IMG/VR virus record: IMGVR_UViG_3300009506_000019
Span: 62,001 to 126,000 of that record
Reading direction: 5' to 3' (one strand)
Source: a virus
DNA length: 64,000 bases
This document shows, in pieces, positions 1 through 64,000 of the stretch. The translations under genes were made by a program, and so were the position numbers. The stretch's first letter is position 1; the number at the start of each line of letters is the position of its first letter. A model generated the notes under the pieces. The model did no database searches, was not told the DNA's origin, and saw only the letters and a program-made list of their open reading frames with translations.

Positions 1-45
1 TGGGGCATCGTCGTCTGAGGCATCGTCGTCTGAGGCATCGGATTG
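1..45 (-). repeat. 15-bp tandem repeat coding MPQTT
   Basis: The 15-base unit gcatcgtcgtctgag occurs in tandem at the window edge, and the array continues out of view. It encodes the MPQTT pentapeptide repeat in the tail of the ssDNA-binding-like protein. Such units can change copy number by slippage without breaking the frame. Confidence 0.6.
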
Positions 46-767
46 GCCGGAGGCAACGAAGCTGGCATGGCTCCGTGTGTGGCCACCGGTTGACCACCAG
101 GCGTATAGCCTGGCATTTGTTGTTGAGGCTGACCACCAGCTACCTGTTGTGGCTGTTGCTGGGTTGTACCGTTGATGAACTTGAGCATGTCATCTTCGGT
201 CTGGAACGGAATCATGTCAGAGATGGCTTTTTTCATCATCTCTTGACATTTGATTGAAAGAGCGTTCATGTCGCCCTGATAGTTGAAATCAGACTTGTCC
301 TGACGAGAGGTTTTGTATTGAACCCGACGACCATTGCCCTCTGTCCAACACATCCAATCACAATCAGTGACCTTGCCACCCTGGTCGTACCACTTCGTCA
401 TCTCCTCATAGAATTGATTGCCAAATTTGGCAATCTTCACATCTTGAGCTTCATAGTCCCATACAGGAAGGAGATGGACAGGTCGAACACTGAAGTCTTG
501 TCGATTGCCGTCACGATCAAACTTGTCTTGTTGATCGAGGATATCCCAGAGAGGATCTTGATTGTCCTTCATCCAGGTAGAAAAGCTGGCATCAACTTGC
601 CGATAGAAACGAAGGTTTTCCTTCTTCCCTTGTGGTGTAACTCTCGAACACGAAGGAATGTTGTGTACCCATCTGCCCTCGGCCTCTGGAAACAGAGGTC
701 TGATGAGCTTGGGGTTGTTGGTGACGGTGAGGTAGATCGTGTCTTTTTTGATCTGAAGGAACGACAT
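1..767 (-). CDS. Partial ssDNA-binding-like protein (C-terminus beyond window)
   Basis: The frame opens at ATG 767 with a good AGGAGA ribosome-binding site 5 bases upstream and stays open to the left window edge, so the 3' end is missing. About 255 codons are visible. The first ~170 residues form a compact region (starts MSFLQIKKDT) rich in aromatic and charged residues. A Gln/Gly/Pro-rich tail follows, ending in MPQTT repeats. A folded core plus a flexible Q/G/P linker is the layout of single-stranded DNA-binding proteins, and the nearby nrdJ and purZ fit a DNA-metabolism role, but I see no decisive motif. A primase-associated or other nucleic-acid-binding protein is equally possible. Confidence 0.4.
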   Translation of the reverse strand, partial: MSFLQIKKDTIYLTVTNNPKLIRPLFPEAEGRWVHNIPSCSRVTPQGKKENLRFYRQVDASFSTWMKDNQDPLWDILDQQDKFDRDGNRQDFSVRPVHLLPVWDYEAQDVKIAKFGNQFYEEMTKWYDQGGKVTDCDWMCWTEGNGRRVQYKTSRQDKSDFNYQGDMNALSIKCQEMMKKAISDMIPFQTEDDMLKFINGTTQQQPQQVAGGQPQQQMPGYTPGGQPVATHGAMPASLPPANPMPQTTMPQTTMP

Positions 768-847
768 TGAATTCTCCTGTTTTTGTCCGTTTTGGGTTTG
801 GAATTAGTCTACTCGTACTCGTACTCGTTGCTCGTCTCTCGTCCAGG

Positions 848-1105
848 TCATCGAGCCAAGTCTGCCTCGATACCTCGAATCTCACTAGTTATCACAGAAT
901 AGGTAATTCCGTCAAACTCGTTGGCAACACCATGTTGCTGCCGAATGTTGAAAATCCGAATCATGGACTGCTCGATCTTCTTCAGAGCATCCAACTCCGC
1001 CTTGAGATAAGCGCGACGTGGATCTTCATCCTCGCCTCTACCTTCAACGTTTTGTGTCTCAAAGTTGTTTAGGTTGAAGCGGCGCTGAACGTTTTCTGTT
1101 GTCAT
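848..1105 (-). CDS. Hypothetical protein, 85 aa
   Basis: Small acidic/basic protein (starts MTTENVQRRF) with a predicted helical middle segment containing AELDALKKIEQSM. I do not recognise a family. An extended -10 promoter (TGCTATAAT, 1114-1122) lies so close that the transcript would start about at the ATG, so the mRNA may be nearly leaderless, and no Shine-Dalgarno sequence is seen. It is the first gene of a short unit followed by the ssDNA-binding-like gene at 767. Confidence 0.6.
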   Translation of the reverse strand: MTTENVQRRFNLNNFETQNVEGRGEDEDPRRAYLKAELDALKKIEQSMIRIFNIRQQHGVANEFDGITYSVITSEIRGIEADLAR

Positions 1106-1113
1106 GATTCGCT

Positions 1114-1122
1114 ATTATAGCA
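1114..1122 (-). promoter_or_regulatory. Extended -10 promoter TGCTATAAT
   Basis: Minus-strand TGCTATAAT is a perfect sigma70 -10 hexamer with the extended TGN element. No good -35 is seen at 17 bases, which is typical for extended -10 promoters. It lies directly in front of the gene at 848-1105. Confidence 0.55.
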
Positions 1123-1146
1123 TAGCACTCTGACAAATTAACTGGT

Positions 1147-1208
1147 GGCCTGTTGAAGCCGACTGCTGGGGGGGGGAGGGATTACCATGCCGCCGACCCC
1201 AACAGGCC
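1147..1208. other. 9-bp inverted repeat with a G9 tract in its loop
   Basis: GGCCTGTTG (1147-1155) and CAACAGGCC (1200-1208) are perfect inverted repeats around a 44-base loop holding nine consecutive G (1168-1176, plus strand). It sits between the stop of the small zinc protein and the promoter at 1114, so it may end the purZ-unit transcript. There is no U-tract, so a classical terminator is not certain. Confidence 0.35.
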
Positions 1209-1214
1209 CCAACT

Positions 1215-1379
1215 TCAATCATCATCCCAGCATCTACACGGCAAAATACTGTCACCGTGGAACCTGCCACAATGAATACAATACTTCTCACGTATTGCAT
1301 TCAAGAACTTGAGCCGCTCCTCTTCACTCATCTCCTCAAATTCAGGGAGAACAATGCTGAGAAGCTGCTCAATGGTCAT
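1215..1379 (-). CDS. Small cysteine-rich (zinc-finger-like) protein, 54 aa
   Basis: The ATG at 1379 overlaps the purZ stop (TGATG), a translational-coupling arrangement, so the start was placed there rather than upstream inside purZ. The N-terminal half is an acidic helix (LPEFEEMSEEERLKF). The C-terminus carries CIHCGRFHG followed by PCRCWDDD: two CxC/CxxC pairs that can bind zinc. Small proteins with a CIHCG…C.CW ending are common in phages and have no settled function. Co-translation with purZ hints at a link to nucleotide metabolism, but that is inference only. Confidence 0.6.
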   Translation of the reverse strand: MTIEQLLSIVLPEFEEMSEEERLKFLNAIREKYCIHCGRFHGDSILPCRCWDDD

Positions 1380-2755
1380 CACACTTCGTCCGGACCGCCT
1401 GATTGTACTACGGCTGCCATCTCCCCAGAGGATCGACGGACAATCGTGTGCTCCACATCCGGACCAGTTGACAAGTAATTGAAAAACACTCCGAGCTTGG
1501 ATTCCAGAGTCGTGATCCAATCTCTGGTTTTCTGTGTCAGTGAGTCCCATGATGACTTGTGCCGATCTTGATAGTTCAGGTAGTCAACAAACGACAACAT
1601 GAGCTTCGTTGGTCGATTGATATCCAACGCCTTCTTGAGATCGGTAGGCTTCCCATCGGGCCTATCAAGCGTAAATACCCGACGCTTGCGCTTCGTTGCA
1701 GTGGTGATTTCTACGATGGGCTCTGGAGACTCGGCGTGCTCTGTGATTTCTTCCCATGTAATTTCTTCGCCCGACATAGGACCAGAATCTCCAGCAACAC
1801 GAATAGGAAAAGTACGGGTGACACCATAGACATCCCTGACGGCAAATGGGGAAATGCCCGCGTCAGCACACCAATTAGAAGCATTGGTGTCACGAGAAGT
1901 AGTTTTGCCACGGTATCCATGGTGAAGAGAAAGGACGGAGCCCTGAGTTCCTTCAAGTAGGATCGGCTCATTCCTGTCAATAAGCCGATTGAGAAACTCA
2001 ACAGTACCCCCAACAAATTGTTTGAGGAAATCGTCATCTCCAGAGTACCTCACTTTTTCTGGTTCGATGAATTCACCCCAATCGGTGACCACACCATCGT
2101 TTTCCAGAACTACCATCATGCCTTCGACGAAACGATCATAGTTGACATCCTGTCCCGTCTTCTTGCGGAAGTAGTCAGTGAGATTCAACTTCTGACCGGG
2201 AAGTACCACCATCTTCGTGCCACGTGCTGCCTTCCTGCAGGCATTTGCGCCAACACCATGAGTGGTAGAGCCAAGAGCTTTCCATGCACTGTCCGGTGGA
2301 AGCTTGTCGCATCCAGCACAAGTGCCACCAAGCTTGGCATGTTCGCTGCAGTCGATTGGGTGTGTCCACAGATCACCACAATCCGGCATACGACCACCAT
2401 TTTCTGCGATTTTGTCGATTGGGTCGATGATAACAGCATTTGGATCGATCATGAGACGATCATCGCTCCAAACACCAGCTTCTTTCAGAACTTCGATTTC
2501 GTGCTTGAGATGTTCGATGTCGATTTGAGCATTGGCACCAAGAACCACTTTTGCATTGGGGAAGTGGAAAGCGCCACAAGGAATGGTGTGGAAAGCAAAG
2601 TGCTTTCCTTTGTACTCGACAGTATGCGCTGCGTTTGGACCACCTGTACGAACCAGAGCAGCGTAGGGAACATCTTGCAGGATGGACATGAATTTGCCCT
2701 TGCCCTCGCTGCCAGCATTCAATCCCACCAAAATATCAACGCAACGATTCGTCAT
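1379..2755 (-). CDS. purZ: PurZ-like adenylosuccinate synthetase (possible dGMP/aminoadenine pathway)
   Basis: 458 residues of the PurA/PurZ fold. PurA adds aspartate to IMP using GTP; phage PurZ acts on dGMP and leads to 2-aminoadenine (Z) DNA. Visible: P-loop GSEGKGK (15-21) with Ser16 in place of PurA's catalytic Asp, as in PurZ; PNAAHT (40-45) with the conserved His44; GSTTHGVG (162-169); EGTQG (268-272); TSRD (286-289), PurZ-like rather than PurA-like TSSN; IRVAGDSG (318-325). Asp391 in LSFVDYL aligns with the PurA Asp that reads guanine of GTP, and STGPD (429-433) is PurA-like, so GTP use is likely. A Cys-rich insert (C126, C136, C146, C149) looks metal-binding. The start overlaps the previous stop (TAATG). 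An unusual PurA is the main alternative. Confidence 0.8.
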   Translation of the reverse strand: MTNRCVDILVGLNAGSEGKGKFMSILQDVPYAALVRTGGPNAAHTVEYKGKHFAFHTIPCGAFHFPNAKVVLGANAQIDIEHLKHEIEVLKEAGVWSDDRLMIDPNAVIIDPIDKIAENGGRMPDCGDLWTHPIDCSEHAKLGGTCAGCDKLPPDSAWKALGSTTHGVGANACRKAARGTKMVVLPGQKLNLTDYFRKKTGQDVNYDRFVEGMMVVLENDGVVTDWGEFIEPEKVRYSGDDDFLKQFVGGTVEFLNRLIDRNEPILLEGTQGSVLSLHHGYRGKTTSRDTNASNWCADAGISPFAVRDVYGVTRTFPIRVAGDSGPMSGEEITWEEITEHAESPEPIVEITTATKRKRRVFTLDRPDGKPTDLKKALDINRPTKLMLSFVDYLNYQDRHKSSWDSLTQKTRDWITTLESKLGVFFNYLSTGPDVEHTIVRRSSGEMAAVVQSGGPDEV

Positions 2756-3000
2756 TATGCTTTCTCCTGTACAATGTTGTCGATATAACTCGACGGTATG
2801 GAGCCTTTTACTTTCAAAAGGACGTTTCCCTTGTCGTCCACTATAATACTGGTGGGGTAGCTGATTATTCGGTACCGTGCTATCGTCAGCAGGTCTTCCA
2901 AATCAGTGGAGTCGAATCGTATATGCTTGAAGTCCAAACCATCACGTTGTGGAAGGGTTGGTAACTTCTCACCATTCTTTGTGAATACGTAGATAATCAT
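2755..3000 (-). CDS. Thioredoxin-fold protein lacking CxxC, 81 aa
   Basis: Start taken at ATG 3000 (MIIYVFTKNG) because the earlier in-frame start would lie inside nrdJ. The pattern beta-strand, helix, then SYPTSIIVDDKG with the conserved cis-proline stretch is typical of the thioredoxin/glutaredoxin fold. The usual CxxC at the end of the first strand is absent (TKNGEKL), so it probably is not a dithiol reductant. It lies between nrdJ and purZ with stop/start overlap to purZ. Ribonucleotide reductase needs a thiol reductant, which suggests a connection, but without active-site cysteines the role could be structural or regulatory. Confidence 0.65.
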   Translation of the reverse strand: MIIYVFTKNGEKLPTLPQRDGLDFKHIRFDSTDLEDLLTIARYRIISYPTSIIVDDKGNVLLKVKGSIPSSYIDNIVQEKA

Positions 3001-3014
3001 ACATATTTTATACC

Positions 3015-5306
3015 TTAACAGCGGCTGTAGCCGCAATTATAGCATTTGGAGCAGCCTTCTTCGAATGCCATGGCTGCACCGCAAGACGGACACGCACCAA
3101 CATGCCCATTTGTGGCCTTATGCTCAGCTGTTTGCCCCTGCATCTCAGCAAGATGTTCCTCAAGAGCAACAGAGATAGCATCTCCACACGATGTGATAAT
3201 TCGTGGTCGATTTCCTGTATGCTTTGACTTGTGCATTGCTGTGACGTGACAACGAATGCCACCAAGTTGTTTTGCAATTTTCTCTGGTGGAGCGCCGTGT
3301 TGCATGGCAATGCTGGCCATTCTGGCGATAGCTTCTGTTTGTGCAGCAGCACAGCCACCACCTTTGCCCAGACGAGCCGTAATCTCGTGCGTACCATCCT
3401 CATTTCCACCAATGTATACCATTAGACTACCGCAACCGTTCACTACTTTGCGGTTGCTGCCATGCGTAACCGGTGCACGCTTGCCAATCTGGATGAGCCC
3501 ATTCGGCTCTACCTTCTTGGTGCTGAGAGGCTGATATTTACGGCTTCCATCGCGGTATACCGTAATTCCTTTGCATCCACCTTCAAAAGCCATCTTGTAG
3601 GCTTTGTCCACATCAGCAGCAGAGGCATCGTGACTCATATTGATGGTTTTTGATACCGCCGACGTAATGTATCTCTGCCAGATAGTTTGATGATGGATAT
3701 GCCACTCATAATCAATATCATGAGCGGTGGGGAAAGCTGCCCGAATGTCTGCTGGTAGAAAATCCGCTTTCTTGAGAGAACCACCCACATTGGCCAACTT
3801 CTGTCTAACCTCTGGGGTGTCCAACCCACGTCGCTCGAGCATGCTGAACAAAGCAGGATGATAATCCACCTGCACCATACCAGCCTGATCACGAACAGTC
3901 ACAGGAGCGAACAATGGTTCAATCCCACTTGAACACATGGCATAGAGCGATGTGGTGCCAGTCGGAGCGATGGTCGTTCTATCACTATTGCGCATATGCT
4001 TTTCTTTGCCATCATACGCACTCCCCTCAAAGAAGGGAAAATTCCCACGATCTTGACCAAGCCTACGACTCTCATCCAACGAAATCTTGTCGAAAAACTC
4101 ACCGATTTCATCGGCCTTGGACAAAGCCGCATCTGAATCGTATGGAATATTCATGGTAGCAAGCATGTCTGCCCACCCCATGATGCCAAGACCAATCCTA
4201 CGAGTACCACGGTTCATTTCAGCCAGCTCTTGGATTGGAAAGCAATTTACTTCCACAATGTCATCCAAGAATTGAACACCAAAACGAACGGCATCTTCCA
4301 GCGCTTCCCAATCTACTTGGGATGTACCATTGATTCCGGCCACGAACTTGCTGAGGTTTATATGTCCGAGATTGCAGGACTCATAGGGGAGGAGCGGCTG
4401 CTCACCACAAGGATTAGTAGTACGAATCCTACCAATGTGGGGAATAGCATGCTTCCTATTAGCAGTGTCTTCGAAAAAGATGCCAGGCTCGCCATTTTCG
4501 TGTGCATTGTGAACAATCAAGTCCCACAGCTCTTGAGCTGGCATTGACCCACGTTTTTCGCCTGTGTGAGGATCTTTGAAATACCAATCATCACCAGCAA
4601 CTAGAGCTTCCATAAATCTGTCTGGAATTGAAACCGAGATGTTGAACTTCTCGATTCCAATGACAGATTTGAGTCTTTTGGCCTCTTCCGGGCCAACATC
4701 AAACTTCTTGGCCAATTCATCAATTTCTATCTCAATGCCTGCTTTTTTGCAGGTGATGAAATCAACAATGTCCGGATGCCCAACATCCAGCATTGCCATA
4801 TTTGCTCCCTCACGCATTCCCTGTGCTACATGGGTCGCATTCTCGTTCAGCATCCGCAGCCAATTGACCGGACCTCTGGTTGTGAATCGATCTGCGGCTT
4901 TTGTGCCTGCGGAACGTATTCCACCCAGGAAGAATCCCGTGCCTCCACCGGAGGCTTGGATCATCCCTTGATTGTAGTGCGATTTGTATATAGATGGAAG
5001 GTTGTCTTCTACCGGTAGTACGAAACATGCTGAACACTGTGCGTTGGGAAATCCTGCATTGACAAGCGTAGGAGTGTTTGGCATAAACTTATGCTCAAAC
5101 ATCATCTCAGTTGCTTTTTCGATAAAACGAGCAGTAGCCTTGCCATCCTCATACACAGAATGGCCTTTTGCTACGTGATTGGCTACGCGACGAAATGCAT
5201 CAAGCGGCGTTTCTTGTTTGCCATTGTCTTTTGTGAATAAAATTCTCTCCCGCATGATGTTGTAAACAACATCGGAGACATTAATGCCTTCAGCCGCAGC
5301 CTGCAT
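3015..5306 (-). CDS. nrdJ: Adenosylcobalamin-dependent (class II) ribonucleoside reductase
   Basis: 763 aa, full length. It makes deoxyribonucleotides using a B12-generated thiyl radical, in the cytoplasm, independent of oxygen. Visible: NTPTLVNAGFPNAQCSACF with redox Cys91; NPCGEQPLLPYESCNLG with the radical Cys300, Glu302 and second redox Cys311 (same 11-residue spacing as in the Thermotoga enzyme); a TSCPD domain from about residue 622; and a C-terminal Cys-rich ribbon (CPSCG…CSKCYNCGYSRC) that re-reduces the active site. No ATP cone or intein is seen. Start chosen at ATG 5306 with GGAG five bases upstream; an in-frame stop lies further up. The thioredoxin-fold gene and purZ follow immediately. 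Confidence 0.95.
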   Translation of the reverse strand: MQAAAEGINVSDVVYNIMRERILFTKDNGKQETPLDAFRRVANHVAKGHSVYEDGKATARFIEKATEMMFEHKFMPNTPTLVNAGFPNAQCSACFVLPVEDNLPSIYKSHYNQGMIQASGGGTGFFLGGIRSAGTKAADRFTTRGPVNWLRMLNENATHVAQGMREGANMAMLDVGHPDIVDFITCKKAGIEIEIDELAKKFDVGPEEAKRLKSVIGIEKFNISVSIPDRFMEALVAGDDWYFKDPHTGEKRGSMPAQELWDLIVHNAHENGEPGIFFEDTANRKHAIPHIGRIRTTNPCGEQPLLPYESCNLGHINLSKFVAGINGTSQVDWEALEDAVRFGVQFLDDIVEVNCFPIQELAEMNRGTRRIGLGIMGWADMLATMNIPYDSDAALSKADEIGEFFDKISLDESRRLGQDRGNFPFFEGSAYDGKEKHMRNSDRTTIAPTGTTSLYAMCSSGIEPLFAPVTVRDQAGMVQVDYHPALFSMLERRGLDTPEVRQKLANVGGSLKKADFLPADIRAAFPTAHDIDYEWHIHHQTIWQRYITSAVSKTINMSHDASAADVDKAYKMAFEGGCKGITVYRDGSRKYQPLSTKKVEPNGLIQIGKRAPVTHGSNRKVVNGCGSLMVYIGGNEDGTHEITARLGKGGGCAAAQTEAIARMASIAMQHGAPPEKIAKQLGGIRCHVTAMHKSKHTGNRPRIITSCGDAISVALEEHLAEMQGQTAEHKATNGHVGACPSCGAAMAFEEGCSKCYNCGYSRC

Positions 5307-5456
5307 GCTTGCTCCATTACCAATAAATTGGGTATGTTTCTATATCGCGGGTAGAAGAGTTGTTAATTATCCCACGACGATGAGTCACAATATACAATAA
5401 TCCGGCTCTGCAATCGTGCAGCAATATGGTACACCTTATTCGAAAAAGGAGTAAGG

Positions 5457-5759
5457 TTAACTGCCGGTGGTCTGCGTCAAAATAGATGGATCTGGTTGGC
5501 GCTCAGAGACTATAATGAAGTCTCCTGCGACAATGCGTTGAGCCAGCTCGAGAGCTGGATCTTTACACATGTTTCGCGCCGTCCAATAATCTGCTGCTCG
5601 CAATGTGGCAGGAAGAGCTTCGTCCACAAGATCTTGCTCTTCATCTTCTGCCCAGGCATACCCACCATAGCCTTGCATTGTGTATCCGCCAGTCCTGACA
5701 CACTTTATGCGAAGCTCGCCTTTGAGAGCTGCTACTTGTTCTGGAGTCAATTCAGCCAT
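5457..5759 (-). CDS. Hypothetical protein, 100 aa
   Basis: Starts MAELTPEQVAALKGELRIKC, an alpha-helical opening, followed by a Gly/Tyr-rich stretch (GGYTMQGYGGYAW) and a longer helical region. No known family recognised. It follows the 96-aa gene by three bases and is separated from nrdJ by about 150 bases of non-coding DNA, so it is likely the last gene of the upstream fibre-linked unit. Confidence 0.6.
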   Translation of the reverse strand: MAELTPEQVAALKGELRIKCVRTGGYTMQGYGGYAWAEDEEQDLVDEALPATLRAADYWTARNMCKDPALELAQRIVAGDFIIVSERQPDPSILTQTTGS

Positions 5760-5762
5760 TGG

Positions 5763-6053
5763 CTATTCTCCGGCAGGACACTGATGCTCTGGTGTCCTAC
5801 GAATTTGGCCGCAATCCAAACAGAGGATAGATCCTTCGATCTTACACTTGGCACCTCTGATGGCCTGTACAACCAGACGCTGGTAATGCGCGTCTTTCTC
5901 ACGCGCTATAGCCTCGGCCTCTGTGGCTTCTTCTTTTGCTTCCCTCAGAGTATCCAACGTCTTTTGTTCAACAGTAGGCACATCTTTGGCCATAGCAGTC
6001 CTCGCCAACGCTGCGGCAGTCCTTCTTGCCTTGCGGTTCATTGTGTTAGTCAT
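5763..6053 (-). CDS. Hypothetical protein with C-terminal CxxC motif, 96 aa
   Basis: The N-terminal two-thirds is a long charged helix with coiled-coil character (TLREAKEEATEAEAIAREKD). The C-terminus carries C-IEGSILCLDCGQ…HQC, a possible zinc-binding knuckle. Family not recognised. It lies in a compact run with its neighbours on both sides. Confidence 0.6.
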   Translation of the reverse strand: MTNTMNRKARRTAAALARTAMAKDVPTVEQKTLDTLREAKEEATEAEAIAREKDAHYQRLVVQAIRGAKCKIEGSILCLDCGQIRRTPEHQCPAGE

Positions 6054-6059
6054 AATAGA

Positions 6060-6392
6060 CTATACAATGGAACCGGCGTCGATTATCCCCTTCGCCAAAA
6101 GGTACTCGAACAGACCACGCTTGGCGGCATCATACGTCAACTCGCCATCGTTGGACGCATGTGTCGTAACAAGGGTGGTATAATCCTCTCCCTGAATGGA
6201 AACACTGGTCTCTTTACCAGTGGGGGTCATTCCTGGGACCCAATTGTCGGTCACAGTATTTCCATACTCAAGCTCGAGATGGATCATCTGGCGACGACGA
6301 TCATGCAACTGACGCATGATTGAGATCTGGTTGTAAGGGCCATTCGGATCAAGATCACCGACAGCCACGGGAGTAGTTAGTTGCCAAGGCAT
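6060..6392 (-). CDS. Fibre-associated small protein, paralog of the 32963-33337 protein
   Basis: 110 aa. Aligns by eye along its length with the 124-aa protein at 32963-33337: LTTPVAVGDL/LTTAVSPGDL at the N-terminus, a central LEYGNTVTDNWVPGM/VEYGTIQDSKWVAGM, and a helical end (YDAAKRGLFEYLLAKG / YDGVARVLYQWLIDNG). Each copy is encoded just after a giant fibre gene, which suggests a partner, cap or chaperone of fibres. Start at ATG 6392 has no strong Shine-Dalgarno in view. No known family named. Confidence 0.65.
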   Translation of the reverse strand: MPWQLTTPVAVGDLDPNGPYNQISIMRQLHDRRRQMIHLELEYGNTVTDNWVPGMTPTGKETSVSIQGEDYTTLVTTHASNDGELTYDAAKRGLFEYLLAKGIIDAGSIV

Positions 6393-6401
6393 GATTTTCT
6401 C

Positions 6402-8393
6402 CTATGTAGCGGAGCTTAACCCAGCTCCCTCTAGTACGTTAATAATTGCGTTTATAGCCGCTCTGGCTTCCGAGTCTACCGTTGTACCTCCAGTAGGATC
6501 GGAAATCTTAGTCGGCTGCGATGATGGTGGAACAGCTCCCCATGCCGCAAAACCACTACCAATCTGAAGTTCTAAATCATAAGAACCACCAATGGTTCCC
6601 ATAGTAACTCTATTGTTGCTGGTGGTTGTGGCACCTCTACCAAAAGCCATACTAGTATTGTGTGAAGCGTGTGCCTGATAGCCAAGTGCCACGGAACCCT
6701 GTATATTATCATCTATCTGAGTCGCAGCACCGATTGCAATAGAATAGTCTGCATTACCGGTTGCGGTTGATCCAACATCGGCCCCATCGCCGAGAGCAAT
6801 GGCACTTACTGAATTGTTCCACACCTTGGCGTTTCCACCAATGGACACTGAGCTACCCTGGCCAAGGTTTTGTGCGTTTACACCGATCGCAACACCACCG
6901 GTCTCACTTACTGTTGCTGCGCTTCCGATGGCAACCGAAGAAATACCTGTCGCCTGAGCGTTGTTACCCATAGCCACAGAAAATTGAAGTGTGGCATCAG
7001 TACCTGAACCAATAGCGACCGCACCAACACCAGTAGCAGTAGCGGTATCACCGACCGCCACTGCTGAAGAGGCACCACTAGAAGCTGAATAACCAATAGA
7101 AACCGCGTGTGTTGGAGTTGTTCCTGACGTAGAGGCTAGGTTGCCGACAATCACACTACCAGAACCACCACCACCCGCAGTTGCACCAGCACCAATTGCA
7201 ATCGTACCTGTATTTGTGGTGTTGATGTCTGCGCCGTTGCCGATGGCGATTGCCACAGACCCACTTCCAGCTGAAGCAAGACCTATCGCAATACCATTAC
7301 CTGCAATGGCTCCATCGCCAAGACCAACACCCCCAGCAGTTGAAGTCGTGCCTGTTCCAATAGCAATCGAATCATCACCAGTACATTGAGCACCGGTACC
7401 AAGAGCGATTGCTCTCAAGGAACTATCATTTACTGTAGAATCTTGGCCAATTGCGATCGATAGACTTGATCCACCACCCGTTGTGGTTCCAACTTTGGCT
7501 GCATATCCAATCGCTATGGCTGACGTGTTGCCATTCCACACCCTAGCGGATCTACCAAGTGCTACAGCGTCCGTGGCGCTGGCGTCAATTTCGGCGCTAT
7601 AGCCCAAAGACACTGTGCCTGAAGCGTAAGCTTTAGAGTATGGACCAACCGCAACTGCTGTTCCAGCTGTCGCTGATGAAGAAATTCCAACAGCAACAGA
7701 GCTTCCACCATTTGCAACAGAAGCTTGATATCCAACAGCAACAGATCCAATGCTATTGGTGTTGCTTGCTAAATAACCGAGAGCAACTGAGCTTCCTGAC
7801 CCGGCTGATGCCTGTGTTCCAATGGCAACACAACTCGTGGCGCTAGCTGCAGCCGTCGCAAGATATCCCATCACGATAGCGTAGTTCGCACCAGCACCAA
7901 CCGTAGGTCCTCTACCAATGGCAATAGCATTGGTACCAGACACATTGGGCGCATAGCCCATTGCAATCGCGTATGATGTAGAATCTTGCACCAGGGCATT
8001 GTAACCAATGGCGATAGCGTAATCAGAATTTCCAGTTGCAGTAGTTCCTATTCTAGCTTGGTAACCGACTGCAATACCACCAACAGTGTTATCATATACT
8101 TGAGCCGTGTTGCCAATTGCAATGCTGTTCGCACACGCATCGTTTATAGTGGCAGAACCACCGATCGCAATGCCGTAATCGGAATTTGCAGCAGCTGTTG
8201 ATCCAACATGTGCACTGTGTCCAATTGCCACTGAGTTGGAGGAGCTATCCCAAACCTGAGCCTGATTTCCAAGAGCAACGCTGCTTTCACACCCGTCTTT
8301 TACTGACGCAGTGTCACCAATAACCACACTGTATGCTGATCCACCAGTGGCTGAGCCTCCCACGTTACGATCGAACGCGAGCAATTGTCCCAA
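6402..8393 (-). pseudogene. YadA-head-like fibre, downstream part (frame-shifted from 8300-11629)
   Basis: 663 codons of repeated AIAIG/SVAVG-type units, the signature of the YadA/trimeric-autotransporter head (left-handed beta-roll). The only in-frame start is a TTG at 8393 with no ribosome-binding site, inside the previous ORF, and the repeats continue directly from that ORF in the -1 frame. I therefore read this as the 3' part of one gene of about 1,740 residues. The C-terminus has DLELQIGSG, then a PVPP-like linker and a SEARAAINAIINVLEGAGL end, a form common at phage fibre C-termini. Whether it is translated depends on whether the frame change is real. Confidence 0.75.
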
Positions 8394-11300
8394 ACCTTGG
8401 TTTGAGCGCCTATGGCCACCACACCATGAGTAAGTGCTGTTGAGTTATACCCAATTGCAATACAATCGTCTTGGTTTACATGGGTACCGTCACCAATGGC
8501 CACACTGTATCCAATGGCCACACATCTTTCAGACTGGTCTGATATTGATGAATTATGACCAATAGCAATAGATTCAAGCGATGCTCCCGTAGCCGAATTT
8601 CCGATTTCAACCGACCGACCGATTGCGATCGCGTCTGTAGTGTTGTCCCAAATTGTTGCAAGAGTACCAATTGCAATTGAATTGTTTGCGGTAGACGGCA
8701 ATGTTGAGAAAGGAGCAATCGCAATGCCGTAACCAGCAGCACATGTTACCTGTTGGCCGATTGCAATCGAGCCTGCAGAACCTGACGCGGTTGTATTCCA
8801 GCCAACAGCTGTGCCACCACTACCAGTAGCAGATGACGATACACCAACAGCTGTGCCATACACTGCAGACGCTATTGAACTATCACCAACAGCAATGGCA
8901 CTGGCTTGGTTCACAGTAGCATTGCGTCCAATCGCCAATGTAGAATTGGCTGAAGCAGCTGCACCATAACCAATCGCCATCGCATAAGAAGATATGGCTT
9001 GGGCATTGGTGCCAATGGCCATCATATACGAGTGGCCAGACACCCCAGCGCCAGCTCCATAACCAATGGCCATAGAGCCACTGGAAAGTGTGACCGCCGC
9101 ATTTTGGCCAATAGCGATGCCGTTTCCGGCTGTCGAAGCTACCGAAGCAGAACTACCAATAGCGACCGCTCCGGTGCTAGCTGCAGTAGCGCCTGGGCCA
9201 GCTTTGAAGCTATTAGCACCAGTGCCAAGAGATGAAAGAGCTGTGCCACTTCCAACAGTTACGGAAGATCCATCATATGTGAATTCGGACGATCCACCAA
9301 ATGCACCAGCATTGTTATATTGAACTTGAGTATCGGCACCACCTGGAGAAGTAGAACCACCAGCCTCGTCTTGCCATGTTGCTGCTGATCCAGATGTAGC
9401 CTTCAATACCTGACCGGCTGTCGGGGCCGTAGCACTCGAAATGGCAACTACTGTGGTAGCAGTTCGAAGTCCACTGGCAGTACGGTCATCAGACAGGCGT
9501 GAATCACCAGTATCGATGAGTGTGGCATCTGATATCTTACTGTTCAAATTTGCAAGTGTGTCAACTGTATGAAAAGCTCCACCAAGAGCATGTGCTGTGA
9601 GACCAGCATCATCCTGCCATGTTGCAGCCGTGCCTGATGTGGCTTTCAACACCTGGCCAGCTGTTGGAGCTGTAGCACTTGAAATGGCCACAACTGTGGT
9701 AGCTGTGCGAAGCCCACTGGCGGTACGATCATTCGACAAACGCGAATCGCCCGTATCGATGAGTGTAGCGTCTGAGATTTTACTATTGAGATTTGCAAGC
9801 GTATCGGCTGAATGATAAGCGCCACCAAGAGTATGCGCTACCATACTTGAATCAAGATTTACCCAAGCTGAACCAGTATGGCCACGGAAATTTGAGCCAT
9901 CCCACTCGATTGCACCAGCTGTTGCGGTTGTTCCACCACCAACAATGATTCCCTTTCCAAGCTGAAGCTCGAGATCATAGGCACCAGCAATGGTACCAAT
10001 AGTACACCGACTTGCCGCAGTTGAAGCTGCGGTATAGCCAATGGCAACACTGTTTATGTGAGTAACAGACGCGGTGTCACCAACAGCAACCCCACCGGCT
10101 TGATTTACTAAAGCACCACCACCAACGGCAACCGTATAATTTGCTCCTGCCGACGCGGTATAACCAATTGCTATGGCATCAGATGATGCACAGGCAGCAC
10201 CATACCCAATAGCTGTAGTCCGCAATGCCGCTGCGTTGGCCGCTCCTCCAACCGCTGTACTGTTCTGAGCCAAAGCTGTTGTAGTGTAACCAATTGCTAC
10301 AGCATAGTTTTGTGCAGCATTGGCTTGATATCCAAGAGCAAGAGTTCCAGAAGCACCAGCTGTTGCAGACCCACCAACAGCGAACCCATATGCTGCTGTT
10401 GAAACAGCACCTGCTCCAATCGCAATAGCATTGCCATAAGAAGACGCGCCAGAACCAATGGATACGCTATTGACGCCAGTTCCAACAGCTCCCGGACCAA
10501 CCACAACAGCATGATCACACAATGCATTGACTTCGGCTTGATATCCAATGGCGATAGAATGTCCGGACGCTCCTATCGCAGAATTACCAACATCAGCTTG
10601 ATAACCGATGGCAATCGCATATGGGCAGTTATCCCAGATCTTTGTAGTGTAGCCCATTGCGATTGTGTCAGTGGCTGTCGCAACAACATTAGCAGAATAC
10701 CCAATGACTATCGAATTTGTTGCAAGACCAGAGCTAACATATCCAATTGCTATTGATGAATTGCCGGTAGCTTGGGCGTTTGGTCCAAGAGCAGTGCTGG
10801 CAAAGGCAGCGTCTGTAAACGGACCAACCGCAACTGCATTTGTGTTGTTCGACAATGCCGAACGACCTATCGCAATTGATGATGTGCCTGTGGTCTGAGC
10901 AGACAGCCCCATACTGATACTGTATTGTCCCGAGGCTGTGGTTAAACCACCAACCGCTACGGCTTGAGCGCCTGCGGTGGCGCTATTACCAACTGCTACA
11001 GAGTTCGTGTTGCTAACACTAGAAGATCGACCGACAGCGACAGACCCAGAAAAATTAGCAGTGGCTTGAGCACCAATAGCAACCGAACTACCTTGACCAG
11101 ATCCCGAGGGTACGAGAGCAGAGGCTTGGTATCCTACGGCCGTGCAATACTCACCACCCAAACCACCAGAACCGGCTTGTGCGCCGGAACCGATGGCAGT
11201 ATCATAGCTGGCATTAGTGATAGCATTGTATCCAATGGCTACCGTTTCTGGATCACCCGCACGGCTGCTATATCCGACCGCGACACCATGAATACCAGTC

Positions 11301-11629
11301 ACTCGTGCATCATACCCAACAGCAACGCTGTGTGATGATCCACAATAGGTGTTATGACCCAAGGCCGTGCCATTGGCAGCATCAACCCGAGCAAAATGAC
11401 CAACAGCTGTTGAGAGTGTACTTACTGCATGAACCCATGCACCATGCCCAACAACTGTACATTCAGAACCTTGACCAGTTGCTCCCTCTCCAATAGCTAC
11501 TGCATGAGAACCGCTCGCAACGGCTCCATTGCCAGCCTTAAAGCTCTCAGCACCGCTGCCAGGAGACAGAAGGGCACCCACAAAAGTTTGGATGCCTTGA
11601 TATACTGCGTCTCCGTATACTTTACCCAT
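8300..11629 (-). CDS. YadA-head-like trimeric fibre, upstream part
   Basis: 1,109 codons from ATG 11629. An opening (MGKVYGDAVYQGIQ, then FKAGNGAVASG) leads into about 35 YadA-head-like AIAIGxxA repeats. A DLELQLGKG strand closes the first block. A central linker follows, with two near-identical copies of a phage-fibre unit around LNSKISDATLIDTGDSRLS. A second FKAGPGATAAS opening and another head block come next. The ORF then ends out of frame in non-repeat residues (WEAQPLVDQH…). YadA heads bind extracellular matrix or host surfaces in bacteria; here the role is probably a receptor-binding or decorating fibre. Two FKAG openings indicate internal duplication. Confidence 0.75.
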   Translation of the reverse strand: MGKVYGDAVYQGIQTFVGALLSPGSGAESFKAGNGAVASGSHAVAIGEGATGQGSECTVVGHGAWVHAVSTLSTAVGHFARVDAANGTALGHNTYCGSSHSVAVGYDARVTGIHGVAVGYSSRAGDPETVAIGYNAITNASYDTAIGSGAQAGSGGLGGEYCTAVGYQASALVPSGSGQGSSVAIGAQATANFSGSVAVGRSSSVSNTNSVAVGNSATAGAQAVAVGGLTTASGQYSISMGLSAQTTGTSSIAIGRSALSNNTNAVAVGPFTDAAFASTALGPNAQATGNSSIAIGYVSSGLATNSIVIGYSANVVATATDTIAMGYTTKIWDNCPYAIAIGYQADVGNSAIGASGHSIAIGYQAEVNALCDHAVVVGPGAVGTGVNSVSIGSGASSYGNAIAIGAGAVSTAAYGFAVGGSATAGASGTLALGYQANAAQNYAVAIGYTTTALAQNSTAVGGAANAAALRTTAIGYGAACASSDAIAIGYTASAGANYTVAVGGGALVNQAGGVAVGDTASVTHINSVAIGYTAASTAASRCTIGTIAGAYDLELQLGKGIIVGGGTTATAGAIEWDGSNFRGHTGSAWVNLDSSMVAHTLGGAYHSADTLANLNSKISDATLIDTGDSRLSNDRTASGLRTATTVVAISSATAPTAGQVLKATSGTAATWQDDAGLTAHALGGAFHTVDTLANLNSKISDATLIDTGDSRLSDDRTASGLRTATTVVAISSATAPTAGQVLKATSGSAATWQDEAGGSTSPGGADTQVQYNNAGAFGGSSEFTYDGSSVTVGSGTALSSLGTGANSFKAGPGATAASTGAVAIGSSASVASTAGNGIAIGQNAAVTLSSGSMAIGYGAGAGVSGHSYMMAIGTNAQAISSYAMAIGYGAAASANSTLAIGRNATVNQASAIAVGDSSIASAVYGTAVGVSSSATGSGGTAVGWNTTASGSAGSIAIGQQVTCAAGYGIAIAPFSTLPSTANNSIAIGTLATIWDNTTDAIAIGRSVEIGNSATGASLESIAIGHNSSISDQSERCVAIGYSVAIGDGTHVNQDDCIAIGYNSTALTHGVVAIGAQTKVWDNCSRSIVTWEAQPLVDQHTVWLLVTLRQ

Positions 11630-11631
11630 GA

Positions 11632-11880
11632 CTATATCCCAACCGGTTCTTTGATCTCATCAATTTCGATATCACCACCCTGAATGTCTTGATATAGTTT
11701 AGATGTGGTAAGCTCAGTAATCAATCGCTTTGCTGTGCCCCAATCTTCATAGTGATTAGGTAGACCTGGTTCCATGAGATCCACAACTTCTTGATCTTGC
11801 ATGGTATAGTCTATTTCTTCCACATGGTATGTAGAACCTGACACATTCTTGACACTGATTTTGCCTCGAGACAATATCAT
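11632..11880 (-). CDS. Small protein between fibre genes, 82 aa
   Basis: Acidic protein (MILSRGKISVKNVSG…), with strands at the N-terminus then a helical part (DWGTAKRLITELTTSKLYQ). Start ATG 11880 overlaps the upstream stop, so it is translationally coupled to the beta-helix gene above. No family recognised. Its position between two fibre genes suggests a structural or assembly role. Confidence 0.6.
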   Translation of the reverse strand: MILSRGKISVKNVSGSTYHVEEIDYTMQDQEVVDLMEPGLPNHYEDWGTAKRLITELTTSKLYQDIQGGDIEIDEIKEPVGI

Positions 11881-13397
11881 ACTCTCACCATGTGATTAGA
11901 ACGCACATCATCATGTACGTAACTACCAGCAGAAGCGAAGTCAGTCGCCCACGTCAACACATCTGTTCCATCAATCGTACCATCCCCATTCGTTCCAGTA
12001 ATGGTGGGTGTAGACGACAACGCAGAAAAGGTCACATATCCACCAACACCAAGACCAGCATGTATTCCCCACCCACCATTGCCAGAACCAACAACGGTGG
12101 TACGCAAGTCTATACGACCACCATAGTCTGGCGCAATACCATGGCGGGTACAATTGTTTACTTCTGCGTTCTGTATAACCGCCTTGGCTCTGCTGATCCA
12201 CACACCATCATAACAACTTTCCACTCTCAGGTAATTGACCCATGGGAAGCTGTCAGTAGCGTAGTATCCATTGTTGGTTGCGTTTTTAATCCACACTCCC
12301 TCAACACCACACACCTGGCAAGATGAGATATATAATGATGCAAAATCACCACCATCGAGGAACCAACCTTTCTCATACGATCCATTTGCTGCCATGGTCA
12401 TGGTAAGGAAGGCAATTCCATATACTGTTGGGTTTATTGCACCAATTTGACTCCATCCAGCCTTGGCCGAATCCTGGCCAACAAAACCATAGTAACAATT
12501 TCTTGCCACAACTCTCTTTAAACCAAGGGTGCTCTCTGATGCATAAATAACAGCACCATAGGTTGGACCATTAATGAGAAAGTCTTGCATGAGCATGTAA
12601 CCAGTACATGCGGTGTGCCATAAAGCAGAATAATTCGATGGATGTCCAGCATTGAATATGGTAGTAGGTTCTGTGATCTCGAAAACAGATGTGCCATTTG
12701 GGATGGGATTGAAGATTCCAGCTGTTCGAATGGTATCTGTATCATTGTCAGCAATAATAAGCTGCTGACCTGCACCCTGCCCAGCTGTGATACTTACGAA
12801 CCTTCCTTCTAAATTACCGGCAGTCCATCCAGCAGCCGTTAATGAAAGGCTTCTGTTGGTTCCGCTGGTTGCTGTTCCTGATGATGGTCCCGTGGTTGGA
12901 GTGTAGATTCCTTGTGTGCCATAAATAAAAAGATTTCCAGACAGATTTCTACCACGAACATCGATACCAGTATAGTTACCAGCAGCCACATTAATAGTTG
13001 TGCTATGCACCATATTGAGCGGAATTGCATTGATAGCAGCCTGTATCGTAGCAAATGGTTCTGCTGAATAGTCACCGCTCAATAAAACAGCTGGTCGTGT
13101 TTCTGTTGGAGTATCACTACCAGTGCTTGCATTCACAGCAAGAGTTAGTGCGCCTTCTGTCTGGTATGAATTTCCTCCACCACCAGCTCCAGCAGTGTTA
13201 TCCTCCCAAGCACTCTCGGTTTTGCGCCACCACTTCTCGGCCGTTTCTTCACGAAACCACGTGCCCAATGGAGCGCCCTGAATCTCAGGTGGTGCTCCAC
13301 CATCATTCGGATCTCCATCATAGCCAGTAATGGCGTTGTTGAGGAATGCAGATCGACGAGGAAGCTCGAGGACTACGAAATCTTCAAAGGCACCCAT
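11877..13397 (-). CDS. Beta-helix tail-spike-like protein
   Basis: 506 aa. The N-terminus includes GAPLGTWFREETAEKWWRKTESAW, then TIQAAINAIPLNM, a typical start of right-handed beta-helix (pectate-lyase-like) phage spikes, then many short Asn/Gly-rich turns. The C-terminus has TITGTNGDGTIDG, which matches the end module of the three paralogous beta-helix proteins at 15007, 17423 and 18935. Role: receptor binding or polysaccharide contact or cleavage on the virion; no catalytic triad can be assigned. Good GGAGG site before ATG 13397, which overlaps the stop of the upstream gene. Confidence 0.7.
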   Translation of the reverse strand: MGAFEDFVVLELPRRSAFLNNAITGYDGDPNDGGAPPEIQGAPLGTWFREETAEKWWRKTESAWEDNTAGAGGGGNSYQTEGALTLAVNASTGSDTPTETRPAVLLSGDYSAEPFATIQAAINAIPLNMVHSTTINVAAGNYTGIDVRGRNLSGNLFIYGTQGIYTPTTGPSSGTATSGTNRSLSLTAAGWTAGNLEGRFVSITAGQGAGQQLIIADNDTDTIRTAGIFNPIPNGTSVFEITEPTTIFNAGHPSNYSALWHTACTGYMLMQDFLINGPTYGAVIYASESTLGLKRVVARNCYYGFVGQDSAKAGWSQIGAINPTVYGIAFLTMTMAANGSYEKGWFLDGGDFASLYISSCQVCGVEGVWIKNATNNGYYATDSFPWVNYLRVESCYDGVWISRAKAVIQNAEVNNCTRHGIAPDYGGRIDLRTTVVGSGNGGWGIHAGLGVGGYVTFSALSSTPTITGTNGDGTIDGTDVLTWATDFASAGSYVHDDVRSNHMVRV

Positions 13398-15004
13398 CAG
13401 ACCACCTCCTCAACATTGGTGATCGTGGCAGTGCCACTTGAGTTTGCGTTTACACTTGGTGTGTGCAACCAAATAATGTTGGTTGGCTTAAGGCCGGTAT
13501 TATTGATAGTGTACCAACCTTCTTTCCCAGCATCGCTTGTCGGAGGTGTGCCAATCGGCTGTCTTACAGCTGGAGCGTTGCCCGCCGATGGGAAAACCCC
13601 AGCCTGCAGTTTGGAGAATGTGACCACTTCCACATCCATTGCTGCATTGGGTGAGAAAGCTGGGAAGGTGAGCGTACGTTGCACAAACCCACCCAGCACA
13701 TAACTACCACCAGATGTGATTGTAGTTGTTACAATACCAGCAAGGTTTGTGACCGACAGATTTTGCCAGTTATACGTGCCCTTTGTGTCATCATCATGAA
13801 CTTGTAAAGTTCGAGTCCAGTTGACCGGGCCTCCACCCCAACTGCCGATAAACGTTCCACCACCAGTGTCCTCATCCATGGCGGCAGAAAGCAGCTGTTG
13901 GTTGGACTGAATTGTGATGATGTGGCTCTGAATACTGGTACCATCATTTCCACCAGACCGCAGACGTGCGGCCGGAACGGCAACATTGATGACCGCAGCC
14001 ACATTTGCAATATTCACCACACCCTGTTGAATGGTGGTTGAATCGTTGGCTGCTCTGTTAGCCGTAATTCTAAAATTGAAGGTGGTTACGTTGTATGTGC
14101 CACCAACTCGAGAAACACTCTTTGAAGCCTCATACGTAGACGGGTTCGTGATATTCAACTCTGTAGTTGTTGGGTCATCGTATGCCACAGTATCGAAATC
14201 GGTAACTGTGTTAGCTACCGTAGCTGACTCTGCGCCCTTGAGTGCACTTTGCGTTGCAGGATAGGAAATCGTCCCAATGGACACACTTGGATAGAGGTTG
14301 TTGCATTTTACCACGTTGACACCTTCCACACTTCCTGTGGTGTCGGTATCATACGGGTCACTTATGGCTCCAGTAACAGCATCACGCACAGTCACGCGAG
14401 CTGGGCGCAAAACAGCTGTGGTTCCTCTGTCCGCAATTGGGATTGGTACGACCGCATTTGTTGTTGGAGAAACATCAATGATTCCGGACTTACCAGCCTC
14501 GTAGTCAGCAACATAGATTCGATCAAAGTTCTTATCAGCTGTGATGTCGATCTGGTATGTGTCATTCTCTTTGACTTCTGTTTGCGATCCAGGATAGCCA
14601 CCAGTAAAGACAGCTGCTGTGATTTCTGGTGGTAACAACACCGCCGACACGGAAGTATCGATTGAGCTGTATGTGTCGTCCGGAGAAATCAGCTGGGCGA
14701 CAACATTTCCACCACCCGGTGGCAAGGTTATATTCACAAATCCTTGATAAATATCGCCAACCTTCGGCAACGTTCCTGCAATCGAGTTTACTTCAACCTT
14801 GGGAAAGCTGGCTTCTACATATACCTTGATATCTAAGGTAGATGAGGTAAATGACTGAAGAATGGTGTCACCACCCGGATCTTGATAAACCTTGTTTGTG
14901 ATGGTGCCAGATACCTGCACGTCTACATCGTAGATACGAATCCAGCCACCAGCCAAGATGGCCTTACTCATCACATCTTCAAATCTTTGCTTGGTGAATG
15001 GCAT
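13397..15004 (-). CDS. Virion structural protein, 535 aa
   Basis: Start at ATG 15004 (MPFTKQRFED), placed just after the stop of the upstream gene and preceded by GGAG; a slightly longer start would overlap that gene. The N-terminal 160 residues look like a folded domain with VSGTITNKVYQDPGG. The rest is Ser/Thr/Val-rich beta structure without enzyme motifs, as in adhesin-like tail proteins. Located among fibre genes. No specific family named. Confidence 0.6.
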   Translation of the reverse strand: MPFTKQRFEDVMSKAILAGGWIRIYDVDVQVSGTITNKVYQDPGGDTILQSFTSSTLDIKVYVEASFPKVEVNSIAGTLPKVGDIYQGFVNITLPPGGGNVVAQLISPDDTYSSIDTSVSAVLLPPEITAAVFTGGYPGSQTEVKENDTYQIDITADKNFDRIYVADYEAGKSGIIDVSPTTNAVVPIPIADRGTTAVLRPARVTVRDAVTGAISDPYDTDTTGSVEGVNVVKCNNLYPSVSIGTISYPATQSALKGAESATVANTVTDFDTVAYDDPTTTELNITNPSTYEASKSVSRVGGTYNVTTFNFRITANRAANDSTTIQQGVVNIANVAAVINVAVPAARLRSGGNDGTSIQSHIITIQSNQQLLSAAMDEDTGGGTFIGSWGGGPVNWTRTLQVHDDDTKGTYNWQNLSVTNLAGIVTTTITSGGSYVLGGFVQRTLTFPAFSPNAAMDVEVVTFSKLQAGVFPSAGNAPAVRQPIGTPPTSDAGKEGWYTINNTGLKPTNIIWLHTPSVNANSSGTATITNVEEVV

Positions 15005-15006
15005 TA

Positions 15007-16707
15007 CTATGTTTTCTCCACCCAATTATACGACGAATCGCTGTATGGGCCACTTGATACGATGTCTGTGTATGATAAGATTCCTCCATCTGCCATTCTA
15101 ACATCACCGTTCGTACCAGTCACGTCCGTAGCAGCATCTAACTGAACTAGGGCGTATGGCCCAATAATCTCAATACCAACATCAGCGTTGCCGCCACCAT
15201 CTTTGAATCCGTTGCCTGTGGTAACAAACTTTCCTTGCGTCCTTATACGTACGCATGGTCCACCACAATTTTCAAAATACCACAATTGGGACTCGGCTCT
15301 TCCTAGATTTGACCCGTCAAATATGTCAATTCCTACGCTAGGAGCGTTCCTGATGGTGTCTATTGCTCCTCCCATAGCATAGAAATTTTGAAAGAACCCA
15401 TTTCGTTCAAGAAGTACAGATGGCTCGCTTCCGCTACCAACGGTGTCCAGTATCAAATTCCTGAACAACAACCCACCATTTTGATATGCAAGAATGCCAG
15501 CTGTGTGATTGCAAATGAAACAATAATATCCATACAACTGAGAGCCCATGTCGGTAGACCAAAGTGCTCTGTCAGCACATTTGTGTGCCGGATCAGCATA
15601 AATACCAACATCATACAATGAATAGACGTTGTTTGTCCCAGATTGGAATGCCCTGCCACGAACAGTAGATCCAAATTGGACACGCTCATATTCATGATCA
15701 ATGATCACACTACGAGCATTAAACCTGGTACCAGTTACCCCAGACACAACAAATGAGTACGATCCAACACCTTCTAGCTGTACATTGTTTATCTCTAAAT
15801 CAGAGCCCCAAACATCACCCTGAACTTTCAGACCAATGATGTAGTAGTCTTTTCGTGTTGTAGGTGTAGCCGCCAACGCGTTTCTTATACTGACGTTTGG
15901 TCTTCCAACAAAAACTGTGTCTGTGGCTACTATTGGATTTGGACTGATAGGTCGCATGAGATGCAATGTATTATCATCATGCGCGTTGATAATACCATAC
16001 ACACCATTGCTAAGAATGGCCATCCGACCACGAAGATCTTGTCCAGCAAATGGGGTGCCGCCCACCTGTACCCATGGGTCGTTCGATGCTTCTTGAAATG
16101 AGGTGATGGTCTGTGGTGACACAAGCTGTGTCCACTCGGACAGCGGCCTACCATTTATTCGAACAACACCACCAACACCAATACTAAATCCTTCCACCGG
16201 CAAAGAATAAAAATCTGATACAATCGGATCAGCAAAATGTACACCAGAAGCCAGATTGAAATCTACCTCATGCTCTACAGACTGAGGTAGTGTTCTGAGT
16301 GCTGAGTAAATATGCTTGAAATTTGATGCTCCCTGACTAGTCAGATAATCGTTGATTTGAGCTTGTGTTGCAAATATTGTTCCAGGAGGAGCATCAACAG
16401 CGCCAACATCATTGCAATCAACAGAGTATGTTAGATTCTCTCTTGTGGTGAGGATGACACCTTCAGCAGGAACACTACCTGTAGCTTCCGCCCAATCCCC
16501 GTTGGTGATTCCACCTTTAAGCTCATATATCTTGCCCTCGGACAAGACATTGACCTGCATTCCCTCTTTTCTTCGTAAAGAAGGAATCGCATCTCGAGCA
16601 GTTATGTCAGCAACGGTCCTCCAACCACCGAGGAACTCGGTGTCCTCGGCCATTGGAAAATCGCCGTCATTCTTCGGCTTTATTATGTCAATCAGTTGAA
16701 TCGGCAT
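15007..16707 (-). CDS. Beta-helix tail fibre paralog A, 566 aa
   Basis: Shares three blocks with the genes at 17423 and 18935: a TFATQxxI/FATQAQINDYL helical block with SALRTLPQSVEHEVDFNLA, a WVQVGGTPFAGQDLRG strand block, and a C-terminal DVGIEVIG…DVTGTNGDVRM module. Asn/Gly turns in the middle fit a parallel beta-helix. N-terminus (MPIQLIDIIKPKNDGDF) carries a virion-attachment-like GGWRTVADIT motif also seen in phage fibres. ATG 16707 overlaps the previous stop (TGATG). Confidence 0.65.
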   Translation of the reverse strand: MPIQLIDIIKPKNDGDFPMAEDTEFLGGWRTVADITARDAIPSLRRKEGMQVNVLSEGKIYELKGGITNGDWAEATGSVPAEGVILTTRENLTYSVDCNDVGAVDAPPGTIFATQAQINDYLTSQGASNFKHIYSALRTLPQSVEHEVDFNLASGVHFADPIVSDFYSLPVEGFSIGVGGVVRINGRPLSEWTQLVSPQTITSFQEASNDPWVQVGGTPFAGQDLRGRMAILSNGVYGIINAHDDNTLHLMRPISPNPIVATDTVFVGRPNVSIRNALAATPTTRKDYYIIGLKVQGDVWGSDLEINNVQLEGVGSYSFVVSGVTGTRFNARSVIIDHEYERVQFGSTVRGRAFQSGTNNVYSLYDVGIYADPAHKCADRALWSTDMGSQLYGYYCFICNHTAGILAYQNGGLLFRNLILDTVGSGSEPSVLLERNGFFQNFYAMGGAIDTIRNAPSVGIDIFDGSNLGRAESQLWYFENCGGPCVRIRTQGKFVTTGNGFKDGGGNADVGIEIIGPYALVQLDAATDVTGTNGDVRMADGGILSYTDIVSSGPYSDSSYNWVEKT

Positions 16708-17423
16708 CAGGTCACCGTCACAGTGGTGCTACCGAGGCTGTGATTGTCGCTACGGTAGAGATAATAGTTCTGGGTGACCCCGAACGAATTCGTTACGGAG
16801 ATCGTTCCAACAAGACTAAACCCACCTTCAAACCCTCCTACGAAAAACGTCCCTGTTCCATACGCTGACGGATAGGCATAAAAAATGTATTCACCAGCAC
16901 CAGCGTTTACAGTGAACGTAACTTGGCGATTATTATCTAGTTGTTGGTTAGCAAGTGCCTCGATGAAAGCTTCATCGTATGGGCCGGTGCTCGAATTTAC
17001 TCCATACATGGTACGTGGACGCCAATACATCGTGGTGTTCTGTGAATCCACTTCTCCATCTTCTTCGGCATTCAACGTAAACACAACAGTCTCATTATTG
17101 TTAAATTTTTGAAAATCGGCGTCTGAATTGAAGGCAGTTGGAGAATATATCACATCTTTAGGAGGATTTCCATCATTGTCGCTTAATGCTGCAACGGTAG
17201 GTGTTCTATTGTACGCGGCTGTAAAATCTGGCTCGCTGACGAACTCACCAACTTCTTTTATATTACCACCAACAATGGAAAAGGACGTGATATCAAAAGC
17301 TGGAACAATCCAGGACTCCTTTATGGCACGATATGCTGGTTGATCTGCAATCTCAACTAATGCATATCCATCATTACCGGTAGTCTCACCAGCTTTGATT
17401 AATTTTTTGATAGATGATGCCAT
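16707..17423 (-). CDS. Fibre/tail-associated structural protein, 238 aa
   Basis: Starts MASSIKKLIKAGETTGNDGY. The middle (NPPKDVIYSPTAFNSDADF…) and C-terminus (GTISVTNSFGVTQNYYLYRS) are beta-rich, the type found in small virion decorations and fibre-tip domains. Inserted between two beta-helix paralogs with stop/start overlaps on both sides, so probably co-translated with them. No enzyme motif or named family. Confidence 0.6.
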   Translation of the reverse strand: MASSIKKLIKAGETTGNDGYALVEIADQPAYRAIKESWIVPAFDITSFSIVGGNIKEVGEFVSEPDFTAAYNRTPTVAALSDNDGNPPKDVIYSPTAFNSDADFQKFNNNETVVFTLNAEEDGEVDSQNTTMYWRPRTMYGVNSSTGPYDEAFIEALANQQLDNNRQVTFTVNAGAGEYIFYAYPSAYGTGTFFVGGFEGGFSLVGTISVTNSFGVTQNYYLYRSDNHSLGSTTVTVT

Positions 17424-18931
17424 TATATCTTCTCAATAAGATCAAGGCCCTCATCAGTAAGCGGGCCATCGGTCTCGATTGTGGTATAACTTACGACCTC
17501 ACCACCAAACAATTTTACATCACCATTGCTTCCTGTGACATCTGTTCCAGACTCAAGCTTGCAGGATGAATGGCCTCCTTCAAATTGAATACCAACATCC
17601 AAATTCCCACCACCATCAACAAAACCAGCTAGATTTCCAGATCCAATAACAGTGCCGGTAACTTCTATGTGGGTGTCAGACCAAATTCTTACGCAAGGCC
17701 CTGGAATATTTTTGAATATTACTCTTGATCCAAAGAATCCTCTTAGCCTTGATCTTTCAATACGTAGTCCTGATATTCCATTGGAACCACTACGTATTTC
17801 ATTTCTCTTCCCCTCATTATATTCGTTGAATTCAAACTCTTTTACATCCTGCAAAACCACACATGACCAATCAATAGCTTCTCCAATCGCATTACCTACG
17901 TTTTCAAATACGCAATTTCCCATTCCTCCTATTTCTACATCATAAAAGTTGACACCATCTTGGCCACGAATTCCATAACATCCAGACAAACTTGCGATGT
18001 TTGATTTATAAACTGATATTACAGAATCTGTGTCTGCCCCGATTGCTCGATGCGAACAATCAGACATAAACAGCACATATGTATTAGATGCTGCGTACGA
18101 ACCACCATTTGCGATTGGCGCATCTATCTCGCGATTTACAAGTATATTCGTCCAAATATGACTACCCTCGGTACCTATGATAGCACTATATGCACCATAG
18201 TTGACAAGGGTAAGATAATTCACATTAAAGATGCTACCTACAAAATTATAATCTCTGGACAATGGATTTATGTCTAAGACATAATTTGTGGCAACCTTTG
18301 TTATGTCATCCAAACTGTTTTTCAAAATAGTTGATGGTGTCATAATAGACACCGTTGTGGGAACCGGACTAAGCACTTTATTTACGTATAGTGTGCTATC
18401 ATCATGATCATGTATCGTGGTAACTTGCCCGGTGTTAAATACAGCGAACCACCCCTTTAAGTTAAGTCCAAGAAATGGTGTGCCAGCAAAGCTAACATAC
18501 GGATTTCCACTAGCAACCTGCATGGACGAGATTGATAAATCTTCAAGAGATGGATCTACCAAATCCCACGCTGATGGTGGAGAACCATTTATCGTAAAGT
18601 TACCACCAACACACTGTTTTGATGTTAGTGGCCAAGCTGCAGTGGTGTCTGTCGCTCTTGGACGATGAACACCAGTAGCTAGATTAAATGTAATGTTGTG
18701 TGCAATATAATACGGCAAAGCCTCATATGCGGCAGCGAGATGTTTGAACGCTGTCCAACCATTATTGGACAGCATGTTATCGATGTCATCTTGAATGCGA
18801 AACACAGACCCAATAGGTGGATCACCAACAGACCCACCACCAACATCATCATAATCAATAGGGATAACCAAGTCTTCGATGGTGGTAAGGCTATGGCCAG
18901 CATCGATTTTAATTTTGTCAAACGCGCCCAT
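17423..18931 (-). CDS. Beta-helix tail fibre paralog B, 502 aa
   Basis: Paralog of 15007-16707 and 18935-20890. Conserved: IQDDIDNMLSNNGWTAFKHL, ALPYYIAHNITFNLATGVHRP, FAGTPFLGLNLKGWFAVFN, and the end DVGIQFEGG…DVTGSNGDVKL. Shorter N-terminal head (MGAFDKIKIDAGHSL) than paralog C. Predicted parallel beta-helix spike or fibre. Probably one of a set of exchangeable receptor-binding proteins. Confidence 0.65.
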   Translation of the reverse strand: MGAFDKIKIDAGHSLTTIEDLVIPIDYDDVGGGSVGDPPIGSVFRIQDDIDNMLSNNGWTAFKHLAAAYEALPYYIAHNITFNLATGVHRPRATDTTAAWPLTSKQCVGGNFTINGSPPSAWDLVDPSLEDLSISSMQVASGNPYVSFAGTPFLGLNLKGWFAVFNTGQVTTIHDHDDSTLYVNKVLSPVPTTVSIMTPSTILKNSLDDITKVATNYVLDINPLSRDYNFVGSIFNVNYLTLVNYGAYSAIIGTEGSHIWTNILVNREIDAPIANGGSYAASNTYVLFMSDCSHRAIGADTDSVISVYKSNIASLSGCYGIRGQDGVNFYDVEIGGMGNCVFENVGNAIGEAIDWSCVVLQDVKEFEFNEYNEGKRNEIRSGSNGISGLRIERSRLRGFFGSRVIFKNIPGPCVRIWSDTHIEVTGTVIGSGNLAGFVDGGGNLDVGIQFEGGHSSCKLESGTDVTGSNGDVKLFGGEVVSYTTIETDGPLTDEGLDLIEKI

Positions 18932-18934
18932 GCC

Positions 18935-20890
18935 TCAATCCTTCGACACTATATTTAATCTTTGTGTGATAAGTGGATTGACGTAAGTTCCAAGATCTGT
19001 GTATGGACCAACAATTCCTTCAAGCCTGATGTCACCAGCTGTCCCACTTATGTCTACGCCAGGACCCAGAGTTATCTTTTGGCCACCCCCAATAACTTCA
19101 ATCCCAACATCGGAATTTCCAACACCATCATTTTGCCAACCAGGATACCCATCACCACAAAGACTCAAATCGCAATCAGAGTCATCAACTAAAACTATTG
19201 GTACTTGGAAACCTTCAAACCAAACACCGTGTGTAAAGCCTCTGTTGAATGGATCTATACATTTTATTACTCGGAAAGCATTTTGATCATGTGCGGTTCT
19301 GAAAGTCGTGCGCTTCCCTTCATAGGTTGAGATTGCTACTTGCTGATTAGACCAAGATGATCCATATCCAATGCGGAAGAATGCCTTGGAACCATAATAA
19401 TCAGACCAACCTTCATCTTCAAACACACAAAAATAGGTGTTCAAGAATGAATCGGTTTCAATGTAATTAACACGTCTCCCACCACGCATGTAGCTATTAA
19501 TCATAACACCGCGTATGCCATCTGCATAGTAAATATGACTTTGATCGTTAATACCGTATCTTCCTCTAAAGGAAACATGTGTTAGGTTCACACCAAAACC
19601 ATTGGTCGCCTGTACGGCACGACCACACGTGAACCCAAAAGTATCAAATTCTTCGGCTATATCAAATAAGCAGTGATCTAAAGCAATATATGCAGTGGAA
19701 TATGTAGACGAAACATGCCACTGTGCCCCAAACGACTGCAGCCAGCAGTTCACAAACTTAACAGGTCTGATACCATCAGCATCATTTGATAGATACATAC
19801 AACCACTGCTCGATTTTTGTGTGATGCCATCCAAACTATTCTGGAGGACCGTAGATGGACGACAAACACGAACAGTTGTTACTCCATCAATTGGAGTTGG
19901 TGACAACTTTTGTAATACGAAGAGTGTACTATCATCATGGTCGTGAATAATGCAGGCTTGTCCTGTATCGAAAACGGCAAACAATCCCTTAAGATCTTGC
20001 CCAGCAAATGGTGTGCCAGCTACTTGCACCCAAGGATCATATGATCCTAACGCTTGATGAGCTGTAATAGTTTGTGCGGCCACAATATCAATCCAAGTTG
20101 ATGAGGTGGCTCCATTAAAAGTAATGTTTCCATCACGAGAAAAATACTTACCATTAAGTTGGAATGCATAATTACCAGCATCCGAAGCTGGCCGATGCAC
20201 TGTTGCCGCAAGCTCAATTGTAATAGGATGAAAAATAAATACAGGTAGCGCGTCCCACAGCTTTTCAATATGTTTGAAACTTGTTGCTCCAGCTGTGGTA
20301 AGAAAATCATCGATTTCGTCTTGCGTGGCAAAATACGTATCGGCTGGTGGATCTACAGCATCAAGATCATCATAATCTACTGTCGCTGCTAATGGTGTGA
20401 GCGAGTAAAGTATGTCTAGATCTTGCGATCCACCACCAGCACCCTTATTTCCAATATAGCGATACCCACTAATCTTAAGCGGGGTCGGCCTGGTCAACGT
20501 TCCATTGAACGTAAGAATACCGGTTTGATAATCAAAAAACCAATCAAGTGGATCGGTTGGGAAAATCTCAACATCATCACCATCAAAAAGATGAGCTACG
20601 AATCCATCGCCATATTTTGGTGAAATCCAATCTTTGGTTCCAGCTTTCCAAGACTGACTATTGGGGACAGTTGGATCTACAGTCAACGCAAAAAGTGTTT
20701 GCTGTTCTACGCGACCAAGAGCAATACCAAGCGGTGGATCATTATATGGAATGGTGTCCGACCAAATATCATCAGAGTGGACATTGATGGTATCTGCACC
20801 AAATTCGTTAAAATAGAACTTATTATCAGAGTCAGTTGTCTCTCTGTTGATGAGTGTCTTGAATGACCGGTCTTCTTTGTTGGTTGCCAT
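18935..20890 (-). CDS. Beta-helix tail fibre paralog C, 651 aa
   Basis: The longest of the three close paralogs. It adds about 150 N-terminal residues (DRSFKTLINRETTDSDNKF onwards) that could hold the baseplate-attachment domain. The shared FATQDEIDDFL, AGTPFAGQDLKGLFAVFD and DVGIEVIG…DISGTAGDIRL blocks are clear. The repeated Asn/Gly turns and IHDHDDSTLF are shared with paralog B. Start ATG 20890 with GGTGAG upstream. Function: receptor binding on the virion; enzymatic activity unknown. Confidence 0.65.
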   Translation of the reverse strand: MATNKEDRSFKTLINRETTDSDNKFYFNEFGADTINVHSDDIWSDTIPYNDPPLGIALGRVEQQTLFALTVDPTVPNSQSWKAGTKDWISPKYGDGFVAHLFDGDDVEIFPTDPLDWFFDYQTGILTFNGTLTRPTPLKISGYRYIGNKGAGGGSQDLDILYSLTPLAATVDYDDLDAVDPPADTYFATQDEIDDFLTTAGATSFKHIEKLWDALPVFIFHPITIELAATVHRPASDAGNYAFQLNGKYFSRDGNITFNGATSSTWIDIVAAQTITAHQALGSYDPWVQVAGTPFAGQDLKGLFAVFDTGQACIIHDHDDSTLFVLQKLSPTPIDGVTTVRVCRPSTVLQNSLDGITQKSSSGCMYLSNDADGIRPVKFVNCWLQSFGAQWHVSSTYSTAYIALDHCLFDIAEEFDTFGFTCGRAVQATNGFGVNLTHVSFRGRYGINDQSHIYYADGIRGVMINSYMRGGRRVNYIETDSFLNTYFCVFEDEGWSDYYGSKAFFRIGYGSSWSNQQVAISTYEGKRTTFRTAHDQNAFRVIKCIDPFNRGFTHGVWFEGFQVPIVLVDDSDCDLSLCGDGYPGWQNDGVGNSDVGIEVIGGGQKITLGPGVDISGTAGDIRLEGIVGPYTDLGTYVNPLITQRLNIVSKD

Positions 20891-20960
20891 AGACTACTCA
20901 CCGCACCAGGTATTCGTGTACGGGGAAATAGTCCGTTGAAGGACACCGATAGTAACTTGT

Positions 20961-21296
20961 TTACAGCGACTTCACAAAGGCATATAACGCCATCAGAGCG
21001 ATGACGAGATAGGATATGTAGAAAAATAAGAGGCGGCGACGACGGGACGGCATATTATCCGCTTCGTGACATACCTGTACCCAAAGAAGGACAGCCCCAT
21101 CCCTATCACCCTTATTGATCAAATCTTCAATTCGACCAAGCCAGATGCCAGGCACATACTGTGCAATCTTTTTGGCTGAATAATGAACGAACTTCTTGAA
21201 TCCGGGTGCTGTTCCAGTTTCGATGAAGAACTTGCCACGCTCGCATATAGCTCTTGTTTTGACGCTCATCTTATCAGAGGTATATGCACTGGCCAT
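20961..21296 (-). CDS. Small C-terminal-anchored membrane protein, 111 aa
   Basis: The N-terminal 75 residues are soluble and helical. A basic RRRR then precedes a C-terminal hydrophobic segment (LLFFYISYLVIALMALYAFV, about residues 86-105), giving one membrane anchor. It follows the sigma-like gene by three bases. Could be a lysis-accessory or membrane-targeted host-takeover protein; no family recognised. Confidence 0.55.
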   Translation of the reverse strand: MASAYTSDKMSVKTRAICERGKFFIETGTAPGFKKFVHYSAKKIAQYVPGIWLGRIEDLINKGDRDGAVLLWVQVCHEADNMPSRRRRLLFFYISYLVIALMALYAFVKSL

Positions 21297-21299
21297 CTT

Positions 21300-22205
21300 C
21301 TAGTCTATCACTGACAGCAACCCCCTGTGTTTTCTCGGAATGAGATCCAGAAGGTAATTTGCTTCCAGTGTTCCTTCTGAGAACAGATACTCAGGAAAAG
21401 CTTTTCTGATCCTTCGTATCTTGTTCGCAATCATCGTTTTGTTGACGCCCAAATACCTACCGATGTTTGCATTATAATTGGTACAACGGTCGATGTCAAA
21501 TACTCGAGCATCGCAGAGCTTGCAGGCAGAGCACATATCAATCGATGCCTGCGGGTTTGTTAGTATCATCAAGACCTGATAGGCTCTGGTCTCGTGCCCA
21601 AGTACCCGGTCTCCAAAATCGTTGATGATGGATCGAATTCGTTGTTCGATGTTCCTGTCTTCGAACTCTTTGCCAACACCGTTAATTCCGAAGTTGTCAA
21701 GCTCATCATTGATTTCGATGAACTTGTAGGTGGTTATCATCTCACCTTCACATCTAGTACAGGTCTTGTTATTCTTGACCGCAGTGGTATGACCACAAGC
21801 AATACAGCATTGCTGAAGATTTTTGCGATATAGTGAGTTGATATAATTCCGCACACAGAACCCACCCTGCCTTCTCACCCAATGAATCGGATTGTTTTTC
21901 GTTCCTCGAACCTGTCCGTTCTTTTGGCCGGGTGTTTTGATTCTGACTTTCTCTCCCCAAAGCTTGGCTTTGTCCACGTTCTCGAATACGCCTTGCCAGA
22001 AGACTGAGATAATATCGTCCAATTCAAGTAAAAATTGATCGGCAATCAGCTCCTTAGCAAACATTCCACGAATGCAGCCTTGACGACTTGAATCATCGAG
22101 CCTGTAGTTCTCTACGCCAGCCACAGCACTCATGAACTCTTTGACACATCTCCCCTGTCGAAAAGATATCAATAGTTTGTTCGCATACTCGTTGTCTACT
22201 CTCAT
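21300..22205 (-). CDS. Sigma-like transcription factor with zinc ribbon and HTH
   Basis: Start set at ATG 22205 (MRVDNEYANK), preceded by a near-perfect AAGGAGG; a longer frame upstream has no such site. 301 aa. Residues 60-130 (FWQGVFENVDKAK…NNPIHWVRRQGGF…NSLYRKN) resemble region-2-like helices of phage-encoded alternative sigma factors. A zinc ribbon (C133/C134, C137, C149, C152) follows, and a helix-turn-helix (IGRYLGVNKTMIANKIRRI, about 248-266) sits near the end. Likely a promoter-recognition or late transcription factor redirecting host RNA polymerase. A general DNA-binding regulator is the alternative. Confidence 0.5.
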   Translation of the reverse strand: MRVDNEYANKLLISFRQGRCVKEFMSAVAGVENYRLDDSSRQGCIRGMFAKELIADQFLLELDDIISVFWQGVFENVDKAKLWGEKVRIKTPGQKNGQVRGTKNNPIHWVRRQGGFCVRNYINSLYRKNLQQCCIACGHTTAVKNNKTCTRCEGEMITTYKFIEINDELDNFGINGVGKEFEDRNIEQRIRSIINDFGDRVLGHETRAYQVLMILTNPQASIDMCSACKLCDARVFDIDRCTNYNANIGRYLGVNKTMIANKIRRIRKAFPEYLFSEGTLEANYLLDLIPRKHRGLLSVID

Positions 22206-22266
22206 ACTGCCCTCCTTATCCCTCCGTTGATGGTTTCTTTTAATACGCTTGGTCATTTCACGATCC

Positions 22267-22275
22267 ATACTAGCA
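22267..22275 (-). promoter_or_regulatory. Extended -10 promoter TGCTAGTAT
   Basis: Minus-strand TGC-TAGTAT with the extended TGN, similar to the TGCTATAAT at 1114. It gives a leader of about 55 bases before the sigma-like gene, ending in a strong Shine-Dalgarno. No convincing -35. Confidence 0.4.
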
Positions 22276-22282
22276 CAGGGGT

Positions 22283-22363
22283 ATGACAGGCGTGGGCTAG
22301 AAAAGACCACTCGGAGGGATGGTAGTCTACGCTTGCGCGTGCGCTCCAACCCACACCTGTCAT
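22283..22363. other. 14-bp inverted repeat (13/14) around a 53-base spacer
   Basis: ATGACAGGCGTGGG (22283-22296) and CCCACACCTGTCAT (22350-22363) are complementary apart from one G:T-compatible difference. The repeat lies between the stop of the 118-aa gene and the promoter of the sigma-like gene, so it may act as a terminator for one and a regulatory element for the other. Confidence 0.45.
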
Positions 22364-22364
22364 G

Positions 22365-22721
22365 CTAATGTTTTGTAATAAACTCTTCAGCATCCTTGTC
22401 ATCGCCGAGGTCGCTTCGAAGCTCGTACGGCTCTGCCATAAATAACCTGGCAGTGAGCTGCATGTGTTCCCTCAACCCCCTAACTTGTACATCTCGCAAT
22501 TCAATTTTATACTTCACCATCACCGTAAGAAGAGTCTTCTCGATGATGTTTTCTACGGTTGGATCGTCCAACACGTCCAGCATGATTTCATGAATCAGGG
22601 AATTCGGAGGGCATCCTAACTCAGACCTGATTTTCCTGAAACCAAACTTGATGAGTGTGTAGATGAGGTTATTTACCTCATTTTCAGTCAATCTCATTGG
22701 ATCTGCCATCTCCGCCCACAT
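22365..22721 (-). CDS. Hypothetical protein, 118 aa
   Basis: Mostly helical (LTENEVNNLIYTLIKFGFRK…), with no Cys and no membrane segment. Start ATG 22721 (MWAEMADPM) overlaps the previous stop (TAGATG) with GGAGG upstream; a second in-frame ATG at 22709 is also possible. Co-transcribed with the small membrane protein at 22722. Family unknown. Confidence 0.55.
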   Translation of the reverse strand: MWAEMADPMRLTENEVNNLIYTLIKFGFRKIRSELGCPPNSLIHEIMLDVLDDPTVENIIEKTLLTVMVKYKIELRDVQVRGLREHMQLTARLFMAEPYELRSDLGDDKDAEEFITKH

Positions 22722-22973
22722 CTACGCCTCCACCATCAGCTCTGCGGCTGCGTCGATGACACCCATTCTCATTTCTTCGATTTCTCTTACTCTTATGGCC
22801 TTTCTATGAAGCTTGACCTCCTTGGTAAGTGCTTTATTCACTGAATGGAGCTGTTCTGCCTTCTGCAGCAGCCTGACCATTTCCCTTTTGTACTGGTTGA
22901 ATTGATGTCTCTTCCACTTCCTGCCCACCCACACCCCAACGATGAGACAGAAAATTCCAGTCAGTAGCAGCAT
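22722..22973 (-). CDS. Small membrane protein with coiled coil, 83 aa
   Basis: Start set at ATG 22973 (MLLLTGIFCL) because GGAGG lies six bases upstream; the longer frame would need TTG. One N-terminal transmembrane segment (about 1-17), then a basic WVGRKWKRHQF, then a coiled-coil-like helix. This layout resembles i-spanin (Rz-like) lysis proteins, but no o-spanin partner is seen nearby, so the role is unproven. Confidence 0.5.
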   Translation of the reverse strand: MLLLTGIFCLIVGVWVGRKWKRHQFNQYKREMVRLLQKAEQLHSVNKALTKEVKLHRKAIRVREIEEMRMGVIDAAAELMVEA

Positions 22974-22997
22974 GACGTACCTCCTACCCAACTAGTC

Positions 22998-23044
22998 ATG
23001 CATGTTGCATGCCAACTCTGTCTCTGTGATGCATATGGCATGCC
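22998..23044. promoter_or_regulatory. Operator-like direct repeats between divergent genes
   Basis: ATGCATGTTGCATGCC (22998-23013) and ATGCATATGGCATGCC (23029-23044) match at 13 of 16 positions and are spaced 31 bases, about three helical turns. Each contains a near-palindromic GCATGC core. They sit in the divergent region between the membrane-protein gene (minus) and the plus-strand zinc-ribbon genes, a place typical for a repressor or activator site. Confidence 0.45.
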
Positions 23045-23105
23045 CGCTGCATTAATCAAAGGTGCACGAGCCGCTATAGACACACGTTCAACGGAGGCTT
23101 TCACA

Positions 23106-23765
23106 GTGGCCAAGAACAAAAAGAAACCAGTCAACAAGTCAAAAGATGTCGAGGCCAGCCCGATTCCGAGGCCCGAAAATCTGGTCATCTGCGACATGAT
23201 CAGGCAGCAAGGTCGCCATTGGGAAATCTCTGATGGCACTAAAGCTGTACCTGGAAAATGGTATAAGTCAAAAAGAGGATATTCAATCCTTCTTTGGGAA
23301 TTGCTTGAAGACGGATCTGTCATCGCACAATCGCACACCACTGGTAACAAAGTTACTGTCCCACCAGACCAGGTGTTGTATTTTACTCTTGATGAAGATC
23401 CGGGCACACCATGCGGCACTATTATGGTGGGCGGCGAGAGCGAGGGCGAGACGCCAGAAGAGATCGCCAAACACGACAGCGTGTACGCCAAATACCCGCA
23501 TATTATTCCTGGTTCTGTATATAAAGTACAGAATGTTGGTGTGAAAGACAACACACCACAGTGGGAAAGAAAAAGGAAAGGTAAAAAGACACAAATCAAA
23601 GGGCAAGTGAGATGCAAGATCCGCTGCCAAGAACCAGGATGTGATAACGAACGAGACATCAAAGTCCAGGACGCATTCCAAGTAAAGAAATGCGAAGCTT
23701 GTCGTGATAAGAAGAAAAAGAAGAATCTAGAGAAATTCCTGGACAAGAAGAAGGTCAAGAAATGA
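23106..23765 (+). CDS. Zinc-ribbon protein of unknown function, 219 aa
   Basis: Start chosen at GTG 23106 with GGAGG eight bases upstream; the frame is open further back but lacks a site. The N-terminal part (KPVNKSKDVEASPIPRP…) is basic. The C-terminal domain has YAKYPHIIPGS, a C-x3-C-x3-PGC pattern, RDIKVQDAFQVKKCEAC and a Lys-rich tail, so it probably binds zinc and nucleic acid. Its last bases overlap the next gene (ATGA). One of the few plus-strand protein genes in the window. Confidence 0.65.
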   Translation: MAKNKKKPVNKSKDVEASPIPRPENLVICDMIRQQGRHWEISDGTKAVPGKWYKSKRGYSILLWELLEDGSVIAQSHTTGNKVTVPPDQVLYFTLDEDPGTPCGTIMVGGESEGETPEEIAKHDSVYAKYPHIIPGSVYKVQNVGVKDNTPQWERKRKGKKTQIKGQVRCKIRCQEPGCDNERDIKVQDAFQVKKCEACRDKKKKKNLEKFLDKKKVKK

Positions 23766-24040
23766 AGAACGAGGACATTTACAAGAAATATCCCCACATC
23801 ATACCCGGATCCATTGAAGAAGTTGATCGTGGCAGCGTGGTCCGGGGTGGGAAAGACAGCCAGATAACGAGTCATGGGAAGATCGCAATCATAAGATGTG
23901 CTGATTCAGATATGCCTGGCTGTCTGAAGACCAGGATTATCAACGTACAAGATGCTGAGCAGACTAAATACTGTGCTGCCTGTACTCGTAGACGCCGAAA
24001 TGAAAGACGCCGTGCCAGGCGTCACCAGCTGAAAAATTGA
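23762..24040 (+). CDS. Small paralog of the upstream zinc-ribbon protein, 92 aa
   Basis: Starts MKNEDIYKKYPHIIPGS and repeats the C-terminal domain of the preceding protein: PGC, RIINVQDAEQTKYCAAC, then an Arg-rich tail (RRRRNERRRARRHQLKN). The basic tail suggests RNA or DNA binding. The tandem arrangement and ATGA overlap show a duplication followed by loss of the N-terminal half. Function unknown. Confidence 0.65.
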   Translation: MKNEDIYKKYPHIIPGSIEEVDRGSVVRGGKDSQITSHGKIAIIRCADSDMPGCLKTRIINVQDAEQTKYCAACTRRRRNERRRARRHQLKN

Positions 24041-24098
24041 GGTCATTAATTTCGTCAATACCCCCTTCAGTCCCCGCCTCTCGAACCAGCATTAGCCT

Positions 24099-25367
24099 TT
24101 AGCAGGGAGAAACAGTAGAAAAAGCTGATTCCTCTACCGATACTCCGACAGGGGTATTCCGAGGGGAAAATGCCTTACCCCTCCACACGCGGCAGGCACT
24201 AGACGCGAAGTGTCGTATATTCTGCGCACCAGTGGCACGCAGGATGAGATTTCGACACTCTTCATCCTCCAGCATGTCGCGAACAGTTGCCAGATACCGA
24301 TTGGTTATACCATCCGGCAACGAAACTTCCCCTGCTAGTCCCCACGAATTGACAAACGTGTCACGGCCCTCTAGGAGCTGCTCTTTGCACCCACCGTACG
24401 AATCTACGTCGCTACCAACGGGCAGCGGGCATTCCGCCTGGCGTGGTTTTTGTGTGCGATCCGGAGACAATACTCGACTTGCCCCTTCACCTGGCCCTAG
24501 CAACGCCATGAAACTGTCAAATCTTACAGGAACTTCCTTCTCGATTCTTGCGCTTGTGAACGTGTTCGGCAGCTGTACTGCCAAATAAGTCACCTCCTGC
24601 ACTCGTCGTCGTTGAAAAATCTCTCGTCCTCGTACTCGTACTCGTCGCTCGGGGCCGAATCGATACAACCGTTCGGCCTCACGGAATGCCTCAATGGCAT
24701 CCGTTCTAGTGCAATCAGGCTGAAAAAGAAGAGACATCGGGTCTATCAAGAGGAATGTGCCTGTCTCGTTTACCCTGGCCTTTTTTGACAGCTTGATAGC
24801 AGCATCACGTTTATGACCCAAGATATCAGCATGGATCTCTCTACTCAGCAATTGACGACTACCATAGATAGCCATCAATCCGTAGAGCAAAGATTTAGTC
24901 TGATTCATATCCTTAGGATCAATCAGATTTTTGGCTTTGATGTCGTAACGTCTATCATCAAGGAAGAAGATGGCGGGCTTGAACGACGACAATTTGTCGC
25001 CATATGCGGACTTTTGCTTATGGAATGCAAGCTCGGCCATACGGTTGCGACCGGTTATTGAATAGTACCCGTCACCTTCTTCCTCAATGAACCCAAGAGA
25101 CATGGCCTTCCGTAGCCTACGTTGTGCCGTAGGCCGAATACACCCCATGTCTTTGATTAGTTGGTTGAGAAAATGTTTTCTATGAACGCGGCCGGAAGGA
25201 TTACCGCGATTGCGTGCCATCGCGAAATCCTGAGCTAATATCCATACTACAAATGCATCATGCGCTTGATTGTGAAGGGTCCACATAACAACAGACCCGC
25301 GCACTTTACATGTATGATCTGGATACCTCACAGCATCAGGATCCATAGTGCCATAGACAGCACGCAT
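24099..25367 (-). CDS. Winged-helix DNA-binding protein, 422 aa
   Basis: Residues 60-110 contain RPTAQRRLRKAMSLGFIEEEGDGYYSITGRNRMAEL, a winged-helix-type segment, and a second helical repeat follows (AIYGSRQLLSREIHADILGHKR). A basic RRVRVRGREIFQRRR stretch lies in the middle. Such proteins include plasmid/phage replication initiators and transcription regulators. The 329-base non-coding region with inverted repeats just upstream fits an initiator and its origin or an autoregulated regulator, but there is no direct proof. ATG 25367 has only a weak ribosome-binding site. Confidence 0.45.
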   Translation of the reverse strand: MRAVYGTMDPDAVRYPDHTCKVRGSVVMWTLHNQAHDAFVVWILAQDFAMARNRGNPSGRVHRKHFLNQLIKDMGCIRPTAQRRLRKAMSLGFIEEEGDGYYSITGRNRMAELAFHKQKSAYGDKLSSFKPAIFFLDDRRYDIKAKNLIDPKDMNQTKSLLYGLMAIYGSRQLLSREIHADILGHKRDAAIKLSKKARVNETGTFLLIDPMSLLFQPDCTRTDAIEAFREAERLYRFGPERRVRVRGREIFQRRRVQEVTYLAVQLPNTFTSARIEKEVPVRFDSFMALLGPGEGASRVLSPDRTQKPRQAECPLPVGSDVDSYGGCKEQLLEGRDTFVNSWGLAGEVSLPDGITNRYLATVRDMLEDEECRNLILRATGAQNIRHFASSACRVWRGKAFSPRNTPVGVSVEESAFSTVSPC

Positions 25368-25696
25368 TAATCCACGGCTGCCACCACCACGATCGTGTGT
25401 TTGCAGTTAGAGCCAACCGTGGCGGTGGCAAGCCGCGAAAGTAAAATTCTCAGTTTTGTTGATCTGCAAACACAGCTGACGTTTCTACCATGGCTCTACC
25501 TACCTGTCAATTATCGGCAGAAATGTTGAATATGTTGCTAGTTGGACATGTTCGATTTTATGTGGTAGGTAAAGATATGGACCAGCCCTCAAGTAGCGTT
25601 CACCCCCCCCAGAGGGAACAGTAAGGAAGGCTGCTGAGAGGGGATATCACTCAGCAACCAATCCTAACTCGGCTTGAGGGAAAAGACGTCTAGGGA
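25368..25696. other. Non-coding region with three inverted repeats
   Basis: No ORF is supported. It holds TGTGTTTGCAG (25396-25406) with CTGCAAACACA (25464-25474); TACCTACC (25497-25504) with GGTAGGTA (25564-25571); a short hairpin TGCTGAG (25632-25638) / CTCAGCA (25650-25656); and a C-run in caccccccccaga. The region fits a regulatory block or replication-origin-like site upstream of the winged-helix gene. The origin idea is inference only. Confidence 0.4.
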
Positions 25697-26080
25697 CTAC
25701 GAGCGGCCAAGGAGGATGTTGTCCTTGCCTTGATCGAAGACATCGGCAAGAGTCTCAATGGGGCTGATGAGACACCCCTCTGTCGGAGTCGTGAGCCAAT
25801 ACTTCCGAGTGAACCCAGAAGGCGCCTTTGTCCAGCCAGACATGTCGTTGCCTACGATAGCGCAGAACCTGGTCATCAGCCGTGGGTCTGCGGGGGCGCC
25901 GCAGAGAACCCCGAAGTAGCTGGAACCCTCAAAGACGTTGCGAATGATCTGCCCATAATCAAACCCCCAAGCGGCGATTCCGTAGGAAGCGAGATCGTCA
26001 GCTTGGATGAGATTGTTCGCAAACCTCGCACCCAATGGGCGGCCAGATCGGCTGAACATATAGGCGAGCACACCGCCCAT
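25697..26080 (-). pseudogene. Truncated copy of the beta-helix protein C-terminus
   Basis: 127 codons aligning with the last ~125 residues of the 438-aa protein at 26142-27458: KGKRMGG/HGKRLGG, DYGQIIRNVFEGSSYFG/DYGVVTRNIFKGSGTFG, KYWLTTPTEGCLISPI/SYWLTPKTEECLVAPI, ending ILLGRS/LVLGRL. Homology stops at a 14-bp hairpin with an in-frame stop just upstream. ATG 26080 follows an AAGGG-like sequence, so a short protein could still be made. Most likely a duplication remnant, unless the C-terminal cap is useful alone. Confidence 0.7.
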
Positions 26081-26092
26081 ACGCTTGCCCTT

Positions 26093-26129
26093 AAAGACTA
26101 CAGGCGGTAGTTAATCGCCTGTAGTCTTT
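26093..26129 (-). terminator. 14-bp perfect stem hairpin, likely terminator
   Basis: AAAGACTACAGGCG (26093-26106) and CGCCTGTAGTCTTT (26116-26129) form a perfect 14-bp stem with a 9-base loop. It lies 13 bases after the stop of the 438-aa beta-helix gene and at the breakpoint of its truncated copy. The U-tract is short (3-4) and symmetrical, so it could act both ways. Confidence 0.65.
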
Positions 26130-26141
26130 TGCTAGATCACA

Positions 26142-27458
26142 TTACAAACGACCAAGAACGAGGTTGTTCTTACCCTGCTCCAACACCTTGCTGAGATCCC
26201 CGATTGGAGCAACGAGGCACTCTTCCGTCTTCGGTGTCAGCCAGTATGACTTATACATGACGGTCCACTCATCCATATTGTTCCCGACCAGCGCCCCACG
26301 TCTCGTGAGCGCGGGATAGGCGTCGGACGGGGATCCCCAACAGATACCGAATGTACCTGATCCTTTGAAGATGTTCCTGGTCACCACCCCATAATCAATG
26401 CCCCAAGCAATGAGACCGTACGACGCCATCTGCCGCGCATCGATGATGTTGTTATAAATGAGCGCACTATTGGGCCTGCCAACCGGCCCGATATTCGCAA
26501 AGAACCCTCCAAGGCGCTTGCCGTGCATTATGATCTCGTTGTCCTCAAAAGCGTAATCGCCGTGTGGACTTGTGAACAAAGCGGGATCATTTTGGACAAC
26601 TTTGTCCGCGCCGTGGGAGAGCACCAGCCCATACGACCCTCCACTGGACCCAGCAATGTGCCCACCATAGAAAGTCTCCATCTTGTTGAAAAGAGTCTCT
26701 CCTTGACCGAAATCGTCTACTTGTAGGATTCCAAAAGCTGAGTAGTTTTTTACCACACAGTCTCGGATGAGCGCCCTTTTACCCACCTGCCCAATGTGGA
26801 TACCCATTGAGAACCACGCATTTGGGGTTTCACCACCAGCATCCGGCCATGCCCCACCTTCCGACACCTTTGCAGGATTGACGGTCTGACGATCACCTAC
26901 ATAAGGATCTTCTGCGTCAGCGCCAGATTCGAGATCCACCTCGCAATTCCGTACCTCGACATTTCCAGTAATCTCAGTCCCAGTGACTGCCCCAAATCCG
27001 GAGCTTCCGACAAGCATCCAGATGTTCACCTTGTCTGGATTGGCCCCACTCATATCCTTTGATGTGGCATACCCTCCATGCACAGATTCCATGAGCACAT
27101 CTGCTGCATGCTTGACGATGATATTATGGTTAGCACCTTCTGTGACTTTCAGATTTTTGAGAGTGAAATTCTTTCCAACACCATCAAACTCGATGGAATT
27201 CTCACCACCGGTTATCTCAGTTTCTTCAGGACCGTCTCCTTGGACGGTGAGTGTCTTTGACAAAACCACCTGCTCTGCCGCTCCCAGCTCGAACTTCGTG
27301 GAAGCATCGGCTTGATGCATCGTGATGATATCACTGTCGGATGCATCATCATGAGCGGCTTGCAAAGCAGCTTGATCGCTACCGTATGGTGACCCGCCCA
27401 ATGGGGTTCCATCCTTGGTAACAGTGTGGCTCCCGCTGGTGACCACGTATTCGGACAT
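26142..27458 (-). CDS. Parallel beta-helix protein, 438 aa
   Basis: N-terminal 50 residues (MSEYVVTSGSHTVTKDG…DQAALQAAHDDASDSD) resemble the entry cap of beta-helix adhesins. Many Asn/Gly turns (ALIRDCVVKN, EVRNCEVDLE) indicate a right-handed parallel beta-helix. Good GGAGAAGATC site before ATG 27458. A perfect hairpin ends the unit, and a partial copy of the C-terminus follows. Likely a virion surface protein or a moron-type adhesin; codon and base composition look more GC-rich than the tail module. No catalytic residues can be assigned. Confidence 0.65.
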   Translation of the reverse strand: MSEYVVTSGSHTVTKDGTPLGGSPYGSDQAALQAAHDDASDSDIITMHQADASTKFELGAAEQVVLSKTLTVQGDGPEETEITGGENSIEFDGVGKNFTLKNLKVTEGANHNIIVKHAADVLMESVHGGYATSKDMSGANPDKVNIWMLVGSSGFGAVTGTEITGNVEVRNCEVDLESGADAEDPYVGDRQTVNPAKVSEGGAWPDAGGETPNAWFSMGIHIGQVGKRALIRDCVVKNYSAFGILQVDDFGQGETLFNKMETFYGGHIAGSSGGSYGLVLSHGADKVVQNDPALFTSPHGDYAFEDNEIIMHGKRLGGFFANIGPVGRPNSALIYNNIIDARQMASYGLIAWGIDYGVVTRNIFKGSGTFGICWGSPSDAYPALTRRGALVGNNMDEWTVMYKSYWLTPKTEECLVAPIGDLSKVLEQGKNNLVLGRL

Positions 27459-27509
27459 GATCTTCTCCTCAAAAGTGGTTTGTTCGTTTGGTCATTCAGT
27501 GACTATCGA

Positions 27510-28274
27510 CTAGGTGTCGGCAATCACAGTGTACGTCTTGATGAGCGTGCCCACGCCCGACAGTAAGCTGAGACCGCTGACATCGATGGTGACGGTGATG
27601 ATGTCACCGATCTCGTAGATCTTTGTGGCTCCCGCGTCGGTGTCCATCACGACATCTATGGTAAGGTAGCCAGCCTCGAACTGAGGAGTCCCAGCAGGGG
27701 TCGCCGGCTTCACACATGTCGGAGCACCCCCCGTCCCCGTTGCAATGGGTACATAGGCAGGGGTGACTGTGGGAACGAAGTTGGCCCAGCCGTGGAGCAA
27801 CCCTTCAGAGGTAACCAGCTTCACACCGACTTTTTTGATCAATTCCCCAGCCGCTGCTCCATTGAGATCACCAACCTCAATGTCTTCAGCCAGGGCTCCG
27901 GGGTAAATGTTCAGAGCCGCATCCCCTTCTGCCATTGCCCCAACCACCTTCTCCAAACTCCGAACTGCATTTTGGAGAGCGAGCATAGAAAGAGAAGACT
28001 GATCATTCGCTGACTCGAGAGAATTCGTTAAGGTGCTGGTAGCCGCATCAAATTTGTCTTTACCAGCGTCTTCGAATTCATCAGGGGTGTCTGGATCTTC
28101 CTCAACAGTATAGCTAATATGCCCAGCTTGCTGGAGCTTTACCAGCTCGTCCACAGCTTGTTCTGGAAGATCATCAAAAAATCGTTTACTCTTCTCACCA
28201 CTAGCAGGGACGGAGAGTCTCAAAGACTGAATTGAAACTTTGACGTTTCGAAGATTCTTAATAGTAAGAAGCAT
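27510..28274 (-). CDS. Virion-type structural protein, 254 aa
   Basis: Start set at ATG 28274 (MLLTIKNLRN) with AGGAGA six bases upstream. N-terminal strands (VSIQSLRLSVPASGEKS), a helical middle including SSLSMLALQNAVRSLEKVVGAM, and a beta-rich C-terminus with APAYVPIATGTGG. No known family. It precedes the beta-helix gene and follows the tRNA array, so it heads the accessory block. Confidence 0.55.
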   Translation of the reverse strand: MLLTIKNLRNVKVSIQSLRLSVPASGEKSKRFFDDLPEQAVDELVKLQQAGHISYTVEEDPDTPDEFEDAGKDKFDAATSTLTNSLESANDQSSLSMLALQNAVRSLEKVVGAMAEGDAALNIYPGALAEDIEVGDLNGAAAGELIKKVGVKLVTSEGLLHGWANFVPTVTPAYVPIATGTGGAPTCVKPATPAGTPQFEAGYLTIDVVMDTDAGATKIYEIGDIITVTIDVSGLSLLSGVGTLIKTYTVIADT

Positions 28275-28394
28275 TTGTCTCTCCTCGCGATAACATCGCA
28301 ATGATATATAATATTCTAATTAAAAGTGTCTTTAGAAATACTTAAAAATATTGTACGCGTGATCACAATAATATGCAATACATTAAAACGATTA

Positions 28395-28470
28395 TGGCGG
28401 GAGAGGAGGGACTCGAACCCTCATCAAACAGGTTAACGGCCTGTTGCTCAGCCAATTGAGCTACACTCCC
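28395..28470 (-). tRNA. trnN-GUU: tRNA-Asn(GTT)
   Basis: Cloverleaf with encoded CCA. Acceptor GGGAGTG/CTCTCCC has one T:T mismatch. Anticodon loop CCGTTAA gives GTT. Position 33 is C instead of the near-universal U. Confidence 0.9.
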
Positions 28471-28474
28471 GCAT

Positions 28475-28549
28475 TGGTGGGGCGGAGTGGAATCGAACCA
28501 CTGCTCTCGGATTTTCAGTCCAAAGCTCTACCAACTGAGCTACCACCCC
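28475..28549 (-). tRNA. trnF-GAA: tRNA-Phe(GAA)
   Basis: Acceptor GGGGTGG/CCGCCCC, loop CTGAAAA (anticodon GAA), T-loop TTCGATT, encoded ACCA. Confidence 0.95.
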
Positions 28550-28553
28550 ATGT

Positions 28554-28624
28554 GCAGAGCTGGTCAGCCACGCGCTACCCATCCCAGATTGTGCTGGGCC
28601 AAAGCCTTGTCCGCTGCGCTCTGC
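28554..28624 (-). ncRNA. Structured spacer in tRNA array (candidate)
   Basis: Closed by GCAGAG/CTCTGC (28554-28559 with 28619-28624) with an inner hairpin CCCAG/CTGGG. It is not a tRNA: there is no T-arm. It lies between tRNA-Phe and tRNA-Ala. Confidence 0.3.
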
Positions 28625-28638
28625 AACTCTTACTTGTT

Positions 28639-28715
28639 TGGTGGACCGGACGGGACTCGAACCCGTGACCTCCTGGGTGCAAACCAAGCGCTCTCCCAAC
28701 TGAGCTACGCGGCCC
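28639..28715 (-). tRNA. trnA-UGC: tRNA-Ala(TGC)
   Basis: Loop TTTGCAC (anticodon TGC), T-loop TTCGAGT, encoded CCA. The 5' acceptor side has one extra or bulged base compared with the usual pattern. Confidence 0.9.
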
Positions 28716-28716
28716 A

Positions 28717-28792
28717 TGGAGCTGGTGAGAGGAATTGAACCTCCAACATCCGGTTTACAAGACCGGGGCTCTGCCAATTGAGCTACACCAGC
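28717..28792 (-). tRNA. trnT-UGU: tRNA-Thr(TGT)
   Basis: Acceptor GCTGGTG/CACCAGC, loop CTTGTAA (TGT), encoded CCA. Confidence 0.95.
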
Positions 28793-28810
28793 TCTTTGCC
28801 AGCGTTCAAT

Positions 28811-28885
28811 TGGCGGGCCTACTCCGACTCGAACGGAGATCTCCGGTTTTGGAGACCGGCATCCTACCAATTGAACGATAGACCC
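28811..28885 (-). tRNA. trnW-CCA: tRNA-Trp(CCA)
   Basis: Acceptor GGGTCTA/TAGGCCC, loop CTCCAAA (CCA anticodon), encoded CCA end. Confidence 0.95.
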
Positions 28886-28905
28886 TTGTTTCTTCACCAC
28901 CCGGC

Positions 28906-28980
28906 TGGTGGGCCGGGAGGGAATCGAACCCTCAACAAACGGGTTAAAAGCCCGCTGCGCTACCGTTGCGCCACCGGCCC
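28906..28980 (-). tRNA. trnK-UUU: tRNA-Lys(TTT)
   Basis: Acceptor GGGCCGG/CCGGCCC, loop CTTTTAA (TTT), encoded CCA. Confidence 0.95.
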
Positions 28981-29014
28981 ACACCGCCGATGGTCTTCTC
29001 CTCAGCGAACCGGA

Positions 29015-29091
29015 TGGTCCGCCAGGGAGGACTCGAACCCCCGACACGCGGGGTAGAAACCCGCTGCTCTGTCCAACTGAGCTACTGACGG
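29015..29091 (-). tRNA. trnR-UCU: tRNA-Arg(TCT)
   Basis: Acceptor CCGTCAG/CTGGCGG, loop TTTCTAC (TCT), encoded CCA. Reads AGA/AGG, rare in many hosts. Confidence 0.95.
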
Positions 29092-29111
29092 ACAGATCCG
29101 ATATTCGCGAC

Positions 29112-29187
29112 TGGTAGGCGAGGGGAGAATCGAACTCACCAACCTGTCGCTTATAAGGCGACGGCTCTACCATTGAGCTACTCGCCA
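29112..29187 (-). tRNA. trnI-UAU: tRNA-Ile(TAT)
   Basis: Loop CTTATAA gives TAT, which reads AUA directly. Most bacteria use a CAT anticodon with lysidine instead. Position 1:72 is T:T. Confidence 0.9.
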
Positions 29188-29199
29188 TTTCTCTCGAGT

Positions 29200-29274
29200 T
29201 GGACCGCCAGGTCGGAATCGAACCGACGTGCGCCTGCTTGGAAGGCAGGGGACCAGCCACTAGCCCACTGGCGG
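29200..29274 (-). tRNA. trnG-UCC: tRNA-Gly(TCC)
   Basis: Acceptor CCGCCAG/CTGGCGG, loop CTTCCAA (TCC), encoded CCA. Confidence 0.95.
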
Positions 29275-29277
29275 TTT

Positions 29278-29353
29278 TGGTGCGCAGAGCAGGGCTCGAA
29301 CCTGCGACCCTCTGCTTGTAAGGCAGACGCTCTCCCAACTGAGCTACCCGCGC
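29278..29353 (-). tRNA. trnV-UAC: tRNA-Val(TAC)
   Basis: Acceptor GCGCGGG/TCTGCGC, loop CTTACAA (TAC), encoded CCA. Confidence 0.95.
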
Positions 29354-29355
29354 AC

Positions 29356-29431
29356 TGGTCCAGGTGAGTGGAATTGAACCACTGACATCACGATTATCGG
29401 TCGTGTGCTCTCCCATCTGAGCTACACCTGG
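29356..29431 (-). tRNA. trnI-GAU: tRNA-Ile(GAT)
   Basis: Acceptor CCAGGTG/CACCTGG, stem CACGA/TCGTG, loop CCGATAA (GAT). C33 replaces U33. Encoded CCA. Confidence 0.9.
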
Positions 29432-29448
29432 ACAATGAAAGGCGGGGC

Positions 29449-29568
29449 TGGGGCGTCGCGCTCTTTCCATGCATCGACCATTCGCACCCTCTGGCTTAGC
29501 GAGCCAGCGCACAGTTTCTGGGGTGTCAGCCCCATGGTCTACCCCACGCTCTGACAAGCGTTGCCCCA
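29449..29568 (-). ncRNA. Multi-stem structured RNA candidate
   Basis: Read on the minus strand: outer stem TGGGGC/GCCCCA; 4-bp CGCT/AGCG hairpin; 6-bp TGGGGT/ACCCCA hairpin; 6-bp CTGGCT/AGCCAG hairpin. About 120 bases between tRNA-Ile(GAT) and tRNA-Met. It resembles a cloverleaf but has no T-arm motif and no plausible anticodon arm. Confidence 0.35.
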
Positions 29569-29574
29569 TAATTT

Positions 29575-29649
29575 TGGTAGCGGGAGCGAGAATCGAACTC
29601 GCGACGGTCTGGTTATGAGCCAGATGTTCTACCACTGAACTATCCCGCA
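29575..29649 (-). tRNA. trnM-CAU: tRNA-Met(CAT)
   Basis: Loop CTCATAA; the anticodon stem TCTGG/CCAGA lacks the GGG:CCC of initiators, so an elongator or a lysidine-type Ile tRNA. Position 1:72 is T:T. Confidence 0.9.
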
Positions 29650-29660
29650 ACAAATGCAAG

Positions 29661-29736
29661 TGGAGGGCCAGGCAGGAGTCGAACCCGCGACACCTTGGTC
29701 CGTAGCCAAGTGCTCTGTCCACTGAGCTACTGGCCC
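29661..29736 (-). tRNA. trnR-ACG: tRNA-Arg(ACG)
   Basis: Acceptor GGGCCAG/CTGGCCC, loop CTACGGA (ACG, likely edited to ICG), encoded CCA. Confidence 0.95.
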
Positions 29737-29738
29737 TT

Positions 29739-29814
29739 TGGCGGTGCGTACGGGAATCGAACCCGTCGTTTCCTGAGTGACAGTCAGGCCGGTTCACCAG
29801 CTCCGTCACGCACC
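29739..29814 (-). tRNA. trnD-GUC: tRNA-Asp(GTC)
   Basis: Acceptor GGTGCGT/ACGCACC, loop CTGTCAC (GTC), T-loop TTCGATT, encoded CCA. Confidence 0.95.
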
Positions 29815-29990
29815 GAGACGTGACCCAACTGTCCTTCAGTAGGTTCTGACCGTTTTGTCGATACCACCGAAGGAGGTCAGTTAGGCCACGGTGGTATCTC
29901 GAAAATTCGCTTTAATACCGGCCCACATTGTCGTCGTTATGACGACTCTTCCGGTCCTTGCGACCGAATGTGTGCCGAGGGGTAACATCA
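29815..29990 (-). ncRNA. Hairpin-rich leader or ncRNA downstream of a promoter
   Basis: Contains GATACCACCG/CGGTGGTATC (10 bp), GTCGTC/GACGAC and CGGTC/GACCG hairpins. A strong promoter (29996-30024) starts transcription just upstream, so this region would be the 5' part of a transcript reaching tRNA-Asp. No ORF with a start site. Confidence 0.35.
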
Positions 29991-29995
29991 CGATC

Positions 29996-30024
29996 ATTAT
30001 AACACAGCATGCTGTGCGTGTGAA
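29996..30024 (-). promoter_or_regulatory. Sigma70-like promoter with palindromic operator
   Basis: Minus strand TTCACA - 17 bases - TATAAT with an extended TGT. A perfect 14-bp palindrome (CACAGCATGCTGTG, 30003-30016) fills the spacer, the usual position for a repressor-binding site. Confidence 0.6.
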
Positions 30025-30031
30025 TTATTAG

Positions 30032-30115
30032 TGCTGAGGGCGGGACTCGAACCCGCACGAGCAATTGCCCAGGAGATTTTAAGTCTCCAGTGTCTACCAA
30101 TTCCACCACCCCAGC
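30032..30115 (-). tRNA. trnL-UAA: tRNA-Leu(TAA)
   Basis: Class II with a long variable arm; acceptor GCTGGGG/CCTCAGC, loop CTTAAAA. The 3' end reads A-CTA rather than ACCA, so CCA must be added by the host enzyme. It lies just upstream of the promoter at 29996. Confidence 0.9.
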
Positions 30116-30116
30116 T

Positions 30117-30202
30117 TGGTGGGCAAGGAGGGAATCGAACCCTCAATCCCGAAGGCACTGGTATTTGAAGCCAGCGTGTATACCAAGTTCCACCACTTGC
30201 CC
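30117..30202 (-). tRNA. trnL-CAA: tRNA-Leu(CAA)
   Basis: Class II. Aligning to the neighbour Leu(TAG) gives stem CTGGC/ACCAG and loop TTCAAAT, anticodon CAA, with one C:A mismatch at 31:39. A TCA reading (opal suppressor) would break the stem and was not adopted. Encoded CCA. Confidence 0.85.
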
Positions 30203-30204
30203 AT

Positions 30205-30236
30205 GAGCTACGCGCCCTGGAACCCTGTCGTAGCTC
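30205..30236. other. 8-bp perfect hairpin between Leu tRNAs
   Basis: GAGCTACG (30205-30212) and CGTAGCTC (30229-30236) with a 16-base loop. Probably a processing or leftover tRNA-like element; GAGCTAC and GTAGCTC are tRNA D-arm-like sequences. Confidence 0.4.
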
Positions 30237-30280
30237 GATGACGCCCTCCTACGTGCTTGACGCCACACCACTTTCTCGAT

Positions 30281-30366
30281 TGGTGGGTGCGGAGGGAGTC
30301 GAACCCTCAATCCCGAAGGCACCAGATCCTAAATCTGGCGTGTATCCCAAGTTCCACCACGCACCC
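30281..30366 (-). tRNA. trnL-UAG: tRNA-Leu(TAG)
   Basis: Class II; acceptor GGGTGCG/CGCACCC, stem CCAGA/TCTGG, loop TTTAGGA (TAG), encoded CCA. Confidence 0.95.
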
Positions 30367-30367
30367 T

Positions 30368-30453
30368 TGGTACGGGAGGCGGGACTCGAACCCGCACGGA
30401 CAAGCCACATGCTCCTCGGGCATGCGCGTCTACCATGATTCCGCCACTCCCGT
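30368..30453 (-). tRNA. trnL-GAG: tRNA-Leu(GAG)
   Basis: Class II; acceptor ACGGGAG/CTCCCGT, stem CATGC/GCATG, loop CCGAGGA (GAG) with C33 in place of U33. Encoded CCA. First tRNA of the minus array. Confidence 0.9.
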
Positions 30454-30477
30454 AGCTTACTTTTTACAAGGATAAGA

Positions 30478-30499
30478 GTCGCAGGAGGAAACCTGCGAC
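30478..30499. other. 8-bp hairpin in the leader of the minus tRNA array
   Basis: GTCGCAGG/CCTGCGAC around a 6-base loop, between the promoter at 30539 and tRNA-Leu(GAG). May help processing of the first tRNA. Confidence 0.5.
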
Positions 30500-30538
30500 A
30501 GCGATCGAGTTGTGCGTTTTATTCGCCATCTCACTCCA

Positions 30539-30567
30539 AGTATAACATACTGGTGACCGCACATCAA
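30539..30567 (-). promoter_or_regulatory. Promoter of the minus tRNA array
   Basis: TTGATG - 17 bases - TATACT with extended TGT. The start point would be about 30532, upstream of tRNA-Leu(GAG). Confidence 0.6.
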
Positions 30568-30586
30568 TCATTACCTATATCCGGAC

Positions 30587-30760
30587 ATGGACGAACAGCA
30601 ACAAAAAGATGCATTAGAGTTGTTGAAGGAAGCCACGGCAGCTCACCCAGACATTGTTTATGGAAGACCCAACACAGTAATTTCTCACACAGACATGGTG
30701 AATTGGTTGTATCAGTGGATTCCTCGAGTTCAAGGCTTCCTTGATGAAGTTGATGGATAA
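30587..30760 (+). CDS. Small acidic protein, 57 aa
   Basis: ATG 30587 to TAA 30760 (MDEQQQKDALELLKEATAAH…). Helical N-terminus, then NWLYQWIPRVQGFL. Weak ribosome-binding site (CCGG). It is the first plus-strand gene facing the minus tRNA array, ahead of the small 36-aa gene. No family recognised. The clean, charged composition supports a real gene more than its signals do. Confidence 0.45.
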   Translation: MDEQQQKDALELLKEATAAHPDIVYGRPNTVISHTDMVNWLYQWIPRVQGFLDEVDG

Positions 30761-30761
30761 A

Positions 30762-30791
30762 TTGACAACCACCACGTGATTATGATCTAAT
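30762..30791 (+). promoter_or_regulatory. Promoter of the plus tRNA array
   Basis: TTGACA (30762-30767), 18-base spacer, TCTAAT (30786-30791) with extended TGA. Transcription would start near 30798, directly before the 36-aa gene and the plus-strand tRNAs. Confidence 0.65.
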
Positions 30792-30812
30792 TGGAAGTGA
30801 TAGGAGAACGTC

Positions 30813-30923
30813 ATGGATACCGTGATGAAAAACACAGGCTTCGCTGTTCTTGCCAACGCCCTTGTTGGTCAGTCGCAGCCGTGTTACTCCTATCATCATT
30901 ATTCACAACCACACAGTAGTTAA
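30813..30923 (+). CDS. Tiny protein, 36 aa
   Basis: ATG 30813 with a good AGGAGA site 5 bases upstream and a consensus promoter. Sequence starts MDTVMKNTGF with a moderately hydrophobic core and an unusual His/Tyr/Ser-rich end. Too short for family assignment. It may be a leader peptide that links translation to the tRNA transcript, or a small inhibitor. Confidence 0.45.
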   Translation: MDTVMKNTGFAVLANALVGQSQPCYSYHHYSQPHSS

Positions 30924-30939
30924 GGCACGCTCACATAGA

Positions 30940-31029
30940 GGAGCGGTAGCCTAGCCTGGTAAGGCGGCGGGTTGCTAACCCGTTGGTGTGCTTGCACACT
31001 CGAGGGTTCGAATCCCTCCCGCTCCGCCA
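30940..31029 (+). tRNA. trnS-GCU: tRNA-Ser(GCT)
   Basis: Class II; acceptor GGAGCGG/CCGCTCC, loop TTGCTAA (GCT), long variable arm, encoded CCA. Confidence 0.95.
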
Positions 31030-31047
31030 TTTTCTTGTGAGGTTGTG

Positions 31048-31230
31048 ATGAAGGATGAATTCAAGAAAGCAGTAATCATGACAGGTGACGTACCGCACTG
31101 TTCGTGTCGGTATTGCAAAAACCTGAATCGCACCAGAATCGACAGGAAAAAGCAAAGAAAACAAAAGAGAAAAAGGAGGGCAAGACAGATTTTGAAGAAA
31201 TATTTACGTACGGGAGTAGCGCAGTGGTAG
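31048..31230 (+). CDS. Small basic Cys-rich protein, 60 aa
   Basis: Start ATG 31048 with GAGG upstream (a GTG three bases earlier is also possible). CSCRYC and a Lys/Arg-rich tail (RKKQRKQKRKRRARQ) suggest zinc and nucleic-acid binding. The last ~20 bases overlap tRNA-Pro, which is unusual, so the true end or the gene itself is uncertain. Confidence 0.45.
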   Translation: MKDEFKKAVIMTGDVPHCSCRYCKNLNRTRIDRKKQRKQKRKRRARQILKKYLRTGVAQW

Positions 31231-31284
31231 CGCACCGGTTTTGGGAGCCGGGGGTCGTGAGTTCAACCCTCACCTCCCGTACCA
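31210..31284 (+). tRNA. trnP-UGG: tRNA-Pro(TGG)
   Basis: Acceptor ACGGGAG/CTCCCGT, loop TTTGGGA (TGG), encoded CCA. Confidence 0.95.
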
Positions 31285-31287
31285 AAC

Positions 31288-31375
31288 GGATGGGTAGCCT
31301 AATTGGTAAGGCACCAGTCTTGAAAACTGGCGATGCATTCGTGCACTGCGGGTTCGAGTCCTGCCCCATCCGCCA
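31288..31375 (+). tRNA. trnS-UGA: tRNA-Ser(TGA)
   Basis: Class II; acceptor GGATGGG/CCCATCC, loop CTTGAAA (TGA), encoded CCA. Confidence 0.95.
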
Positions 31376-31384
31376 GCTTAAATT

Positions 31385-31455
31385 GCACCCGGCCGCAGGC
31401 GAAAGCCGAATTGGACCGAGCGAAAGCCGAAAGTCCGAGGATGACGGCCGGGTGC
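31385..31455 (+). ncRNA. Structured RNA with 10-bp closing stem and GNRA loops
   Basis: GCACCCGGCC (31385-31394) pairs perfectly with GGCCGGGTGC (31446-31455). Inside are a GGC-GAAA-GCC tetraloop hairpin (31398-31407) and GGAC/GTCC (31413-31416 with 31433-31436) enclosing a second GAAA-containing segment. No tRNA features or ORF. TTTAT follows. Confidence 0.45.
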
Positions 31456-31461
31456 TTTATG

Positions 31462-31536
31462 GCGGTTGTAGCTCAATGGAAGAGCATCCGGTTGTGGCCC
31501 GGAAGACGAGGAGTTCAATTCTCCCCAATCGCCCCA
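31462..31536 (+). tRNA. trnH-GUG: tRNA-His(GTG)
   Basis: Acceptor GCGGTTG/CAATCGC, loop TTGTGGC (GTG), encoded CCA. A G at 31461 supplies the His-specific G-1. Confidence 0.95.
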
Positions 31537-31539
31537 AAA

Positions 31540-31614
31540 GGCCAGATAGCCAAGTGGCAAGGCATGGAGCTGCAACCTCCATCATCGTCGGTTCGATTCC
31601 GACTCTGGCCTCCA
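31540..31614 (+). tRNA. trnC-GCA: tRNA-Cys(GCA)
   Basis: Acceptor GGCCAGA/TCTGGCC, loop CTGCAAC (GCA), encoded CCA. Confidence 0.95.
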
Positions 31615-31615
31615 C

Positions 31616-31689
31616 AGAGGAGTCGCTCAATGGCAGGGCAACGGGTTTTGGCCCCGTTTATCTGGGTTCGATTCCCAGCTCCTCTTCCA
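31616..31689 (+). tRNA. trnQ-UUG: tRNA-Gln(TTG)
   Basis: Acceptor AGAGGAG/CTCCTCT, loop TTTTGGC (TTG), encoded CCA. Confidence 0.95.
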
Positions 31690-31694
31690 TCCAT

Positions 31695-31782
31695 GGGTGT
31701 GTAGACCGCTATGGACACGGGCTTGGCTGTAGACCAAGCGTGCTTTGGCACCGTGAAGGTTCGATTCCTTCCACACCCACCA
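31695..31782 (+). tRNA. trnY-GUA: tRNA-Tyr(GTA)
   Basis: Class II; acceptor GGGTGTG/CACACCC, loop CTGTAGA (GTA), encoded CCA. Its end touches the stop of the convergent 153-aa gene. Confidence 0.95.
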
Positions 31783-32244
31783 TCAATCATCTGAAGCTTC
31801 AGCCCAGGTGAACTGAACACCCCAACTACCACTCGGATTATCAAACCAGTGGAGTGCCTCGGTGTGGTCGAGCCCCATCCTCATCTTGCCGTACGAAAAA
31901 CCATCTTCTCCATGGCCTGCGGTGTACTTCCCTCCACGAGTATTCAACTCCACATCACCGTTCTCCGGTCCATGTTTGGAAACTGTCGTCAAGCACCAAC
32001 CACCGTCTTCGTCTTTGTACATATCGACGTAGTAGTAGTCTCCTGGCGTATACTCCTTGCCTCGATTGTCGAGTGCCGGACCTCGGAAATTCAACGTGGC
32101 ATCGCCTGACGGAGTGAACTTCCAGAACACCGCATTCTCAGGATTCTTGCCATTCTGAAGGACTGGACCCAACTCGACGATGACTGAACGGTCCCACTTC
32201 TTGGTGACTGACAAACAACGGAATTTTGCGCGTACTTGTCTCAT
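31783..32244 (-). CDS. Conserved phage protein, 153 aa
   Basis: Start set at ATG 32244 (MRQVRAKFRC) with GGAGG five bases upstream; an upstream TTG is unlikely. The pattern VRAKFRCLSVTK…VELGPVLQNGKNPENAVFWKFTPSG is reminiscent of a small conserved phage protein family of unknown function. No enzyme motif. A promoter (TTGCTG-17-TAGAAT) lies at 32316-32344. Convergent with tRNA-Tyr. Confidence 0.65.
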   Translation of the reverse strand: MRQVRAKFRCLSVTKKWDRSVIVELGPVLQNGKNPENAVFWKFTPSGDATLNFRGPALDNRGKEYTPGDYYYVDMYKDEDGGWCLTTVSKHGPENGDVELNTRGGKYTAGHGEDGFSYGKMRMGLDHTEALHWFDNPSGSWGVQFTWAEASDD

Positions 32245-32315
32245 CTCTTCCTCCAAAAACGGTTTGAGTTGAGACCGCGCTGTTGACCCGGATCGCGGAC
32301 GTGCCGGTTACTATT

Positions 32316-32344
32316 ATTCTATCACAATCTGTACTTGACAGCAA
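32316..32344 (-). promoter_or_regulatory. Sigma70-like promoter
   Basis: TTGCTG - 17 bases - TAGAAT on the minus strand, ahead of the 153-aa gene and overlapping the end of the small ORF at 32322. Confidence 0.4.
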
Positions 32345-32510
32345 CGCCACGACCACTTGGAGCCTGTGGATCGAGGAGGTCCTTTGGAACCATCATTTGC
32401 AACCACACAATCTCATACAACCGTTGCATGGTTTGAGAATAATCGTATGTGACACGAACAAGTGAAACTGTGGTGAAGGACTCACCACCAGCAGGGTCTA
32501 CCCCAACCAA
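32322..32510 (-). CDS. Possible small protein, 62 aa (non-ATG start)
   Basis: Open frame filling the gap after the 130-aa gene (LLVGVDPAGGESFTTVSLVR…). The protein looks real (balanced composition, strand-rich start) but the only starts are TTG/CTG with poor ribosome-binding sites. It may start at a rare codon or by coupling to the stop just upstream. Family not recognised. Confidence 0.35.
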   Translation of the reverse strand: MVGVDPAGGESFTTVSLVRVTYDYSQTMQRLYEIVWLQMMVPKDLLDPQAPSGRGVAVKYRL

Positions 32511-32520
32511 AAGCTTTCGC

Positions 32521-32913
32521 TCAGGTCTGCCCTTCAGTAGCTTCAGGAGACACCTCTTGTACGTTTGGTACCTCTTTGGGAAGAGGAACAGACCTAGTGA
32601 ATGGGTTTGGGTTGTCGGGTGTTACCATACCTTCTGTTTGCGGTCTGATCACAATGGATTGTTGTAGATCGAATTTCCATCGTGAAACATCTTCACCAAC
32701 TCGTTGAGAAACCATCTTTGCAATCAATTCCTCCTGCAAAGCAAGGTTATCCAATTCTCTGCTTTTCAGCTCCTGTTGAAGTTTCAAGTTCTTGAACTTA
32801 AGAACCTCAGTTTCTGTAAGCCTATACCCACCAGGTTTTTTGGGCTTGTTCTCTGTTGGTGGTGCATCTTTGGGGTCAGTTCCACCGTTGCCTTTGACTT
32901 CTGCTTCAGACAT
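32521..32913 (-). CDS. Coiled-coil protein, 130 aa
   Basis: Start set at ATG 32913 (MSEAEVKGNG) with AGGAGA upstream. Pro-rich linker (PPTENKPKKPGG), then a heptad-like helix (TETEVLKFKNLKLQQELKSREL…), then a Pro-rich tail. Likely a linker or assembly factor for the fibres encoded upstream. No family recognised. Confidence 0.6.
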   Translation of the reverse strand: MSEAEVKGNGGTDPKDAPPTENKPKKPGGYRLTETEVLKFKNLKLQQELKSRELDNLALQEELIAKMVSQRVGEDVSRWKFDLQQSIVIRPQTEGMVTPDNPNPFTRSVPLPKEVPNVQEVSPEATEGQT

Positions 32914-32962
32914 GGCTGTCTCCTGTAGGGTACTATATTTCAAAAGAATTTTGGATTTATCC

Positions 32963-33337
32963 CTACTCGATGGTTCCAGCAAAATGGCCATTATCAATCA
33001 ACCATTGATACAAAACTCGAGCAACACCATCATATAGAAGCTCTGCACCATCTGTTGGCAGAGAGGCTACCATGTCAGTAAAATCCGTAACATCAGGTAT
33101 CGGATCTCCTGCGCCATCAACCTGACCAATCATGTCTCTAATCGCATAATCTTTGGGAAAACCAACCGGTTGAAACATACCGGCTACCCATTTGGAATCT
33201 TGAATCGTACCATATTCAACCACAAAGCGTATGTATTTTGCTTCTGTCTTGAGCTGAAAATCTACAATTTTGACACGATCATAATCGAATCCCTCAAGAT
33301 CGCCAGGGCTGACCGCAGTTGTCAACAATAATGCCAT
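32963..33337 (-). CDS. Fibre-associated small protein, paralog of 6060-6392
   Basis: 124 aa, starting MALLLTTAVSPGDLEGFDYD with AGGAGA upstream. Shares the LTTxVxxGDL start, the (L/V)EYG…WVxGM middle and the helical end with the 110-aa protein at 6060. It lies directly after a giant fibre gene, just as its paralog does, and carries an extra ~15-residue loop. Probably a fibre cap, joint or chaperone. Confidence 0.65.
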   Translation of the reverse strand: MALLLTTAVSPGDLEGFDYDRVKIVDFQLKTEAKYIRFVVEYGTIQDSKWVAGMFQPVGFPKDYAIRDMIGQVDGAGDPIPDVTDFTDMVASLPTDGAELLYDGVARVLYQWLIDNGHFAGTIE

Positions 33338-33346
33338 CTGAATCTC

Positions 33347-36300
33347 CTATCCTACAAATCCTTCTGGGGTTATGATTGTCGCCTGTACTGATGCCCTGCC
33401 ACCGTGAATCACCATCGGCTCATTATCTCCAGCTGCCCATCCTGACGAAGTAAAATCCCACTGAACATAAAAATGTGTCGTCTCATCTATGTCCTGATCT
33501 GTGCCAGAATTTATATTAAATACTGTATCGTATGCCGTAAGAGCATCTGTGACACCAGTGTTAAATTCAGTTGCTACTTGAGATCCACTACCATTAAAGT
33601 TTACTGCTCTTTTCCACATTCTAACACGAATGTTGAATGCCTGAAACATGTTGAACTTAGTCCAATATACATGAACTTGGGTGAGTTTACCGCCCTTAAA
33701 ACCACCACATGGAATGGTTATGTAACCAGCAATGTCCAATTTGTATAAGGATCTTCCTTGTCCATAGCATCTTGATTGACCACCCTGAAATCCATTTTGT
33801 GATTGGCCGCAGTTCATACCAGAAAAACCGATGAGGTATGTTTGAGTTGATGGTGTTCTAAACGCGTTTTTGTCCAATCCGTACACCAAATCCCCTCTTA
33901 GATTTGCTGCACGTACGTTGTTCCATTGTTGACCAGACAATCCCCAATCCTGAGCATTATTGAACCCAGGACAGAAGTTTCCATTACCAAGGCCAATCAA
34001 TGATGCATCAATGATACCATCATTTCCAGTATTTGCAAGAACAATAGCTCCGTCTGGTGCTGTTTGTCCACTGTCGGTTTTCTCTATCAATAAGAAATTG
34101 TTTGGTACATTTCCGGTGGCATTTACTATTGCTTGCAAACCAGATCCAGCATAACCAATACGAGCGCCATCTGCGTTTGGATTAGTAGAGCCATCACGCG
34201 TTGCGTTTGCGCCCCACCTAATGTTGGTTCTTTCTGTAACACCAAAATCGAAACCCCCAACATCAAGACTCCAGATGTTTGATGCAGCAATGTATGCATT
34301 CAATTCATTTGACGCTCTAACATACTCGAGCCTATCTACTTGGCTAGCAGTGTCAAATACAATCCTTGGATTGGAACCATCGAGTTCCAAATAGAATGCT
34401 GTGTCTTCAACTTCTACCCTATCACCAAAATGAACACGACCTACACCTGTGTGAACTGCCCAATTGTTAACACCACGGCTTTGGTTTTCTACCTTAATAC
34501 CGTACGCGTTGGTTATTTCTGTTGCTGCTGAGTGTGTTCCACCAGGAGCTTGAGCATGGACCGCAATGGCATTGCCAACATTGGCACCAGAATCAACATC
34601 AACTCTTCCCCACAAGCTGTCTGCTGTAGTGACTGTGCCACCTACATGTTGACCACGCACCAATGACAAAAGACCAACGGCATTAGCCATCGTGCCACTG
34701 CCGAAGTCCAAGATGACATCGGATCTTATACCCTGTTTGAGCCCATCCTCAGCGGTACTGTATTGTGCGGCACTGAAGATACCATATTGTTCTGTGCTGC
34801 GTCCGTAGGTGTGTGCTTTACCAACTACGGTAAGCTGTGCTCTACCAAGAGCATAGTTAACAACGTTCGGCCCATCATAGTTCGGATCAAGAATCCCTAC
34901 TTGACGATGTGTTATAGACGCTGGACTTTCAGCCTCATCGGTCTCTCCATCAAACCAAAGAGCTGCATCGTCCCTGATGTCGAATGGAGCAGTGATTCCG
35001 AATAGCCGCTTGTCCAATACTTCGTTTGGAGCGTTATTGACGCCAAAACCATTCCCCAAGAAACCAGTCGCGGCACCCGAGTAGACAACCGTACAAATAT
35101 GCAACCGATCTTTTAACTCGTTAGTGGTTGGACGATCCGAGATTGTCAGTGGACCAATCAAATCCCCAAAGGTTCCCAACGATGAACTAACCAGCAAATC
35201 GATATAATCGATACCATTATTGCTAAACAAACGCATTGGTAACGATCCGCTGGACGGGATGGCTTTTGCTGGTCCAGCCGAATCACCGGGTGCTGTATAT
35301 GTTAGCAAGTTAGAAGCAGTGGTAAAAGCAATTTGACCAGCACCAGCAACAGTGCCTTCACTCAAATCACGAAGTTGTACATAAGTCGTTAGTGTGCTGA
35401 GTGTGTCAAATCTTACACGCTCTCGTTTTTCGATGTCTGTCTGGCTATTTGGTCCATTCTTAGCAAATATTTCAAACAAAATTTGGGTATTATCTACCAC
35501 GTCCGTCATTGGGACGGCTGTTTGATTGGATGAGATGAATAAAGTACCACGGAGATACACATAAAAATTTGGACCGACTGTGATTGATAGTTCGTCTGGA
35601 GAGGCTCCAGTATTTACTACCGCCTGCAGTGTGGTTATATCAGAGTCACGCCTGATGCCGTTTGAATGCATCAGCGTCTGGTGTTCTTCAATTGGTGTTC
35701 CAGAAATACCGAGATCCGAAAGTGTCAGACCATGTGGGTTATTCGGTGTTGGAACACCGCTACCAACCAGAGATCGGTGATGAATATCATTTGATGAATG
35801 TCTCGGTGCATCTTCATAATAAAGATTTTGTACCTGAATTGTGTCCGTTTGATTGGATACTGGCAGAATTGCAGAAGATACAAATACTGTCAAAGTTTTG
35901 TTGGATGGAAATGACTCAAGTTCGAAGAAACCACCATCCAATACATTTACCGGATTTCCGGTAGTGTCATCTGGCGCGGTCCAAGTGAGAGTTCCATCAT
36001 TGAAATTGAATACTAAAGTTCCGTTACCGTTTGCTGTTCCGGCTTCTGCTGATGAAATTGTAACACCGGTAACATTGTTTGTAAGGTTGGCAATATTGAT
36101 AGCACTTCCAAATATCGGTGGAAGTTGTATTGCAGAAGACGGGATAGATACTCCGGATCCCTGAGCTATGACCGATGCTGCAATCAGAGTTCTATTGCGA
36201 GCATCATTATCAAAATTGTCGTCACTCTCTGGAAGAGCATCATATTGTGCTCGTGTGAATACTCTTAGCCGCACACTCCTATTTGCTTCTGTTGGGAAAC

Positions 36301-36637
36301 TATCTCCGGACGTCTCGTGTGGTTGTGGTCTATCGTAGCTTTCCGTATATACCAATACCACAAGATTTTCAACACCAACGGAAGAGTTGGCCAAAGAAAC
36401 AGCCGTGATACCGGATTCTAGTTCAGCCAGCTCTCCATCAGATGTATATCCATATCCAGCTTCAACATCGAGCAATGCTGGGTTGCCTGTGTTTGGAGTT
36501 ACAGAAAGACCAGCAACAACACCTGGAAAGGTATTATCAATGTGTCTTTGTAAAATATGGAAGGAGCGTGTGTCCTCAGTATGTTTGAGGTCTGATTGGT
36601 GGACCTCTACTCCCTCTGGGTATAAGCTTCTATCCAT
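33347..36637 (-). CDS. Giant tail fibre, paralog of 36649-38595
   Basis: 1,096 aa from ATG 36637 (MDRSLYPEGV) with AGAGG upstream. The first ~500 residues match the next gene almost block by block (VSxLKxTEDTRxFHIL, AGYGYTSDGELAELESG, PHETSGDSFPTEANRSV), a baseplate-attachment and shaft region. The C-terminal half (LNAYIAASNIWSLDVGGFDFG…, Gly/Asn-rich, ending CGGFKGGKLTQVHVYWTKF) differs, so it is the variable receptor-binding part. Followed by the small partner at 32963. Confidence 0.7.
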   Translation of the reverse strand: MDRSLYPEGVEVHQSDLKHTEDTRSFHILQRHIDNTFPGVVAGLSVTPNTGNPALLDVEAGYGYTSDGELAELESGITAVSLANSSVGVENLVVLVYTESYDRPQPHETSGDSFPTEANRSVRLRVFTRAQYDALPESDDNFDNDARNRTLIAASVIAQGSGVSIPSSAIQLPPIFGSAINIANLTNNVTGVTISSAEAGTANGNGTLVFNFNDGTLTWTAPDDTTGNPVNVLDGGFFELESFPSNKTLTVFVSSAILPVSNQTDTIQVQNLYYEDAPRHSSNDIHHRSLVGSGVPTPNNPHGLTLSDLGISGTPIEEHQTLMHSNGIRRDSDITTLQAVVNTGASPDELSITVGPNFYVYLRGTLFISSNQTAVPMTDVVDNTQILFEIFAKNGPNSQTDIEKRERVRFDTLSTLTTYVQLRDLSEGTVAGAGQIAFTTASNLLTYTAPGDSAGPAKAIPSSGSLPMRLFSNNGIDYIDLLVSSSLGTFGDLIGPLTISDRPTTNELKDRLHICTVVYSGAATGFLGNGFGVNNAPNEVLDKRLFGITAPFDIRDDAALWFDGETDEAESPASITHRQVGILDPNYDGPNVVNYALGRAQLTVVGKAHTYGRSTEQYGIFSAAQYSTAEDGLKQGIRSDVILDFGSGTMANAVGLLSLVRGQHVGGTVTTADSLWGRVDVDSGANVGNAIAVHAQAPGGTHSAATEITNAYGIKVENQSRGVNNWAVHTGVGRVHFGDRVEVEDTAFYLELDGSNPRIVFDTASQVDRLEYVRASNELNAYIAASNIWSLDVGGFDFGVTERTNIRWGANATRDGSTNPNADGARIGYAGSGLQAIVNATGNVPNNFLLIEKTDSGQTAPDGAIVLANTGNDGIIDASLIGLGNGNFCPGFNNAQDWGLSGQQWNNVRAANLRGDLVYGLDKNAFRTPSTQTYLIGFSGMNCGQSQNGFQGGQSRCYGQGRSLYKLDIAGYITIPCGGFKGGKLTQVHVYWTKFNMFQAFNIRVRMWKRAVNFNGSGSQVATEFNTGVTDALTAYDTVFNINSGTDQDIDETTHFYVQWDFTSSGWAAGDNEPMVIHGGRASVQATIITPEGFVG

Positions 36638-36648
36638 CACTTACCTCT

Positions 36649-38595
36649 TTACCAGGTAGTAGTCCAGTAGTATCCATTCCAAACGTACAGAGAACCACTG
36701 TAGTTATATACTGCTCCAGCGTCCTCAACTTCCAAACTTGGCAAAGAAGATACTGGATAAATCCTCAAAGGAATCACGTTTGGATCTGAACTCCCAAGCG
36801 CAAGACATGTTTTCAGACCTTGAGCATTCTTCCATGGAGTTCCAATAATGAACTGTCCCAGCTCTGAAATACCATACCATTCACCACTGTCAACATAAGA
36901 ATCAAAACCAGCCTTCATGTCCACGCCATCCGTTAACCCAAACACTCGTTTATCGTTTGGATCGTTGGGACTGTTGGCTGGTCCAAAGCCATTTCCAAGG
37001 AATCCGGTGCCTGAACCGGAAAACATTGTTGTGCTAAGTAATAGTCTATCGCTGAGCTGTGCAGCAGTCAACATTGCTGTAACTAAAAGATCGACCGTCA
37101 CATCACCAATGGCCCAATCGGAATCTTCTTTTACAAATAAATCTATCCAATACTCCCTTGTTTCATTCCATAAGCGAATGATTCCAGGATCATAATTTAC
37201 AATGTAATCCAAATCAACATATGGACCAAAACCAGCATCGCCTGGAGCCTTGAAATAAATACGCTGACTTGCTGACACATATTGAATTTGTGCTGTTCCG
37301 GCCGGACAGTTGTTGCTCAGGTCTTTCAATTGTGCCAATGTAGAAATAGTAGGAGGTGGTGTGTCAACATACCGCACACGCTCCCGCTTTTGCAATGTGG
37401 CTATACTGTTTCCTGTCCCAATCACGGCATACGTATTGAACAGAATCTGTGCGTCATCCGTTATGTCCGTGAATTGCAAAAGAGGACCATTGATGGTATT
37501 GTGATAGAACCCACCAAGATATAGCTTATCTCCTGCAATAGCTTGTGTAAAATCAATAGAGTGTGGAATGCCGCCAGTGTTCACTATTGGTTCAAGGAAC
37601 CCTGGATCAGAGTCTGGGCTTATACCGCTCGAGTGAAATACTTCCTGGTGAAATTCTGTGTTGGTTTCACCAAGACCAAGATCTCCAGGAGTCAACCCAT
37701 GAGGATTGGTTGGTGTAGGCACGCCACTACCGATAAAGGACCGGTGTTGATCGTCTTTTGCTGTGTGATGTGGGACAGTTTGTGTATATATGTTTGCTAC
37801 AGCAACTGTGGCACTATCATCAGCCAGAGGCAATAACGAATTTGATACCAATACGGTTAGAATATTTCCAGATGGCTGTGATGAAAGCTCAAACACTCCA
37901 CCAATTGCCACGTTGACTGGAACACCGGACGTGTCGTCTGGAGCCACCCATTCCAATTCACCCGTAGAATAGGTATAGGACAACGTACCAACGCCCGCTG
38001 GTGTATTCTCATCAACACGAATAATGGCTACTCCTGGAATAGCACTTCCAGTAACAGTAGCAGTTACACCACCACCAAAGGCAGAAGAAAGCTCGATGTT
38101 TGATGTGACTAGATTGACGCCACTGCCTTGCGCTGTCACTACCGCCAAGACCAAAGATCTATTGTAACTGGTATTGTCTAAATTGGTATCCTCGATCGGT
38201 AGAGCATTAAATTGGCTTTCGGACAAAACTTCGATTCGCACACTTCTATTTGCACGTGTTGGAAAACTATCTCCGGATGTTTCATGTGGTCGTGGGTTGT
38301 CGTGTGTTTCTGTATACACAGCTAGTACGAAGTTCTTGACACCGGCTGTTGAATTGGCTAATTCTACTCCAGCGACACCGTTTTCAACTTCAACCAGTTC
38401 TCCACTTGGAGAATACCCATAACCAACAGCAATATCAACGTTTGGACCATTTGGAGTGACCAACAGTCCTGAAACCACACCCGTGTTGGAGCTGTCTGTC
38501 TGTCTTCGTAGAATATGGAAAATACGAGTATCTTCCGTATTTTTGAGGTCTGATTGCCGTACCTCAACACCCTCAGGATATAGGCTTCTGTCCAT
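36649..38595 (-). CDS. Tail fibre/adapter, paralog of 33347-36637
   Basis: 648 aa, MDRSLYPEGVEVRQSDLKN, AAGAGG before ATG. N-terminal ~500 residues are shared with the longer paralog; the end (GYNYWTTTW-like, NYSGSLYVWNGYYWTTTW) is a compact tip. Possibly the connector or the short partner in a heteromeric fibre. Tandem duplication with divergent tips. Confidence 0.7.
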   Translation of the reverse strand: MDRSLYPEGVEVRQSDLKNTEDTRIFHILRRQTDSSNTGVVSGLLVTPNGPNVDIAVGYGYSPSGELVEVENGVAGVELANSTAGVKNFVLAVYTETHDNPRPHETSGDSFPTRANRSVRIEVLSESQFNALPIEDTNLDNTSYNRSLVLAVVTAQGSGVNLVTSNIELSSAFGGGVTATVTGSAIPGVAIIRVDENTPAGVGTLSYTYSTGELEWVAPDDTSGVPVNVAIGGVFELSSQPSGNILTVLVSNSLLPLADDSATVAVANIYTQTVPHHTAKDDQHRSFIGSGVPTPTNPHGLTPGDLGLGETNTEFHQEVFHSSGISPDSDPGFLEPIVNTGGIPHSIDFTQAIAGDKLYLGGFYHNTINGPLLQFTDITDDAQILFNTYAVIGTGNSIATLQKRERVRYVDTPPPTISTLAQLKDLSNNCPAGTAQIQYVSASQRIYFKAPGDAGFGPYVDLDYIVNYDPGIIRLWNETREYWIDLFVKEDSDWAIGDVTVDLLVTAMLTAAQLSDRLLLSTTMFSGSGTGFLGNGFGPANSPNDPNDKRVFGLTDGVDMKAGFDSYVDSGEWYGISELGQFIIGTPWKNAQGLKTCLALGSSDPNVIPLRIYPVSSLPSLEVEDAGAVYNYSGSLYVWNGYYWTTTW

Positions 38596-38604
38596 AACTT
38601 CCTC

Positions 38605-41600
38605 TTAAAATCCGGGTGGTGGCGATCCAACACCAGTCATATTCAAACCTTTGACCACAGCGCTGTGAACTCTCAAATCTCTAATATCTGAGATGTTCTT
38701 GAACGTGAGCCTAATCTGATGGAATCGCTTGCTTCCATCGATGCAACTATTGATGTCAAATTCAAAGTATGTGGCAGCACTCAAACTGAACGCTGTGTTT
38801 GCGCTTCTCACCTCTGATATTATGCTAACAGCACGTGCTGGGTCAACCAATTGTTGGTTATATTCAATATTGTAAATGGCTGCTGGATTATATTGGTTTC
38901 CGTCCAATCTTATAGTGGACGAATCAACATATATCCATGCTGACAGTGGGACAACTCTTTTGGCCGTGCCGATGTCTTCTGTCAACACCGATTTCAATTT
39001 ATCTTGATCAGAACGCCTTGGAAGCGTAGATTCAAAGGCCGCATTGAAAAAGATGGATGACACTTCTCTAATGGACGACACATCACTTGTGTGTCTGTTC
39101 CACACCACATAATCAGCAAACCACGTCTCATTTCCATTATTGGGCGGTGTACTCAAATCGATTGGGCCTGTTTCCATGCGTGTCAATAGTTGATACTCAA
39201 TAGTATATGTCGCACCAGGCACAAAACCAGACAGCACTTCTATCTCAGACGCTGTATTGAATTGCCATTGGTTGTTTGGTAGTGGAATACCATTTTGATA
39301 GAGTATTGCTCTGTCTTGGTCTTGATCACAATAGAAAAACAGGTTGGCTACGTATGGTGCCACCTGTGTAAATTGAAGCTCTTCATTTTCTTGCTGGCTG
39401 ATACGTACTGGCTTAAGATAGCTGAACCTAGTTGGTGACCTACTCTCTATTTCCAGATTGGTAAGAGTGGCACCTAACCATTCTGCCTCATCAACAAACC
39501 CTCGTACATTTACAACATCGCCACTAACTACATCAGTAACATCGAAGGCATCGATTTGTTCGTGGGCATTGTGTATGTTTCTGATCAAACCAGATATAGA
39601 TGGAGCATCCAATCCGAGCACATTCTTCTCTGTAACAGAAAGTTCATCTGGAGACCACACATACAGCAAAGAACCGAAGTTAGATCGTCCACCAGATCTT
39701 GGAATAGTGCCATCACCCAGATACAAAGAGTCAAATGGCTCTTGAAGCAATACTGCACGCTCTACTATGGCTCTTTCTGCCCCACTTCCACCTGTGGTTC
39801 TTCTGATACTTACCTTGAATTGAGTAGCATCTGGCGGCAATACCTGTGAAAATTCTAACATCTGAGGATATTGTACGGTGTCTGTTGGATCAGACACCAA
39901 CAACCCAGAACTTTCTATCAGGCCAGAACCAAAGTCAAACCCCAACTTAAATTCCAAAGCATGTCCGCTCAAAGCTACGTTACGTACCCATACTTTGAAA
40001 TTGAACAAGAAACCGCATTGATCCTGACGAAATGGCACACTTCTTTCAAAAATAACATCGTGAGTTGTGTCATCGATAAGTATGGCTCCCTTTGCAAATT
40101 TTGCTTCAGGAGTCATCACAAATTCTCGAGGAGCGGAAGACTTGTCAATCCATCCAGATGGGAGTTTTGGTTCTCCAATCACAATGTTTGCTTGGCTGGA
40201 CACCAACGCCGGTTCTTCTGAAACAACTGTGTCTATGGTCAAGTCGCCAAATGTGTCTTCACTCCCAGACTCAATTGGTGGCACGCGTGTCTTTGGTATT
40301 ACTTCATATGTTCCATTCAGAATATCATAGTTGCCCTTTATCGGGTCTTTGAGAGCCCAAATTTCATTACCACCACTTGGTGTTACACTTATTACTGTTG
40401 CAACTTCTCCAGAACTCCATGGAGTAACACGAATACTTGTAGTAACAGAATTTACAATAGAAAATTGATGTAGTATCGCCGCTTTAACTCCAGACACATT
40501 TGGAAGTGTACCAATATTTAGCGGATCAACATAAATATCAATCCATTTATAACCATCAATAGGAGCGCTGTAAAGACGAATATACCCACCACCACCGATT
40601 GAAACAAATGAACTCCATGTAGAAGAATACGGGGGTTTCCAACGAAGAAATGTTCCAGCCTGCTGCCAATCAAATTCCATCTGATTAGTAAAATTTATTT
40701 CATCAGGAATGCTGGGATCTGTTGCTAATATATAGACATACCATAAGCTTGCAAATGGAACATTTTTATGTGCTCGTTCCTGCACACCAGCTGAATTAGT
40801 ACGATCGTATCGTATAAGTAATTGTTGAGACGACTCATTAACATCCAATACGGGATGTACACCTCTCATGCAACTCACATATTTATCACCTGATCCTGAC
40901 AACACATTTAGCAATATGTGTGTGATCCCTCTTTTTAAAGTAAATGAACCGCTGAAATTTTCAATGTATGCTTCATGTCCATATGATCCACCAATAGGAT
41001 TTAACTCAAAATCAACTAATGTTCCAGTACCTAAATCATTACCTTGTCCTCTGCCGATAATCACATCGAATGGAACATCAACAACACCATTTACGCTGTT
41101 GAAGCTTTCCATCGTACCATTCGTAACCACAACTTCTGTGTCATTTTCAGACACAGATGCCTGCAATAAGGCATATTTTTGGTCAAGGCCAAAGACATCC
41201 CTATGATGACTGAATGGGCCATCTAGCACTTGAACAGTTGATGGTCCATCTGCAATAAAATCATTTTCAGAGTTGATTCTGAGCTTGGTGGTAGACAAGA
41301 CAGTTTCAATTGGGCTTTGATACCTATTTTCTATGACGAATGTGTCGGTTGCTGTAGGTGGGGTGTCAAAGCCAACAAACACATCAATGTGGTCTGTCCC
41401 ATTATCTGAATATAATCTGGAGACTCCACCTGGAGTGAAAGTAACTGGTGCTCCCAAAGCACCATCGGTTGGAGACTGATACGATAGATTTCCAAAACCA
41501 TCTGAGTTGATAGTGCCTGTTCCAGTGAGTATTGCTGGGTTTACATTTAATTCTGTATGATCGCTTACGGATATTACTTCAAGATATCCGTCCAACGAAC

Positions 41601-42705
41601 CACCGGGTTGACTCTGTACTCGCCTAAATTGTTCATAATGCAGACTATTTTTCATATATAGGTTCATAGAACCAGCAACCAAACCTACATCAAAATCAAA
41701 CCATAACCTTGGGATGAAGATACCACGATTGTCTACATTGAGGTAGAGTCTGACCCCGGTAGCTGGAGTAAAACCTGTTGGAGCAAACAATGAATCGAAA
41801 AACGCCTTGGATCTTCCGGTAGGAATTACATACCTACCATCAACAGAAACTACCGGGCTATCATAGAATCTTGGTGTATTAAGAAGTGGGACAAATTTAA
41901 GTATGTCCGGTGGAACCCAAACAAACCGTTTGAAGCGTTTGCTGTATGTGAGTGTTCCGGTTCCCGTGTTTGCATAGGCATCTGCTTCAACCAGCGTAAC
42001 AAAATCACCAACGGAATTGATCTCTGTCACTAGGTCACTGCCATCCAAAGGACGGACAGCTTCTTGAAAATCGTTGTTTGGCAACCTATTGCGTCCGAGA
42101 ATCCAACGTGGGGCGTTTATAGAACGCGAAAAGATAAGAGGGTTTACTTGTGTGATAGCCGCGACCACAGCACGTTTCCCAGACAATCTGCCACCGAATT
42201 GTCTGAACGCCTGACGCATGAATTGAAGAATCTCTCTATATGTCTCGAGATCAGCACCAAATTCGTTAGGGGTAAGAAGCCGTACACCATGCGCCAAATC
42301 AATATCTGTAGAGCCAGCCTCAGCAAGCCTGAACGCCTTGAGTGTTGACTCAATGTAGTCATCGATTACTTCTGCTTGTTCAGCAATGGCGGCATGCCAC
42401 ACGCTGAAATCTTTGGTTGTGACATACGCGGTGACTTTGTTTTCACTAGCTTCTTGATGTAATTCTACTACCACATCTCCAAGAGGAAGATGTAGCTCGA
42501 AAATGGCGTTTCCATTCACATCGGTCGTAACAAACCCACTCTCAATGTCATTGACGAATATTTGATAGGTTGTATTTGGATTATTGGTCAATAATCTGAG
42601 CTGGGTATTGCCACTTCTATAAGGTATTACGTTCCCAATTGCATCGTAAAATTGACCAGCTGGAACGTAAGAACCTAGGTCAGTATATCTGGTCTCAGTT
42701 GTCAT
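38605..42705 (-). CDS. Large baseplate/fibre structural protein, 1,366 aa
   Basis: Starts MTTETRYTDLGSYVPAGQF with an Ig-like beta segment (TTYQIFVNDIESGFVTTDVNG), a helical block at 120-190 (EVIDDYIESTLKAFRLAEAG…TYREILQFMRQAFRQFGG), then several beta-rich, Asn/Gly-containing domains to the end. Of the size and type of wedge or long-fibre proximal proteins. It overlaps the upstream gene at its start. No motif gives a specific name. Confidence 0.6.
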   Translation of the reverse strand: MTTETRYTDLGSYVPAGQFYDAIGNVIPYRSGNTQLRLLTNNPNTTYQIFVNDIESGFVTTDVNGNAIFELHLPLGDVVVELHQEASENKVTAYVTTKDFSVWHAAIAEQAEVIDDYIESTLKAFRLAEAGSTDIDLAHGVRLLTPNEFGADLETYREILQFMRQAFRQFGGRLSGKRAVVAAITQVNPLIFSRSINAPRWILGRNRLPNNDFQEAVRPLDGSDLVTEINSVGDFVTLVEADAYANTGTGTLTYSKRFKRFVWVPPDILKFVPLLNTPRFYDSPVVSVDGRYVIPTGRSKAFFDSLFAPTGFTPATGVRLYLNVDNRGIFIPRLWFDFDVGLVAGSMNLYMKNSLHYEQFRRVQSQPGGSLDGYLEVISVSDHTELNVNPAILTGTGTINSDGFGNLSYQSPTDGALGAPVTFTPGGVSRLYSDNGTDHIDVFVGFDTPPTATDTFVIENRYQSPIETVLSTTKLRINSENDFIADGPSTVQVLDGPFSHHRDVFGLDQKYALLQASVSENDTEVVVTNGTMESFNSVNGVVDVPFDVIIGRGQGNDLGTGTLVDFELNPIGGSYGHEAYIENFSGSFTLKRGITHILLNVLSGSGDKYVSCMRGVHPVLDVNESSQQLLIRYDRTNSAGVQERAHKNVPFASLWYVYILATDPSIPDEINFTNQMEFDWQQAGTFLRWKPPYSSTWSSFVSIGGGGYIRLYSAPIDGYKWIDIYVDPLNIGTLPNVSGVKAAILHQFSIVNSVTTSIRVTPWSSGEVATVISVTPSGGNEIWALKDPIKGNYDILNGTYEVIPKTRVPPIESGSEDTFGDLTIDTVVSEEPALVSSQANIVIGEPKLPSGWIDKSSAPREFVMTPEAKFAKGAILIDDTTHDVIFERSVPFRQDQCGFLFNFKVWVRNVALSGHALEFKLGFDFGSGLIESSGLLVSDPTDTVQYPQMLEFSQVLPPDATQFKVSIRRTTGGSGAERAIVERAVLLQEPFDSLYLGDGTIPRSGGRSNFGSLLYVWSPDELSVTEKNVLGLDAPSISGLIRNIHNAHEQIDAFDVTDVVSGDVVNVRGFVDEAEWLGATLTNLEIESRSPTRFSYLKPVRISQQENEELQFTQVAPYVANLFFYCDQDQDRAILYQNGIPLPNNQWQFNTASEIEVLSGFVPGATYTIEYQLLTRMETGPIDLSTPPNNGNETWFADYVVWNRHTSDVSSIREVSSIFFNAAFESTLPRRSDQDKLKSVLTEDIGTAKRVVPLSAWIYVDSSTIRLDGNQYNPAAIYNIEYNQQLVDPARAVSIISEVRSANTAFSLSAATYFEFDINSCIDGSKRFHQIRLTFKNISDIRDLRVHSAVVKGLNMTGVGSPPPGF

Positions 42706-43370
42706 GACTTATATATCTCTACTCTGTCAACGAAGGTGCTTTCTCCGGGAGTAATCAAACCGCCAATCCCAATTTTATCAGTTTGAGGGATACCACTTCT
42801 ATTCTCTAGAATATTTGGGCTTACCTTCAACCAATCTGGAGTGGTTATCTGATGATAGTTTAGATCGTTGGTAAATACCTGTACAACAGCCCTTCCATCG
42901 GACTGCAAAAGAAAATCGAGTCTAATGTGAAACCATTTATATTGTCCATTGGTTCCACCAAGAAGCGGCTGCTCATATAACTTGGTAGATGTCCCATTTA
43001 GCAACCGATACAAATTCAATGTGTGATCGTCCAGAATGAGCAGTTGATATCCGTTGGGCGTGAATTGATCTATAATGTCACCAGAAACTGGTGTCACTGT
43101 AACATCATCATCCATGCGCAAGCCAATACCTGCCATATGCACCAGTGCATCTGTCTTTTTGATAGAAAAGGCAGCTCGAATACTCAAATCCTGAATCAAT
43201 GTGTATTGTTCACTGATGTACTTGAAAAACCAATGGCCACGATCACCACTAAAACTTCTGCAATACAAATCGTGAGCTAGCTGGTCATCAGGCACCGTAA
43301 CGTTCTCTTGGCGACCATCAACGATGGTACCAGCACCAGATGTTAATTTTTCCCAATCAAGCTGTCCCAT
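42702..43370 (-). CDS. Lectin-like (jelly-roll) virion protein, 222 aa
   Basis: Beta-rich, with FFKYISEQYTLIQDLSIRAAFSIK, IGLRMDDDV and NGQYKWFHIRLDFLLQ, the alternation of a concanavalin-like LamG jelly-roll, and a C-terminal RVEIY strand. Similar to the next two proteins. Probably a carbohydrate-binding fibre-tip or decoration domain encoded as a separate gene. Confidence 0.6.
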   Translation of the reverse strand: MGQLDWEKLTSGAGTIVDGRQENVTVPDDQLAHDLYCRSFSGDRGHWFFKYISEQYTLIQDLSIRAAFSIKKTDALVHMAGIGLRMDDDVTVTPVSGDIIDQFTPNGYQLLILDDHTLNLYRLLNGTSTKLYEQPLLGGTNGQYKWFHIRLDFLLQSDGRAVVQVFTNDLNYHQITTPDWLKVSPNILENRSGIPQTDKIGIGGLITPGESTFVDRVEIYKS

Positions 43371-43377
43371 ATCAATC

Positions 43378-44199
43378 TCACGGAGGAATAACTTCGTAGT
43401 TGGTTATAATTACGTCTTCAACTTCCATCTCCAAGAAATATGGTGATCCTCCATACCAGTTGGTAGATGTGCTGTCTGTTTGAAACCCAAAACCAGGATA
43501 GAACCCACTAGACAAATCAATGCCAACACCAAGTATTTCGGTATTGTAATCGTATGAACCAATTTGCTCCCAATCAGACCAGCCAACACTACCAGGCGGT
43601 GTCATCTCTGTACCACCATTGTAGCGGATCATCATTCTAAAATCTTCGCTGCCTAGCACAAGATCATTGAGTAGGAAAACTACTTCAAATTGTCTCCACT
43701 GTGTGCCGCCTATTTTTGGAACACTCTCAAGAGAAGCAGATGGAGCATTGGCTTCACCACCAGCCACCGTAACTCCATTTGCAATCCTTCTTGTCCAAAG
43801 ATCAAGACCAGTTGTGCCAAGATTGTTGTTGAACCCAACCATAATAAGATCGATGTCTGCGTCTGGTGTTGGTGTTCCTTGATAATATCCATCATCACCT
43901 ATCAAAGCTGGACTAATAATTGCCCCAAACCTGAAGTTGTTTGGGTTAACCACACCACCAGCCATTGCCATTGAGATAGCACAATACTTTGTTGGTAGAA
44001 CCGCGCTGCCTGGTCCCTTATAGAGTTGCCCCCAAATCTTTGGCACTGTTCCACCAGACGACAACTCTGTATGTAGAATAGGATTACCACTGGCACCAGG
44101 CGGGAAAGATGACTGAGATGTTTCTTTGGCTACAAGTCGCAACCCATAGCCGCCGAAATCGGCACCATTTCTAAATTCTGTCCAGTTTGCCTGTGCCAT
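43378..44199 (-). CDS. Lectin-like (jelly-roll) virion protein, 273 aa
   Basis: MAQANWTEFRNG, YCAISMAMAGGVVNPNNFRFG, DLIMVGFNNNLGTTGLDLWTRR and QFEVVFLLNDLVLG show the jelly-roll strand pattern shared with its neighbours at 42702 and 44199. Last base overlaps the upstream gene start. A paralog in a three-gene lectin-like set. Confidence 0.6.
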   Translation of the reverse strand: MAQANWTEFRNGADFGGYGLRLVAKETSQSSFPPGASGNPILHTELSSGGTVPKIWGQLYKGPGSAVLPTKYCAISMAMAGGVVNPNNFRFGAIISPALIGDDGYYQGTPTPDADIDLIMVGFNNNLGTTGLDLWTRRIANGVTVAGGEANAPSASLESVPKIGGTQWRQFEVVFLLNDLVLGSEDFRMMIRYNGGTEMTPPGSVGWSDWEQIGSYDYNTEILGVGIDLSSGFYPGFGFQTDSTSTNWYGGSPYFLEMEVEDVIITNYEVIPP

Positions 44200-44915
44200 T
44201 AGTCAATCAACTCCTGCGTGATTGACACGCGATCCCAATAGTGCCCATTACTGATATACGCACCAGAAGTTCTGGCCATAATGCCAAAACCCCAATACCC
44301 AGCATTGTACAAGACACCTGGGGAAGAATCTATATCTGTGAGCCCAAAATTTGTCCAACCAGGACTTCCTGGCAATGTGAGCTGAGTTCCATTGTTTCTT
44401 CGTGTGTATGTTTCTACATTTCCACCATTGTTGATCAAACGCATCTCGAATTGAGTATAGTAAGTTGAATAATCAACCACGTTGTAGATAAATGTTCCAG
44501 CAATCTTACTTGCAACACCATTTACTATTTTATACATCGCCCAATAGGCGTTGTTGTCTGTGGTGGCGTCCATTTCGACACCAGCCATATAGAAATTAAG
44601 ATCATTTGGATCAGAAATTACACCATTCAGATTTATTTGTGATCGTAGGATAACTCCAGTCAAAAGTGGACCAGAGTAGTTGGAACGAATAGCTGCAGAG
44701 ATTTGCCCTTCCAAAAGTGGAAATTCACCAATGTCAGGACCGTTATACATATATCCCATTACTGGATTGGGAGAGCCTCCAGTCCAGGCTCCATAGGTGA
44801 GTTTCAATGCTGTAGTGTCTCCACCAGGGGACACTTCTGTTGCAGTCTGTACACCATTAAAAACCTGGTCTCCAGGAGCATTGTATTCGAAAAAATTCCA
44901 GTCAGCTTTTGCCAT
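44199..44915 (-). CDS. Lectin-like (jelly-roll) virion protein, 238 aa
   Basis: MAKADWNFFEYNAPGDQ, ISAAIRSNYSGPLLTGVILRS, LNFYMAGVEMDATTDNNAYWAMYK, YTQFEMRLINNGGN: jelly-roll strands aligned with the 273-aa protein. Likely a carbohydrate-binding or stabilising domain on the virion. Confidence 0.6.
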   Translation of the reverse strand: MAKADWNFFEYNAPGDQVFNGVQTATEVSPGGDTTALKLTYGAWTGGSPNPVMGYMYNGPDIGEFPLLEGQISAAIRSNYSGPLLTGVILRSQINLNGVISDPNDLNFYMAGVEMDATTDNNAYWAMYKIVNGVASKIAGTFIYNVVDYSTYYTQFEMRLINNGGNVETYTRRNNGTQLTLPGSPGWTNFGLTDIDSSPGVLYNAGYWGFGIMARTSGAYISNGHYWDRVSITQELID

Positions 44916-44917
44916 AA

Positions 44918-47005
44918 TTACTCCGTATTGAACGTTCTCAATCTGCAGTCGCCAGCACTAGTTGGACTCATCTGTCCAAAGAACGAGGTCGCGTCCAATC
45001 CATTATGGAATCTATGCCAAAGCTGTACCTTGGTTCCATTTGAACTATCACCAGGATTACCTACTTGCTCTCCAGCCAATGACCAACCATTAGACCAACC
45101 AAGAAGAATGGTATCATTGCGATAATATGCAGAAACTGTAGCCCATAGCTGTTGTTGTTGTCCATTTATTCCACTAGAAAGTACAACCACATCGCTGCCA
45201 CTAAAGTATCCACCTCTGTTTACATCAAGCACGTTAACATCAGACAACAACCCGGTGTATTCCGCAACAAAGAACGCTGCATTGTAGTCACCAGCAGCCA
45301 AGTTTACCGTCAACGATGGTGTCACAGTACCATCTACATCATATCCAACCCAATACTCCATGGAGCCGTCACGATTTCCAACCCAAGTTACGCCAGTTTG
45401 AACTATAGACGTAATAGCACGAATGATGGAAGATCCAGCCAGTATCAGAATGTTTCCTGGGGTTGGTGTAACACCGAAAGTTATGGGAATGGACGATGAT
45501 CCACCAGCAATGTGAGAAGCTCCAACCGATTGAACCAACGACACTGGATGTGGTGGATACCAATCTGAGAAATCTTCAACATCTTTCACTGGAGTTGTTG
45601 GGTTGTCTCCAGTTCCGTATTCAAGATAGCTTGGGTCCAAATTCTCTTCGGGATAGATTCTGTTCTTGGTCCAACCATCTCCTGTAAGATCGTTCCAATA
45701 GACAGGTGGTTCTTCAAAGCCTTCCTCTACTGGATCATCTGACATCTTAGCGTAGTCTTTCCAACCACTCACAAATTCTTCATACGGAAAGACCGATGGT
45801 TCAAAATAAGATGGAAAGCCACTGAATTCCAAATTGTCCAATGGAATTTCGGCTACTGGCTCGAGTTCTTCTTCCAAGGCTGTAGACTCATACTTCTTTT
45901 TAACAATTGAGTCTACAATATCTAACTGTGCTGTGAGACTCTTACCAATTATGAACTCCTGTGGTGGCAGCACATAGGTAAATCTTTTTATGGCTTCTGC
46001 GTTTCCATGAATGCCAAGAATTTTCACTGGATACTGACCAACATTCGCTCCACCAGGAACATTTTGAATTAACAAGTCCCTCAAAATTGGTGGACGTGAT
46101 GGTGGCTTAATGAACATATCAGCAGAGTGCTGAGCTTCCGATGTTTTCTTTAGATATGTATCTACTGATTGAAATACAGAACTAGCCCCAACCAGCAACG
46201 AGTCTGCTGTATGCTGCTTTGTACTGGTTTTTCGAAGCAAAGTGTCTGTGTCATGATCAATCTCTGATACGAGCCGCACGAACGAATCAGTTGTGTGATT
46301 GTCTTCATATTGAAGAGAACCAGCAAAGGCAGCCATTACGGCCGTGTAATCAGCTGGATTTCCGACACCAGTTATACAATTCAGACCTTGTTCGTCTGTA
46401 ATTTTATATGCTAAGTATCCATAGGCATTGCTCTCTATTGGATTTGCGCCAGTATCTTCTTGTCCCAGCCAGATAAACCCATTGGTTGGAGCAATTATTG
46501 GATCATTGTCTCTTTCATTCCATACGAAAAATGCAACCAACAACGAGGGTGGAATAGGCGTTGCGCCAATAGCAGTTGTGTCGAACGCATTATTAGTATC
46601 GCTCTTGGTTGCGGATGTTACAAATACATTAAGGTCATCCGTATTAAGACCACCAACGCTCATACCCAGAGACACTATTCTGCTGTTTGCAGTGCCTGGA
46701 TAGATGTCGATATCAAAATTTTGATTTCCACCAAAACCAGTGTTTTTGCTTGATACCCAAACTTGCGTGTGTAATATACCACCACCAGCAACAGACCGAG
46801 AATGTTGAAACACTCTCGTCATGGTCATTTGATTGATTAAGGTGTCATGATGTACATCGATACTGGTAATTCCATACGGGACATAATCTTGAATGCCAAC
46901 ACAGATGATTGCTCTTTCACCAGTAGATACACTGAGACCATCCAAATTACTGTGAACAGCACTATTATCATGCCTTTTGGCAAAATCGTGATAGGTTATG
47001 GTCAT
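44918..47005 (-). CDS. Multidomain virion protein, 695 aa
   Basis: MTITYHDFAKRHDN. The N-terminal and C-terminal thirds are beta-sandwich-like, both with IVxxGxxV-type strands and GDYNAAFFVAEYTG near the end; a central polar linker contains LRKTSTKQHTADSLL repeats and an acidic ESTALEEELEPVAEIPL stretch. Location among lectin-like genes suggests an adhesion or scaffold role. No family named. Confidence 0.55.
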   Translation of the reverse strand: MTITYHDFAKRHDNSAVHSNLDGLSVSTGERAIICVGIQDYVPYGITSIDVHHDTLINQMTMTRVFQHSRSVAGGGILHTQVWVSSKNTGFGGNQNFDIDIYPGTANSRIVSLGMSVGGLNTDDLNVFVTSATKSDTNNAFDTTAIGATPIPPSLLVAFFVWNERDNDPIIAPTNGFIWLGQEDTGANPIESNAYGYLAYKITDEQGLNCITGVGNPADYTAVMAAFAGSLQYEDNHTTDSFVRLVSEIDHDTDTLLRKTSTKQHTADSLLVGASSVFQSVDTYLKKTSEAQHSADMFIKPPSRPPILRDLLIQNVPGGANVGQYPVKILGIHGNAEAIKRFTYVLPPQEFIIGKSLTAQLDIVDSIVKKKYESTALEEELEPVAEIPLDNLEFSGFPSYFEPSVFPYEEFVSGWKDYAKMSDDPVEEGFEEPPVYWNDLTGDGWTKNRIYPEENLDPSYLEYGTGDNPTTPVKDVEDFSDWYPPHPVSLVQSVGASHIAGGSSSIPITFGVTPTPGNILILAGSSIIRAITSIVQTGVTWVGNRDGSMEYWVGYDVDGTVTPSLTVNLAAGDYNAAFFVAEYTGLLSDVNVLDVNRGGYFSGSDVVVLSSGINGQQQQLWATVSAYYRNDTILLGWSNGWSLAGEQVGNPGDSSNGTKVQLWHRFHNGLDATSFFGQMSPTSAGDCRLRTFNTE

Positions 47006-47376
47006 GGCAATTCAAAATCCCTGAGCTTTGGAGGATAGAACCATGGATGATCTTCTTTGAAATCGCCAGCCGCCTCTATAAATCCATCCTCAAATACATA
47101 TGACATGGATTGAACGATTTCATCACCAACTTTCATTCTCCATCCAACAATATGACAGGCTTTTTCTGGTCCTCCTACAGTCTTTTCCACTCTTCTCCTA
47201 TACACTAATTTGCGTCTTTCGTCTAAGAACAACTTTAAGACGCAATCGCTATCTTTCATCAACAAAAAGACTCGCACACGGTCTCTGTCAATGATGTCAG
47301 CAGACACAGGGGATCCATCTTCGTTGTATTTTCTCACAACAGTGCCGTCGTCGTATTCAGCAAGCCACCAGTACAT
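47002..47376 (-). CDS. Hypothetical protein, 124 aa
   Basis: Starts MYWWLAEYDDGTVVRKYNEDG, beta-hairpin-rich with LFLDERRKLVYRRRVEKT. Fits a small beta-sheet structural protein between fibre genes. Its stop overlaps the next start. No family recognised. Confidence 0.55.
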   Translation of the reverse strand: MYWWLAEYDDGTVVRKYNEDGSPVSADIIDRDRVRVFLLMKDSDCVLKLFLDERRKLVYRRRVEKTVGGPEKACHIVGWRMKVGDEIVQSMSYVFEDGFIEAAGDFKEDHPWFYPPKLRDFELP

Positions 47377-47377
47377 A

Positions 47378-47908
47378 TCAAGTCTCGTCGTATCTCCAGG
47401 TCATGGTGATAGGCGTAACTGCGCCCGGACTTGCCGATGCCCCAACACCAAATTGGTAAACCATGAAATCGCCAACAGGCCCGGTGCTGGTGGTTGAACC
47501 AGAAATGGAGAATGGACTACCAGACGTGTAGGGTGTCAAGTCAACTGGTGTTGCCCCGAGCGATGGATAGTTCGTGGTGTTCAACACGTCTCCGGTGTCC
47601 CCAACACTGCCAGTAGCTTCAACATAACTGCTAGCAGAGTAGCCTTTCAAAGTAAGGCCAGGGTCCAAAGCTCCACTCATGAACCAACGAATATTGTCCA
47701 GAGTGCCGCCCAATCCAGAAACCACCTCGAGTTGAGTAGATACCCAAAATGAGTATTTAGTTCCTGTGGTTGGAATGGCCACTGGATTGTTGGTCCCTGC
47801 GGTGGTGTGCGTATCCTCCGCGTTGGCACGGGTATTTATGCCCGTAATGTTCGATGCCGCGCCAGGCGACACCCCATTGAATCTATTTATGATTACGACA
47901 GCTGCCAT
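47378..47908 (-). CDS. Small virion structural protein, 176 aa
   Basis: MAAVVIINRFNGVSPGAASN; Gly/Ser/Thr-rich beta protein ending FGVGASASPGAVTPITMTWRYDE. Such Thr/Ser-rich small proteins often decorate tails or fibres. No family recognised. Confidence 0.55.
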   Translation of the reverse strand: MAAVVIINRFNGVSPGAASNITGINTRANAEDTHTTAGTNNPVAIPTTGTKYSFWVSTQLEVVSGLGGTLDNIRWFMSGALDPGLTLKGYSASSYVEATGSVGDTGDVLNTTNYPSLGATPVDLTPYTSGSPFSISGSTTSTGPVGDFMVYQFGVGASASPGAVTPITMTWRYDET

Positions 47909-47916
47909 GTTAGCTC

Positions 47917-50751
47917 CTACACGTTCACAATTGAATCCCCAATGACTACGACTGGCCTAACTGTGAAGTTAGATATTTTGGTGTTAATGCTTCTGTCTGT
48001 AATGGTCTTGTTGTAGAATCGAAGGATTCCAGGACCATCTTTCAAAGATGTGTTGATTAGGTTCACACCATCAATGTAGATTTTTATTTGCTTGCCAGCT
48101 CTCAGCATTCTGATGGAGAATTGGCTTTTCTGGGTATTGATGAGCTTTTTGTTGATGGTAGGAATCCCACTGTTGGTGAGCAAGGCCCTAAAATAGGCCC
48201 TGTTCACAATGTCTGCTACCATTTCTATGGCGAGCACAACACCATTTGCTCGCATTTCCATAGCAGCAAGAATTACTTCACTTTGTGGTGGGCTAGATAC
48301 TATATTGGCATCCACCTCAAAATCAATTGATATGTCAGCGCCACTTGGCAGATCTCCACTATAACTTCTGAGCATCCTGGCCATAGCAGACCCAATGCCA
48401 GTTGTTGATAGAGTAAGAATTCCACTTTTAACATTGATTCCAGCAGCGCCTGTTGATTCGTCATTTACACCATCATCAACAAACAACAATTCACTACCAG
48501 CACCGATATCGATATCGCTGGCAAATTCCACCTTAAATGTTTCACCACCAGACAACTCATCAGAGGTTGGTAGAATATTAGAAATCTGTGGAAATGGATA
48601 ATATGCGTCTGGGTTCTCGTCCAGCAGCATCTTGCAACTTTTTATTACAATGGCTTTGTCACCAGACACAATACTTCCTAATTCAATACTATCGACCGCA
48701 GCTGGAACAACAGAGGATGGGCCACCTGTTTGTTTTAATAGATATGGGTCCACAAAGTCTTCTTTGCCAGAATATAATCTGGCTACTAGATTGTCTTGTG
48801 TTCCCTTTATGGATAACCTGAAGAACAGGCTGTCTCCTTTAATGCTGGGTCTGAAGTCATATGGTGGAGAATTCACAATGTCATCTAACCACACTTCATG
48901 TGTGGAAAAATCAACAGATACTGATGCCACTCCTTGTTCCCCACGTAATAATCTTAATACTTTTGTCTTCCCAACAACCGCTCCAGCAGACACCACAACA
49001 TCGAAAAGAACACCAGTTTCGAAATCAAGACCGGCAGCATTCTTTCTGATAAAGCTAGTACCAGCAGCGTTTGGAACGGTAGTCATTCCACCAACGCCAA
49101 ACGTTGGTGTAGAACCTGTACCTGATGTCTGAATGGTAAAATCAGACGGCAAACTTGAAAGATCAACTTCTTCCGTATACACTGCCGGGAAGATAAATTG
49201 GAAAGTTTGTGGTACGAAAGAATAGATGAATGCGTATGGTGTAGTTTCAAAGGTGTAATTCACCTGAGGCATCGTTGTGCCTTGCAGGTCATTGTCGGCA
49301 TCTATTCGAACAGCGATTACTTGACTAGTTTGAAGAGGATCTTCTGGTACAATGGTAACATCATAACCACTGCCATCACCAATCGGCGCGACCACTGAAC
49401 CAGGACCACTATATCCAGCCTGGAAAATACCACCAATAATAGCTGCCTCGTACCCACTTCCTTGATCGATGCTTACATCGATAGTTGCAACATCAACACC
49501 ACCAATGGGATTCGACGCAACCCTAAACTTTATCTGTGTTCCTATGCCAACGTCTGTTTCCCCCGGCGCAGGATCTTGATTAGATACTGCTGGTTCTTCA
49601 TATTCAAGATATGATTCATTATTGAACTCAAGCAAACAACATTCGCGAACAGTTGCCGCTTGTGCTAGAGATTGTGACCAAAGATTAGATAAAGTGCTAG
49701 AACTGGAACCTTGTCTTGCACCATGCATGATGGCGTCTGGAACACTAGAGATTCCAGGATTTTGTGTGGCTGGAGCAAACTTATTTCCAGGACCAAAACT
49801 GATAATAGTACCAGTGCCGCTTCTATATGTTTGAAGGTTCCACTGCTGAGCGTCATCCAACGCATCACATGCAACACGAGCAAATATGGCATTCCAACCA
49901 TACAAGTAAGGAGTTGTAATTTCGTTTACGGTATGAGTCGATGTGTCTGAATATACTGTGTTCAACACAGCCTGGTCATACTTATGGCCACCAAACGTAT
50001 TCAAACGAACAATGAAAATGTTCGAATATCTATGATCCCACGCATTAGCACCAATAAACTCTGTTCTGATAGTGAGTGGGGTAGCTGCTGGTGCTGGTAG
50101 CACCCACAAACCGTTCATTGTGTAAGACAGATTCGGGTTAGCAGCACCATTATATACATCTCTCTGCATTTCACAGAGCTGTTGTGCGTTGGTCACATCA
50201 TAGACACGCATTCCACCGTACGTGCCCTTTGTGCTTCCAGATGGGTTGTCAATTGCCCCAAAAGCAAAGACTGCATAGTCGCTCGTACCATCAGGCGTAA
50301 AGGTTATCGAAGCACCAGGATTATCTGTATATGTGTTGTTGAGATCAGCCTTTGGTGTGGAGTTTTCATTGAAGAAGTAATCGTAACCTTCAGCTAGATA
50401 CTCCAGATCAATTGCAATGGCTCTAACGAAATTTGTTTGAGCATTGGTACCAGAATGCTCTCTTCCTACAATGCCAATATATGTATCTGAAACAGGAGTG
50501 AATATGCCCTGGCCATAGAAGTTGTGAGCGCTATCGTCATGTTGCCATCGTCCCTTAAATCTTGGATCTATGGCACCATCAACTTTCCAATCAATACTAA
50601 AATCAGTACCACCAAATCCGTAGGCGTGAGCATTCCATACGATGAAATATTTCTGACCCAATACCAGTGTAGTGATGTTGATAGTTTGGTCGGAACTAGT
50701 CCAACCAATACTAGAAAGCGAACTGTATCTAAAATCGATTATGCCAGCCAT
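47917..50751 (-). CDS. Large virion protein with Ig-like and LamG-like domains, 944 aa
   Basis: N-terminal ~370 residues are beta-rich. A segment around 385-505 (NQDPAPGETDVGIGTQIKFRV, IIGGIFQAGYSG) is an Ig-like domain shared with the 106-aa protein encoded just upstream. The C-terminus (FSIRMLRAGKQIKIYIDGV, GILRFYNKTITD) is LamG/concanavalin-like. A long adhesion or baseplate-peripheral protein. Confidence 0.6.
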   Translation of the reverse strand: MAGIIDFRYSSLSSIGWTSSDQTINITTLVLGQKYFIVWNAHAYGFGGTDFSIDWKVDGAIDPRFKGRWQHDDSAHNFYGQGIFTPVSDTYIGIVGREHSGTNAQTNFVRAIAIDLEYLAEGYDYFFNENSTPKADLNNTYTDNPGASITFTPDGTSDYAVFAFGAIDNPSGSTKGTYGGMRVYDVTNAQQLCEMQRDVYNGAANPNLSYTMNGLWVLPAPAATPLTIRTEFIGANAWDHRYSNIFIVRLNTFGGHKYDQAVLNTVYSDTSTHTVNEITTPYLYGWNAIFARVACDALDDAQQWNLQTYRSGTGTIISFGPGNKFAPATQNPGISSVPDAIMHGARQGSSSSTLSNLWSQSLAQAATVRECCLLEFNNESYLEYEEPAVSNQDPAPGETDVGIGTQIKFRVASNPIGGVDVATIDVSIDQGSGYEAAIIGGIFQAGYSGPGSVVAPIGDGSGYDVTIVPEDPLQTSQVIAVRIDADNDLQGTTMPQVNYTFETTPYAFIYSFVPQTFQFIFPAVYTEEVDLSSLPSDFTIQTSGTGSTPTFGVGGMTTVPNAAGTSFIRKNAAGLDFETGVLFDVVVSAGAVVGKTKVLRLLRGEQGVASVSVDFSTHEVWLDDIVNSPPYDFRPSIKGDSLFFRLSIKGTQDNLVARLYSGKEDFVDPYLLKQTGGPSSVVPAAVDSIELGSIVSGDKAIVIKSCKMLLDENPDAYYPFPQISNILPTSDELSGGETFKVEFASDIDIGAGSELLFVDDGVNDESTGAAGINVKSGILTLSTTGIGSAMARMLRSYSGDLPSGADISIDFEVDANIVSSPPQSEVILAAMEMRANGVVLAIEMVADIVNRAYFRALLTNSGIPTINKKLINTQKSQFSIRMLRAGKQIKIYIDGVNLINTSLKDGPGILRFYNKTITDRSINTKISNFTVRPVVVIGDSIVNV

Positions 50752-51071
50752 TATACCAAGTCCACGTTTACACCCACTGTGATTCTTTGCCCTTGTGGGT
50801 ATTCAGGTTCATCGGATGGCCTAATGATCACAACAGTGACATCTGATAAATCTTGAGCACCAGAATTGTCAATATACTCACCATCGAAACCATTCGAAAA
50901 CACACCACCAATAATTGGCTCCTCTACCAAGACACCATTGTCAAGAATGACATTCAGGCTGCTCAAATCAAGAGAGCCCACAGTCTTGATCATTCTAAAC
51001 ACAACTTCTGCGTTCAGAGGAACGTTTATGTCTCCATCTCCGGGAGACACTGCTGAGAACAATACAGACAT
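50751..51071 (-). CDS. Ig-like domain protein, 106 aa
   Basis: MSVLFSAVSPGDGDINVPLN…VVFRMIK, IIGGVFSNGFDGEY, VTVVIIRPSDEPEYPQGQ: single big Ig-like domain, homologous to the Ig-like part of the 944-aa protein. Encoded right after baseplate J with overlapping stop/start, so it may cap the wedge or connect to fibres. Confidence 0.6.
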   Translation of the reverse strand: MSVLFSAVSPGDGDINVPLNAEVVFRMIKTVGSLDLSSLNVILDNGVLVEEPIIGGVFSNGFDGEYIDNSGAQDLSDVTVVIIRPSDEPEYPQGQRITVGVNVDLV

Positions 51072-52477
51072 TACGCCACCAACGTTATATCACCAGAGGC
51101 GATTCTTGCAAATTCGTTTTTGTCAATTTCAATGTCGGCGTTTGCTGTTCCCCCAACCCTGTCAAGTACCTGGAAGACAAAGTTGTCAACACCAGATATA
51201 TTTCGCACTACAGCTTGAATGTCGCTCTTTTCAACGGCTTCACCCAATCCAAGGCTGTTGATGTAGTCAATGACAGCATCCACAACTGTTGACTGGATAG
51301 TAGTAAAGGAGAACCCAGGTAGAACTACCAACCTTGCTGTCAAGGTTGTATCTACCTGTGTGCCTGTTCTAATAAGCGGGTCTTGCCCACCAACATTTGT
51401 GTCCGCACTGTCCAATGCTGCTTGGATGTTTGCTACCAGAACATCTTGTTGATAGTCGATATTGATTGAGCTTCCGATGGCAGGTGTGGTACCAGACGGC
51501 AAAAAGCGAATGCCGTCCTCTGCACGAACACTGTTGGCTACACCGGTTGTATCCTTCACGAATTCATAATCTACCCCAAGGGTATATCCAGGAACATTTA
51601 CTATATTCTGTACAGGTTGATTATCTAGCACAATAAGCTGACCAATACCTAGGAATTCAGCTTCATCAGATCTGGTCAGGTTCTGTGATCCAGTAATAAA
51701 CACATCGATTGCGCCAGAGTCTTCACCAGATCTGGTAATCAAAGGATCACCAGCAAACACAACCAACACATCACCAGCGTCTTGAAAACGACTCTTAATG
51801 AATAAACGCAAGCCATTTTGTACACCAAGCTGAGATCCCACAATAGAGATGGAATATCTCTCCAACAAGTCTGCGTTGGTCTCTCTATCAGTGACGATTG
51901 AAGATCTGCTTTTATTTTCCACCGAATCGAAGCCAGACAACGGACGAAGTGGTCTATTAATCTTTCCAGGACCAACCTCACCAATCTTCCCGGAAGTGGT
52001 GGCTTGTACAGCCACTTCAAGCTCATACCGTTCTGTTTCGAGGTTGTAGTAAGAGGCAGCCGATGCCACAGGCATCGTTTTTGATTCTGTGGTTACAAAC
52101 ACAACAGTCTCACCAGTCTCTTCGTCTGGCGTGGTTGCGATCGGAAAGTTCTTCTGAACAGTAGTATCAATTTGAGGAGCAGTTGCTCTAGAAAATATAA
52201 CTGTAGTGCTGGAACGACCGCCCTCGTTTCGAGTCAAAAACTCATTGTACACAAATGCTTCGACATCGATATCATCAAATTCTTCTTGTCCTTCTAATAG
52301 AATCAGCTGCGATACATTTCTGATTCTGTCATTCTGATTTTCAAGCACCAATGCGGTGGGTTGAACAACGATGTCCGGAATTGGGCCAATTTCAGTGTCA
52401 TGACCCTCGTTTCGGTCTTGTATGCCAACATTCAGATCGTTAGCAAACTGATCCGCTGTAATTTTTGGTACAGGCAT
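51071..52477 (-). CDS. Baseplate J-like protein
   Basis: 468 aa. Typical layout: helical N-terminus (NDRIRNVSQLILLEGQEEF), a TTVIFSRATAP…FPIATTPDEETGETVVF jump, a middle domain with SGFDSVENKSRSSIVTDRET, and an end with YINSLGLGEAVEKSDIQ…ISGVDNFVFQVL and DIEIDKNEFARIASG. This is the P2 gpJ/Mu gp47-like wedge protein family, which joins baseplate to fibres. It lies next to gp25-like and spike genes, as expected. Confidence 0.85.
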   Translation of the reverse strand: MPVPKITADQFANDLNVGIQDRNEGHDTEIGPIPDIVVQPTALVLENQNDRIRNVSQLILLEGQEEFDDIDVEAFVYNEFLTRNEGGRSSTTVIFSRATAPQIDTTVQKNFPIATTPDEETGETVVFVTTESKTMPVASAASYYNLETERYELEVAVQATTSGKIGEVGPGKINRPLRPLSGFDSVENKSRSSIVTDRETNADLLERYSISIVGSQLGVQNGLRLFIKSRFQDAGDVLVVFAGDPLITRSGEDSGAIDVFITGSQNLTRSDEAEFLGIGQLIVLDNQPVQNIVNVPGYTLGVDYEFVKDTTGVANSVRAEDGIRFLPSGTTPAIGSSINIDYQQDVLVANIQAALDSADTNVGGQDPLIRTGTQVDTTLTARLVVLPGFSFTTIQSTVVDAVIDYINSLGLGEAVEKSDIQAVVRNISGVDNFVFQVLDRVGGTANADIEIDKNEFARIASGDITLVA

Positions 52478-52480
52478 CGC

Positions 52481-52921
52481 TTACCCCACTACTCCCGATA
52501 TTTCAGTGTTCCCTTTATCGGCAGTTCTAACACCAAGCCTAAAACGAAAATCGGTCTTATTACCTTCTGGTATGATTTGCAATCTAGATATAGAATAAAA
52601 TCGTTCGCTTCTTGGCCTGATGGCTGGTCTTTTGTTCTGCTGTTTCAGCATGAAAGAAAACATACCTCTTATTTGTCTGTTAATCAATATAGAAATAGTT
52701 GCACTGCCGAATTGAGGCACAGTGCCAACCAAGTTCTGAAGTGCAGCTGTGGTGCCATTACGTACACGCTCGAGAGACAACCCACGTCTCAAATCTTGTA
52801 GTGTCTTCTCCCTCGATTTTGCCTTGTCCTCTTCGTTGACAGGATTCCCAATCAACTTTGGTCTACCATTGCTGGCATTCACGACCACATCACCATTTGA
52901 TATTTTCAGTGTAGTGGCCAT
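52481..52921 (-). CDS. gp25-like baseplate wedge protein, 146 aa
   Basis: Start set at ATG 52921 (MATTLKISNG) with GGAGG before it. LGTVPQFGSATISILINRQIRGMF and ISRLQIIPEG give the gp25/W-like pattern. Adjacent to baseplate J, as in contractile-tail phages. Part of the wedge that initiates sheath attachment. The assignment rests on length, pattern and position. Confidence 0.5.
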   Translation of the reverse strand: MATTLKISNGDVVVNASNGRPKLIGNPVNEEDKAKSREKTLQDLRRGLSLERVRNGTTAALQNLVGTVPQFGSATISILINRQIRGMFSFMLKQQNKRPAIRPRSERFYSISRLQIIPEGNKTDFRFRLGVRTADKGNTEISGVVG

Positions 52922-52923
52922 GA

Positions 52924-53376
52924 TCAACCTCCGGACAAACAAGCATCTATAATTGTAGAGATGTTTGTAAACTGGTCAATTGCCGCGTTCAATTCGTTCA
53001 CGATTGCATTCAATTCATCCCTATAACTGAGAAGTCGAGTCAACTCAAATAATAAATCATTGGTTGTGCTCAACGCAACATCAATCGATTGCTGTAGATT
53101 TAGATTAAAAAAGCCAAGATCAACACATTGACTGATTTGATTCAACGGGATCAGATATGCGGATTGTTTTACTTCTTCAACCACAGCATTCGCTGCTTGT
53201 TGGACCGCTTGAACCGGCAGAGCCAGAATATCATACTGAAGAAGCTGCGTCTGGAACACAACAATTTGAGCTTCCAGAATAGCAACTTGACCATCTATCA
53301 GAGCTTGGATACTTCGCAGCGCAGAATCCGATAAGGAGCAAAGTATCTGTTTAACACATGGATTCAGTTCTGCCAT
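52924..53376 (-). CDS. Coiled-coil baseplate-region protein, 150 aa
   Basis: Almost fully helical: DGQVAILEAQIVVFQTQLLQ, VVEEVKQSAY, TTNDLLFELTRLL, DELNAIVNELNAAIDQFTN. Ends with CLSGG. Encoded between gp25-like and a Pro/Ala-rich protein. Probably a small scaffold or baseplate component. No family recognised. Confidence 0.55.
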   Translation of the reverse strand: MAELNPCVKQILCSLSDSALRSIQALIDGQVAILEAQIVVFQTQLLQYDILALPVQAVQQAANAVVEEVKQSAYLIPLNQISQCVDLGFFNLNLQQSIDVALSTTNDLLFELTRLLSYRDELNAIVNELNAAIDQFTNISTIIDACLSGG

Positions 53377-53383
53377 AAGTCAC

Positions 53384-53884
53384 TCACGTGATTGGTACTG
53401 TGCCACCAACAGAAAGCACCCACAATCCACCTGTTGCGTTAGCTCCACCAAGAGCCGCTGCTGTTGCGGTAGCAGCCTGTGCTCTTGTTGTAGTGGGGAG
53501 TATGTTTGTTGGAAATACAGAAGGCAGAACCACAGCCGCAATAGTTGCTACGGCTGGTGGTGGTGTTGCAGAAGCTGCTCCAGCATACAAAGAAGCAGCT
53601 GCTGCTGAAATTCCCACCCACGCCTGCACAAAACCTGCTTGTAACTTTAACGGTCCTTGAGGGGGAGGAGGTGGCGGATCTCCACCAGGATCTGATAATC
53701 CAACCATTGCTGTCTTGATGGCCCCTTCAAGACCCTGAATAATACTATCTGTTCCAGGTAATCGATCCATTCCAAGGAAAAAGGCAATCATCGCAGCAGC
53801 CCATGCATCAATGGCTTCTTGCTCAGTGCCATATTCACCGAGTAGAGGATCTTCAAGTTCTGTTATGGTACTAGCCATTGGCAT
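53384..53884 (-). CDS. Pro/Ala-rich baseplate-region protein, 166 aa
   Basis: Start set at ATG 53884 (MPMASTITEL), since the longer frame would overlap the spike gene. Acidic N-terminus (DPLLGEYGTEQEAIDAW), a central PPPPPP run, then an Ala-rich, weakly hydrophobic tail. No family recognised; position suggests a tail-tip or baseplate role. Confidence 0.5.
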   Translation of the reverse strand: MPMASTITELEDPLLGEYGTEQEAIDAWAAAMIAFFLGMDRLPGTDSIIQGLEGAIKTAMVGLSDPGGDPPPPPPQGPLKLQAGFVQAWVGISAAAASLYAGAASATPPPAVATIAAVVLPSVFPTNILPTTTRAQAATATAAALGGANATGGLWVLSVGGTVPIT

Positions 53885-53888
53885 TTTA

Positions 53889-55040
53889 CTATCCGTCCGG
53901 GATGTTGAGTTTTGTAGAATTAATAGCCGAATCCCAATCCGGCATCTGCACCAACACCGATGGTGTTCCACTAGGACCAACACCAGTAGGATGAACATGT
54001 GTATCAAACGTATTCATCTTTGTTTGAAGTTGTCCCCACAAAGCCTGCAGATGATCCGCGATGGCAACCGCAACCTCCGGTGCTCCTGTTAGAGAAATGT
54101 AGAATTGCCCAGACGCGCCATCGATATCAACACTTGTCTGGTCTGTCTTCCATTGAACATAGGTTGCTGGCTGAGACTGCTCTATGTTTACATTCCCAAG
54201 ATTATCAATCAATAAACTGAATACTTCGAGAGCATCTGCGCCATCACCCAAGCTAATCTTGCCCCTGAGCGGAAAACCAGAAGGCCCAAGTTCTGGTATA
54301 TTTGTGCTATCCAAGATGTCGCCAAAATGAATCTTGGCTCGAGATTGTACGCTTGGCGTACCGGTCGGCAATGGGAAGTTAACATCAACTAAAAATTCTT
54401 TGTATATGCCACTGCTTGCGGGGGTTTCATCTTGATCCGTTGGTACTTTCTTTCGAAATACGGTGCCAAACCGCATTTCAGCTGTCTCGGACGAATAGTG
54501 ATACTCAGAAGCTTTGGATTCTAACCGATATGCTTGCTTATTGAGCTTAATAAACGCTTGGCCTCCGGAGAGATAGAGAGTTCCTTGATTTGATCCATGG
54601 ATATATGCGTCACCACTCGATTTGAAGTCAAATTCACCAGGACGCAATTCCCTGAACACGGCAAACCCAGCAATCCCATCATCGGCAAATTTCTTGAGTT
54701 GCTGCCACCCCTCTTGCGGTAATTCTTCCCCACTGGCATTTATGTCGTATCCCATGATAATGGGAGAGTCATCATTTCTGTAAGCAACATGCACGTTCTC
54801 CCCGCCAAAGGGCATATACCTGCCCCATGCAGATTGCCTTCCCTTACCAGAAAACCACAATGGTGGCACGGTTATATTTCTAGTGCCATGCACCTCTAAT
54901 GTGTTTACCTGGCCTTTTCCATTTGGTGGATCAATAGAGGCCAACTTCCCACGCACAATGCGTGACAAGTAGCGAGCGCCATCTCTGGTACCCATGTAAC
55001 CAGTAGAATCTTCGCCTGGATATGAGTCTCTTCCTGCCAT
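53889..55040 (-). CDS. Baseplate central spike (gpV/gp45-like)
   Basis: 383 aa. N-terminal OB-fold-like segment (RIVRGKLASIDPPNGKGQVNTLEV…VHVAYRNDDSPIIMGYD), then beta-helix-like strands (GDAYIHGSNQGTLYLSGGQAF…), and a C-terminal tip with THVHPTGVGPSG, the HxH motif that binds metal at the spike tip of contractile tails. Role: punctures the outer envelope at the tube end. It overlaps the hub gene by one base. Confidence 0.75.
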   Translation of the reverse strand: MAGRDSYPGEDSTGYMGTRDGARYLSRIVRGKLASIDPPNGKGQVNTLEVHGTRNITVPPLWFSGKGRQSAWGRYMPFGGENVHVAYRNDDSPIIMGYDINASGEELPQEGWQQLKKFADDGIAGFAVFRELRPGEFDFKSSGDAYIHGSNQGTLYLSGGQAFIKLNKQAYRLESKASEYHYSSETAEMRFGTVFRKKVPTDQDETPASSGIYKEFLVDVNFPLPTGTPSVQSRAKIHFGDILDSTNIPELGPSGFPLRGKISLGDGADALEVFSLLIDNLGNVNIEQSQPATYVQWKTDQTSVDIDGASGQFYISLTGAPEVAVAIADHLQALWGQLQTKMNTFDTHVHPTGVGPSGTPSVLVQMPDWDSAINSTKLNIPDG

Positions 55041-57115
55041 TATCCCGCACTCGGAGTAGCTGTGTTGTTTCCAGAATCAGCATCCACCAGCTTAAACAAC
55101 AACTTGTAGTTCAATGGTCTGCTTGGTAGTCCTCCAATCGTTGCGTACACAGGATTACCGCTTTTATCTAGTAATCCATCCCAACCACGAAGATAGCCTA
55201 TATTAATGCGTGTGTCCACGCTGCCACCCATTCCCCACTTAATTGAATGTCTTAGTGAGGATGTGGTTCCTATGCAATTGCGTTGAGTGATAAATATTGG
55301 TCTGTTCAACCACAAACCAAAATTTGGAAGTGCGTTGATACCCATATTTCTGGAATCTGCGTTCATCTTGTTCAGGGTTATATGAGCATATGCATGCGCT
55401 GCCTCTTTGGTGATAATGATACCTTTAGGATCTGTTTGCTCCAGCCTCAGGCCATACAATGGCACAAGATGTTTCAATGTTATGACAGCCCCAGACTGAA
55501 ATTCTTTAGCTAGACCCAATTCAGCATAACCTTGTGCAATGTTGAAATGGCCAACTATTTGCGTTCTGACTTTTTCGTCAGTGATTTGCTTGCTAAAGTT
55601 TATTGTGTCGCGTTTGGTGATGACATACCTACTACCAAATGGCCCACGTGTGTCTGTTTCATTCACCAAAGTGAATAGACGGCCATTGTCTATAGTTACA
55701 AGCTTGGCGCTTTCTTCCAGCGACCAGTCGTCTGGATCAAAATCATACAGAGGAAATTCACAAATCAAATCTCCCTTGGGTGATTCATAAAATACAAATT
55801 CTATCCTCTCAATAGAGTCAAAGATTATACGAAGCCTACTTGAAAATTCTGTCTGCATCGCAGGATTTTTGAGTATATCCCTTAATGTCGCTTCTCTATT
55901 CACAGAAGGATGAAATGACGCTGGCAACAAAAGTAAAAGACGACCACCATCAACAGGAAAGTCTTGTGGATTTTCACCGATAATGGTTATTACTGAGGTT
56001 GGATCTGGTGTACCATCACCATACCTGACAACATCATTCATGTATGGAGTGCTGTCACCATTTTCAATAATCATCTCCTCTATGTCTGTTATTTTGACTT
56101 CATGATCTATGAGCGATTGCCATTGAGATAGATCCTCAATTGGTGTTATGTTTATACCCTTGAGCGCGTCCTCAACTCCACCACTAGAGGTTGGACCGTA
56201 TTCCAAAACAGCTGAACGTTTATAGCTGAAGTTCCCGACACCACCTATTGTGGCCTGCGCCACAGCAGCACCAACGGGGCTATCCCTACGTAGGGAAAAC
56301 TTGTCGTCATTTTCAGGATCGTTACCAAACACTATGAAGAACAGAAGTTCAGGCAACGTTAGATTTGCAAGACCAGAACTCCAGAATGTTCTGACCACAA
56401 CGTCAAGTTCTTCTTGCTTGATAGCGTTGATGTCAATAATACCTGGGTTGAATGTAACACGAGCGTATCTAAATTGCTTGAGGGGGCCTTCTCCGCCAAT
56501 AGTCAAGATTCTTTGATTGTTTTCATCGACATTATCATCGAAATTGCTAACAAAACCAGCAAACATATGATACCAGCGAGTTGGTACATATGGATCTCTG
56601 AAAAAGACACGTATCGGATCGTTTGGGTGAAATATTGGATCTTCAGCTTGGAATGGATACCTAAACGCATCTCCTATCAACGGATTGAGAGATGATTCCT
56701 GACCATCTACTTCTGGAGCTGCGACGTTTGGTACTCTTACTGTTATCTTTCTGCCAACAACTGTTCGTTTTATTTCTGGTGTTATATATTGAACATTGTA
56801 TAAAATCGCATCTTCGATATCTTGTTCATCAACATAGATTTCCGTTAGTTTGTCTGGGTCTTGTCCTGCCTCAACTAACTTACTTATCTTTCTTTGAAAG
56901 GCCAATTGAGTTACATCTGTGAATATAGTAGTAAGATCAGTTGTGGTGTAGACATATTTATCGTCTGGATTTGCGAGTGTGATAGTGCATGTGTTTGGAG
57001 CACGACCTTTGTTCCAATCAACATCTACATCCAACACGTCTTCGGTAACATCAACACCGAAAATAAAAACCCGAAACGCCGGGAAGGCGTGTCTGACTTG
57101 TCCACGTGTTGTCAT
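55040..57115 (-). CDS. Baseplate hub protein (gpD/gp44-like), 691 aa
   Basis: N-terminus VTEDVLDVDVDWNKGRAPNTC is the typical first strand-turn of phage hub proteins of the gpD/VgrG family. The middle contains hub-like FRDPYVPTRWYHMFAGFVSN, and the long C-terminal extension ends in HITLNKMNADSRNMGI and RPLNYKLLFKL. It forms the hub ring between tube and spike. Follows the expected order hub, spike. Confidence 0.65.
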   Translation of the reverse strand: MTTRGQVRHAFPAFRVFIFGVDVTEDVLDVDVDWNKGRAPNTCTITLANPDDKYVYTTTDLTTIFTDVTQLAFQRKISKLVEAGQDPDKLTEIYVDEQDIEDAILYNVQYITPEIKRTVVGRKITVRVPNVAAPEVDGQESSLNPLIGDAFRYPFQAEDPIFHPNDPIRVFFRDPYVPTRWYHMFAGFVSNFDDNVDENNQRILTIGGEGPLKQFRYARVTFNPGIIDINAIKQEELDVVVRTFWSSGLANLTLPELLFFIVFGNDPENDDKFSLRRDSPVGAAVAQATIGGVGNFSYKRSAVLEYGPTSSGGVEDALKGINITPIEDLSQWQSLIDHEVKITDIEEMIIENGDSTPYMNDVVRYGDGTPDPTSVITIIGENPQDFPVDGGRLLLLLPASFHPSVNREATLRDILKNPAMQTEFSSRLRIIFDSIERIEFVFYESPKGDLICEFPLYDFDPDDWSLEESAKLVTIDNGRLFTLVNETDTRGPFGSRYVITKRDTINFSKQITDEKVRTQIVGHFNIAQGYAELGLAKEFQSGAVITLKHLVPLYGLRLEQTDPKGIIITKEAAHAYAHITLNKMNADSRNMGINALPNFGLWLNRPIFITQRNCIGTTSSLRHSIKWGMGGSVDTRINIGYLRGWDGLLDKSGNPVYATIGGLPSRPLNYKLLFKLVDADSGNNTATPSAG

Positions 57116-57876
57116 GTCTGCCCAGCTGTACGCCTTGTGTCAATGGTTAATTCTTGAATCTGTGTTGGGAGTTCTGACAGCGGCGGTACAACCTCCTGCA
57201 CTGTGAACGACATCGAATAGTCGCGTGTGAACGGCTTGTCTGCATTCTCAGAAAATTCAAGTACATTACTGTAATGACCAATCAGATAGATTTGAACTGG
57301 TATACCAACAGACGCATACATAATCAAAAACTCATTGCGTGTGTTATCATCCAACAACATCGCTTCCCTGGTAAGCGCCCAAAGATTGTGCCAAATGAGT
57401 AACTTTCTGTTGGCTCCGGTGTTATATCCTCCCTGAGTAGAAAACAAACCACGATCGGTGGTTACGTCGCCTCTGATATCGAGATTTCCAGTGTTTCCTC
57501 TGAAGTCCAGAGTGAGGATATCGTTGTTCTCACCCTTTGAATTTGTAAAATGAAAGAATACACTACCTTCTTGTGTGTCTCGCTTGGTAATGCGTTTTGG
57601 CTGACGAAAGTTAATACTGTTGGGATTTACAGCCATCTCTATTGAGATGAGTTCTCCACCAGGAGCTGACAACGGATTGGTAGTAGACAAAAATTCAAGT
57701 GCACTGGCTGTATTTTCGGTTCCGGAAATTCTTGCAGATGGATCAATGCCTCCAGTACGCAATCTCTTCAAAGAAGTAAATGTCATTGGAACACGGTTTG
57801 GGTCCGTGAACGATTTTCCGCCCTCACCAAATATTGTTTGACCGAGGGCAGATGTAAAATCAGGTATAAGCGTCAT
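57112..57876 (-). CDS. Tail-tip/hub-adaptor protein, 254 aa
   Basis: Start set at ATG 57876 (MTLIPDFTSA), overlapping the tape-measure stop as TAATG. IEMAVNPNSINFRQPKRITKRDTQEG and NGDILTLDFRGNTGN-like strands match phage proteins at the tail end between tape measure and hub. Possibly a gp53- or LysM-type adaptor. Exact family uncertain. Confidence 0.55.
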   Translation of the reverse strand: MTLIPDFTSALGQTIFGEGGKSFTDPNRVPMTFTSLKRLRTGGIDPSARISGTENTASALEFLSTTNPLSAPGGELISIEMAVNPNSINFRQPKRITKRDTQEGSVFFHFTNSKGENNDILTLDFRGNTGNLDIRGDVTTDRGLFSTQGGYNTGANRKLLIWHNLWALTREAMLLDDNTRNEFLIMYASVGIPVQIYLIGHYSNVLEFSENADKPFTRDYSMSFTVQEVVPPLSELPTQIQELTIDTRRTAGQT

Positions 57877-60086
57877 TACGGTGCCTCTGGTAAGCCCTTC
57901 TGGCCTTCCCAACCTAATATCTGGAAGACAACTTTGGCTTTGATTTTGCCCTTGCCAGGCACATTCACCTCAGTCATCTGTTCTTCTCGTTGTTCAACAT
58001 TTAACATCTGAGAACGCAACTTGTCGCCAACCATTCCCCCAATAACTTTATCTTGTTGTAGACGTTGATATACAGCCTCTTCTCCCCTGCCGGTTTTTCC
58101 TTCTTCTTTCTTGTAAAGCTGCATGAGTTCTGTATATAAACCTTCTTGACGAAGAATCATGCTGTCATTATAGTTGCGTAATAGCACACCAATGGCGCTG
58201 GTCTTTCTTTCTCCAATGCGTGCCTTGCCTCTTCGCCCTATGTCTTCTAACTCACTTCTGGTTACTGTCTCTGTAATATCAGATCCAAATACACCAGTGT
58301 CCTCACCAGAAGAGAATTCATATGCTTCTCCACGCTTGATTTGATCTTCTCTTTGCTTGATTCTTTTTAGTTTTTCGTCATATGATTCATACTTACCACC
58401 AGCACCTGTCATAAGGGTGCTGAGAATTCCCATTCTAGCGCCGCCCATAACTTCTTTGGCACCGCCCATCATCATCTTGATAGCTCGAGTGCTCATTTCT
58501 GCTGATTGAGCTATCATCTCGCCTGAAGCTTTTTTGGCAGCCTCATCGCCAAACAAGCCCATAGACAAATATTTTATGCCATATACGATCGATTGCAGTC
58601 CAGCGATGGTTGCGCCGAGAAGACCAGCACCAATCTTGGCTAGTCCATTTTGAATTTTTAACAACGAGCGTTGGAACGATGATGTTTCAGCAGCTCGATC
58701 AACAAATGCCCTGTTGAATTCTTTTTGATGATTTTTTATTGCGCCTTGTATATCGTTGGTTTTAGCTGCTTCTTTGCCAACTTCCACAATGGCTTTAGAT
58801 CCCTCAAAACCAAAGCCCATTTTTTCAAGGAAGAATCGTTGCTCCTCTACTGTTCTTCCATTCTCTTGTGCAAGTTTGAGAAGCTCACGTACAGACTCCA
58901 CAAACATACCGCCTTCTTCAGTGGTCTGTCCTCTACCACCAAATCCTTCGCGTAGAGCATAATATGCCTCAAGGCCAGTTTTTGGCCCCCCACCACCAAC
59001 ACCACGAGCTGTCATCCTTTCGCCCAGAACAGCAGAAAGGCCGACACTCATACCCGCCAGACCTTGAGTTACTTGACCAATAGCACGTTCTGCATATCCA
59101 GCCGCAAACTGCTGAGTAACACCAGGCATATTACGTTCGAGTAATTTTTGGAATCTGAGTTGAGCTTCTGCTACTTCTTCGATATCTACACGTTGTGTGC
59201 GTAGAGCCTGAGCAGATCTCATAATGGAACCAGTAAATGCAGCAACACTGGTACCAGAATCTCTTGCAGCCAAACCAATAGAAGCTATGATCCTAGTTGA
59301 TTCTTGAGCATTTTGATTGAAATCTTTGACCAATTCCCCCATCTGACGAGCAGCTGTACCAGACGCCTGTTTGAACAAAGAATCAATTGCCATCGAGGCT
59401 TCTAAAATAGATCCTCGAGACCCTTTGATTGGTTCGGAAAACTTACCTTTTACTACACTTTCTATATCTATTCCGGCCTGCGCGAAAGCTGCCGCCGCAC
59501 TTGCTGCTTCACCAGCAAGTCCTGTTGGCCCCTTGCCAAGCATTACGCCAAGACGACGAACGTCCCGTGAAATGAGGGACATCTCTGCGCGGCCAGCCTG
59601 ACCAGCTTGTTGAAAAACACGGCCAACAGTAGTACCCATGGCCCGGACTTCTTCTTCGCGCTTACCGCCCAGAACCATGAGCCCAATCAACCCACCAAAT
59701 GGAAGCTCAGATAGGATAGAGCCCTTGAGCTTAGCCATGCTATTTTGGATGCCCATAAATTGTGCTTGTTGAGGGAGCATCTCTCCGATGATTCCCTTAA
59801 CACCACGTTCGCGACGCATCTTTGCAACAGCTTCCTCATATGCCTGACCGATAGATTTGACTTTCTTTGCAGTCTCTTCTGATGCTGTTGCTTGCTCTTT
59901 ATTGATATCCTTGATGCCTTCGACCATACCAGCATACGCCTGCTTCATATAGTCTGATTTCTCAATGGTAGTGTCGTGCCACTGATCCATGAGGTCTACG
60001 GCATCTTCTAGGCTGGATGTGAATTCATCCAACCTATCTTTGAGATCACCAAGATCCAGATCTACTTTGGCTTTTACATCAGGCAT
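57876..60086 (-). CDS. Tape measure protein, 736 aa
   Basis: Start set at ATG 60086 (MPDVKAKVDL); a TTG four codons earlier is the alternative. Long helical N-terminus, hydrophobic segments (LPFGGLIGLMVLGG, about 135-148; IGAGLLGATIAGLQSIVYGI, about 520-540) and Gly-rich stretches, as in tape measure proteins that set tail length and help DNA passage. Position directly after the chaperone pair confirms the assignment. At this length the tail would be about 100-115 nm by the usual per-residue rule. Confidence 0.75.
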   Translation of the reverse strand: MPDVKAKVDLDLGDLKDRLDEFTSSLEDAVDLMDQWHDTTIEKSDYMKQAYAGMVEGIKDINKEQATASEETAKKVKSIGQAYEEAVAKMRRERGVKGIIGEMLPQQAQFMGIQNSMAKLKGSILSELPFGGLIGLMVLGGKREEEVRAMGTTVGRVFQQAGQAGRAEMSLISRDVRRLGVMLGKGPTGLAGEAASAAAAFAQAGIDIESVVKGKFSEPIKGSRGSILEASMAIDSLFKQASGTAARQMGELVKDFNQNAQESTRIIASIGLAARDSGTSVAAFTGSIMRSAQALRTQRVDIEEVAEAQLRFQKLLERNMPGVTQQFAAGYAERAIGQVTQGLAGMSVGLSAVLGERMTARGVGGGGPKTGLEAYYALREGFGGRGQTTEEGGMFVESVRELLKLAQENGRTVEEQRFFLEKMGFGFEGSKAIVEVGKEAAKTNDIQGAIKNHQKEFNRAFVDRAAETSSFQRSLLKIQNGLAKIGAGLLGATIAGLQSIVYGIKYLSMGLFGDEAAKKASGEMIAQSAEMSTRAIKMMMGGAKEVMGGARMGILSTLMTGAGGKYESYDEKLKRIKQREDQIKRGEAYEFSSGEDTGVFGSDITETVTRSELEDIGRRGKARIGERKTSAIGVLLRNYNDSMILRQEGLYTELMQLYKKEEGKTGRGEEAVYQRLQQDKVIGGMVGDKLRSQMLNVEQREEQMTEVNVPGKGKIKAKVVFQILGWEGQKGLPEAP

Positions 60087-60783
60087 CGTCGGTATCAAAC
60101 GTCACTTTCACGTCCCGTCGTGACTTGTGACGCTTTTTCTCCTCTTCAATTTGTTGCTCTACCTCTTGCTTTGCTACTTGCCTTTCAAGTGCAGCCTGAC
60201 GCTTTTTCTGCTGAATTTCTGCGCCATCAACACTATGATGAGCCGTTTCCTTCAACGGCTCCTCAATAATTTTAACTCCCAATCTACGAAGCTCTTGCTC
60301 TCTGCCAGGTGTAAACCATTCGTTCAGTTGCTGATCTAACTCCTCATCTACTTCAAACAGAGGAGCCATATCACCTAAATCTTCCCCCTTTGCGATGGCT
60401 TGAGACATTGCCTCAAATTCATCGTCATCCATAGCAGCCTGAACCTGCTGATCTGCATCCATCTGCTCGAACATATAGCCAAGCACTTCCCTTCTTGCTG
60501 TCATGAGAGACAGTGGGACAATTCGTTCTTCTGTCTCACCGTCCTTTTTCGGTAGCATGTTCAAACCAAGTAAATTAACAAGGATGTTTTTGAGAGCCTT
60601 TAATACTTGGTTCGCTATCTCTGCTACCTCTTTCTCCTTTTCTTGTTCGCTCTCCCGCAGCAGCATGTATTCAAACAGCCACTGAGCGTTGGTCATCTTT
60701 CCTACATCTGGGTTGTTGACGAGGATTCCTTTTCGGGAGAGGACGTATCCTTTGATTCGCCACCAGGAATCCCCGTCGAGGAA
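60079..60783 (-). CDS. Tail assembly chaperone T-domain (made by -1 frameshift)
   Basis: The frame is open from the slippery site to 60079 with no stop: after A AAA AAT it continues FLDGDSWWRIKGYVLSRKG then NNPDVGKMTNAQWLFEY. The total product would be about 398 residues (G plus T). Helical and acidic (EEERKRHKSRRDVK at the end). An internal ATG at 60696 (MTNAQWLF) would give a 205-residue stand-alone form. In contractile and siphophage tails the G and GT proteins escort the tape measure. It lies just before the tape-measure gene. Confidence 0.75.
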   Translation of the reverse strand, partial: FLDGDSWWRIKGYVLSRKGILVNNPDVGKMTNAQWLFEYMLLRESEQEKEKEVAEIANQVLKALKNILVNLLGLNMLPKKDGETEERIVPLSLMTARREVLGYMFEQMDADQQVQAAMDDDEFEAMSQAIAKGEDLGDMAPLFEVDEELDQQLNEWFTPGREQELRRLGVKIIEEPLKETAHHSVDGAEIQQKKRQAALERQVAKQEVEQQIEEEKKRHKSRRDVKVTFDTDDA

Positions 60784-61274
60784 TTTTTTAGGCCATCAAT
60801 CGACTCCTTCCTCTGCCTACTGATTTTTTGATATTCAGCAGCCAGATCGTCGATGACCGGCATTCCCAATTCACCCAACCACACATAAAGCTGGTTCATC
60901 TGCCAGGTACGTTGACCATACCGAGACATGGTGAATTGTTTCTTTGTGTCCTCGTCCATGCCATCCGGAAAATCAAATAACTCCTCAACTGGCACGCCAT
61001 CAATGCTTTTGATAGCCGCAGCCAATCTTGATTTCCTATATGAGGAGATTGCCTGTGGGGTGGAATCGGTTTGCATGAAACCATCAGCCCACATTTCCTC
61101 ATCGGAATTGATGGTGGTCATATGAAACTTGTGACCAGCAACCTCAGCAGTTGCCTCAAGCTCATGACCAGCAAGTTGTTTTTGAATGTCCAACAGCGCC
61201 GCATGTCGCTTTGCTATCGGTAGACTGGTAAGAACGATACCCTCGTCCTTCTCTTTCTTCTCTTCGTTAGCCAT
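60702..61274 (-). CDS. Tail assembly chaperone G-like protein, 190 aa
   Basis: Start set at ATG 61274 (MANEEKKEKD) with AAGGAGG five bases upstream; the longer frame is not needed. Helical protein whose last ~27 residues are Ser/Thr-rich and lie past the slippery site. Followed in -1 frame by the T-domain. Counterpart of lambda gpG, which coats the tape measure. Confidence 0.7.
   Translation of the reverse strand: MANEEKKEKDEGIVLTSLPIAKRHAALLDIQKQLAGHELEATAEVAGHKFHMTTINSDEEMWADGFMQTDSTPQAISSYRKSRLAAAIKSIDGVPVEELFDFPDGMDEDTKKQFTMSRYGQRTWQMNQLYVWLGELGMPVIDDLAAEYQKISRQRKESIDGLKNSSTGIPGGESKDTSSPEKESSSTTQM
60783..60789 (-). promoter_or_regulatory. -1 ribosomal frameshift slippery heptamer A AAA AAT
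   Basis: In the G-like frame the codons are CTA AAA AAT (Leu-Lys-Asn), exactly X XXY YYZ. A one-base slip back enters the frame of the T-domain, which is open from here to 60079. The arrangement is the same as in lambda-like and Mu-like tail chaperones. Confidence 0.7.
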
Positions 61275-61320
61275 TATGGCCTCCTTCAAGTGAAGGGTAA
61301 AGTTACATCATACTACAGGC

Positions 61321-61893
61321 TCATGCCAGCCTCAACCTCCTCGTGAATTGTAGAGATGCTCTGGCTTTAATGATACGATCATCGTTGGCGGCAATGGTGA
61401 TTCCCCAATCGGTAAACCAGACACCAACATAAATGTAGGCTCTGATTACGCCGAACGGATCTCTCCAAACCTCCCTTACATTGAATGGTCTGGTTTGACG
61501 TACTAAACTGACCAAATCATTCCCATCCACACTACCAGTTTCTTCTGGCGATGTACTACTACCAATCACTGGCACACCAAAAGCTTCTCCCATGTGTGCC
61601 GTGTACATCTCATACCTGTCCACAGAAATTCTGTTGGTATTTTGAATTTGAGGAACCTGCTCAATAGGCTCACCAGTGCTGTTGGCCTGAACTTCAAAAA
61701 GTTGTTCGACGACTCTTGCCATGGATGGGGACCATGATTGAATTCGAGCAACTTTTATTCCCTGATCTGTTCTTATTGTGATGGAATGAGATGACGCTGT
61801 TTGCGTCATCGGCGGATTCGGAGCATAGCCACCAGTGTCTTGACTAGTTAGCCAATCACTTGCGTCCTTTATGAAAGTCTCAAATCCACCCAT
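61321..61893 (-). CDS. Tail-tube-like protein 1, 190 aa
   Basis: One of three adjacent paralogs (also 61896, 62502). Shared core: SHxxTIRxxxxxxxxIxxW(S/N)P, a DRYEMYTAHMGEAFGVP segment matching DTYSRRMEQAFNTP, then PFNVREVWR / PFDVMEVWK, and the end WFTDWGxTxxANDDRI / WFSNLGRTLRADDNRIVNV. The beta-sandwich plus end match tail-tube proteins. Extra N-terminal part (FIKDASDWLTSQDTGG). Position after sheath and before the chaperones fits tube or tube-terminator proteins. Confidence 0.6.
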   Translation of the reverse strand: MGGFETFIKDASDWLTSQDTGGYAPNPPMTQTASSHSITIRTDQGIKVARIQSWSPSMARVVEQLFEVQANSTGEPIEQVPQIQNTNRISVDRYEMYTAHMGEAFGVPVIGSSTSPEETGSVDGNDLVSLVRQTRPFNVREVWRDPFGVIRAYIYVGVWFTDWGITIAANDDRIIKARASLQFTRRLRLA

Positions 61894-61895
61894 AA

Positions 61896-62480
61896 CTAAG
61901 TCAGTCTCAAACTAAAATCTAAGTTGACAGTATCACCAGCCAGACCAGTAACTTTCACCTTTTTGGTGTAGATGAGTGTGGCATTGACATTGACAATACG
62001 ATTATCGTCGGCTCGTAATGTCCGGCCAAGATTAGAAAACCAACACCCACTATAAAGGAATCGTTCTTCCTCAGTGAATGGGCTGTTGGTCCTGACAAAC
62101 ATTGGCCCTTCACGACCAGTAAGATTCTGAAAAATTCCAGGACCAGGAATGAATGTTGACTCCCCAGGAAGCTTCCAAACCTCCATCACATCAAAAGGCT
62201 GATTCTGCCTTGTGAGCATGGTAAGATCTGGTGTGTTGAAGGCTTGTTCCATCCTTCTGCTATATGTATCAAAACGACTGATTGCTATTTGCAATCCAGT
62301 CATGTTCCCAGGCATATTTTCAACTGGATTGCCGGAATCATCAACACTAACTTCAAATATGGGTGTGACTGTCCTAGCTTGCGCAGGATTCCAACCGTTG
62401 ATGAGCCCTACTGTGATTCCGTTAGCTTTTATGGTAAGGGCGTGGGAGGTGCGTACTCTCGTGATGGGTATACTGGCCAT
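61896..62480 (-). CDS. Tail-tube-like protein 2, 194 aa
   Basis: MASIPITRVRTSHALTIKANGITVGLINGWNP, with SRFDTYSRRMEQAFNTPDLTML and DDNRIVNVNATLIYTKKVKV. Close to protein 3 (62502) over its full length, with an extra internal loop (FIPGPGIFQNLTGREGP). It may be the tube or a specialised end piece. Confidence 0.6.
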   Translation of the reverse strand: MASIPITRVRTSHALTIKANGITVGLINGWNPAQARTVTPIFEVSVDDSGNPVENMPGNMTGLQIAISRFDTYSRRMEQAFNTPDLTMLTRQNQPFDVMEVWKLPGESTFIPGPGIFQNLTGREGPMFVRTNSPFTEEERFLYSGCWFSNLGRTLRADDNRIVNVNATLIYTKKVKVTGLAGDTVNLDFSLRLT

Positions 62481-62501
62481 GCACCATCCCTCAAACCCTT
62501 G

Positions 62502-62975
62502 TTAGGAAGCTTGCACCAATACGCGTTTCACGTACTCCAGTGTGGCATTGACGTTGACAATTCGGTCACCATCAGACCGATAGTTGCGGCCGATGTTCGA
62601 GAACCAGCAGCCTTCGTACCGGATGACCTCTGTTCCTCCCCCAACAGCAGCACTGTCTGGGAAGATCCATCGTTCGATGACATCGAATGGTGCGTCTTGC
62701 AAAGACAACATCATGAGATCTGGTGTTCCAAACGCTGTCTCCATACGACCCTTGTACAGGTCGTACCGCTGGATAGCGATGGTTTGTCCCGTAACGTTGC
62801 CTGGCACCTTCTCGAGCGGATCGCCACTGGTCCGTGTCTTGATTTCATAGATTGGAGTGATTGTCCGACTGATGGTCGGGTTCCATCCATTGATCAAGCC
62901 AATTGACTGCGAATTCGCCCTAATAGTCAGCGAATGTGAGGTGCGGACTAATGTTTGCGGCGGGTTTGTTGGCAT
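62502..62975 (-). CDS. Tail-tube-like protein 3, 157 aa
   Basis: MPTNPPQTLVRTSHSLTIRANSQSIGLINGWNP, QRYDLYKGRMETAFGTPDLMML, GDRIVNVNATLEYVKRVLVQ. The shortest and simplest of the three paralogs and next to the sheath gene, so the best candidate for the major tail tube. Confidence 0.65.
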   Translation of the reverse strand: MPTNPPQTLVRTSHSLTIRANSQSIGLINGWNPTISRTITPIYEIKTRTSGDPLEKVPGNVTGQTIAIQRYDLYKGRMETAFGTPDLMMLSLQDAPFDVIERWIFPDSAAVGGGTEVIRYEGCWFSNIGRNYRSDGDRIVNVNATLEYVKRVLVQAS

Positions 62976-63004
62976 TTATCGCCTCCTCCAACTCACATCC
63001 AATC

Positions 63005-64000
63005 CTAGAAGAACGGGTTATCCACAGAGAACTCACCAAAGAATCGCAGCGCTGGGTAGCGCAGGAAGAAGAAGTACCGGAAGAAGAACTTGGTCGGATC
63101 GACCTTGCTCTGTTCTGCCTGGATGTCCTTCGACAGATCGATGTCTCGTGAGACCCCGTTGGCATCTCTGAATGGACCAATAGCACCGCTCTCAATCAAA
63201 GATGTGAGAACCGATGCAACAATCACCTTGATATCGAAAATGAAATCCGCGAGGTCGTCTGGAACGATACCGCGCAGATTCCGATCGATGGCCTTGTCCA
63301 CTGCTCTCGTCACATTGTCTTTCTGTGACGACAGCGAGCGGTACATGAATTGCGGAAGCTTCCCGCCACCGTTCTCGGTGGAAACCGGGTCCAGAAGCTC
63401 GAGCCGACCACCCTTGTTGGTAACGACGCAGGTTCCATTGGACGCGAGCTGCGCACGTTCTGCCTTCAGGTAAGTCGGAAAGGTATCAACATCGAAACCG
63501 ATGATCGTTTTTCCAGCCAACGAAATGGCTGGCGATGTGAAACTGGTATGCTTGGCTGCGATGGCCACCCCCAACGCGTTGGAATCCAACGTGAGGGTTG
63601 TGGTTGTACCGTCTTCGTTGGTGATTTGACGTTGCACACCAGTTGGAGCCACCAAGAACAAACGACCACGAGCTGGGCTGTCTGGACTCACCTGTAGAGT
63701 AACCGCAGCACGGTACACGAAAGTGTCAGGTGTGTCCTTATCGCCAACTTCTGTTCCGACTGGCATTCCAAACCAACCAGACCGGTAGTTCTTCTCCGTA
63801 ACAGAGCTTTGATTCTCAACGTGAGTAAGAAGGTTGACCTGACTATTCAGTCGGGTATCATCCATCACTACGTCTGTGATCAACGATGATTGCTCCAGAC
63901 CATCGATGCCGTCTTTCATCTCGTTGACGGTCGGGAATCCGGGAGTGTTCAGATCGTTCACCTGACATGTGATGAGTGAAGGAGCATCGTTGTCGAACGC
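63005..64000 (-). CDS. Tail sheath protein, C-terminal part (5' end beyond window)
   Basis: The frame is open to the right window edge (AFDNDAPSLITCQV before the visible GTG), so the N-terminus lies outside. Visible parts: beta-rich middle (VTLQVSPDSPARGRLFLVAP), then VPDDLADFIFDIKVIVASVLTSL and DPTKFFFRYFFFLRYPALRFFGEFSVDNPFF-type end, split here as DPTKFFFRYFF and LRYPALRFFG. Its place before tube and chaperone genes in a contractile-tail cluster argues for sheath. A different large virion protein is possible. Confidence 0.55.
   Translation of the reverse strand, partial: AFDNDAPSLITCQVNDLNTPGFPTVNEMKDGIDGLEQSSLITDVVMDDTRLNSQVNLLTHVENQSSVTEKNYRSGWFGMPVGTEVGDKDTPDTFVYRAAVTLQVSPDSPARGRLFLVAPTGVQRQITNEDGTTTTLTLDSNALGVAIAAKHTSFTSPAISLAGKTIIGFDVDTFPTYLKAERAQLASNGTCVVTNKGGRLELLDPVSTENGGGKLPQFMYRSLSSQKDNVTRAVDKAIDRNLRGIVPDDLADFIFDIKVIVASVLTSLIESGAIGPFRDANGVSRDIDLSKDIQAEQSKVDPTKFFFRYFFFLRYPALRFFGEFSVDNPFF

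Follow-up and report, generated by a model that had tools for sequence, protein, structure and literature searches.

A divergent PurZ-type synthetase and linked nucleotide-pool genes suggest a candidate 2-aminoadenine pathway in a contractile-tailed phage

We analyzed a window of 64,000 nt, which corresponds to positions 62,001-126,000 of the IMG/VR virus record IMGVR_UViG_3300009506_000019 (166,061 bases in full). Close to its left edge, the minus strand encodes a homologue of adenylosuccinate synthetase in which serine replaces the catalytic aspartate of PurA, an arrangement that we refer to as Ser-type. The features of this region are listed below in window coordinates.

1..767 (record 61112-62767), minus strand: ExoX-like nuclease, of which the 5' part lies in the window; it adjoins PurZ in all four related records
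1379..2755, minus strand: PurZ-like (Ser-type) adenylosuccinate synthetase homologue of 458 aa, with an ATG start
1583..1585, minus strand: codon of Asp391, aligned with the GTP-reading Asp of PurA; Asn in most ATP-type PurZ
1754..1807, minus strand: PIRVAGDSGPMSGEEITW, aa 317-334, aligned motif common to PurZ0 and PurZ; PurA has RVGAGPFPTE instead
2288..2401, minus strand: lineage insert identified by alignment, aa 119-156, with four Cys (C126, C136, C146, C149) and a CxxC end
2693..2713, minus strand: P-loop GSEGKGK, aa 15-21, with Ser16 aligned to the catalytic Asp of PurA
2755..3036, minus strand: 93-aa ORF, thioredoxin-like by eye and without a family match; its stop overlaps the purZ start
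3015..5306, minus strand: B12-dependent class II ribonucleotide reductase, upstream of purZ in the same direction (NrdJ TIGR02504, 2.2e-172, above cut-off)

An earlier note on this DNA had placed the synthetase ORF at 1379-2755, which we recovered exactly, and each residue it named is present, namely G15-S16-E17-G18-K19-G20-K21, P40-N-A-A-H-T45, T286-S-R-D289, D391 in LSFVDYL, and STGPD. An AGGAG lies close 5' of the ATG, and the overlap with the 93-aa ORF suggests that the two genes are likely in one operon. The protein matches Pfam PF00709 (1.6e-46) and PHROG 1211 (phrog_1211, '2-aminooxy adenylosuccinate synthetase'; 1.3e-58), and it matches both PurA and PurZ models of NCBIfam, each under cut-off. 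The AlphaFold2 model (mean pLDDT 82, pTM 0.82) matched the PDB structures of P. horikoshii PurA with GTP/IMP (5k7x), PurZ0 (7vf6), and phage PurZ (6tnh, 7odx). A single-protein scan of IMG/VR with the window PurZ returned no matches.

We examined how the residues of the synthetase are distributed among its relatives. At the column of Ser16, which corresponds to PurA Asp13, Ser is found in 104/104 non-PurA rows and Asp in 14/14 PurA rows of a 118-row tree, and the window enzyme also carries the SG-PM-GE-TW motif of PurZ type. The assignment of Asp391 to the GTP-reading column was correct, as this residue aligns with the 'TKLD' of E. coli PurA. The same column holds Asp in all six PurZ0 proteins, Asn in 6 of 7 PurZ proteins, and Gln in S-2L. 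PurZ0 is said in its original report to use GTP. The PurZ of S-2L uses ATP or dATP (PMC8342488). Asp is, however, the state of 97 of the 118 tree rows (Asn, Gln, or His in 20), and 5 (59 rows) or 7 (118 rows) changes are counted at this column, so that the proposal of an evolutionary intermediate gains no support from the residue mix alone. Even the query's own clade contains Asn (L107) and His (L102) at this position. Because the nucleotide-reading residue has changed several times, the intermediate model becomes testable. Two other motifs were less informative than had been suggested. TSRD, which was described as PurZ-like, is not specific to PurZ, since many bacterial Ser-type homologues have TSRD and PurZ0 has TSSD or TSND; PNAAHT is present, but its Ala43 is peculiar to the query and a fragmentary relative (L075), with Gly in most others. 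The four-Cys insert is common to the query, G036, and G015 and absent from PurZ0, PurZ, and PurA. The insert probably forms a metal site, and the model is of low confidence over residues 126-151 within it.

To place the synthetase among PurA, PurZ, and PurZ0, as the earlier note had recommended, we built a tree of 59 rows (LG+C20; support as bootstrap/SH-aLRT) and a second tree of 118 rows, which gave the same outline. The Ser-type proteins, including the query, split from PurA at 100/100 in the 59-row tree and at 100 in the 118-row tree, which places the query outside PurA. In the 59-row tree, PurZ0 forms its own clade (99/90) and another (97/93) unites ATP-type PurZ with three proteins from IMG/VR; the query lies in neither. 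Its clade (98/91) is made up mostly of phage contigs and contains G036, L028 (record G015), L030 (record G016), L064, L102, L107, and L108 (an Actinophytocola locus), which shows that PurZ diversity exceeds the line from PurZ0 to PurZ. This clade is weakly sister to ATP-type PurZ (83/86). The ATP-type enzymes of phiVC8-like phages and S-2L share the catalytic Ser with the query, whereas they have Asn or Gln where the query has Asp391; unlike the query record, these phages have DatZ with MazZ, and DpoZ or PrimPol. By identity, the closest PurZ relative is the fragmentary L075 (56% over 102 columns), whose contig carries a PolA, unlike the DnaE pattern of the query.

None of the window proteins scanned was seen to be of datZ, mazZ, or dpoZ type, which agrees with the earlier note. 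The stronger evidence for a pathway to 2-aminoadenine (Z) lies outside the window, in an adjacent DutZ/DmtZ pair and a MazZ-2-like gene, which are listed here with other genes in record coordinates.

42531-46238, same strand as purZ: DnaE, DNA polymerase III alpha (family C)
48331-49746, same strand as purZ: ThyX
49890-50345, same strand as purZ: DutZ-like dUTPase
50338-50853, same strand as purZ: DmtZ-like, NDT-family protein
50850-51419, same strand as purZ: nucleotide kinase
51416-54049, same strand as purZ: primase-helicase of DnaG-DnaB type
55520-56137 (L004:16520-17137), same strand as purZ: Dam-type N6-adenine methylase
56112-56969, same strand as purZ: DCD
57111-57377, same strand as purZ, about 6 kb from it: MazZ-2-like (MazG/PRA-PH protein)
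57374-58816, beyond the left window edge: helicase
59804-61108, beyond the left window edge: RecA

The full-record search that had been advised thus yielded one of the genes sought, the MazZ-2-like gene (1.6e-8 against MazZ-2 of phage OH), and neither DatZ nor PolA. Using phmmer, we found no match in the record to DatZ, DUF5664, or PurB, and a domain search together with phmmer found no PolA/DpoZ (DNA_pol_A), the polymerase there being DnaE. The record therefore differs from ATP-type loci, in which datZ and mazZ are neighbors of purZ, and from PurZ0 genomes with their DpoZ-1 type PolA, with the reservation that IMG/VR contigs, this record included, may be incomplete, which makes gene absences provisional. 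Matches to a tail-sheath family (3.7e-103) and to baseplate J (Pfam) indicate that the phage is contractile-tailed.

The pair of dUTPase and NDT-family genes recalls the PurZ0 phages, in which dutZ is present in all 98 genomes, 85 of them also with dmtZ, and in which both activities have been measured (Poubanne et al. 2026, PMC12884076). The dUTPase of the record falls on the PurZ-linked side of a 103-row tree (89 SH-aLRT) and of a careful 48-row tree (99/97), and it has an RSS signature where RSG is usual. RSS is found in 56/58 PurZ-linked dUTPases (Ser in 1/37 unlinked ones) and RSG in 36/37 unlinked ones, in a set collected by means of a profile that included DutZ, and therefore enriched for that type, with the unlinked comparators taken from the same retrieval. 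When the query dUTPase group was constrained to join the unlinked ones, the AU test gave a p-AU of 0.62, which, on an unrooted tree, says only that a basal position of this group on the PurZ-linked side is possible; the DutZ assignment therefore rests on the 99/97 branch and the RSS signature. Four records with in-clade dUTPases and no purZ within 10 kb (G036, G039, G041, and G043) proved to carry PurZ elsewhere. The RSS-type dUTPase could thus be a useful marker in sequence searches, as it led to these four further PurZ-bearing contigs. Among the other in-clade records searched, three were fragments (8, 11, and 37 kb) and two, of 52 and 59 kb, lacked PurZ; PurZ was found in 0/19 records with out-of-clade dUTPases. 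The 735-kb phage LR756501 seemed at first to offer a PurZ match, but its PurA-like gene encodes the Asp of PurA (YGDEGKGK) and its dUTPase belongs to the unlinked type, and it was therefore dropped as support.

The NDT-like protein matched DmtZ proteins at 7e-7 in a 25-sequence search and had no matches in the IMG/VR single-protein scan or, by tblastn, in phages. The DmtZ alignment contained no segment sufficiently conserved to serve as a scan query. It keeps the DmtZ residues Tyr6, Asp12, Pro57, Asn77, and Glu103, mutation of which abolished or lowered the activity of Ghobes DmtZ (PMC12884076), whereas the more remote NDT relatives compared with it (L286, L050, and L051) lack Asp12 and Asn77. 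The resemblance to the characterized pool enzymes (PMC12884076) thus extends to an adjacent pair, an RSS-type dUTPase, and the Tyr/Asp/Pro/Asn/Glu set of DmtZ. Unlike those enzymes, the query's DutZ group splits off as a side branch, the lid residue Trp124 of DmtZ is Val in the query, and the two genes are separate and unfused.

The gene order of the record is conserved in related phages. In G036 (112.6 kb) and G016 (102.9 kb), the order is DnaE, DutZ-DmtZ-kinase, primase-helicase, helicase, RecA, ExoX-like nuclease, and PurZ, as in the query record, and the module recurs in G015 (144.8 kb) minus DutZ and DmtZ, which were looked for there and not found. Pol III alpha is present, and PolA was not found, in G015, G016, and the record of L102. 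In G016, purZ is directly followed by a gene for adenylosuccinate lyase, PurB (G016:74733-76217, L348; GSSAMPHKKNP signature). A 7.9-kb fragment (L242), whose dUTPase is 78% identical, encodes, in this order, a primase-helicase, a kinase, DmtZ-like and DutZ-like proteins, and ThyX; by eye, this 629-aa ThyX (L242:4841-6730) seems to hold an intein.

Taken together, these results suggest that the window gene probably encodes a divergent PurZ-type enzyme in a GTP-using dGMP-to-dZMP pathway of a phage with a contractile tail, where Z would replace some or all of the A. Since DutZ and DmtZ types, the helpers characteristic of PurZ0 phages, are also encoded in the record, it is reasonable to infer a Z-DNA phage. 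The enzyme would join dGMP and aspartate at the expense of GTP, read by Asp391, to form succino-dZMP (N6-succinyl-2-amino-dAMP), from which host PurB would release fumarate to give dZMP, a step for which the related phage G016 has its own PurB beside purZ. Kinases, possibly including the phage kinase beside dmtZ, would raise dZMP to dZTP. In the nucleotide pool, dATP would be drawn down and dGMP provided by the DutZ-type dUTPase and the MazZ-2-like enzyme, and the role of the DmtZ-type enzyme would be either to break down dAMP or to salvage the Z base by attaching it to deoxyribose phosphate. Z would finally be incorporated into the genome by the phage DnaE, and A would be kept out mainly through the loss of dATP and not through a Z-selective PolA. 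S-2L offers a precedent, as A is excluded there by pool cleaning and the polymerase is non-selective (PMC8599892). From sequences, residues, phylogeny, linkage, and synteny we infer what the enzymes do, which phosphate donor is used, and that virion DNA contains Z, in part or throughout.

In the open-access literature, Z phages are described as Siphoviridae and Podoviridae that use PolA or PrimPol, and a contractile-tailed Z phage with a family-C polymerase would therefore be a new variant. The broader proposal, that a large phage lineage, contractile-tailed here, makes Z-DNA through DnaE and a third, GTP-type PurZ lineage with a probably metal-binding Cys insert, has in our view an even chance of being right. 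If Z is in the virions, Z-DNA would reach large contractile-tailed phages and family-C polymerases, and a Z-selective PolA would be dispensable, with pool cleaning able to suffice.

We also considered whether the enzyme is a member of a wider bacterial family of Ser-type synthetases that has another purine substrate or product and acts in pool control or counter-defence, with the dUTPase and the NDT-like protein as ordinary pool cleaners. Hundreds of Ser-type homologues are found among bacterial and archaeal genome contigs, and many bacterial chromosomal genes carry both Ser16 and the GTP-type Asp391, so that these residues are not diagnostic and alone are not enough to establish dGMP as the substrate; the same genome scan ruled out Ser plus Asp alone as a mark of PurZ0. 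With many Ser-type rows being bacterial or archaeal, the residue mix therefore assigns the protein to Ser-type synthetases whose nucleotide site is of GTP type, and does not, by itself, indicate dGMP use or intermediate status. Some homologues occur in settings that suit such other roles: the single-domain L145 and L160 are each followed immediately by a DCD-like gene, a further neighbor being an MmeI-type restriction enzyme for L145 and an RNase H-like/kinase fusion for L160, and L124 has a kinase-like N-terminal domain. L124, the one closely examined, belongs with L111, L112, L114, L126, L161, and others to proteins of about 520-600 aa on bacterial genomes, which possibly serve nucleotide-based defence or base modification. 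Downstream of L124 and L111 is a DUF7002 gene, and upstream of L124 and L161 is a gene for an ImmA/IrrE-type peptidase, which in the case of L124 shows a weak Macro domain match. The synthetase of G015 without DutZ/DmtZ and the Dam-type methylase of the record both fit the wider-family explanation. The Z reading leaves both of these unaccounted for, and the methylase, which is odd for an adenine-free genome, argues mildly against full replacement. However, the record's dUTPase and NDT-like protein are of PurZ-linked types by tree and residues, and the dUTPase type predicted PurZ in four further records; we consider the wider-family explanation unlikely.

A second explanation is that the enzyme is a true PurZ0 from an actinophage-like source, an ordinary member of the described group. 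The query resembles PurZ0 of the Gordonia and Arthrobacter phages Archimedes, Ghobes, and Wayne in its catalytic Ser, GTP-type Asp, and SG-GE-TW motif; PurZ0 phages are its best-covered phage matches, and their genomes also have DutZ and DmtZ. In contrast, the tree disfavors this origin by placing the query outside the PurZ0 clade (99/90), identity is only about 32-35% (about 32% to Archimedes PurZ0), and the four-Cys insert is absent from PurZ0. The phage itself is large and contractile-tailed, with DnaE, a MazZ-2-like protein, ThyX, and a class II ribonucleotide reductase, and PolA/DpoZ was not found. We therefore consider a true PurZ0 highly improbable, and of the earlier suggestion of a PurZ0-like enzyme we keep the separation from ordinary PurA, the GTP-type Asp, the PurZ-type Ser and motif, and the DutZ/DmtZ pair, but not the clade. 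A phage PurA that converts IMP to adenylosuccinate in the normal provision of AMP would share the fold and GTP-type Asp of archaeal and bacterial PurA (P. horikoshii 5k7x, with archaeal PurA the top fold match) and would suit the two NCBIfam PurA models that outscore the PurZ model, all under cut-off, but it is very doubtful given that the query has Ser for the catalytic Asp, as in PurZ, lies outside all PurA rows (100/100), and has SGPM-GE where PurA has AGPFPTE.

Elsewhere in the window, two large proteins at 6402-11629 are similar to YadA-type trimeric adhesin and are probably tail fibres, and 25 tRNA genes lie in two arrays on opposite strands at 28395-31782.
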